A DNA stretch of 32,076 nt from a virus, in IMG/VR virus record IMGVR_UViG_3300027917_002975, positions 1 to 32,076 of that record. The stretch is one strand, 5' to 3'. Position numbers and translations under genes: made by a program. Shown here piece after piece: positions 1 to 32,076 of the stretch (its first letter is position 1; the number at the start of each line of letters is the position of its first letter). The notes beneath the pieces were generated by a model, which was not told the DNA's origin, did not search any database, and saw nothing but the letters and a program-made list of their open reading frames with translations.

Positions 1-241
1 AATCTGAAGCTCCAATCAAACGGGGGGTGAATTTGCCCCTATTGTGCTCGTCTGGAAAGGTCTGGTACAACAACACGTCGGGGCCTTTGGGCACACCACT
101 TTCAATAAAATCATTTAACGATATTCTTGCCACTCGCACATCGTAATCATCACTCTCATCCATCAAAAATAATACTTTTGATATATAGTGGCGGTTTGCA
201 CCTGTGTGAAAGGTGTAGCATATGTTGATTTTATCATCCAC
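1..241 (-). CDS. Partial gene of unknown function, N-terminal 80 residues
   Basis: An open frame starts at a GTG at 241-239 and runs off the left edge of the window without a stop. It overlaps the 3' end of the radical SAM gene by 8 bases, in line with the tight packing of this phage. The visible protein begins VDDKINICYTFHTGANRHYI and continues with DVLLYQTFPDE near residue 60. The opening beta strand, followed by a stretch that reads 'DVLLYQTF', resembles the N-terminal half of GT-B glycosyltransferases, and the neighbours include two glycosyltransferases. That assignment is only a guess from context and style. A competing ATG at 237 leads to a stop after 24 codons and was not chosen. Confidence 0.6.
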   Translation of the reverse strand, partial: MDDKINICYTFHTGANRHYISKVLFLMDESDDYDVRVARISLNDFIESGVPKGPDVLLYQTFPDEHNRGKFTPRLIGASD

Positions 242-1469
242 GATTTTCTAAACCCTGAGCCTCTAACCAGTTACGCATTTTGTCAAACTGATGTGTAAGC
301 TCTGATGCCTTAAGAGTTTCGGTATCAATATTGGCCTTCGGCTGTGTATCATCAGGTCTGTATGCAGAGTTATTCACCGTGTTTAATGGCCAGTGAATAA
401 AACACTTGTATTTTTTGGGCCGAATATAGATATCAGTGCCGGGGTAAGGAACAAATATCTTAAGGCTGACCATATCGGGCTGGGCCTCTTTTACCCATGA
501 AATATTGTGGCCCAGCGTATCAACAGTTTCACCGGGGGTGCCCATCATCAATAACGCTCTGGTAAAAATGCCTGCTCTCTTAGCATTTTGTATAGCATTG
601 GTATTTTTCTTTCTGCTGGTACCTTTATTCATCAACCTGAGCACACTCTCGTCACCTGATTCCACACCGAAAGAAAGTTCCTCACAGCCCGACTCTTTCA
701 TCATACAGTACAGTTCTATATTAGAGGGGTGGGTTCGAATACTACCACGCCATTTCACACTTGCTTTTTTTAGCAAGTCACATAATTTAAACAAGCGTTT
801 TTTATTTGCGATCAGGTTGTCATCACTGATTCTTATGCTCGTGATACCAAGGCTGAGGCACTGTTCAAGTTCCTTCTCTATGCGGGTTAAAAGGTATTCC
901 TCAAAAAAATGTTCAGAGCCGGAGGTGCAAAAAGCGCATTTGAATCGACAACCCCTTGAAGTCAGCAGTGTTGTCGAGACTTCAGCCCTTGAACCTTTAT
1001 ACCTAAAGATGTTGCCGCCAAAACTGCCCTCAATAAGTGATCTATCTGGCATAGGGTAATAATTTATATTGTGGTTTAACCGCAGGGGTGACCACTTTTC
1101 ATTAGTCATTATAAGGGAACAAATAAAATCTTCACCAAAACCCTGCACAATATAATTGACATTTTCAACATAGCCTATAGCAATAGGCCCACCAACACAC
1201 ACCCAATCAACTTTGTCTTTCACAGCCGCAGCGATCTCTTCGATAATCGGTTTATCGATCAGACAGCCGTACATCATCAGGTAATCACATTCGGGCACCA
1301 TCTCTACAGCCTCATCGATGGTGGCCGATTGAGCGTTGATAACCCTCACTTCAGCCCCTAACCGTTTGGCATAAGTTGCAAGTAAAAGAAGGCCCAGACC
1401 CAATTGTGCATCAGGGTCTATGTCATATGGATGTGGTTGATACAAAAAGGTTAATGTTGGACTTGCCAC
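234..1469 (-). CDS. Radical SAM enzyme with N-terminal B12-binding-like domain
   Basis: The protein has the radical SAM cluster motif CRFKCAFC (Cys at about residues 174, 178 and 181), which would hold a 4Fe-4S cluster and split S-adenosylmethionine to make a radical. Residues 1-120 look like the Rossmann-type cobalamin-binding domain found ahead of many such enzymes, but the cobalamin-ligating DxHxxG motif is not visible. Later segments such as SFGVESGDESVL and MGTPGET match the usual order of a B12-radical SAM barrel. The start is taken as the GTG at 1469, which has GGGGTG five bases upstream; a TTG at 1472 is the alternative. It overlaps the methyltransferase gene by 19 bases. Substrate unknown; a role in modifying a glycan or virion component is suggested only by the neighbours. 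Confidence 0.85.
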   Translation of the reverse strand: MASPTLTFLYQPHPYDIDPDAQLGLGLLLLATYAKRLGAEVRVINAQSATIDEAVEMVPECDYLMMYGCLIDKPIIEEIAAAVKDKVDWVCVGGPIAIGYVENVNYIVQGFGEDFICSLIMTNEKWSPLRLNHNINYYPMPDRSLIEGSFGGNIFRYKGSRAEVSTTLLTSRGCRFKCAFCTSGSEHFFEEYLLTRIEKELEQCLSLGITSIRISDDNLIANKKRLFKLCDLLKKASVKWRGSIRTHPSNIELYCMMKESGCEELSFGVESGDESVLRLMNKGTSRKKNTNAIQNAKRAGIFTRALLMMGTPGETVDTLGHNISWVKEAQPDMVSLKIFVPYPGTDIYIRPKKYKCFIHWPLNTVNNSAYRPDDTQPKANIDTETLKASELTHQFDKMRNWLEAQGLENRG

Positions 1470-1984
1470 CAATACACCCCACTCTTATCAAAGGTTGAAT
1501 CGACATTTAACCGCCTGTGATTATTAGTTATGTATTTATTAACAGCCCTTCTGATACCGTCTTTAGGCGTTGTGAAATCGTGACCGGCCAGTATACCACC
1601 TGATTTTATTATCTGTTCATACGAAAGATCGTGCAGAACCCACTCGTAATCATGATTGCCATCAATAAAAACAAAATCAACGTCACGAGGTAAAACAGAT
1701 AGAGCAGATTGAGAAGTACGCCTAACGAGAACAAAACGGTCGCCAAAAGTTTCCATTTTTTTAACCACTCTTTCGTAGATTGCATCCCAAGCATCCTCTT
1801 TTCTGTGCTTTCTGCCGTAAGGCATGTAAGGGTCAACACCCCACCAACAAGAAATATTCTCATTGCTTTCGAGCATCATTTTCGAGAAATCAGCCTTCCA
1901 CACACCAATCTCTACAGCAATGATATTTTTTCTGTCACCCAACAACCTATTCGCCCATTTAACTCGCTCAGTGTGTATGCCCAT
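1451..1984 (-). CDS. Class I SAM-dependent methyltransferase
   Basis: The 177-residue protein reads as a compact class I methyltransferase of the Methyltransf_24 type. VEIGVW (residues 24-29) is the glycine-containing SAM-binding loop, DVDFVFIDGNHDY (101-113) is the motif carrying the conserved acidic residue and the His-Asp pair typical of this family, and GGILAGHDF (129-137) is the following strand. Members often act on sugars or natural products, so it may finish a glycan made by the upstream glycosyltransferases; this is inference. The start ATG at 1984 has GAG seven bases upstream. The gene sits between the glycosyltransferases and the radical SAM gene in one apparent operon. Confidence 0.82.
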   Translation of the reverse strand: MGIHTERVKWANRLLGDRKNIIAVEIGVWKADFSKMMLESNENISCWWGVDPYMPYGRKHRKEDAWDAIYERVVKKMETFGDRFVLVRRTSQSALSVLPRDVDFVFIDGNHDYEWVLHDLSYEQIIKSGGILAGHDFTTPKDGIRRAVNKYITNNHRRLNVDSTFDKSGVYWWQVQH

Positions 1985-2072
1985 TTTTTCTCATTTCAAT
2001 AAGAGTGGTAATCAGAATATAAATACCAATCAAACCGCTTAATATACACAAACCTAATAGACAAAATTCCAT
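1968..2072 (-). CDS. Small single-pass membrane peptide (34 residues)
   Basis: An ATG at 2072, four bases after the stop of the GT17 gene, opens a 34-codon frame that ends inside the start of the methyltransferase gene. The peptide begins MEFCLLGLCILSGLIGIYIL, an unbroken hydrophobic helix of about 23 residues, and ends in a short charged tail (EMRKNGHTH). The composition is what a one-helix membrane peptide would show, and the frame fills what would otherwise be an untranslated gap in a tightly packed operon. No clear ribosome-binding site precedes it, so translation would depend on coupling to the gene upstream. No function can be assigned; small phage membrane peptides include holin-like and superinfection proteins. 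Confidence 0.45.
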   Translation of the reverse strand: MEFCLLGLCILSGLIGIYILITTLIEMRKNGHTH

Positions 2073-2076
2073 TGTA

Positions 2077-2850
2077 TCATTCTGTTAGCATATGTTTAAA
2101 TCTATCAACATTTTCAAGAAACCATTTCGGGTGATCATCGATGGATGAAACAAAAAGTTGTCTGCCTTTTATCTTTCTTGAGCCATCCATCTTATCACGC
2201 AAAACCTTTTTGTCAGACCACATTCTTTTAACACTTGGCAGGTTGTAGTGGCCGGATGATTTTAGTTTTAGAGCCACGCTGTCAATATCCCCTATTTTCG
2301 TAAAGTGCCACCCACCGCTTTTGACAGCGTGGCCGCTTCTGCGTTTCATTCGCACATCGTACAACGAATCAAAATCTTTGACTAACCAGTAAGGTAACAG
2401 AATTGTTCCCGGCCATCCACCCGGCCTTCTTAAGTTAAAATAGAAAAAATACTGGCGTTGAATAAAAACAGAGTAGCCCCTGCAATCGATCTTTACCAGT
2501 TTAAAATCTTTGCCCATCGGTATTTCATCCACATCACCCACCAAAATCAAATCATCATTGGCACAGTCGGTTAAGGCAGTCATCAGGTAATCGGTCTGAG
2601 CCTTAATTCTATCCCACACATTTCTGGGGTTTTCGGGCGGGGGGGCGACAAGATGGGTGAGTTTCGACATAAAAGGCTTTATACGATCATACTCATTTTT
2701 GTACTCCTTAAACCACAGAGGTTTTTTCTCGCCACTGTAGGTTTCAGGGCATTCCACAAGCACAAATCGATCAACCCACTTGTCAAGCTCGTGCAGCCTG
2801 ATCTCTAAAATATCAAACTCATTAAAGAATGTAAAACAATCGACTATCAT
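2077..2850 (-). CDS. Glycosyltransferase, GT17 type
   Basis: The N-terminus MIVDCFTFFNEFDILEIRLHE, then FVLVECPETYSGEKKPL, then the DxD-containing GDVDEIP (residues 105-111) follow the pattern of family GT17, which includes beta-1,4-N-acetylglucosaminyltransferases. DVDE (106-109) would bind the metal and the sugar nucleotide. The later GGWHFTKIGD stretch and the C-terminal WFLENVDRF also fit the family. At 257 residues it is a single GT-A domain with no membrane anchor, so a soluble enzyme acting in the host cytoplasm is expected. It overlaps the GT4 gene by ATGA, so the two are probably translated together. Acceptor unknown: host surface glycan or a virion protein. Confidence 0.85.
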   Translation of the reverse strand: MIVDCFTFFNEFDILEIRLHELDKWVDRFVLVECPETYSGEKKPLWFKEYKNEYDRIKPFMSKLTHLVAPPPENPRNVWDRIKAQTDYLMTALTDCANDDLILVGDVDEIPMGKDFKLVKIDCRGYSVFIQRQYFFYFNLRRPGGWPGTILLPYWLVKDFDSLYDVRMKRRSGHAVKSGGWHFTKIGDIDSVALKLKSSGHYNLPSVKRMWSDKKVLRDKMDGSRKIKGRQLFVSSIDDHPKWFLENVDRFKHMLTE

Positions 2851-4115
2851 AGTGCAAGCATCTCTCTCATTATCGGGGCGTAGTATTTTTTGTAAAGGTT
2901 GTCCATATTATAAGTCTGGCGGCAGAAGGTCTTAGTTTTTAAAGCCTCATTTTGGTTCATACGGCCAAAAATAATCTTGGCCAGATCGAGCCAGTAGTTC
3001 GGCCCCGGCACCTCAAAGTTCATGTGGTGAGAACCGAAATCAAAATACTTGGCCTTGTTACCACTGACTTCAACCTGCATCTGCAACGATTTATTGAGCA
3101 CCATAAAACAACCCGACAGGGCTGCTTCTGGCACCACCAGCCCGAAAGACTCTTCACGGGTGGGGAATATAAAAAGGTTAGAGAGTAAGAAGAGTTCTCT
3201 AATCATGCGTTTCGAGATACCCACCTCGTATTCCTTACCAAAATCTGAGGTGAAAATGTAGTCCACACCCAGTGTGAGGCCCACTTTCTCACCCTCGGCC
3301 TTGTATTTTTCGATATTTTCTTTGTGCTGCCTAGTGGTAGCCCATTGATTTGCCACTACAAGGCACACAGAGTTCGATAAATCGTTTTTCAGGTGCCCGA
3401 ATATATACGATACCTCTTTTACCCTTTTCGCCACAAGACGGTCAACTGAGGCCGGTAGAATCTGAACGATATCGGCCTGCATAACATTGGGGTATTCATC
3501 GATGAATTTATTGGTGTCTTCACAGAAATCAAACCAAGTACGAGGGTCTTTAAAATGGGGTATTGTGCGAACGTCGTCATCCCACCCCTGATACTGCTCG
3601 GCCACACGGGTGCGCTCGGTTTCATTGGGGTAGACGATCTTGTGCATCTTACCCCACGTTTTGATTTCCCACCAATCAGAGCGCACAGAGGGCACAGAGT
3701 GAATCCAATGCAGCCAACGGGTATTAGGTAAACGGCGACCAATCTCTTTAAGGGCAATGCCGTAGGGCAGGTTCCACCCAGTAAAAATAAAATCATGGGT
3801 GAAAATTACATTGATGTCTTTTAGTTCCTCAGACAAGACCTCAACAGTTTTTTCGATTACCTGCTGATGGTCTGGGGTAATGTTTTGTGCGCTGCGGTAG
3901 TCTTTGAGATGGGCAAAAGGCATCTTTTTGTGAATGATGGCTCCCTCTGGTGAAGGATACTTATGGTCAGTATAATTTTCATTTACAAAAAGATGGGGTT
4001 CGTGATTGTAACGGGCCAGCATTTTGACCTGATCGGCTACAATACCCGTCAAGGAATAGCCGGGTATAAACTCTTGAAACGTGGTTAAGATTGCAACTTT
4101 TTTGTCTTCAAGCAT
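2847..4115 (-). CDS. Glycosyltransferase, GT4-like GT-B fold
   Basis: The C-terminal half carries the nucleotide-sugar binding stretch LFIFPTREESFGLVVPEAAL (about residues 314-333). This includes the two glutamates eight apart (E322 and E330) of the EX7E signature seen in GT4 retaining glycosyltransferases. The N-terminus begins with the beta strand KVAILTTF followed by SLTGIVADQVKML, the usual acceptor-domain start of GT-B enzymes. Length (422) is normal for one soluble GT-B protein. The ATG at 4115 has AAGGA nine bases upstream and opens the sugar-modification group. Phage glycosyltransferases of this class are known to modify either host surface polymers or virion proteins; the sequence alone does not choose between them. 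Confidence 0.85.
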   Translation of the reverse strand: MLEDKKVAILTTFQEFIPGYSLTGIVADQVKMLARYNHEPHLFVNENYTDHKYPSPEGAIIHKKMPFAHLKDYRSAQNITPDHQQVIEKTVEVLSEELKDINVIFTHDFIFTGWNLPYGIALKEIGRRLPNTRWLHWIHSVPSVRSDWWEIKTWGKMHKIVYPNETERTRVAEQYQGWDDDVRTIPHFKDPRTWFDFCEDTNKFIDEYPNVMQADIVQILPASVDRLVAKRVKEVSYIFGHLKNDLSNSVCLVVANQWATTRQHKENIEKYKAEGEKVGLTLGVDYIFTSDFGKEYEVGISKRMIRELFLLSNLFIFPTREESFGLVVPEAALSGCFMVLNKSLQMQVEVSGNKAKYFDFGSHHMNFEVPGPNYWLDLAKIIFGRMNQNEALKTKTFCRQTYNMDNLYKKYYAPIMREMLAL

Positions 4116-4152
4116 GATTGTGATTCCTTTCTTTAATTGTAGATTTTCATTT

Positions 4153-5526
4153 CTAACTACTTTCTGTTTTGATTGGGTCGTCAGACCACGCTGTGAAATT
4201 GGCTATCACACCGTGATCCTTAGACCAGATTAAGCTCTCACCCCCCGGCACGGCATCAGTGAAAAGGTTTTCAAAGTGCCACGCATCAATAGGAGATAGT
4301 GCCGTTAATTGACGAATAAGTACACCCCCTTGAGTAAGAATGGGGTGCATTTTAGTTTCCATCTTCTTGTGTTTGTGGCCACAATGCCATTCTCTAAATT
4401 TACTGACAGTGCCCTCTTTGTCCATACCCCATAAATCTGGGAACGCCTGAGCTAACTCATTATTCCAACTTGGGAACTTATTATGAATATCATGTGCCCA
4501 TCCTACCACAAGGGAACCCCAACGCCTTGCCTTTCTCTTCATTGGGCTTAAATCAACATCGACATGCTCATCATCCTGAAAAGCCTGATCGACAACACAG
4601 GCCAGCCACAAGCTCGCATGTTCGTCATGGTTGCCGGGTACCCAGATAACTTCGACAGGGGCTACTGTTCGGCACATACGAATACACTTCAACTGCACTT
4701 CAATAGCAGTCTGAATTATTTTAGGCAGCCGGTTATCAACATCTAATACATTACCACCCTTCGGTGTAGTACCTGAATAATTTTCAACGTGCATATAATC
4801 CTGACCGAGAATATAAAATATTTTTTCAGGTTTATAAGGTTCTATCCACGATAAATTTTTTGCACAAGCATTGAGGTAATCTCTTGCAGCTATCTTCAAA
4901 TCATAGTCCCTTCTACCTGTCTCAGCCGCCCATGCCATCTTTGCTATATGAGCATCTAAGAGGGCTATCTCCCCAGCAATGCCGGATGGGGCGGTAAACT
5001 TAGGGGCTTTTGGCACTTCAAATTTCGGTATCTCTTTAATAAGTTCACGTATTGCTATCTCAAACGGGTGTGGAACCTTAGTTTTTAAATCAAACTTATG
5101 CTGGTAATTGGTTTTCGTATCAGGCACATCTTCATAAATAGGTTTGCCATCATCATCTGCGCCCACTTCTTTACGAAGCTTTAAAGTAACCTGCCAAGAG
5201 TTGAAAGTGTATTTGATGATTTCCCACTTATCGAGATCAATTTTAGCAATTCGAAGAGCATCATCTTTATCACAAATCGTATAACTGTTTAACTCAATGC
5301 AACCGGTATCTTGACCAAACGACTTTTTAACACTCTCACTGCTACCACCATCACCGCCCCCCTTTTTTTGAATATAAGAGGATATGCCGGTCTCCCACTC
5401 TTTGCAGTATCTCCTACCCTCTCTTTCACTAACACCGGCCCTTCTAAATGCCTCGGCCTTGTTAAAATCAGCCTTTTCGTGCTCTTCCAACCAAATCTTG
5501 TGTAGTTTTTCTTTGTTTGTTGTCAT
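4153..5526 (-). CDS. Calcineurin-like metallophosphoesterase with N-terminal helix-turn-helix
   Basis: The two-metal phosphoesterase motifs appear in order: LLDAHIAK (D191, H193), GQDYMH (241-246), GNHDEH (298-303), WAHD (343-346, H345) and GHKHKK (383-388). These residues would hold two divalent metals and cleave a phosphodiester or phosphomonoester. Residues 7-45 hold a helical segment (KADFNKAEAFRRAGVSEREG) that resembles a short helix-turn-helix, suggesting contact with DNA. Residues 54-180 are a less conserved linker or extra domain. Similar stand-alone enzymes occur in phages beside late genes, and their substrates are mostly unknown. The ATG at 5526 has GAGGT eight bases upstream. It lies between the tail hub and the glycosyltransferase genes. 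Confidence 0.85.
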   Translation of the reverse strand: MTTNKEKLHKIWLEEHEKADFNKAEAFRRAGVSEREGRRYCKEWETGISSYIQKKGGGDGGSSESVKKSFGQDTGCIELNSYTICDKDDALRIAKIDLDKWEIIKYTFNSWQVTLKLRKEVGADDDGKPIYEDVPDTKTNYQHKFDLKTKVPHPFEIAIRELIKEIPKFEVPKAPKFTAPSGIAGEIALLDAHIAKMAWAAETGRRDYDLKIAARDYLNACAKNLSWIEPYKPEKIFYILGQDYMHVENYSGTTPKGGNVLDVDNRLPKIIQTAIEVQLKCIRMCRTVAPVEVIWVPGNHDEHASLWLACVVDQAFQDDEHVDVDLSPMKRKARRWGSLVVGWAHDIHNKFPSWNNELAQAFPDLWGMDKEGTVSKFREWHCGHKHKKMETKMHPILTQGGVLIRQLTALSPIDAWHFENLFTDAVPGGESLIWSKDHGVIANFTAWSDDPIKTESS

Positions 5527-5639
5527 GTAAAGTACCTCACAAGAAGTTGCCAGACCTTACCCGAAGCTGGTTTAAGGGCTGTTAACATTCTATCAACAGT
5601 CTTTGAGGTAAGTATATCAAGATTTTGGCTCCAAATCAA
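5523..5639 (-). CDS. Possible small ORF (about 38 residues) before the phosphoesterase
   Basis: The 130-base gap between hub and phosphoesterase has one open frame that ends in an ATGA overlap with the phosphoesterase start, the junction style used throughout this phage. If it starts at the TTG at 5639 the product is 38 residues, ending with QLLVRYFT, mostly helical and amphipathic in appearance. A later ATG would give only 21 residues. No good ribosome-binding site is visible for either start. It could be a real small gene, a remnant, or a chance frame through which ribosomes reach the next gene. Confidence 0.28.
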   Translation of the reverse strand: MIWSQNLDILTSKTVDRMLTALKPASGKVWQLLVRYFT

Positions 5640-5656
5640 TAGGTTACGAAATATTC

Positions 5657-8600
5657 CTAAGAAGTGGTCGTTGTCGTTGTAGAAGTGGTAGTGGTTGTCG
5701 TGAATCCCTCATCATCGCAACCCGTACCCAGCCTTATATAATCGAAGTATGCCTGCACATTAGCGGTGGCCCAAGTGTCTATTCTCATTCTTAATCTACC
5801 ATCACCATCACTGTTGTTATCTTGCAGTGACACATTAGAATCAATAAGTGCCTCATTTAGATAAACATCAACTACAGCGGTGGTTATGTCTGCAAGGTTT
5901 CTGCAATCAAATGTCCATTCATCCCATTGATCAAGTGTTACCTCATCTGTGCCCACTTCTATCCACGATGAACCATTGTAAATAAACAGGCCGTCAGAAC
6001 GCCAACGGGCATTAAGAGTCCACTTATCAGAGTCATCATCTATGCCGGTAAACCTGACAAAGACACCCTCAATTTCACCCGCTGTGGAACCCATCGTATC
6101 AATATATAATTTAACCGTTACCACACAGCGGTCGGCTGTGTAAGAAGCCAAATCCCTGTATCTTTCAGCCTGACCATTGTTATTTGCCTGATACAGACTC
6201 AAGGTGTGCAGACCATCAAATAGAGCTTGCTGAGAAACACCGGTACCACTGTCGTTATCTACCCAGCCAGCAACCGACTTAAAATGGTCTTCAAAAATAT
6301 CACCATTAGAATAAGCACACGGTGGCCCAGTTGTTACGGTGGTAACCGTACTACTACTACTACTGGTTGTAGAAGCTGTTGATGTAGTTGAAGCCGAACT
6401 TGATGTTGAGGCCGTCGAACTGGTGGAACTCGTGGTAGATGCTGTTGAGCTTGTGGTATTTGTGGAACTTGTCGAAGCTGTGGATGATGTCGTCGAGTAG
6501 GTGGAACCCGTCGTGGTAACCGTTGATGATGTCTTGGTAGACGTAGTTGTGCTGTGAGTGGTTGAGGCCGTCGAACTGGTGGAACTCGTGGTAGAACCTG
6601 TCGTGGTAGTCGAGGCCGTTGAAGCTGTCGAGCTTGTGGTTGAAACTGTTGAAGTGGTAGTCGAAGTTGTTTGGGTGACAGATGGTGCCTGCGACCACAA
6701 CTCAATATTTGATACGTGGAACACTGAATCATCACCAGCACTCACCTCTAACTGAATCGACTCAATACCAATACGGTTTGCCCAGTTAGGCGTTATCTCA
6801 GTGCCAGACGTATAAGCAGAAGTCTGGTAGACAATCCCATTTGTGGCTCGAATCGTCAATGAGGGTGTGCCACCGTGATCGTGTGTAATTTTAATCTTTG
6901 CAGGCCGTATGGCATTGGCCCATGTACCGATGGCAACGATTTTACCACCGTTCGCATTGGCGTGAATATTAAAATTCCAGCGAGTATTGCCAGAATCCCA
7001 AGAAGAAGAGGTCACAGCATTTAACTGATCAGGTTCCCATCTGGTGTTGTCAAGGTAAACATCATATTCACCTGTTACCGTAAGAGATGATTGTCTGGCT
7101 TCAATATACTTTTTACCACTCGATGCCCTGTTTATCTCGACAACCCTGAATTTAGTCGTGTCGCTGACAACCAGACCAAGAAATTCTTTATCTAATTCAC
7201 TACCGTTATCAAAAGTAAAATCAATGATGTCGCCTTTTTGGTGCGCTTCTAAAAAATCACCGCCCTCAAAATCAATGACCAATCTCGGCAAAGCGTTGTC
7301 TTCGAGCAACCACTCTAAAAGCGATTGGGCCTGAGCCTCGCTTCTAATAAAATCAAGGTCGACAACATCACCCTCAAGTACCCCGTAAACACCTTGGCTT
7401 GCAGCGTCATCAACCTGTAAAACCGACTTTTCGTCCTCTATGTCACTACGACCCGCTTGAACCCATTCCTTATTATAAGAGGCAGTATAACGATTTACAA
7501 TCTCGGCCCTTGGGGTGTATCTAACTTTAACAGAGTGAGCATCAATTCTGGCCTGCTCAATTGTATTATTGGCAGTGTCGTCATCGGCTAAAAAAATAAG
7601 CTGGTGATCGCCCTCGTCAAAGAACTGTATACTATGACATTGAAAGGCCATCTTAGAAAGAAATTCCATAACATTTGGCCTATCAAGCAAAACTGGAGCG
7701 AGCACTATATTGTTAAGGTTAAAATTGCTCGCAGCATCGGTATAAGTGCTGCCAAAATCAGAGATTAACCAACCACAATGATTCACTAAAAAGTGTTTAA
7801 AAATATAATCGGGTCGTTCGATTAAAGCTCCAGTAGTTCCATAATTGCCAGACGCATCGGCTTGATACCCTTTAACATCGGCACACACCCTGCCACCAAT
7901 CACAGTATCAGCGGTACTGTTACCAGACAACGTGACAGTGCCCTGCTTTTCGGCTGCGCCGGTCTTTGAAACGTTAGTTAATGAATTATCGGGTGCTAAT
8001 CTAATCACAACCCATACTTCAGTCACCAACGCATTTCCATAAGGGTTGCCACCCCCCCTTTCCACTGTTAGAGTAGACTGCCTTATATCATTCATTGAAA
8101 AATCACTTACATCGAGCATCGCTGCGCCAGAGGGGTGTACTTTAAACCCAGTGCTGTCCCACGTTTTAGAATAATTAACCATTTCACCACCAGCACTAAG
8201 AGAGAACGTAAGCTTTACATTGCAATTGGCATCAAGAAAGTAAATATGTGCCCACATCTCCATGCTATACATATTCCCACCTGTGGGTAGATTCATTATC
8301 TTTCTACATTCCACATAAGCACCCTGTGAAGCAAGATAGGTAGATTCAGACAAAGAGCCATCACACACCCTCTCTGGATAGAACACCGTACCACCAGTTT
8401 GCCAAGGTATATCATACCACACCCCGACCTCAGGTGTGCCCCCATGCCTATGTGAAGGGTCATCAAGGTCAATGGTATCCAAAACCTCTATAGTGTCTTC
8501 AATCTCTAAATTTACCTGTTTCTCAATAGTAGGCAACGTATTAAATTGAATGACGGCTTTGCTGGGGTAAGAAGGGTGTTCATCGCCGGTCTGACCTGTG

Positions 8601-9523
8601 TATGCCGTGTAATTGCCCGACTGCAATATAAATTCACCAGAGCTACGGTGTTCCACATATACATTATCAATCGATTTTACAGCATGGCCAATGACATAGA
8701 TATATGCAGCCTGCACTTCAGCGACAATCGCCCCTTTTTCATGGGCAACAGCGGTAGTGCCGTTCGCCCCTCTAGTACAACCATTAAGCAAGTTGCCGGA
8801 ACGGTATGAATAGGTGATCTGCTCGCTGTCAATCTGTACCGTGCCCCCCGCCAGTGGGAAGCCCGCCGCATCAGAAACAGATAAACTGGTCACCGAACTA
8901 TTTATATCACCAGAGAGGGTATCAAGAGTGCCCGTGTCAACACCAATAAAAGGCACCTTTTTCGCATTGCCATAAACGATGGGCAGCATCTTGCCAACAT
9001 CATCCGGTTCAGCACCGGGGTAAGTGTCAAGCTCACAAAAAACAGAAGTGAATTTTTTATTTAGCGTGACATCTGAGGAAGTATAGTAAAGGCGCACGGT
9101 TTCACGTTCCATCTCGATGTCTTCTATTTCAGAATCAACGAGAAGAATCTTGTCTGCCGTAGCACTTGCACCTTCATATATTTTATAGATTTTTATATTT
9201 TGGTAAAAAACGGTATTCGATGAGAAAAGAGCCGTAAATGAACTGGCCCCGCCGACAGGCACGGTATTGTCAACCAGAATGGAACCTGTGCTTGGTTCAG
9301 GCACTTTACCACTCGTCTTAACATTACCGCTTTTGATATCATCACACTCAAGTACAATAGGTTCCCATACTTGGGAGTCAAAAACATTACGGGTGCTGCC
9401 CGAACCAAATATCCTATCACAAAAATAAAGTGTAATGCCACTTAAATAAATCTCAAAAAGAAGTACAGGGCTTACGTGTGGGCTATCGACTTTTGTATCA
9501 TTGAAAGAAGAAAGAGTTTTCAT
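5657..9523 (-). CDS. Tail hub / central fibre protein with mucin-like linker and polyThr tail
   Basis: This 1288-residue protein follows the distal tail gene and is most likely the baseplate hub or central tail fibre. Residues about 1-195 resemble the hub-type start of long-tailed siphophages. Residues 196-270 hold a common phage tail module ending NGCTRGANGTTAVAHEKGA. Residues 300-940 are beta-rich with an internal helical hub-like part. Residues about 945-1067 are almost only Thr, Ser and Ala with a few Val and Gly. A Tyr/Trp-rich beta domain follows (about 1070-1265) that looks like a jelly-roll carbohydrate-binding or lectin-like domain, suited to host recognition. The protein ends GFTTTTTTSTTTTTTS. 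It overlaps the upstream gene by ATGA. Confidence 0.8.
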   Translation of the reverse strand: MKTLSSFNDTKVDSPHVSPVLLFEIYLSGITLYFCDRIFGSGSTRNVFDSQVWEPIVLECDDIKSGNVKTSGKVPEPSTGSILVDNTVPVGGASSFTALFSSNTVFYQNIKIYKIYEGASATADKILLVDSEIEDIEMERETVRLYYTSSDVTLNKKFTSVFCELDTYPGAEPDDVGKMLPIVYGNAKKVPFIGVDTGTLDTLSGDINSSVTSLSVSDAAGFPLAGGTVQIDSEQITYSYRSGNLLNGCTRGANGTTAVAHEKGAIVAEVQAAYIYVIGHAVKSIDNVYVEHRSSGEFILQSGNYTAYTGQTGDEHPSYPSKAVIQFNTLPTIEKQVNLEIEDTIEVLDTIDLDDPSHRHGGTPEVGVWYDIPWQTGGTVFYPERVCDGSLSESTYLASQGAYVECRKIMNLPTGGNMYSMEMWAHIYFLDANCNVKLTFSLSAGGEMVNYSKTWDSTGFKVHPSGAAMLDVSDFSMNDIRQSTLTVERGGGNPYGNALVTEVWVVIRLAPDNSLTNVSKTGAAEKQGTVTLSGNSTADTVIGGRVCADVKGYQADASGNYGTTGALIERPDYIFKHFLVNHCGWLISDFGSTYTDAASNFNLNNIVLAPVLLDRPNVMEFLSKMAFQCHSIQFFDEGDHQLIFLADDDTANNTIEQARIDAHSVKVRYTPRAEIVNRYTASYNKEWVQAGRSDIEDEKSVLQVDDAASQGVYGVLEGDVVDLDFIRSEAQAQSLLEWLLEDNALPRLVIDFEGGDFLEAHQKGDIIDFTFDNGSELDKEFLGLVVSDTTKFRVVEINRASSGKKYIEARQSSLTVTGEYDVYLDNTRWEPDQLNAVTSSSWDSGNTRWNFNIHANANGGKIVAIGTWANAIRPAKIKITHDHGGTPSLTIRATNGIVYQTSAYTSGTEITPNWANRIGIESIQLEVSAGDDSVFHVSNIELWSQAPSVTQTTSTTTSTVSTTSSTASTASTTTTGSTTSSTSSTASTTHSTTTSTKTSSTVTTTGSTYSTTSSTASTSSTNTTSSTASTTSSTSSTASTSSSASTTSTASTTSSSSSTVTTVTTGPPCAYSNGDIFEDHFKSVAGWVDNDSGTGVSQQALFDGLHTLSLYQANNNGQAERYRDLASYTADRCVVTVKLYIDTMGSTAGEIEGVFVRFTGIDDDSDKWTLNARWRSDGLFIYNGSSWIEVGTDEVTLDQWDEWTFDCRNLADITTAVVDVYLNEALIDSNVSLQDNNSDGDGRLRMRIDTWATANVQAYFDYIRLGTGCDDEGFTTTTTTSTTTTTTS
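6325..6685 (-). repeat. Degenerate Thr/Ser/Ala codon repeat inside the hub gene
   Basis: About 360 bases encode roughly 120 residues of short irregular units such as STTSSTAST. Thr and Ser codons are mixed in kind, so the DNA is degenerate although the peptide is repetitive. Two near-copies of an (AG)(TS)-rich block are seen at about 6409-6441 and 6566-6598, which suggests growth by internal duplication. The protein segment would be extended, flexible and rich in hydroxyl groups. Confidence 0.8.
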
Positions 9524-10257
9524 AGTATTTCAACGACTTCGACATTTCTTGAAACAAGACCCACCTCGTCTGTCAAATGAGTTTCTCTTGAAACCGATTG
9601 AAACCGAGCGAGCCAATAGTTGTCTTCATGGTCTTTAAAATAAAACGGTCGGCTGTAGTTTTCCATATACCCCACAGCGGTTCTAAAATTCAAAGCCGCC
9701 GTGTTATCTAAAACAACGGTATACTCTTTTGATTTTCTTTCTTCACCAAGTTTTACCGATCTCTCAAGGCCTCCAAGCATTTCTTGCCAGATAACATTGT
9801 CGATGTCTGCACTTTCAGGTTCCTCACCAAAATCAACGTTGAAAGCATAACCCCTCGACATAAAGATTTCAGTGCATCGTGGGCTTGTGGCACTGATAAC
9901 CCTAACCCGCCAATATTGGTGTGATAACGGTGAAGCAAGAGTCTTTATAATCTGCCCACTGCCTGAAACAAAAGATGAAACAGCGGCATACCAATCGGAA
10001 TCGTTGTCAGAATATTCCCAATGAACAGTGAGGCCGTTAAACGTGTGAGTTTCAATAGCTAAAAAATCGACGGGTAAAATAGTTGAGCCTTGGTCTGTGT
10101 GAAAAAAGTAAGTAGAAGCGGCGGCAGTCTTCTTCCAATAAAAATCGATAGAAAAATCATAAAGCCTTGCTTCAGGGTAACCTGAATCTGGGTCACCGGT
10201 AACCGTTGTGGTGCCCTCAGCCAGTATATTATACGGGTATATTTTAATCTGGCCCAT
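9520..10257 (-). CDS. Distal-tail-like protein
   Basis: A 245-residue protein encoded directly after the tape measure gene, the usual place for the distal tail protein that joins tube to hub. The first half (about residues 20-140) is beta-rich, with a discoidin-like run (TFNGLTVHWEYSDNDSDW, then HQYWRVRVISATSP). The second half has RSVKLGEERKSKEYTVVLDNT and ends in a beta pattern SRNVEVVEIL, as in proteins that stack at the tail tip. It shares one base with the end of the tape measure gene and four with the hub start. The family call rests on position and general shape rather than on a signature motif. Confidence 0.65.
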   Translation of the reverse strand: MGQIKIYPYNILAEGTTTVTGDPDSGYPEARLYDFSIDFYWKKTAAASTYFFHTDQGSTILPVDFLAIETHTFNGLTVHWEYSDNDSDWYAAVSSFVSGSGQIIKTLASPLSHQYWRVRVISATSPRCTEIFMSRGYAFNVDFGEEPESADIDNVIWQEMLGGLERSVKLGEERKSKEYTVVLDNTAALNFRTAVGYMENYSRPFYFKDHEDNYWLARFQSVSRETHLTDEVGLVSRNVEVVEIL

Positions 10258-13200
10258 TAGCCTAACCTCACCCCCAAATCTTCAAGTGCTCGTTTTACAT
10301 CAATCGCAACCTGACGGGCAGCTTTTCTATCACCTGTCATAAAACGAGGTGCTATAGTTATGTTAAGATTAAGACCGCCTGATTTTCTTTCTACAGGACC
10401 GCCTGTTTGCATTTTGACCGGTGCTGACAGAGCAACGGGCGTTGAAACAGCGTTAGTGGCAACTGCTACAGCTTGTGGTTGCAAGGTGGGCATTTTCATT
10501 GAATTAACCATTTCCATAAAACGGTCGCCATACCTTCTGACAGCTTCTTTTCGAATTACCCACTCACCGGGTTCCAGAAGCGCCCTAACCTTATCACCGC
10601 CACCATAGCCTGCAATACGCTGGCCAATGCTCATCGCTTTGCCAACCCAGCCGCCTGTCTTCCTTGCAATAAAAGACATGGTGTTTTTCAAACGGTCAGC
10701 GGTTGATTTGACCACACCCCCTATCTCGAATCGTTCAGGTGTTTCGATGATCTTGCCGCCTAACTTTTTCTCAGTGTCAGCACCCTCTGCCGCTGATTCC
10801 TTACCAGATTCAGAAGATCCAGACTTTTTCACTTTAATATTTAAAGTAACCGTTTTACTTTGGATTGACTCCCACTCGGTCTTCAACTCTGAAACGATAC
10901 CAAAAGTCTGTTGAATTTTCGCCATTGCCTCTTCGGTCTGAAGTACAAGCTTTTTACGGCTGAGTTCATCGTAGGTCTTGGCAAATTCTTGAGTAGCTGT
11001 GTTAAGTTCATTAATCTGAGACTGAGCACTCTGCATCGTTTCTTCTTGCTGCTTTTTGGTGGCCGCTGCCCTATTTTGTATCTCAGAATAAATATTGGTC
11101 AAAATATTGCTGGCCTGAGTCTGAGTAGATGTAAGGGTTTGTATCGTTCTACCGTACTCATCTTGTACAACTCTGGGCAGTTCCGCTGCCTTGTCGATGG
11201 CCTCACCATAAAGACCTTTTGATTCCTCAAAGCTTTTTCGTCGGGCCTGATCTATTAAGGCGTAAATTGCCCTCAAATCATTGGCATATTTAGCTTCTTC
11301 ATTTACCTCACCCTCACGCCCAGCAGACCTTATCTTGGTCATCGCATCAACCGCTTTTTCACCCAGAGCCTCACTTATTTTTCGGGTTTTCTCGATAGTC
11401 TTCTCTGCGTCTTTGATACGCTTTTCAAGCTCACTTTCGATCTCTTTGGTGAGCTTTTTCTGGACACCGACCATTTCTTTTATAAGGGTTTCTTCACGTT
11501 CCTTACGAAGACGGTTTTGTTCCTCTTCGATACCTCTAAGTTCCTCACCCAGTTTTTCACGTTCAGCTTTAATTTCTTCATTCATTCGTTTCTCAATTTC
11601 AACGACACCCTCACCTCTTTTTTTAGCTTCGTGAAGCTCCTCTTCATACCCTTTAGAAATAATGTCAATACGTTCATCACTACGTTCCTTAAGCTTTTCA
11701 GTAAATTCACCCAGCATCTCAAGTTCAAGATCATAACGTTTTTCAACGGCAACGGTTTCACCCTCAACATCTTCAACAAATTCAGCGAGGTTCTTCGCTC
11801 GTATCCGGGCAATTGCCGCATACTGTTTTTCAGTGGTTATACCAATTTCGTCTGCTTTTTTCTTAAAGGCAGCGATCTCTTTATCCATAGACTCAAGAGC
11901 TTTGGCAAAATCAACCTGTCTTACAGCATTTAATTGATCAAAAGTATCTTTAAAAATACTGGGTAAATCATCTAAAGTATCACGCCAAGCTTCACGAACA
12001 TCTTTTAACTGAAATTCTTGCTGCTTCCACAAACTGGTAATACGTGTTATAATTGCCTCAGAAGCACCTAATCTTCGCAATTCACCTAATATTTCTGAAA
12101 CAGGTCTTGCAGGGTCAAGTTCACGCATGGTATTTGCAATTTCAACAAAGGTGTTTTCAAGTTCCTCATTAATCGATTTTAATTCTTTTGATTTTTTACC
12201 CGCCTCGTCTATGCTTTTGTTCAAATCCTCAAAAGCCTTTTTAACAGGGTCGATACCTGTTACCAAACGCAGCAATGTGCGTGGTACGATGGTGGCAAAC
12301 AGTATCCACTGTTTTGCAAATTTCCCAACGATGTCTACCAGCCAAGCAAAGAGTTTGCCAACCTTTTCGAGAACGAAACTTAATAACCCCAAAACTTTCG
12401 CTTTAAGACCCACACGCCACGTAGCCTCTTCAATTCTTTTATTGTAAAGACCAACCAGTTCAATATTATGTTCAAGGTTTTTTTGAAGTTCCTCTCTATA
12501 AGCACTTTGAACCGCTTTTGTGTTTTTGTCTAAAGCATCGGTCGATTCAGAAACGACCCCGCTTAACTGTGGGTACGCTGCTACAAGCCTCTGTATAGTT
12601 GAAGCGTGTTCATTGGATATATCTTCCCCCTGACGTTGTTTTTCAGCCAGAGTCGTTAAAGCAGCCTTATATAAATTAAGGTTGTCAGCAGCAGTGCGGG
12701 CTTTTTGTTGAACTTTTACTGTGGCATCTACAGCCCTTTGTGTCTGACTTGCATAAAGTTTGATCGCCACTATAACAGCAGCCAAAGCAGCAGCAATAGC
12801 AATGATAGGACCAAGGGTAGTAGCCCCAGCAATACCCAATGAACTAAACGCAGCGGTCAAACCTTTAACACCAGCACCAGCACCCATAAAAGCTGCTCTC
12901 ATGCCTACAAGAACAGTTGATACAGCACCAAACATCCCTATTAGCTTGAACAGCCCAACACCTAGAAGCTGTATGATTTTACCAGTAGTGGTTAGGGCTA
13001 TGGTAAAAGTGGTAAATTGTATAATGACCTGACCAAGCTTTGATCTCGCCAATTTTTCAATAGCAATGGTAAGGGCTTTTAGTACATCTAAAAACGCTTT
13101 CATCACATTGATAAGCCCCGCTTCACCAAAAGCTACTGCAATCAATTTAGCACGGTCAGCCAAGTTTTTAAGTTTGACCCAAAGACCTTCAGCCTGAGTC

Positions 13201-14333
13201 GCAGCCATATCTGCGGCAGTGCCGACTTCCAAAACCCTGTCAAGCATTTTGGTATATTCACCACTTGTAAAAGCACGGGCAAGTATAGCAACCGCTTGAG
13301 CACCACGAAGCCCAAAAAGACGGTAAGCTTTGGTCATATTAACGGTTTTCTTTTCGGTATCCACCAAGATGGCAGACATATTTTCCATTGCTTTTCGAAA
13401 ACCAACTACAGAGGGGTTAACTTTATCTAACTGTATGCCCTGAGCCTCAAACTCTTGTCTAAGATTACGATTGGGGGCAAGTAGTCGGGCTAAGACCTGT
13501 CTCAAACCCGTACCAATAGTTGATGCTCTCAAACCATTATTGGCAAGTACCATCATACTTGCAGCGGTTTGTTCCAAAGAAAGCCCTGCCTGAGAAGCAG
13601 CGGCACCAACAAAGTTAAAGGCAATTCTGAGTTTATCAATGGTAAGTTTTGATCGGTTGATAGCATTAGCCATAACATCAGCAACTCTGGTCGATTCAAT
13701 GGCTTGCAGCCCAAAGGCTCTTACAGTAGTGGTAAGCAAGTCGGTTGTCAGCTTCATGTCTGACAAAGTACCGGTGGCAAGATCAGCAGTGGCCTGCATC
13801 GCCTGCATTGCTTCGGTGGCAGTAAAACCAGCCTGCCCCAAAAGCACCATACCCTCAGCAACTTCACCTGTGGAAAACTTAGTTGTGCGGGCCACATCTT
13901 TTATGACCTCACCCATACCAGAAACTTCAGCATTAGTGGCACGGGTGATCGCCTGCAAGTTTTTCAAAGCCTGATCGTAGGTAACAATCTCTGATGCACC
14001 GGCTCTCAGAGCTTTCGTAATAGAAAACAAAACGGTGGCCGCAACCCCATAAGAGGCCGTGACCTTCATAGCACGATTAATACGGTTCCAAACGCCCTCG
14101 GTGTTCCGCATCTGTTTGCCAACATCATCGACTCTTTTGCCAAGGTCACGCATTCTACGGCCAGTTTGTTCGGCAGTGGTGCCTAACTGCCGCATGGCAG
14201 TATTCATCTGGGTGAAACTACGAGTGCGTCTTGCCATATTGTCGACAGCTTGACGCATCCGGGTGATACCACGTAGAAACTGATTTATATCAGATGTAAA
14301 AATCGTACCTAAATTTAAGGATCTATCAGCCAC
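10257..14333 (-). CDS. Tail tape measure protein
   Basis: At 1358 residues this is the longest gene of the tail block and sits after the chaperone pair, as expected. Residues about 110-330 match the TP901-type tape measure core (TKFSTGEVAEGMVLLGQAGF, then NRSKLTIDKLRIAFNFVGAA). Hydrophobic stretches at about 435-525 and 640-680 are likely membrane-inserting segments used during DNA entry. Residues about 800-1000 are strongly charged and coiled-coil-like. Using the general rule of about 0.15 nm per residue, the tail would be near 200 nm, an estimate only. The start is a GTG at 14333 with GGAGGT ten bases upstream, overlapping the end of the chaperone -1 frame by 8 bases. Confidence 0.93.
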   Translation of the reverse strand: MADRSLNLGTIFTSDINQFLRGITRMRQAVDNMARRTRSFTQMNTAMRQLGTTAEQTGRRMRDLGKRVDDVGKQMRNTEGVWNRINRAMKVTASYGVAATVLFSITKALRAGASEIVTYDQALKNLQAITRATNAEVSGMGEVIKDVARTTKFSTGEVAEGMVLLGQAGFTATEAMQAMQATADLATGTLSDMKLTTDLLTTTVRAFGLQAIESTRVADVMANAINRSKLTIDKLRIAFNFVGAAASQAGLSLEQTAASMMVLANNGLRASTIGTGLRQVLARLLAPNRNLRQEFEAQGIQLDKVNPSVVGFRKAMENMSAILVDTEKKTVNMTKAYRLFGLRGAQAVAILARAFTSGEYTKMLDRVLEVGTAADMAATQAEGLWVKLKNLADRAKLIAVAFGEAGLINVMKAFLDVLKALTIAIEKLARSKLGQVIIQFTTFTIALTTTGKIIQLLGVGLFKLIGMFGAVSTVLVGMRAAFMGAGAGVKGLTAAFSSLGIAGATTLGPIIAIAAALAAVIVAIKLYASQTQRAVDATVKVQQKARTAADNLNLYKAALTTLAEKQRQGEDISNEHASTIQRLVAAYPQLSGVVSESTDALDKNTKAVQSAYREELQKNLEHNIELVGLYNKRIEEATWRVGLKAKVLGLLSFVLEKVGKLFAWLVDIVGKFAKQWILFATIVPRTLLRLVTGIDPVKKAFEDLNKSIDEAGKKSKELKSINEELENTFVEIANTMRELDPARPVSEILGELRRLGASEAIITRITSLWKQQEFQLKDVREAWRDTLDDLPSIFKDTFDQLNAVRQVDFAKALESMDKEIAAFKKKADEIGITTEKQYAAIARIRAKNLAEFVEDVEGETVAVEKRYDLELEMLGEFTEKLKERSDERIDIISKGYEEELHEAKKRGEGVVEIEKRMNEEIKAEREKLGEELRGIEEEQNRLRKEREETLIKEMVGVQKKLTKEIESELEKRIKDAEKTIEKTRKISEALGEKAVDAMTKIRSAGREGEVNEEAKYANDLRAIYALIDQARRKSFEESKGLYGEAIDKAAELPRVVQDEYGRTIQTLTSTQTQASNILTNIYSEIQNRAAATKKQQEETMQSAQSQINELNTATQEFAKTYDELSRKKLVLQTEEAMAKIQQTFGIVSELKTEWESIQSKTVTLNIKVKKSGSSESGKESAAEGADTEKKLGGKIIETPERFEIGGVVKSTADRLKNTMSFIARKTGGWVGKAMSIGQRIAGYGGGDKVRALLEPGEWVIRKEAVRRYGDRFMEMVNSMKMPTLQPQAVAVATNAVSTPVALSAPVKMQTGGPVERKSGGLNLNITIAPRFMTGDRKAARQVAIDVKRALEDLGVRLG

Positions 14334-14694
14334 CTATCTTGCCACCTCCAAGCTTAGTCATAAAATAAGCCTTCATTTCTTGGGTGAGTTTGTGCCGTTC
14401 TTCCATCGGCATGTCCTCATAATCTTTTGGGTCTTTAAATAAAAATTTGTCTTCGGGTTTTTTCTCTTTGATCTCAGCACCGGCTACCTTGGCCTGAAAC
14501 TTCAACCGTTCGGCCTCACGTTTCTGAGAGTGCTCAAACAAAATGAGCAACTGTTCAAAGGTTACCCCGCCTTCTTTGAAGCTTTTACTGAAGAAGTCTT
14601 CGAGCCTGTAGCCCCCGTAGACTTCGCAGACTGCGGTGATTGCCTCTTCAAGAGTTGTTCTGTCGCCGGTTCTTCCCCGAAGAGGCTCTTCACG
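14326..14694 (-). CDS. Tail assembly chaperone, -1 frame extension (gpT-like part)
   Basis: This frame has no stop from the slippery site at 14700-14694 to the stop at 14326-14328, and it encodes 122 residues. It includes EEAITAVCEVYGGYRLEDFF and FEQLLILFEHSQKREAERL, which look like true protein, unlike the low-complexity end of the zero frame over the same bases. Joined to residues 1-121 of the upstream chaperone it would give a protein of about 243 residues, the arrangement known for lambda G-GT and many long-tailed phages, where the longer form recruits tube protein to the tape measure. An independent TTG start at 14550 exists but would lack the conserved-looking first part. Confidence 0.75.
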   Translation of the reverse strand, partial: REEPLRGRTGDRTTLEEAITAVCEVYGGYRLEDFFSKSFKEGGVTFEQLLILFEHSQKREAERLKFQAKVAGAEIKEKKPEDKFLFKDPKDYEDMPMEERHKLTQEMKAYFMTKLGGGKIGG

Positions 14695-15056
14695 TTTTTT
14701 AACAATTTTGCAAAATTGACCTCATATACGATTTTACCGATCTCAAGAGCCTGATCGTTGGTAATGTGTTCAAGCAGGTTGATATCTTCATCGGTATCGG
14801 TGATTTTGTCAATTATGCGGTCGATGTTCTCATTAATAAATTCCATAACAAACCCACCGACCTCAGATAAAATCTGCATATCAGACTTTTTAGTATCGGC
14901 AACGATCTCATTATACTTTTGCAAAGCACTTATAATAAGGTCGCTTAAGTCAAGCTGGTCTTTTAGAGAAAGCGGGTAGACTTTAATCTTCCTCAAGGTG
15001 CGAACACCAATAGTGACTGTTCGCACCTGAGGATTGAGTTTAATTTCACTGGCCAT
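14562..15056 (-). CDS. Tail assembly chaperone, zero-frame product (gpG-like)
   Basis: A 164-residue protein encoded between the tail tube and the tape measure, the fixed place for the tail assembly chaperone. The N-terminal part (KLNPQVRTVTIGVRTLRKIKV, then helical residues 30-120) resembles chaperones of the lambda G type. After the slippery site at residue 119-121 the sequence turns into a Lys/Ser/Thr-rich tail with no helical character (ending SSVKASKKAG), typical of the part that is not conserved when ribosomes fail to shift. GGAGGC lies six bases before the ATG. Confidence 0.82.
   Translation of the reverse strand: MASEIKLNPQVRTVTIGVRTLRKIKVYPLSLKDQLDLSDLIISALQKYNEIVADTKKSDMQILSEVGGFVMEFINENIDRIIDKITDTDEDINLLEHITNDQALEIGKIVYEVNFAKLLKNVKSLFGEEPATEQLLKRQSPQSAKSTGATGSKTSSVKASKKAG
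14694..14700 (-). promoter_or_regulatory. Slippery heptamer A_AAA_AAC for programmed -1 frameshift
   Basis: In the zero frame the codons read TTA AAA AAC (residues 119-121 of the chaperone), giving the canonical X_XXY_YYZ heptamer A_AAA_AAC. A one-base slip back enters a frame that stays open for 122 codons to 14326. Tail chaperone genes between tube and tape measure commonly use such a site. Confidence 0.75.
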
Positions 15057-15084
15057 TTTAATGCCTCCATAAAGTTAGTTAAGG

Positions 15085-15732
15085 TTAAGCAGTTGTGGTT
15101 GTCGTGGTAGAGGTAGTTGTCCAAGAAGTACCAGTACCATCGTCCCATCGAATTACACCAAGAGGTTTGTCATCCCATGCAACGTTGCCGGGGTTATTAG
15201 CATCAACAACCTCACTGTCAGCCCTCTTCGCTTCAAGCACAAGGGCAATGGCAGCGGGTTCCTCAGGGGCAAATTCCATCTCAATAGCTGAGGTAGCCTG
15301 CGCTCTGGGGAATATGATAACCATTCGGTTACTACCATCAGGGAAAGTATAAACTGCCTCAACACGCAAATACACAGGTGTTGCCAGTGTACCAAGAGGC
15401 ACAGCACCGGCGTGAGACTGACTATACGCAGACGGGCTTAAACCCAAAGCAATAGCAATGTTTTTGGGTGTCACCTCTTTAAAGGCACACTCAATAGATG
15501 CCATTTCACGCAGGGGATAGGTAGCATCTTCCAGCATGGGGAAGCCCGACTCTAATTTAAAATATTCACCACCACCGTTAAACTTGGTATTTGCCATCGC
15601 ACCCAGCGAATCAGTCGCAGCGAGTGCGGGGTTCTGATTTGTAATGTGGCCGGAATAAGCTGCCACACGAATCTGGGCCAAACCAAGAGCAACAGCACTG
15701 GTGTCTCTGGTAACAGGACCTGTACGAGCCAT
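15085..15732 (-). CDS. Major tail (tube) protein with polyThr C-terminus
   Basis: A 215-residue beta-rich protein placed directly upstream of the tail chaperones, hence the best candidate for the tube subunit. It has the small N-terminal arm, a central region (YFKLESGFPMLEDATYPLRE) and a later VYLRVEAVYTFPDGSNRMVI stretch that would form the hexamer-building sheet. It ends SWTTTSTTTTTTA, one of four such tails in the window. Perfect AAGGAGGTGA lies before the ATG, predicting high expression; that ribosome site also encodes the last residues (KEVI) of the upstream gene. Confidence 0.82.
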   Translation of the reverse strand: MARTGPVTRDTSAVALGLAQIRVAAYSGHITNQNPALAATDSLGAMANTKFNGGGEYFKLESGFPMLEDATYPLREMASIECAFKEVTPKNIAIALGLSPSAYSQSHAGAVPLGTLATPVYLRVEAVYTFPDGSNRMVIIFPRAQATSAIEMEFAPEEPAAIALVLEAKRADSEVVDANNPGNVAWDDKPLGVIRWDDGTGTSWTTTSTTTTTTA

Positions 15733-15733
15733 A

Positions 15734-16042
15734 CTATATCACCTCCTTATTTTTAGAATCGTGGCCAGTTTTTTCCTGCGATTGGTTTCCTTCAGGTTGT
15801 GAACCCGGAAAAAAATTTATCGTATTCCAATGGTCGGGGTGTTTCACCCGACAATCAAATCGAAAGCACTGCATCTGTATTGAGCCATGCACCTTGATAT
15901 CAACAACAGGGTACACATTTTCATCACCCACAGTTTTTTCACCAAACCGAAATCGAAGCAGACCGTTTGGCATACGCTCTATCAATTTTTTACCACAAAT
16001 CGTGCAATAGTGAAAAATTCGTCTTTTCATTGTGCCCCTCAT
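15734..16042 (-). CDS. Small protein with N-terminal zinc-binding Cys pairs
   Basis: The 102-residue protein contains CTICGKK (residues 13-19) and a second pair around MQCFRFDC (57-64), spaced as two halves of a zinc ribbon, plus a disordered Gln/Lys/Asp-rich C-terminus. The first possible ATG (16042) overlaps the tail terminator stop by ATGA; a second ATG at 16030 has GAGGGG four bases upstream and is also plausible. It sits between tail terminator and tube genes. No function recognised. Confidence 0.7.
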   Translation of the reverse strand: MRGTMKRRIFHYCTICGKKLIERMPNGLLRFRFGEKTVGDENVYPVVDIKVHGSIQMQCFRFDCRVKHPDHWNTINFFPGSQPEGNQSQEKTGHDSKNKEVI

Positions 16043-16512
16043 ATCTGTGTGGGTATTCTGCTCAACACAGTCAGTATTTTATATTTGGTTTCATCTGGAC
16101 CATCAAGGTTGCCAGACTGCATAACATCAGTAATTAAAATGGTGCCAATAGACGTCCACAAAGAAGAGTCTTGGTTTGGGTTGCTGCGATACAATGTTAT
16201 ACGCCTAAGCCCATCTGTTTTATCGGCATCAAAATGCAAGGCCATTATCTGATCTCTTAAATTTGAGAGCTTAAAGTACTCATTGTCACGGCGGGTACAC
16301 AAAAAGACCTCCCAATGAACCACAGACATATGGCCGATTGTAAGCGGGCCAAAATTTACAGCTATCCACTTTTCAGTGTTTTTATTGGTTAAATCTGGGT
16401 CAGACAGCCCCTTATCAATTGTGACCGGCACACTCGATGGCCTACTGTCAATCAGGTATTTGTGATAACTATCTCGTATATTGGCTTCTTTTGCAGTATC
16501 GTCAAAAGCCAT
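16039..16512 (-). CDS. Probable tail terminator protein
   Basis: A 157-residue protein in the position where tail terminators are found, two genes before the tube. Features that fit are a mixed alpha/beta pattern, VVHWEVFLCTRRDNEYF in the middle (a long beta hairpin followed by a helix in this family) and a C-terminal strand KYKILTVLSRI. Its job would be to cap the growing tube and join it to the head. The ATG at 16512 has GGGGAG upstream. The assignment depends mainly on order and size. Confidence 0.6.
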   Translation of the reverse strand: MAFDDTAKEANIRDSYHKYLIDSRPSSVPVTIDKGLSDPDLTNKNTEKWIAVNFGPLTIGHMSVVHWEVFLCTRRDNEYFKLSNLRDQIMALHFDADKTDGLRRITLYRSNPNQDSSLWTSIGTILITDVMQSGNLDGPDETKYKILTVLSRIPTQI

Positions 16513-16516
16513 AAAA

Positions 16517-16897
16517 TCATCTCCCCACTATTCGGCCTATAAAATCAGACCATCTGCTTTGCATTTTTAGATTTAAAGGATCAGTATCAAGACCATTTAC
16601 AATGATATTGCGAATCTCACGGCACTCATTGTTTTTTCTGCGAATCTTGCCCTTACCCAGAAGACCACCACGCTTCTCATACAAAAGCTGCAAATGCTGT
16701 GAACGGTTCACCCAATAGATAAAAACGTATTTTAGCATTAAAGTGTCAGGGTCGTTGTTTTCAATGCGCTCCCTAATTTCACGGTTCATATCAACACTGA
16801 ACTTGCCCCACTCCACAGACAACCGTGATAGCTTTTTGCTGCTACATATCAAGAAATTAGCATCTATTTCATTTACATAATTGATTGGTGTTTTCAT
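16517..16897 (-). CDS. Conserved-position protein of unknown function in the head-tail joining block
   Basis: A 126-residue, mainly helical basic protein (MKTPINYVNEIDANFLICSS at the start, GGLLGKGKIRRKNN in the middle). No family was recognised. The start is the ATG at 16897, which overlaps the upstream stop by ATGA and has GGAG nine bases before it; a GTG two codons earlier is too close to that site. By position between the gp10-like and tail terminator genes it may be a connector or completion protein. Confidence 0.65.
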   Translation of the reverse strand: MKTPINYVNEIDANFLICSSKKLSRLSVEWGKFSVDMNREIRERIENNDPDTLMLKYVFIYWVNRSQHLQLLYEKRGGLLGKGKIRRKNNECREIRNIIVNGLDTDPLNLKMQSRWSDFIGRIVGR

Positions 16898-17418
16898 CGC
16901 CACACACTCCTAAATCGGTTGTGATATTTGGCACCCAAAACAGGCCACAGCCTTTCTGCATAATCATAGGCAGTGGGCATAAAAAGCGGTCGGGGCGGTT
17001 GTGTCTTTGTGCCCTCTTCGGTGTAAAGGGCATATTGAATTATTCTGATGTTGCCCCTTGGCTTATTTGACCAGCCAATCTTTGGAGCATACATATTCGG
17101 GTCAACACCACCTGCCCACCCATCTTTATTTCTATAACCCTTGGCACGAAAGACCCTGATCGCTCTAATAAGCTCACCGGTCATCTGCCAGAATTTTGTG
17201 GGGTAGCCATGATTAGCTTTCCATTCAGCATAGCTCGCTGAAAGCCTGTGCCACCCATAACGCTGATGAGAAAGATTCTGCAAGACCAAATTACGGTAAG
17301 CAACGGCTCCTTCAAACGGCAGTTTCTTTTCGGCTAATTGAGCCTGTTTCGCAAGGTTTTCAACCGCACGTAACCACCGCTTAAGATCGTCGGCCTTAAA
17401 ATAAAAGCCGACTTTCAT
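16894..17418 (-). CDS. Tail completion / neck protein, HK97 gp10-like
   Basis: The 174-residue protein follows the HK97 gp10 pattern: helical N-terminus (residues 1-60), then a middle region with SYAEWKANHGYPTKFWQMTGELIRAI, and near the C-terminus YALYTEEGTKTQPPRPLFMP, equivalent to the family's 'YA...E.GT...PARPF..P' signature. Proteins of this family join the tail to the head. The ATG at 17418 overlaps the preceding stop by ATGA, with AAGGTG upstream; a GTG three codons earlier is less likely. Confidence 0.8.
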   Translation of the reverse strand: MKVGFYFKADDLKRWLRAVENLAKQAQLAEKKLPFEGAVAYRNLVLQNLSHQRYGWHRLSASYAEWKANHGYPTKFWQMTGELIRAIRVFRAKGYRNKDGWAGGVDPNMYAPKIGWSNKPRGNIRIIQYALYTEEGTKTQPPRPLFMPTAYDYAERLWPVLGAKYHNRFRSVWR

Positions 17419-17570
17419 ATGACACACCTTGGATCAACCTGCTGCATCTCACCTTGAGGCAGCAGGGTTATCTTGTACCCACAAAAAGGGCACGGTGTCT
17501 CATCGTACTCGTCACGCAATCTGATCTCTTTTTTACAGTTAGGGCAATCTATGATGATCGTGATAGACAT
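17415..17570 (-). CDS. Small zinc-ribbon protein (51 residues)
   Basis: A short frame with GGAGGTG just upstream of its ATG encodes MSITIIIDCPNCKKEIRLRD and then PCPFCGYK. The two C-x2-C pairs (residues 9-12 and 27-30) form a minimal zinc ribbon. The stop overlaps the next start by ATGA, which supports it as a real gene. Short zinc ribbons are common between phage structural genes; the function is unknown. Confidence 0.8.
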   Translation of the reverse strand: MSITIIIDCPNCKKEIRLRDEYDETPCPFCGYKITLLPQGEMQQVDPRCVI

Positions 17571-17616
17571 TAGCACCTCCCCGTGCTAAATAAGTTGAAC
17601 CCATGAAAAAGAACCC

Positions 17617-18279
17617 TTAAGCTGTCGTCGTAGTCGTGGTTGAAGTTGTCGTGGTGGTGGTGGTAGTCCAATCTCTGGTATCTTCACCCACAGTGGCTAC
17701 TTCGACATTTTCAAAACGCCGTCTGATGACCTCTTCTACCCTGAAGTATTCCCCTGTACTCAGCCATACCCTATCAAGCGGCTGAATACCAATACCTGAA
17801 GGCACGTAAAGCTCATTTTGTTCGAGGCCCAGCATCCCAAGCTGTTCATCAGTTTCAAGATCATTACCAAACAAAGCAGAGGTTAAAAGCAATTTAACAC
17901 CCGATTTCACAACAGCCCATACGGTGCGGGTGCGGTAGTTTTCTCTAACCTCAGTTGGCCGGTAGATCGTAAGTGTTACGTTTGTTTTATACAAAACCAC
18001 ATCATATTGATAAACTTCATTTTCAAAAAGAAGTGGCGTAAAATTCATTATTATGTAACGGTCACCGGTCGTATTAAATTCAACAAAATCACCGGCAACC
18101 GCTGCGCTGTCGTATGAGAATTTACCCTCTAAGAAAAACTCACGAATAAAAGGTTTTGTGACCTGAGCATTCGCTTTTGTGTAGATATATTCACCGGTAA
18201 CATTACCGGCATCCCTAACAATGGTGATGCTAAGACCGACTTCTTCAACAGCTTCTTTTATATCAGGGCCAATTGTCAT
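17617..18279 (-). CDS. Head-completion/head-tail adaptor protein with polyThr C-terminus
   Basis: A 220-residue beta-rich protein encoded between the connector and the gp10-like gene. Its place fits a head closure or stopper protein. Middle segments (RYIIMNFTPLLFENEVYQYDV; RTRTVWAVVKSGVKLLLTS) look like a beta barrel, and the late YVPSGIGIQPLDRVWLSTGEYFRV reads like an SH3-type strand set. It ends DWTTTTTTTTSTTTTTTA, coded with all four Thr codons. The start is the ATG at 18279, which overlaps the peptidase stop by ATGA; the TTG at 18291 is an alternative. Confidence 0.65.
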   Translation of the reverse strand: MTIGPDIKEAVEEVGLSITIVRDAGNVTGEYIYTKANAQVTKPFIREFFLEGKFSYDSAAVAGDFVEFNTTGDRYIIMNFTPLLFENEVYQYDVVLYKTNVTLTIYRPTEVRENYRTRTVWAVVKSGVKLLLTSALFGNDLETDEQLGMLGLEQNELYVPSGIGIQPLDRVWLSTGEYFRVEEVIRRRFENVEVATVGEDTRDWTTTTTTTTSTTTTTTA

Positions 18280-18647
18280 GGGTATATCCAAAAAACTTCT
18301 TGGGGGTTATCTTGTCTCATACCAACATGAATAAAATTAGGACCAACACCTATTCGGGTAAAACCAGCATCACGCAAAGCATCATACATTAAAAAACGGC
18401 CCGAACTGGTAACACAAACAATATCAGCCCCTTCACCTGTAAGATGATCAGATGAGGGCTTGCCACCAACATCCCTATTGTGGTGGTAGCAACGACAACC
18501 TGAATTTATAATGAAAACCAGATTTACACGGCTACGGGCATACTGAAGTTTATCCACAAATGTGTATTTTATATTGTTCAGGCCACAACCACACTTGCAA
18601 TCAAATTCTGAAAGTTCGAAATTTGCCCATCGGTTAGTCATCATCAT
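18276..18647 (-). CDS. M15-family-like peptidase (endolysin-type peptidase domain)
   Basis: The 123-residue protein matches the compact Peptidase_M15_3 type that cuts peptidoglycan cross-links. SSDHLTGEGADI carries the zinc ligands H68 and D75, and GPNFIHVGM supplies H107. Before these, SGCRCYHHNRDVGGKPSSDH follows the family's 'SgyR....N..vgG...S.H' layout. No signal peptide is seen. It is unusual that it lies among head-tail connector genes and not in a lysis cassette. It could still be the endolysin, or be packaged in the particle and used on entry. Three ATGs in a row (18647, 18644, 18641) compete as start. Confidence 0.83.
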   Translation of the reverse strand: MMMTNRWANFELSEFDCKCGCGLNNIKYTFVDKLQYARSRVNLVFIINSGCRCYHHNRDVGGKPSSDHLTGEGADIVCVTSSGRFLMYDALRDAGFTRIGVGPNFIHVGMRQDNPQEVFWIYP

Positions 18648-19092
18648 TCGGGTTTATCTCAACATCGTTGTCGTTTGTATAAGTGGAATCTTGACCGATA
18701 AGATCATATTGAAACCCAGCATGAACAACCGTGCCAAAAAGTTCCCTCGCAGCAACACCGGCCAGTAGATGTGCATTGGCCTCGAAGAAGTCATTCCACG
18801 CACGGTCTTCATCTCTGATGATCACACGGTAATGTTCAAAGCGTTGTTGTAAATTTATACCTTCAAACTTGAATTTGTGAGCAGCCTCGGTCATCAGGTA
18901 ATAAAATAGGTGACGTTTGGCACGGCGCACAAACCAGTTTTCTTTATCGTTGTTATCCACAGGCAAAGACCAGCCTGTTTCACGCTCAGTGGTATCCACA
19001 GCGTTTTTGAAATCTTGAGCATTTAATTTTGAGGCGAGGCTTTTAAATTCCTGCTTCAAGGTGATTATCGCTTGATCTGTTGTAAGGCTCAC
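18634..19092 (-). CDS. Probable head-tail connector (adaptor) protein
   Basis: A 152-residue, mainly helical protein with an acidic C-terminus (NDNDVEINPNDDD). By position after the capsid block it is likely the adaptor that binds the portal. No strong motif was seen. The start is a GTG at 19092 that overlaps the previous stop by GTGA. Confidence 0.6.
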   Translation of the reverse strand: MSLTTDQAIITLKQEFKSLASKLNAQDFKNAVDTTERETGWSLPVDNNDKENWFVRRAKRHLFYYLMTEAAHKFKFEGINLQQRFEHYRVIIRDEDRAWNDFFEANAHLLAGVAARELFGTVVHAGFQYDLIGQDSTYTNDNDVEINPNDDD

Positions 19093-19433
19093 GGTTTCTT
19101 TCGCCTCCTAATAAGTTTTACCCTTCTAATTAATTTGGGTTTAGGCTCTTCAACCTCCGGCTTGTCACGGTTACCGACTTCAGATTTGCCTACTGAAGTA
19201 GCGGTGGTTTTAAAATGTGACATGTCAGGTGTTTTAACCTGCATCTCAGAAGCGTAATCGAAAATTTTTTGGGGTTTTTCGTCACCCATAGGCTTGATAA
19301 AAGGGTTGCCTGCATTCATCTCGTCGATTATCTCTTGAGGAAGGGGCGGTTTCAACACCCCCTCCTCATAGATAGTCGCATCGACTCCAGAACCGAATTT
19401 AATGGTTCGTATTAATCGAACTGCACTGTTCAT
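19089..19433 (-). CDS. Small protein with repeated basic KLIRR motif
   Basis: The 114-residue protein follows the capsid gene. Its C-terminus, KPKLIRRVKLIRRRKKP, repeats a basic peptide that also occurs in the first residues of the large terminase. A related VRLIRTIKF is at residues 5-13. The central part is Pro- and Asp-rich and probably flexible. GGGAGGC lies seven bases before the ATG. No family recognised; an accessory head protein is the simplest reading. Confidence 0.7.
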   Translation of the reverse strand: MNSAVRLIRTIKFGSGVDATIYEEGVLKPPLPQEIIDEMNAGNPFIKPMGDEKPQKIFDYASEMQVKTPDMSHFKTTATSVGKSEVGNRDKPEVEEPKPKLIRRVKLIRRRKKP

Positions 19434-19457
19434 AATGATTGCCTCCCTTAGACCGCA

Positions 19458-20801
19458 TTAAGCAGTCGTAGTGGTGGTTGTTGAACTCGATGACGTAGTT
19501 GTGGTAGTCGTCGTCGAGGTAAGAGCCTTGCCAGCAACCGGATGAATCGCCACAACGTCTAAGACATACAGAGCGTCACGGTTCTTCAATACGGGCAAAC
19601 CCTTGTCTTGTACCCGAATCCAAACACCATCGGGATCCCATTCTTCATGACGGTCAGTTTTCTGGCCGTAATGACGGTCAAGCCCAAACGGGGCTTGTTT
19701 GTATTCAGCAATTGGCTGACCATCGACGCTGGTGGCCATCATTAGGAACTTATCGTTCGGAATGAAATACCGGGCCATTGTCACATAGTCTTCACCGGCC
19801 TTGTAACTCGCAGCCGGAGGTGCCGAGAGTTGAACACGGTTGGTTTCGCTTTCAATCTGCAAAATGTAAGTATCTTCATACGTACCCGCAGAGACATCCC
19901 AAAAGCGAATCTTCTCACCGGCAACAAAATCATGGTTGTCATCGACCGTAATCCAAGTGGTGGAACCACCTGTAACCGCAGCCGTCAACCAAGCTCTGAC
20001 CTCATACATCTCATCATAAATGATGAGATTATCGATATTGAGCAGAGCAGCCAGCACAGTCGGGTTTACCCCGATTAAGTTGTGCAAATTGCCAGAGAAT
20101 GGATTACCCACACCAACACCAAACTGACTACGGTACAGCAATTGACGGATTGTGGTGTCATTACCCAAATACTTGAGCACATAGCTGTTACACATAGCAA
20201 CGTTTACATCACCACCGCAGTCCTCCTTGATCTTGCGTTTTCCATCTTGAATATCACTTAAGATATTCTTGCTGCCACCGTCGTTCCAGTTAGCAGCCGA
20301 AGCCAGCGTCACACGGTGGTCCGAAGGAACACCGTAATTCACTGTGGCCTTGTAGCCACCCTTGACATCGTAGTTGAAACCGTTGTCAAAGAGCATCTTA
20401 GCAAACATCCACTCCTTTCGGCGGTTAGACCTATTAGAGAGCATTGACAATTCTTTGGCCAGCTTCTCTTCGGCACTGTGGTATTCGGCAGTGGTGCCGG
20501 GTTTTCTAAGGTTATTGAGGAATTCCTCATCAAAGTACATTTTCTCTTTCCAGAAAGCAGCCTCGGCTCTGTGCTCGGCAATCCCGTGCGGGGCCGTCAC
20601 TTCGGCAGGGGCACCCGGTGGCACAAACGGTGTCATGCCACGCCCACCTCTCTGAGATTCCCAACGAATTGAACTCGACGGTGAGTTGGAAGAAGAAAAC
20701 ATGTTAATAAAATGCAGATTCGGCGGTGTCTGGAAGGTTTGCATAAAACCCTCTAATACCTCTAACCGCAGAATCGGTATATCTGAAGCACCTTTAGGCA
20801 T
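19458..20801 (-). CDS. Major capsid protein, lambda gpE-like, with polyThr tail
   Basis: A 447-residue protein with the gpE-family layout: long N-terminal arm, a middle helix-rich region (about residues 75-140), DVNVAMCNSYVLKYLGND (198-215), and the conserved IYDEMYEVRA followed by YFIPNDKFLMMA. Between these last two motifs (about residues 271-345) there is an extra beta-type domain. The protein ends with a run of Thr and Ser (residues 428-447, closing in STTTTTTA). It has the strongest ribosome site type (AAAGGAGGTGA), as expected for the most abundant virion protein. Its neighbour is the decoration protein gene. Confidence 0.9.
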   Translation of the reverse strand: MPKGASDIPILRLEVLEGFMQTFQTPPNLHFINMFSSSNSPSSSIRWESQRGGRGMTPFVPPGAPAEVTAPHGIAEHRAEAAFWKEKMYFDEEFLNNLRKPGTTAEYHSAEEKLAKELSMLSNRSNRRKEWMFAKMLFDNGFNYDVKGGYKATVNYGVPSDHRVTLASAANWNDGGSKNILSDIQDGKRKIKEDCGGDVNVAMCNSYVLKYLGNDTTIRQLLYRSQFGVGVGNPFSGNLHNLIGVNPTVLAALLNIDNLIIYDEMYEVRAWLTAAVTGGSTTWITVDDNHDFVAGEKIRFWDVSAGTYEDTYILQIESETNRVQLSAPPAASYKAGEDYVTMARYFIPNDKFLMMATSVDGQPIAEYKQAPFGLDRHYGQKTDRHEEWDPDGVWIRVQDKGLPVLKNRDALYVLDVVAIHPVAGKALTSTTTTTTTSSSSTTTTTTA

Positions 20802-20831
20802 AGGTTTTTCACCTCCTTTATAAGTGAAATT

Positions 20832-21533
20832 TTATTTGATGTAAAGATACTGCCCAAAAACAGTGGCAGATAAATCTGTTTTGGCGGCACTGTCCATATT
20901 AAACAGAACACCGTCATAAAGCACACAGTTACCGATTACCAAACTGGCAACGGCACCAGCAGAGTTAACGCCTGTGCCCGTGTCTTTAGAATGTTCCAAA
21001 ATACCAACAGCATCGCTGTAGTTGTTAGAAGAATCACCAGCTTCAACCAGAAGATGAGCATACCTTGCAGTGGTGTAAGCCGTACCACCAATTGCAGCGG
21101 TAAAAGTGATTTTCGCACGGTGGTTTTCGCTGGTACGATCAATAGCCGTAATTGCACCCTTATTCTCAGCCGCAGTGGTGTCATCATTTAAGATAACATC
21201 GTCACCTACCGCAAACTTGTAGCTATCGTCCATCGAGACATAAACAAATTTATCGGTGGTGCCACTATTTGCCACCAAATAAGCACGGGCAGCGTCAACA
21301 CTGGCTGGGAAGGTCGTGGCCGCATACGGCACGAGTTTTGCGACATTACCCGCCGCTGACTCGTTTAAAGCCATCACAGTACCAGACTTAATCAGGCCAT
21401 AGCCAGCCTGTATGGTAACAGGCACACGCAAAGCGGCCATGTGGTCTGAGTAAAACAAGCGTCTGTAATCATCTTGAACACCGTGAATTACACCGGGTAT
21501 GTCCATATTGTATTGATATAAGGTATCTACCAT
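20832..21533 (-). CDS. Head decoration protein, lambda gpD-like, with insertion
   Basis: The two conserved ends of a gpD-type decoration protein are present: GLIKSGTVMALNE with AKLVPYA (about residues 46-71), and DAVGILEHSKDTGTG with VIGNCVLYDGVL (174-210). Between them an insertion of about 80 residues (83-165) is absent from the short lambda-type protein. It reads VSMDDSYKFAVGDDVIL and then a series of beta strands ending TTARYAHLLVEAG. The gene lies between the protease and the capsid gene in the usual lambda order, with AAGGAGGTGA upstream. It would stabilise the expanded capsid. Confidence 0.83.
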   Translation of the reverse strand: MVDTLYQYNMDIPGVIHGVQDDYRRLFYSDHMAALRVPVTIQAGYGLIKSGTVMALNESAAGNVAKLVPYAATTFPASVDAARAYLVANSGTTDKFVYVSMDDSYKFAVGDDVILNDDTTAAENKGAITAIDRTSENHRAKITFTAAIGGTAYTTARYAHLLVEAGDSSNNYSDAVGILEHSKDTGTGVNSAGAVASLVIGNCVLYDGVLFNMDSAAKTDLSATVFGQYLYIK

Positions 21534-21566
21534 TAAAACTTCACCTCCTTATAGAATGAGATTTTT

Positions 21567-22103
21567 TTATTCGTCTTCCTTAATTTTTTCACCGGCAAGC
21601 TTACGAAGTCTAAGAACCATCTGGTTGTTCTCTTCTTTCACCTCGTCAGCCTTGTTACCATCCAAGTCTTGCTCAGACATGCCGGAACCCATAATTTCGT
21701 CCTCAGGCTTGAGGTTTTCTTCCCACAGAGAGATTTTGGCATCAACAGCCTCACCAAAACCCTCACGGTCGAATTTACCATCCTCACCGATGAACTTGTT
21801 ATGGTTTACAGTGGTTTTTATTTCGGAATGCAGTCTGACCGGTATGATCTCACTTTTTGACAGCCGTTCATTCCACACCTTGTCGGCTACACCAGCGAGT
21901 TCCTTTTCAGAGCGTAGAGTATCACTTTCATTCAACTTGGTCATGCCTTCTTCCATCCCATCGATACGCTCATTAAGCTTTTCGATGGCGGCAAGAATCT
22001 TGTTGTCTCCACTTTCTTTTTCAGCCAAAGCTGCGCTTTTGCCTGCATCAAGAGCCTGCTGATAAATATCAGGATGCTCTTTTTTCAGTTCCTCTAAATC
22101 CAT
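21567..22103 (-). CDS. Scaffold protein from an internal start in the protease gene
   Basis: Inside the protease frame a perfect ribosome site (AAGGAGGTGA, 22121-22112) lies eight bases before an in-frame ATG at 22103. The short product (178 residues, MDLEELKKEHPDIYQQALDA at the start) would contain only the charged helical scaffold domain. Nested scaffold genes of this kind are known, for example lambda Nu3 in C. The site is among the best Shine-Dalgarno matches in the window, hence selection for translation is likely. Confidence 0.8.
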   Translation of the reverse strand: MDLEELKKEHPDIYQQALDAGKSAALAEKESGDNKILAAIEKLNERIDGMEEGMTKLNESDTLRSEKELAGVADKVWNERLSKSEIIPVRLHSEIKTTVNHNKFIGEDGKFDREGFGEAVDAKISLWEENLKPEDEIMGSGMSEQDLDGNKADEVKEENNQMVLRLRKLAGEKIKEDE

Positions 22104-23246
22104 TAACGTTGTCACCTCCTTCTTACGCTTTATAAGTTTAATATCAGCGGTTTCAAGATCATCATCACAATCTGAACAACCCGCCTGCTTCTCAGTAAAG
22201 GTGACGGTTTCAAATTCATCTTTACTGAAAGCCGAAGCCTGTGTACGGCTGTCCCAGCCGAAAACACAAACACTAACTTCCTTAAATTCACACTTGCGGA
22301 ACACCGTACCCGGCCCTTTCAATTTCATACCATTAACTTCCACAGTTTCACCCTCTGGCACTCTCTCGATCACAGAGGGTTTAGCGTAGATACTGGCCTG
22401 AAAAGGGAACCCATCTTCAGAATCCCTAATAAACTCCTGAGCCGCTGGTGTACGCAGAAATCTTACATTGTCGGGGGCCACCAGTTTACCATCTTCAATA
22501 ACAGGCTTGCCCATAACAGCTATTTTACGCCTTGTATCGTGATCTTCAAGCACGGGGTATTTGCTCTCTTTGAATTGTATGCCTTCCAAATCAATACCCA
22601 AATCACCCCAGTACCAATGTTTTTTGATGATACCACCTGAATAACCGGTGATTTTAAGTTTCGGTGTTTTCTCTTCACCCTCACCTTCCACAAATTGGGT
22701 GATCGCATGACACCCCTGATCTACGAATCTAAGAGCTCCTTTCGGCAGTTTTTCTTCCATTAGACCATCCTCACTTTGTTTTGATTTTTTCTTACATGCT
22801 TCAAGCGACGGCCAGTGGCGACACACACAAGATTTAATCCCTGAAGGGTTCGGCGCATGTCTCGCATAGGCAATCGCAGCAATGGCACGTTTTCGGGTGT
22901 TTACAGGGTAAGTACCTTTCGGTGCGCCCCCTGAAGGCCCACAAAACGGCCCCTTTTTATACTTACCGGCATTAGAACCACCGGGTTTATCTTTTGGCGC
23001 AAACGAGTCTCTTTCTTCTTCAGAAATTCCAAAATGTTCATCATGTTGGATTATATCAAATATTTTTCCATCAGGCAACTCAATAAATTTTGAGTTCGCA
23101 ATTCTTATCGCTTTGCCCTCACAATCTTTGCCACCTGAAGCCTGACAACTCTTTAAAACCCCGTTGGCTATCGAGGCCCATTTCGCAGATTGAGCAGGGG
23201 TCAGCCCCTTTTTGTGTTTCTTCGCATCTGACGCTGACCAAGGCAT
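21567..23246 (-). CDS. Prohead maturation protease fused to scaffold
   Basis: The 559-residue protein has four parts. Residues 1-60 are the common phage N-terminal motif MPWSASDAKKHKKGLTP plus AIRIANSKF. Residues 100-150 form a second small domain rich in Cys and basic residues. Residues about 170-345 form the serine protease domain, with VLEDHDTR (H236) and FPFQASIY (S285) as the likely catalytic residues. Residues 382-559 are a highly charged helical scaffold. The product would act inside the prohead, trimming scaffold and capsid proteins. It follows the zinc-ribbon gene with no gap beyond one base; GGAGAG precedes the start. Confidence 0.87.
   Translation of the reverse strand: MPWSASDAKKHKKGLTPAQSAKWASIANGVLKSCQASGGKDCEGKAIRIANSKFIELPDGKIFDIIQHDEHFGISEEERDSFAPKDKPGGSNAGKYKKGPFCGPSGGAPKGTYPVNTRKRAIAAIAYARHAPNPSGIKSCVCRHWPSLEACKKKSKQSEDGLMEEKLPKGALRFVDQGCHAITQFVEGEGEEKTPKLKITGYSGGIIKKHWYWGDLGIDLEGIQFKESKYPVLEDHDTRRKIAVMGKPVIEDGKLVAPDNVRFLRTPAAQEFIRDSEDGFPFQASIYAKPSVIERVPEGETVEVNGMKLKGPGTVFRKCEFKEVSVCVFGWDSRTQASAFSKDEFETVTFTEKQAGCSDCDDDLETADIKLIKRKKEVTTLMDLEELKKEHPDIYQQALDAGKSAALAEKESGDNKILAAIEKLNERIDGMEEGMTKLNESDTLRSEKELAGVADKVWNERLSKSEIIPVRLHSEIKTTVNHNKFIGEDGKFDREGFGEAVDAKISLWEENLKPEDEIMGSGMSEQDLDGNKADEVKEENNQMVLRLRKLAGEKIKEDE
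22112..22121 (-). promoter_or_regulatory. Internal ribosome-binding site for the scaffold
   Basis: AAGGAGGTGA on the minus strand, inside the codons for Lys-Lys-Glu-Val-Thr of the protease, placed eight bases before ATG 22103. It matches the anti-Shine-Dalgarno sequence over ten bases. Confidence 0.82.
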
Positions 23247-23247
23247 C

Positions 23248-23433
23248 TCACTCTCTCCTTTTCTTACGGATCAAATATTTTTTACTCGTTCTTTTCACAT
23301 CGCTTTTAAGTTCAGGCTCTAAAAACCATCTCTCACAATTGGGGCACGTTTTGTCTTCTTTACAGGTGAATTTTGTGATGGGTAAACAACGTTCCTCCCT
23401 ATAACCGCACTCTGGGCACTCATACCTGAACAT
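23248..23433 (-). CDS. Small FmdB-like zinc-ribbon protein with basic tail
   Basis: A 61-residue protein starting MFRYECPECGYREERCLP, with a second pair CPNC. The C-x2-C pairs form a zinc ribbon like those of FmdB-type small proteins. The C-terminus KKYLIRKKRRE is strongly basic and recalls the KLIRR peptide of other proteins in this window. It shares one base (TAATG) with the upstream membrane gene and lies one base before the protease gene. Possible role in nucleic acid contact; not established. Confidence 0.8.
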   Translation of the reverse strand: MFRYECPECGYREERCLPITKFTCKEDKTCPNCERWFLEPELKSDVKRTSKKYLIRKKRRE

Positions 23434-23927
23434 TATTCTTCCTTAGTTAAAATCTTAGAGGGGTTTAAAATCTCGAAGGTACCAACAGATTCCATACCGT
23501 CCTTTTTTTTGACCCTGCCAAGTTTCGCCCTATTTCGCCGCCACACTAAAACACCTTCCTTATCATTTTTCTTATTCATTAACTGTTTGTGCGATTCAGG
23601 GTCGTAAGGCAGGTAAAATGATCTCGGCACACATGTTTTATCAGTCATCTTCTCTAAAGGGATACCCCAGAAATACATACCCCCTTCAACATTTTGCCTC
23701 GGTTCAACAATACGCACAGAAACAATTATCGTGCCATCTTTCATTAGGGAACCCGTTGGATAGCCAAGCATCGAACTTGAGCCTATATAGATAGCTGCTC
23801 CATACCATATTAGAAAAGGCATCACAAAAACTCGAACCACACCCATTTCTCTGTTAGTCAACAGCCATATACCCAGAACCACCAACACAACGTAAGAAAG
23901 GGTAATTAAGCTAAAACCTAAAAACAT
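23433..23927 (-). CDS. Two-helix membrane protein, third gene of the channel cassette
   Basis: Residues 3-23 and 31-50 form two hydrophobic helices; residues 55-164 form a soluble domain containing MKDGTIIVSVRIVEPRQNVE, YLPYDPESHKQL and VLVWRRNRAKLGRVKKKDG, and a C-terminus FEILNPSKIL. No known family was recognised. It shares one base (TAATG) with the ExbD-like gene upstream and one base with the zinc-ribbon gene downstream, so it is probably co-translated with both. It may be a partner of the ExbB/ExbD-like pair. Confidence 0.72.
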   Translation of the reverse strand: MFLGFSLITLSYVVLVVLGIWLLTNREMGVVRVFVMPFLIWYGAAIYIGSSSMLGYPTGSLMKDGTIIVSVRIVEPRQNVEGGMYFWGIPLEKMTDKTCVPRSFYLPYDPESHKQLMNKKNDKEGVLVWRRNRAKLGRVKKKDGMESVGTFEILNPSKILTKEE

Positions 23928-24556
23928 TAATACTCATCTCCAAGAGAAACTGCATTCTCAACATAGGTTTCAACAAGGGGTATCGAGATGTTCTCATCAA
24001 CTTCCATTATATTACCACTTTGTGACATCATCAGACGGGCCAACGTCTTTTCCTGCCAACGTCTATCAAGTACAAAAGGCTTATCTAGGATTATCGTGGC
24101 TGTGGGATTAAGCTTGGTGATCTGAACTCGACACCTTGCTACGTGTTCTTCACTTTCACTTACACGATAGAAATGACTGCTTATAACCCACTCACCAGCC
24201 ATGAAACCTCTTATCGTAGCAATTTCCTGATTGGTCATCACGTAGATAGTTCTACCGTCTTTGATAAAATAATCTTTTGTCATACCGAGATCATCACGGT
24301 CTAGGTGGGTTATACCATTTTCCTTGGACTTAAAAGAGATAACATTTTTTTGAGGGTCACGCACCCAGAGGTCAACATCGTGGTTGATGCCATCCTGCCA
24401 AGTTAATATAATAGTAAATTCAGCTTTCGTTTTAATATTTGACTTCTGGTTCTCAATCCTCATCACAATTACTGAAACCATAAACATCAAACACAAACCT
24501 AAAGCTATATTAAAAATAAGGTCAAAAAGACTTGTATTGTCGTTTGTACTGTTCAT
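23927..24556 (-). CDS. ExbD/TolR/MotB-like membrane protein with beta domain
   Basis: A single N-terminal transmembrane helix (about residues 13-32) starts at SLFDLIFNIALGLCLMFMVS. Asp12 sits where ExbD, TolR and MotB carry their proton-accepting Asp. After the helix the protein has a domain with LTWQDGINHDVDLWVRDPQ (50-69), a pattern like the 'DVDLhV.DP' beta domains of secreted proteins, where ExbD would have its periplasmic domain. No peptidoglycan-binding OmpA-like motif is seen. The start lies 35 bases inside the ExbB-like gene, so expression is coupled. It would form a channel complex with the upstream gene product; this is inferred. Confidence 0.75.
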   Translation of the reverse strand: MNSTNDNTSLFDLIFNIALGLCLMFMVSVIVMRIENQKSNIKTKAEFTIILTWQDGINHDVDLWVRDPQKNVISFKSKENGITHLDRDDLGMTKDYFIKDGRTIYVMTNQEIATIRGFMAGEWVISSHFYRVSESEEHVARCRVQITKLNPTATIILDKPFVLDRRWQEKTLARLMMSQSGNIMEVDENISIPLVETYVENAVSLGDEY

Positions 24557-24977
24557 AGATAAAAAGCTGCACTTTCAAAATAAGATTACATATCAGACCG
24601 GCTGCGGTAGTATAAAGAGCAGTGCCCATACCTTTGCCCATTTCGATTAAGGAACCCTGTGTGCTTGCAACATCGGCCAGATTGATCCCACTAAAAGTAT
24701 AGTAGAGCATATAAATAAACCCACAAACCGTACCAATCAAACCAAGCTTTAAAAAAGCATCATTTATGAAATATGCATATTCCATAGGTAGGCACACGCC
24801 CCTGTAAAGACAATAACCCACTCTGATAGAAAGCCCTGCAAACAAAACGAGAATCAAAAAACTGATCTTAGTCACATCAGCGTCATTTATCTTCACAATC
24901 AAACCCGTATAGAACAGAGTAAAAATTCCTAAAATTATGAGTGAAAAAACGATTAGCCACCTTGCAAAATATTTCAA
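24522..24977 (-). CDS. ExbB/TolQ/MotA-like membrane channel protein
   Basis: The 151-residue protein has four hydrophobic segments at about residues 7-28, 38-58, 78-98 and 117-137. LGLIGTVCGFIYML (78-91) and MGTALYTTAAGLICNLI (117-133) match the two conserved helices of the ExbB/TolQ/MotA proton-channel family ('LGLLGTV.G...' and 'AL.aTa.GL...'); Thr123 or Thr124 would align with the conserved channel Thr. It is shorter than ExbB, lacking the long cytoplasmic loop. The start is a TTG at 24977 that overlaps the portal stop by TTGA. With the next gene it forms a likely two-component ion channel. Confidence 0.78.
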   Translation of the reverse strand: MKYFARWLIVFSLIILGIFTLFYTGLIVKINDADVTKISFLILVLFAGLSIRVGYCLYRGVCLPMEYAYFINDAFLKLGLIGTVCGFIYMLYYTFSGINLADVASTQGSLIEMGKGMGTALYTTAAGLICNLILKVQLFIYEQYKRQYKSF

Positions 24978-26635
24978 GACTTCTTCACCACACTTTGCTG
25001 TTTTTTTCGTTTTACAAGGGCAGGTTTTTTGGGTTGTTCCCCCTCAACAGACTCTTGCATCGATTCAGCATCCACACCACCCTCATAAACCAATTCAGGG
25101 TATTTTTCTTCTTCGGTAGCCCGACGCAACCTTTGGGCACCGTAGGCATAGAACCCAAGTTTTCTGGCCGCTGCCGAACTGGGTATGCCCAAAGTTTGTG
25201 ATAACGGCCCGTGTTTGACACCGAGCAGGGCACGGGCTTTTTCAGCCATGTCTTCAATATCAGATGTTGGGAACACCACATCAATCAATTGTTCAGCCCG
25301 ACGTTTTATATTTTTAAAAACGGGTTCCTGCTTTTTGAAAGCGACGGCTCTTCGTTCAGTGAATGTCATTGGGAAGTCTGAAACCTTGCTTTTCAAAAAG
25401 AACACAGAACCCCAAAAATCATGTATCAAAAAGTTTTTAAGCTGGGCCACCTCATCAGAAACACGGTCTGACATCGGCCCACGAGAAGCCTTTACAGACG
25501 AATAACTCGATCTGGCAACACCTGTCAAAACGTCTTCAGGTTCATTTAAGCCAGCAGCCACCATCTGCAAAACATCGGTATCTTGGTCCTTAATAGAGGT
25601 CAAATTAGGGTTGACAGCCTCTACCTTCATGCCCGGTGGAACCACAATTTTACTACCGGGGGTAATTTTAGTACCTATGGCAGTCTTGCGCTTTTCGTCG
25701 TCTGTGAGCAAAAGCCACTGTTTGAAAGCTCTAACATCCTCAAAAGTGAAGGCCCAAGCATAGGCTCCAGAAGCTTTTTTGTGGTCAATCTCGTATTTCT
25801 TCAAATTCTCGTAATAATTAAGCCATTCAAGCGTTGTACGCAGGTGAGAGATGGCTCTACGGGTTAAAAAACCCTTATCAAAACCGATCACAAATTGATT
25901 AAATCCCTTAAAATCTTTGAACTTTGGGCTTCGATTTTTGCTTTTTGACTGCTTTTTTTCATCAAAATCTTTGTGTTTTTTGGCTATATTCAAAGTTTTG
26001 GGGTATCTAGCGACGAAAATCGATGGAATCTGGCGATAAGTGGTAGGTTTTATCAATTTTTCGTCTTTAGTTTCCCTAACATTGTAAATAAGGGGCATTA
26101 AAGTCTTATCTGGGTGAAAAATGATGCCAGAATTGTTATCACCTCCACCACAGATAGTTGTAGGGTCGAGAAAGTCAACTTCCACAAAACCAGTGGGGTG
26201 AATAGTGAGCACAAGAAAGAGTTCCCCTTCAATGAGCCATCTCTGAATATATTTGGGCCAAAAATAATAAAGCCGGTTGCGGGGGTCAAGCTCAATCTGC
26301 TCGATGGTCTCCTGAATTTCCCAAACTTCAGAAAGGGTTTCAAAACCAAGACCGGTCAACCGGCCTGCAAGCCCTCGAACAGATGTATTAAAATGTGGGT
26401 TTTGATGAACCTTTTTAAAACACGCCTTTTGCAACTCGTCACGGTACTGATTGGTGTCGAGGGTTTCATCTTCAGTGGTCTTTATCGCAAAACCATCAGG
26501 GTCTTTTGTAACCTCAACGTCACTGTGTTGCCAAGGCATTGAAAAAGAAATAGCCCTGAGAAGATCATCGGGCATGTCATCAAGATATTGTAGGGATTCC
26601 TCACTCAGTCTGGCAGGTAAATCATTTTTTCTCAT
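24974..26635 (-). CDS. Portal protein
   Basis: A 553-residue protein right after the large terminase. It has the portal-type beta/alpha wing region (GELFLVLTIHPTGFVEVDFLDPTTI), a long middle part, GSKIVVPPGMKVEAVNPNLT and the clip/stem region with AAGLNEPEDVLTGVARSSYSSVKASRG, which is the typical portal motif. The C-terminus is Lys-rich (LVKRKKQQSVVKKS) and may touch DNA. It would form the dodecameric ring for DNA entry. The ATG at 26635 has AAGG about eight bases upstream and follows an 86-base gap holding a palindrome. Confidence 0.9.
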   Translation of the reverse strand: MRKNDLPARLSEESLQYLDDMPDDLLRAISFSMPWQHSDVEVTKDPDGFAIKTTEDETLDTNQYRDELQKACFKKVHQNPHFNTSVRGLAGRLTGLGFETLSEVWEIQETIEQIELDPRNRLYYFWPKYIQRWLIEGELFLVLTIHPTGFVEVDFLDPTTICGGGDNNSGIIFHPDKTLMPLIYNVRETKDEKLIKPTTYRQIPSIFVARYPKTLNIAKKHKDFDEKKQSKSKNRSPKFKDFKGFNQFVIGFDKGFLTRRAISHLRTTLEWLNYYENLKKYEIDHKKASGAYAWAFTFEDVRAFKQWLLLTDDEKRKTAIGTKITPGSKIVVPPGMKVEAVNPNLTSIKDQDTDVLQMVAAGLNEPEDVLTGVARSSYSSVKASRGPMSDRVSDEVAQLKNFLIHDFWGSVFFLKSKVSDFPMTFTERRAVAFKKQEPVFKNIKRRAEQLIDVVFPTSDIEDMAEKARALLGVKHGPLSQTLGIPSSAAARKLGFYAYGAQRLRRATEEEKYPELVYEGGVDAESMQESVEGEQPKKPALVKRKKQQSVVKKS

Positions 26636-26644
26636 AGGGTCGCC

Positions 26645-26688
26645 TTCGGTAACAAGTTAATAGTTGTCTAATTATAATTGTTACCGAA
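26645..26688. promoter_or_regulatory. Perfect 11-base inverted repeat before the portal gene
   Basis: The arms TTCGGTAACAA and TTGTTACCGAA (26645-26655 and 26678-26688) are fully complementary and separated by 22 bases. On the minus strand the loop carries a perfect TATAAT (26676-26671). A TTGACA at 26706-26701 is 24 bases from it, too far for a standard promoter. No T run follows either arm, so it is not a simple terminator. Operator, RNA hairpin or a protein-binding site are open options. Confidence 0.6.
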
Positions 26689-26721
26689 AACGGTGGGGTT
26701 TGTCAAGTTTGAAAGGATTTT

Positions 26722-28584
26722 TTAAGAGTAGGCACCGACCACATCTTTGTTCTCAATGGTAAAACCGAACATACCTTTTTTCATTCCACGCAGGCGAAAC
26801 TTATCAACATTTATATTACGGCCACCGTACATAGCCCAGCAGAGCATGAAAACAGCGTCGTCTTGAATGCCATGTTTTTCCATCTTCTCTGGTGAACCAA
26901 ACCACCTCTTTTCTGAATCGTGCATAAAAACAGAAAGCTCTTCACGAATGATATCCTCTTTTTTAGAACCATTCACTTTTACAGGCGGGGTTTTAAAACG
27001 GCCCTTGTCGATGGTATTGTAAAATTGATTGAAACCTTCTTTTTGTCTCTGATAACTTGGGAACACCGGCTCAAAATAAATACCCCTATCTTCACACCAC
27101 TGGGCAACATCCCAAGCACCAAAACGCTCTGAGCAAAAAGAATCGATACCGTCGTATTCGGTATCAAGCACATCTAAAATCTGTTTCACAGAATCAAGGC
27201 TATGATCTTTTACATCAACTAAGTGCAAAAGCAAATATATATAAGGTGGAGCCGCTTCTTCATTTAACATAAGGTGAGGGTTCGATTTGCTACCCGGCAG
27301 ACCCTTAGCCATAGCCCCAGTTATAGTTCTCGCAAGCCCAGACACAGCATAGGGGTCGCCAAAGTCCACCCCAGCCACAATAGCCCAGTCAGTGTCGAGT
27401 TGTTCCCCTAACTGAAGTAGATGATCAATGGTAGCTGCCTCTGGTGTGTTGTATGGGTTATGCAATCTGTAAAAATTTTCAACGGGGGTAAGTCGGCCTT
27501 CAAGATTCTCTATTCTGGATTCGAGTGTGACCACAGCATCGCCCAGACCCTTGTTAGCCATATCCATAGCAGACTCTAAAAGCTCATGTTTCTTATAAAG
27601 CACTTTGATGGTTTCAGCATGGTTTAACAATTGGCCGTCGCAGGCTATAATACCAATCTCATCGATCATAGATTCGTTGAAGACCTGTTGCTGACCGGCT
27701 GTCCACAAATTCTGAAAGTATCGCTCGAACTCACCAAATGGAAACTTCGCCCTGTAATCGTTTAACTGGTCGTCGGTCATAAAGGGGTGCCAGTATTCTT
27801 CGGGTGCTCCCTTTCTCGCATAGCGATAACTGAAGAAAACATTTCTGGTGGTCTTGTTCACAATGGTATTTAAGTATAGCTGATAGAGTACGTGTTGCTT
27901 GTCAGATACAGTGGAATCGATCACACCCATAGCATTTGGCACGTTACGAATAGAGCCATCCAACTGGGTAAAGAACTTGGGGTTTTTCATGTCAAACATT
28001 TCAGAGAAGGTGTAGCCAGTAATATTTGACACGATACCCGTAAATGAGGAGATTGATCTAATAAAAGAAACGATGTCACCGTCGTTGTTCCTAATTCTGA
28101 TTTCTTTTTCTTTGAGGTTGCGCTTGCCACCAACAGATTTCAAAAGCTCAGGGCTGTTTAAAACGATATCCCTCATAATGTCAAAGTGAACAAACTTGAT
28201 CTGGTCCTTGGAGTTTGCACCAAGCATAATCTGCTGACGGGGCCAGTTAAAGAACTTCCACAATTGAAAGAGGCAGGCAAAAAATGATTTGCCCTCACCA
28301 CGAGGCCAGCACAAAACTATGAGCCGGTGAACAAAACGGCCATTTCGCATACGCAGGGCTTGACGGGCGATCTTCTTTTGCTCGTTCCACATATCGACAT
28401 AAGAACGACCTGTCTCTGGGTTTTTTTCGGTGGGGAGTTCGCCAATGCGAGTCCATGTGGCGATATCAGAATCTTCTGGGTAGATGGGTATATAGACTTT
28501 GTGTTCACACCATAAAATAAAGCCCTCGGCACCATCACGGTAATTCCGGGGCTTTTTTATTCTTCTAATGAGTTTAGGCTTCAT
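26722..28584 (-). CDS. terL: Terminase large subunit
   Basis: The ATPase domain has a Walker A motif in LCWPRGEGKSFF (P94-S100) and a Walker B-like stretch GYTFSEMFDM (190-199). The C-terminal nuclease has the RuvC-like VAGVDFGD (403-410), a later acidic residue region and GIQDDAVFML with D575/D576. Length 620 is normal. The N-terminus KPKLIRRIKKP is basic and almost identical to the C-terminus of the 114-residue protein near 19.1 kb. ATGA overlap with the small subunit gene supports joint translation. The enzyme cuts and pumps phage DNA into the prohead. Confidence 0.93.
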   Translation of the reverse strand: MKPKLIRRIKKPRNYRDGAEGFILWCEHKVYIPIYPEDSDIATWTRIGELPTEKNPETGRSYVDMWNEQKKIARQALRMRNGRFVHRLIVLCWPRGEGKSFFACLFQLWKFFNWPRQQIMLGANSKDQIKFVHFDIMRDIVLNSPELLKSVGGKRNLKEKEIRIRNNDGDIVSFIRSISSFTGIVSNITGYTFSEMFDMKNPKFFTQLDGSIRNVPNAMGVIDSTVSDKQHVLYQLYLNTIVNKTTRNVFFSYRYARKGAPEEYWHPFMTDDQLNDYRAKFPFGEFERYFQNLWTAGQQQVFNESMIDEIGIIACDGQLLNHAETIKVLYKKHELLESAMDMANKGLGDAVVTLESRIENLEGRLTPVENFYRLHNPYNTPEAATIDHLLQLGEQLDTDWAIVAGVDFGDPYAVSGLARTITGAMAKGLPGSKSNPHLMLNEEAAPPYIYLLLHLVDVKDHSLDSVKQILDVLDTEYDGIDSFCSERFGAWDVAQWCEDRGIYFEPVFPSYQRQKEGFNQFYNTIDKGRFKTPPVKVNGSKKEDIIREELSVFMHDSEKRWFGSPEKMEKHGIQDDAVFMLCWAMYGGRNINVDKFRLRGMKKGMFGFTIENKDVVGAYS

Positions 28585-29252
28585 TTACCTCTTCGTTTGT
28601 ACAGCTTCTTTTTCTTTTTGGCAGGGTCTTGTATCTGGGGGCCGTCTTTAGATTCCAAGGTAGCATAAAAATCAGGCTCGATATCCCCATCTTTAAACGT
28701 CGGTTCATCCGGTGGTGCAATACCACTATTCATATACTGGCGCAGGCCACACTCCTTCTCAAGCTTGGTAATGGTAAACATGGTTTTATTTATATAGTCG
28801 GCAAGGGGGTGAACCATGATGTTGCCCCTGCTGCCAATATAGCTAAGAGATTCAGCACCGGCCAGTTCAATTTTTGCCCTGCAAATATTAACCCACAAGG
28901 GTATGATCTTCATACCGACATCCTGCAACTGAGCCTCGGTAGCGTAACTATGGCGAACGTTATCATCATCTTTATAAGTTAGGGATTCAAAATACATCAC
29001 CGCCCTCTGGTGAACATAGTAGACAACGGTGCGGCAGCGGTGATTTCTACTTTTGCTTTTATAATCGCAGATTGAAAAGGCGGGGCAATCTTCCATACGG
29101 CAGAGGGGGGCAGCATCCCACTGGGCGAGTTTTATCTGATCTTCAACATCGTGCTCATTTGAAAGAACCCCACGATGTACCCGCAAGGTGCCAAACAGTG
29201 AAGCATATCTAGCCGGTAAACGTGCATTCTCTCTTTTTTCTTTTGTCGGCAT
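28581..29252 (-). CDS. Probable terminase small subunit (P27-like)
   Basis: This 223-residue protein precedes the large terminase. Residues about 125-175 (ELAGAESLSYIGSRGNIMVHPLADYINKTMFTI, then a helix ending CGLR) follow the P27-family pattern, in which a Gly-rich turn and an 'HPL' segment come before a helix and a final 'LGL'-type turn. Residues 51-73 hold four Cys (CRMEDC, then CDYKSKSRNHRC), a possible zinc or iron-sulphur site not usual for this family. The C-terminus KKKKKLYKRRGK is basic. GGAGGC lies ten bases before the ATG. DNA recognition for packaging is the expected role. Confidence 0.68.
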   Translation of the reverse strand: MPTKEKRENARLPARYASLFGTLRVHRGVLSNEHDVEDQIKLAQWDAAPLCRMEDCPAFSICDYKSKSRNHRCRTVVYYVHQRAVMYFESLTYKDDDNVRHSYATEAQLQDVGMKIIPLWVNICRAKIELAGAESLSYIGSRGNIMVHPLADYINKTMFTITKLEKECGLRQYMNSGIAPPDEPTFKDGDIEPDFYATLESKDGPQIQDPAKKKKKLYKRRGK

Positions 29253-29481
29253 AGTCAGAGAGCCTCCAATTCGGGCATGAGTGGGCCAACGCCCATTTCA
29301 TGGAAACATGTGGTAAAGAATACCCCGCTTCAAGACGCTCGGTAATCAAAGCGTACTGAGCACGGTCATGACAGTTTTTGCAGACATCACAATTTTTGTC
29401 AAGCCGTGCGTGGTGAATATCACAACGTTCACAGGGGCTTCTTAAATTAGCCAATGTTATGACCTCACACGTTTCTTCCAT
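29209..29481 (-). CDS. Small Cys/His-rich zinc-binding protein
   Basis: About 90 residues with CERCDIHHARLDKNCDVCKNCH (near residues 17-38), enough ligands for one or two zinc sites. The His-His and Cys-Cys arrangement recalls short HNH-like or recombination-associated zinc proteins, but the HNH catalytic pattern is not complete. The start is uncertain: ATG at 29481 has no ribosome site, GTG at 29496 has a weak one. It overlaps the terminase small subunit start by 44 bases and opens the packaging block. Confidence 0.65.
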   Translation of the reverse strand: MEETCEVITLANLRSPCERCDIHHARLDKNCDVCKNCHDRAQYALITERLEAGYSLPHVSMKWALAHSCPNWRLSDYADKRKKRECTFTG

Positions 29482-29486
29482 GCCCA

Positions 29487-29515
29487 AAAGTAACACAAGG
29501 CTCTTAATTTGTCAA
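29487..29515 (-). promoter_or_regulatory. Possible promoter before the packaging block
   Basis: A perfect -35 TTGACA (29515-29510) is followed after 17 bases by TACTTT (29492-29487), a weak -10. Transcription would begin at about 29480, virtually at the start codon 29481, implying a leaderless message or a false match. Confidence 0.3.
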
Positions 29516-29523
29516 GGTTTACA

Positions 29524-29916
29524 CTATACTATATGCAAGTACTCTTTCTTATGGTAGCGCAAAAATTTATGTATGGTGTCTTCAGTGCCGCCTCTGCGGT
29601 CTTCAGAGACACAGGCAATTAAGATATCACTTATCTGGGCGATATAGGTATTGCGAACGAAACCAGCGGAACGGCCAATGTCTTTCCAATTTGGGTAGAA
29701 TACAATAATAGGTATGCCGAAATTCTGAGCTATGTAGTGGGCAAATGAATCCCCACCTCTGCTGCACCCACCAGAGCAGATGATGTCATCTTCTCCACAG
29801 AGTTCAAAAAACTTGTCTCTGACAATCATGTAGTCTTTTGTGTCATTTCGGCGGCGACTGCCGACTATACCTATAATTAATCCATTGACTGATGAAATGT
29901 CGAAAGTTTTTTGCAT
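29524..29916 (-). CDS. SLOG/YspA-like (DUF2493-type) Rossmann-fold protein
   Basis: A 130-residue protein with the sequence order of small SLOG proteins: IGIVGSRRRND (residues 16-26), SGGCSRGGDSFAHYIA (48-63), PIIVFYPNW (69-77), RNTYIAQISDILIAC (87-101) and RRGGTEDTI (106-114). The Gly-rich loops would bind a nucleotide or nucleotide-like ligand, as in DprA and LOG-type proteins. Members are frequent in phages and beside conflict systems, with no confirmed phage role known to me. It overlaps the upstream gene by 40 bases. Confidence 0.82.
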   Translation of the reverse strand: MQKTFDISSVNGLIIGIVGSRRRNDTKDYMIVRDKFFELCGEDDIICSGGCSRGGDSFAHYIAQNFGIPIIVFYPNWKDIGRSAGFVRNTYIAQISDILIACVSEDRRGGTEDTIHKFLRYHKKEYLHIV

Positions 29917-30098
29917 GACCTCGCAACCTTTTTTAACAAAGCTAACGCCTTGCCGGGTTTGAAACCCTTGTAAAGTCTATCAATTTGATCGTAGTAGGCA
30001 GTATCGACCACGTACTTATAATTAACACCGTTGATAAAAACATATACAGTGCCGTCTGCGTAGGTGGCCAGTATTTTAAAGTCAAGTTTCTTAGCCAT
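29877..30098 (-). CDS. Small protein of unknown function (KTSC-like pattern)
   Basis: A 73-residue protein. The ATG at 30098 overlaps the previous stop by 8 bases. The core ATYADGTVYVFINGVNYKYV followed by YYDQIDRLYKGFKPGKAL is a beta hairpin plus helix, weakly like the KTSC domain of small phage proteins. That link is tentative. A longer frame upstream to 30218 exists but uses a different reading of the neighbouring gene and was rejected. Confidence 0.7.
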   Translation of the reverse strand: MAKKLDFKILATYADGTVYVFINGVNYKYVVDTAYYDQIDRLYKGFKPGKALALLKKVARSCKKLSTFHQSMD

Positions 30099-30339
30099 AC
30101 TTCTTCTTCCACATAGAAAGCCAGTGCTTGTACACCTCGTGCAGTTCGCTGCCGATCTTAAATTCAGTGGCAGAGCCGAACACCTTTTTAAAACAGACCT
30201 CGCAGAAAACCAGAGCACCGACCCGAATCATCCTCTTGTGAACCTCACCGCACTTAAGACAGTCTGCATTATAATAGGTGTAAGATGAAATGACCCTCTC
30301 TTTTTCAATAATGTGATTTATAACTTCGTTAACGCTCAT
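30091..30339 (-). CDS. Small zinc-ribbon protein (82 residues)
   Basis: Two C-x2-C pairs, CLKCG (residues 27-31) and CEVC (46-49), form a zinc ribbon in a mainly helical protein ending MWKKKYG. The ATG at 30339 overlaps the upstream stop by 11 bases. Function unknown; may bind nucleic acid or protein. Confidence 0.75.
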   Translation of the reverse strand: MSVNEVINHIIEKERVISSYTYYNADCLKCGEVHKRMIRVGALVFCEVCFKKVFGSATEFKIGSELHEVYKHWLSMWKKKYG

Positions 30340-30508
30340 GGTACCTCACTTTCACAATGACATCGACCCAGCCGGTGCGACGTTCCCCATATTTCTGGTC
30401 GAAAGCAACGAGGGGGGTTTCTTCGACCTCGAACACAGAAACCCCGTCGGCGGCAATGAGCTTCTTATAGAGTTCCCTAACAGATTTTACGGCTTCAGGC
30501 TTTTTCAT
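30329..30508 (-). CDS. Small protein (59 residues) beginning in a direct repeat
   Basis: The frame runs from ATG 30508 to a TAA at 30331-30329 and encodes MKKPEAVKSVRELYKKLIAA onwards to VDVIVKVRYHER. The first 13 codons lie within the 40-base repeat (30470-30509) that also overlaps the end of the hydrolase-like gene at 30.8 kb. A 20-residue N-terminal helix then a beta strand pair is likely. No family recognised. Before the presumed insertion its start would have overlapped the hydrolase stop by 14 bases. Confidence 0.7.
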   Translation of the reverse strand: MKKPEAVKSVRELYKKLIAADGVSVFEVEETPLVAFDQKYGERRTGWVDVIVKVRYHER

Positions 30509-30509
30509 T
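30470..30509. repeat. 40-base direct repeat, copy 1
   Basis: The plus strand begins GAGTTCCCTAACAG and ends GCTTTTTCATT. It is identical over 40 bases to 30783-30822, with a 313-base period. On the minus strand it holds the start of the 59-residue gene. Confidence 0.95.
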
Positions 30510-30528
30510 CAGAGATGTTATCCACATA
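30510..30528. repeat. 19-base direct repeat, copy 1
   Basis: CAGAGATGTTATCCACATA, identical to 30602-30620. It holds the stop of the 68-residue gene; the other copy is read inside that gene in a different frame, as part of GMWITSL. Confidence 0.9.
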
Positions 30529-30724
30529 TTGGTAGTTCGATATTATGTTTCATATCTATTTCAATACATGACATGTAACCATTTTTTACATATTTTACAT
30601 CCAGAGATGTTATCCACATACCGACTTCTGATTCAAAATCACCAACTGCGCCTGTTATAAATTCTCGAATTTTGTTTTCTAATTCTTTTTTCGCTTTTAT
30701 AAATTTTGGATGTATTTTATCCAT
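30518..30724 (-). CDS. Small gene of unknown function inside the 313-base insertion
   Basis: The ATG at 30724 has AAGGAGA nine bases upstream and gives 68 residues starting MDKIHPKFIKAKKELENKIR; a TTG at 30766 in the same frame has no comparable site. The middle is helical and charged, then a beta-like VGMWITSLDVKYV, and an end IELPICG that coincides with the 19-base repeat. The C-terminus may therefore have been rebuilt by recombination. It is more A+T-rich than its neighbours. No family was recognised. Confidence 0.6.
   Translation of the reverse strand: MDKIHPKFIKAKKELENKIREFITGAVGDFESEVGMWITSLDVKYVKNGYMSCIEIDMKHNIELPICG
30602..30620. repeat. 19-base direct repeat, copy 2
   Basis: Second copy of CAGAGATGTTATCCACATA, within the 68-residue gene, 92 bases from copy 1. 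Confidence 0.9.
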
Positions 30725-30755
30725 TTTCAAATTAGTCTCCTTACGGGTATATTTT

Positions 30756-30821
30756 TTACCGTCCAAATGTTACACGCCTTTCGAGTTCCCTAACAGATTT
30801 TACGGCTTCAGGCTTTTTCAT
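30756..30821 (-). pseudogene. 21-codon hybrid fragment left by the insertion
   Basis: From ATG 30821 the frame reads the first 13 codons of the 59-residue gene, MKKPEAVKSVREL, then changes to ERRVTFGR and stops. The last part resembles the end of the zinc-finger peptide at 31.7 kb (RELDRRITFGK). This looks like a joint between two genes. A functional product is unlikely. Confidence 0.65.
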
Positions 30822-30822
30822 T
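30783..30822. repeat. 40-base direct repeat, copy 2
   Basis: Identical to 30470-30509. On the minus strand it covers the last codons of the hydrolase-like gene and the start of the hybrid fragment. Deleting one copy plus the insert would restore a 14-base overlap between the hydrolase-like gene and the 59-residue gene. Confidence 0.95.
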
Positions 30823-31686
30823 TATATAAGGTAAAATGTCTTCGATGAATTTGAATTTAAACCAAGGTTCCTCAACAAAGGCCCAGAACAGCATGTCGAG
30901 GTCAAGAGTGGCAGTTGCCATCTGCCAGAAGTTGTCGAGGGTGAAAACCCCCTTGGTGTTTTTTATGTGCAAGTCGGGTGTCTGCACATCGCAGCTAAGA
31001 GGTATAAGCCCTTTGTAGTTGGGGTAGTAATCGTAAACAGGCATTCTGGCCTTGTCTGGGAACCTGCCCTCGTCAGGCACAAGATCGGGGCACCCAAGAC
31101 CCACAATCAGGTCTTCAAAGTCGTTGATGACATCCAACACCACAGACGACCCCCAGTTCATGTTTTGAATAACAGTGGAGTTAGGCATATGACCTGCCGC
31201 AGATGCCAAACGCCACCTCATCATAGCACTGTAAATCCAATCATTGTACTGATTAGCCTCACCGCCCTGATTTGCCGGTCGTATGATAGATTCCATAAAC
31301 TTCACCCCCGCAAAGTGCGGATGGGTGTCAAACACCTCGCCCAGTTTTCGTATCACCTTGTTTGACCGGCGCATCGTTTGAGATTCCCAAAGCTTCGGGC
31401 ACCACCCACCGTTTACCGTCTGCACAACCTCTATGTATTCGGGTGTGGTTATTTCATCGGCAGCAAAAGACCTGTCTATAAAATGAATAAAAAGCTCCTT
31501 GCCATAACGGGTGCAGAAATCGAGCCACTCGTACACAGGCTCAAACCAATACCAGCCATCCCCTATTTCAAGAGAGGCCCAAGTCATCGGCACACAAACA
31601 CCCCATACCTTGTTTCCCTGATTTCCAAAGATGCGCACAAGGTCATCCCTAACCCTGCGGCGTGTCATTAAAACGTAGTTTTTCAT
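30808..31686 (-). CDS. TIM-barrel glycoside-hydrolase-like protein
   Basis: A 292-residue protein with the order of strands and helices of a (beta/alpha)8 barrel. VWGVCVPMTWASLEIGDGWY followed by WFEPVYEWLDFCTRYGKELF matches the start of GH-like barrels, where a 'W..LEp..G.Y.f' segment precedes the next strand. LFIHFIDRSF, then HPHFAGVKFMESI (with Glu) and TVIQNMNWGSS follow. The Glu in KFMES is a candidate acid/base; the second catalytic Glu cannot be fixed by eye. No signal peptide. It could act on host polysaccharide or on sugars of the virion. The ATG at 31686 has AAGGAGA seven bases upstream. Confidence 0.68.
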   Translation of the reverse strand: MKNYVLMTRRRVRDDLVRIFGNQGNKVWGVCVPMTWASLEIGDGWYWFEPVYEWLDFCTRYGKELFIHFIDRSFAADEITTPEYIEVVQTVNGGWCPKLWESQTMRRSNKVIRKLGEVFDTHPHFAGVKFMESIIRPANQGGEANQYNDWIYSAMMRWRLASAAGHMPNSTVIQNMNWGSSVVLDVINDFEDLIVGLGCPDLVPDEGRFPDKARMPVYDYYPNYKGLIPLSCDVQTPDLHIKNTKGVFTLDNFWQMATATLDLDMLFWAFVEEPWFKFKFIEDILPYINEKA

Positions 31687-31698
31687 TTGCAAATCTCC

Positions 31699-31881
31699 TT
31701 ATTTGCCGAACGTGATGCGGCGGTCGAGTTCCCTAATCCTGTCTTTCAACATCTCGACCTCACCGAACAACATGCCGAAAAGCTCTTCCACATTATATTC
31801 GTGCGGCCCGAACTCAGACATCAGATGGTTGCCCAGCCGGTGATCATATTTAAACTCTTCTTTGCAAATCGGGCATTTCAT
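31699..31881 (-). CDS. C2H2-like zinc-finger peptide
   Basis: A 60-residue protein with CPICKEEFKYDHRLGNHLMSE and a following His (C3, C6, H19, H27 as likely ligands), a C2H2-like finger, then a helix ending IRELDRRITFGK. It is the first complete gene after the promoter at 31.95 kb. GAGGT lies about eight bases before its ATG. Zinc-finger peptides of this type are common in phages and may bind nucleic acid. Confidence 0.78.
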   Translation of the reverse strand: MKCPICKEEFKYDHRLGNHLMSEFGPHEYNVEELFGMLFGEVEMLKDRIRELDRRITFGK

Positions 31882-31944
31882 AATCTCTACCTCGCACTAT
31901 GTTGTGTATTATTTTTTACCTTCACTTATTGATATATGCTGGTA

Positions 31945-31972
31945 ATATTATCACACCTTAATACAATGTCAA
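31945..31972 (-). promoter_or_regulatory. Promoter for the accessory gene cluster
   Basis: A perfect -35 TTGACA (31972-31967), 16 bases, then TAATAT (31950-31945). The flanking DNA is A+T-rich. Transcription would start near 31938, giving a leader of about 57 bases before the zinc-finger gene. It sits in the only sizeable non-coding stretch of this cluster (31882-31995). Confidence 0.6.
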
Positions 31973-31995
31973 CAGGAATAGAATATTATAAAATG

Positions 31996-32076
31996 TTATT
32001 CATCTATTCTTATACTAAAATGGATAGTCTTGTCTGTCAAATCGTCGCCCATACCTTCCAACATCTTGACAGAACC
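31996..32076 (-). CDS. C-terminal end of an upstream gene cut by the window
   Basis: An open frame enters from the right edge and stops at 31998-31996. The last 26 residues read GSVKMLEGMGDDLTDKTIHF and then SIRIDE. Nothing can be said about function. Confidence 0.5.
   Translation of the reverse strand, partial: GSVKMLEGMGDDLTDKTIHFSIRIDE

Follow-up and report, generated by a model that had tools for sequence, protein, structure and literature searches.

Threonine/serine tails on virion proteins and a linked GT4-type glycosyltransferase suggest an O-glycosylation system encoded by environmental phages

Introduction

The window analysed here is a 32-kb IMG/VR virus record (32,076 nucleotides) in which proteins of different particle parts, from the head to the tail tip, finish in nearly the same run of threonine, and the question raised by this locus is what such a common ending is for. 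An initial annotation had proposed a common job, which could be attachment of sugar, binding of a shared partner, or formation of a hydrophilic coat. Genes and features were assigned from the sequence and its open reading frames (ORFs), from domain searches (Pfam, PHROG) and from relatives in IMG/VR. The reading favoured here, to which we give a probability of about three in four, is that the phage encodes an O-glycosylation system in which the Thr/Ser tails serve as acceptor tags on several virion proteins.

The tailed genes of the window

Four virion genes had been described as ending in Ser, six Thr and a final Ala or Ser after further Ser and Thr, and this is borne out on four minus-strand ORFs, whose features are as follows.

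19458..20801, minus strand: major capsid protein (HK97-fold family, Phage_cap_E) with C-terminal tail, ending ..TSTTTTTTTSSSSTTTTTTA; Pfam PF03864, 8.4e-32; PHROG 29
19461..19520, minus strand: capsid tail TSTTTTTTTSSSSTTTTTTA; the capsid of tailless relatives stops just ahead of it
17617..18291, minus strand: conserved protein of the head-tail connector block, with tail, ending ..DWTTTTTTTTSTTTTTTA; orthologues in most relatives
17620..17667, minus strand: connector-block protein tail TTTTTTTTSTTTTTTA; tailless orthologues end ..EDTR
15085..15732, minus strand: tail tube (major tail) protein with tail, ending ..WTTTSTTTTTTA
15088..15120, minus strand: tube tail TTTSTTTTTTA; tailless relatives end ..LGxIxW
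5657..9523, minus strand: tail-tip (hub-like) protein, S/T-rich in an internal domain and tailed at the C-terminus, ending ..TTTTTTSTTTTTTS; placed by gene order only
6347..6670, minus strand: mucin-like stretch rich in S/T inside the hub (residues about 952-1059); similar stretches occur in other carriers of the GT4-like gene described below
5660..5701, minus strand: hub tail TTTTTTSTTTTTTS

A C-terminal S/T tail is absent from the 24 other window proteins that were checked, no internal run of six Thr occurs in the checked window proteins, and 20,000 shuffles of residues within proteins produced zero such endings. The names given to the four proteins fared unevenly. The capsid is solid by its Phage_cap_E match, and the tube assignment draws support from its family, in which 7 of 22 members match phrog_476 (major tail protein). 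The product of 17617-18291, formerly called a head-completion protein, matched no annotated PHROG family, and a Pfam search of the hub-like protein gave no match. A PDB search with the tube and connector families returned no useful match, and the structure prediction for the tube (pLDDT 52) was too poor to use. Of the four tails, that of the hub shows the weakest conservation; the orthologue in G001 has the internal S/T domain but no C-terminal tail. A Peptidase_M15 gene (PF08291, 3e-14) lies at 18276-18647 inside the head-tail block, between connector genes, and at 23927-24977 two short membrane-type proteins, which by eye resemble an ExbB/TolQ-type pair, are encoded between the prohead and portal genes.

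Codon usage and selection on the tails

The tail codons are mixed, and synonymous sites vary among the four window tails, with third-base identity mostly 1-2 of 7 (4 of 7 between hub and tube). Between relatives, capsid tails have diverged by up to 12 synonymous and 0 amino-acid changes in 17 codons, and the capsid bodies of the same relatives accumulate changes of both kinds. Synonymous-only change indicates that the tail is under selection as protein, which upholds the earlier view that the mixed Thr codons are not a simple DNA repeat and are kept for the protein.

It might be supposed that the tails are neutral low-complexity DNA that arose by slippage or by recent copying between genes, as runs of Thr codons are indeed low-complexity DNA. 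Recent copying of one DNA segment, which had been named as an observation that would undo the proposal, is not seen, since the tails mostly do not have third bases in common, and the mixed codons and the synonymous-only divergence likewise speak against a neutral origin. Identical adjacent Thr codons are also rarer than expected (21.0% versus 25.7%, in 195 distinct tails that are not independent), as if repeats were being avoided at the DNA level. Slippage or copied DNA as the origin of the tails is refuted by these codon data, and a neutral explanation retains hardly any probability.

A divergent GT4-type glycosyltransferase

Downstream of the hub gene and on the same strand lies the gene that we propose as the partner of the tails.

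2847..4115, minus strand: divergent GT4-type glycosyltransferase, proposed tail glycosyltransferase

Pfam GT1/GT4 matches to the enzyme are weak and below the gathering score. The EX7E residues E322 and E330, together with K230, are invariant in 42 sequences, and judging by these positions the catalytic residues of the GT4-like enzyme are intact. The AlphaFold model has a pLDDT of 94.8, and retaining GT4 enzymes, BshA and MshA among them, head its PDB matches, with E about 1e-13 and whole-chain TM-scores of only 0.3-0.4; the enzyme therefore combines the GT-B fold and the EX7E motif by which retaining GT4 glycosyltransferases are recognized. Within the enzyme family, 37 of 42 members match phrog_2170, a broad phage glycosyltransferase family with no described acceptor. 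A tblastn search of 50,697 phage records with the window enzyme gave no match, and the sole match in the GTDB genome set is L120 (JAFDAR010000003.1), a contig of a Deltaproteobacteria metagenome-assembled genome that also bears tails, which is possibly a hint of the host or else a misbinned phage.

Linkage of the enzyme to the tails

A search of IMG/VR with the capsid gave 43 loci. In 11-12 contigs the capsid is tailed, as are the connector-block protein and the tube wherever their genes are complete; the remaining relatives end cleanly, the capsid in ..YILDV, the connector protein in ..EDTR and the tube in ..IxW. In related phages the capsid, connector and tube tails are either all three present or all three absent. 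The existence of relatives without tails on the same proteins had been expected to count against a common job; it does not, because all three tails are missing together and the GT4-like gene is missing too. Among records of at least 25 kb that were not chosen through the enzyme, window included, 6 of the 7 capsid relatives with tails have the GT4-like gene, against none of the 10 without tails, although the tail state changes only once in the capsid tree, so that co-occurrence within this lineage amounts to one evolutionary event and the records are not independent. The single tailed record that lacks the gene (G007) is a fragment, whose end maps, by shared repeats, about 2 kb short of the gene position in the near-identical G006.

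A profile scan of IMG/VR yielded 49 GT4-like carriers. Tails lie within about 10 kb of 20 of 46 GT4-like loci, a set that omits the near copy of the window and its two close relatives, versus 0 of 78 loci around genes of glycosyltransferase family 17 (GT17; p 9e-11); the count is 0 of 32 for tailless capsid relatives. Over whole records, S/T runs occur in 28 of 49 GT4-like carriers versus 7 of 50 GT17 carriers (mostly with just one or two Ser-rich matches), and most large GT4-like carriers have several tailed virion proteins. S/T tails at the C-termini of virion proteins are, on these counts, a feature of the proposed tail-associated glycosyltransferase group, an exception being G063, which has a distant enzyme (35% identity) yet an untailed major tail protein. 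Some other carriers show no tails, several of them being fragments apparently without structural genes, and contig fragments can hide absences.

The converse scan, made by the DNA pattern of the tails alone, found 80 loci, comprising 33 real tails and 47 matches without a C-terminal tail that served as controls. Where virion tails are clear and the record reaches at least 25 kb, the GT4-like gene is always present (5/5); records with chance matches do not have it (0/18). Three records, G102 and the AT-rich G099 and G109, match the tail pattern without a GT4-like gene; when they are counted as misses, p is still 9e-4. In G099 and G109 (loci L285 and L315; >200 kb, GC about 0.24) the proteins end in TTTTTTT-NAP/HAP repeats, possibly a different use of Thr tails. 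In the GT17 carrier G175 (L441:2816-3130) a Thr-rich tail occurs together with S/T domains although the GT4-like gene is absent, and another enzyme may be in use there.

These associations bear on the view that the tails are unmodified hydrophilic brushes, which would provide solubility or protect the ends, and that the glycosyltransferase acts elsewhere, such as on the host surface or on DNA. A brush would fit the tails in so far as they are rich in S/T, prone to disorder and unequal in length, and phages do use glycosyltransferases on DNA and host antigens (PMC12619734). Nothing in a brush calls for a glycosyltransferase, however, and the GT4-like gene, unlike GT17, accompanies the tails in different virion lineages. 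The 195 distinct tails, moreover, consist almost entirely of Thr and Ser, mostly with Ala in the last position, and lack the mixture of Glu, Lys, Gly and Pro that would be acceptable in a plain brush. We regard the brush as unlikely, though it is the strongest of the competing explanations.

A second virion lineage

Tails are also found elsewhere, on a major tail protein with an Ig-like domain family (phrog_807), on the head-tail adaptor Ad1 and on a minor tail protein. When relatives of this major tail protein were sought with its tail-free body, 38 of 40 proved to be tailed, and the GT4-like gene is present in 14 of the 16 second-lineage records of at least 30 kb. The tailed G140 and G153 lack the gene; both may be fragments. 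The enzyme tree mixes the two virion lineages in places only, which points to few independent joinings of enzyme and tails.

Accessory glycan genes

The GT4-like gene is followed in the window by candidate accessory genes.

2077..2850, minus strand: glycosyltransferase family 17 (GT17), accessory; Pfam PF04724, 1e-21
1451..1984, minus strand: Methyltransf_24 methyltransferase, accessory glycan enzyme candidate; Pfam PF13578, 4.1e-12
234..1472, minus strand: radical SAM protein, accessory candidate; Pfam PF04055, 7.8e-20; the contig ends just past it

GT17 was rejected as the tail enzyme, since among tailed relatives it is seen only in the near-identical record and elsewhere has no tie to tails. 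In a comparison of gene content, the GT4-like enzyme is the sole family that every one of the 14 tailed contigs has and that three tailless capsid relatives all lack, a result that owes something to most of the tailed contigs having been chosen through the enzyme. The families that next track the tails are GT2 (11/14) and a methyltransferase and two further families (8/14 each), none of which occurs in the tailless relatives. A set of 75 genes near carriers is rich in glycosyltransferase, methyltransferase, acyltransferase, PIG-L and sulfotransferase families.

Gene content also bears on the idea that the tails accept no sugar and instead let the proteins dock to one common partner, such as an assembly chaperone or decoration protein. 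Docking would account for the same ending on proteins of different particle parts and for the conservation of the tail at the amino-acid level. The tails differ, however, in length and S/T order among phages and among proteins, unlike a specific docking motif, and the only family that accompanies them throughout the 14 contigs, a set partly chosen through the enzyme, is the GT4-like glycosyltransferase. Docking is accordingly judged improbable, and more so than the brush. The linkage of the tails with the GT4-like gene singles out sugar attachment among the three jobs first proposed, with the GT4-like enzyme as the partner; as this is genomic linkage, the proposal is favoured rather than fully confirmed.

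Comparison with known systems

The low-complexity Ser/Thr regions of serine-rich repeat adhesins are glycosylated by GtfA, a GT4-family Ser/Thr O-GlcNAc transferase. GtfA serves a bacterial adhesin secretion system, whereas the window enzyme is a phage gene product and would act on short C-terminal tags of virion proteins; GtfA is not among the PDB matches listed for the window enzyme. A literature search on poly-threonine phage tails found nothing relevant.

The closest known case is the virion glycosylation of Che8 and Corndog. In the mycobacteriophages Che8, Corndog and Myrna, the phages' own glycosyltransferases glycosylate the C-termini of the capsid and tail tube, and Che8 gp110 and Corndog gp38 are essential glycosyltransferases (Freeman et al. 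2023, as related in PMC12619734 and PMC12363180). Phage glycosyltransferases and the C-termini of capsid and tube are thus common to both, the window system being known from its genes. Like Che8, which has methyltransferase and GT2 domains among its genes, the window combines glycan-related functions (GT4-like, GT17 and Methyltransf_24, at 1451-4115). Unlike the window proteins, the Che8 capsid ends in ..NKTGS and the tube in ..YSDGS, with no poly-Thr tails, and the tags described here are longer and are borne by three to five proteins, among them those of the connector and the tip. The enzymes also differ, in that Che8 gp108-gp110 are a GT2 plus methyltransferase, a GT2 and a GT25, whereas the window enzyme is GT4-type. 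Profile comparison found no homology to the Che8 glycosyltransferases gp108 and gp110: neither matched the GT4-like profile, and the probability against the essential gp110 was 0.1% for the GT4-like family and 0.2% for the island family A8. As far as its genes tell, the window system is one that would work like the mycobacteriophage case but stands outside it by homology.

Proposed mechanism and significance

Under O-glycosylation as favoured here, the GT4-type enzyme would act late in infection, in the host cytoplasm, moving a sugar from a nucleotide donor onto the Thr/Ser hydroxyls of the tails, and the same enzyme would also glycosylate the S/T-rich stretch of the hub. Neighbouring enzymes would lengthen or methylate the glycan. 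After assembly the tails would face outwards from head, neck, tube and tip, giving a sugar-coated finished particle, and such a coat might provide shielding or solubility or help the particle stick to a surface.

A broader proposal, to which we give even odds, is that this is a portable O-glycosylation system of environmental phages, in which a short Thr/Ser C-terminal tag suffices for any virion protein and is paired with a matching GT4-type enzyme and a swappable island of finishing enzymes. Unrelated virion lineages would have acquired this system, of which no example was found in sequenced phage isolates. Sugar coats made by phages themselves have been shown in few of the phages that we found described. 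If the reading is true, a readable tag with its matching enzyme would make virion glycosylation predictable from metagenomes and would provide a simple tag-plus-enzyme pair, testable in E. coli; it would also show which parts of the tailed particle are likely to bear sugar.
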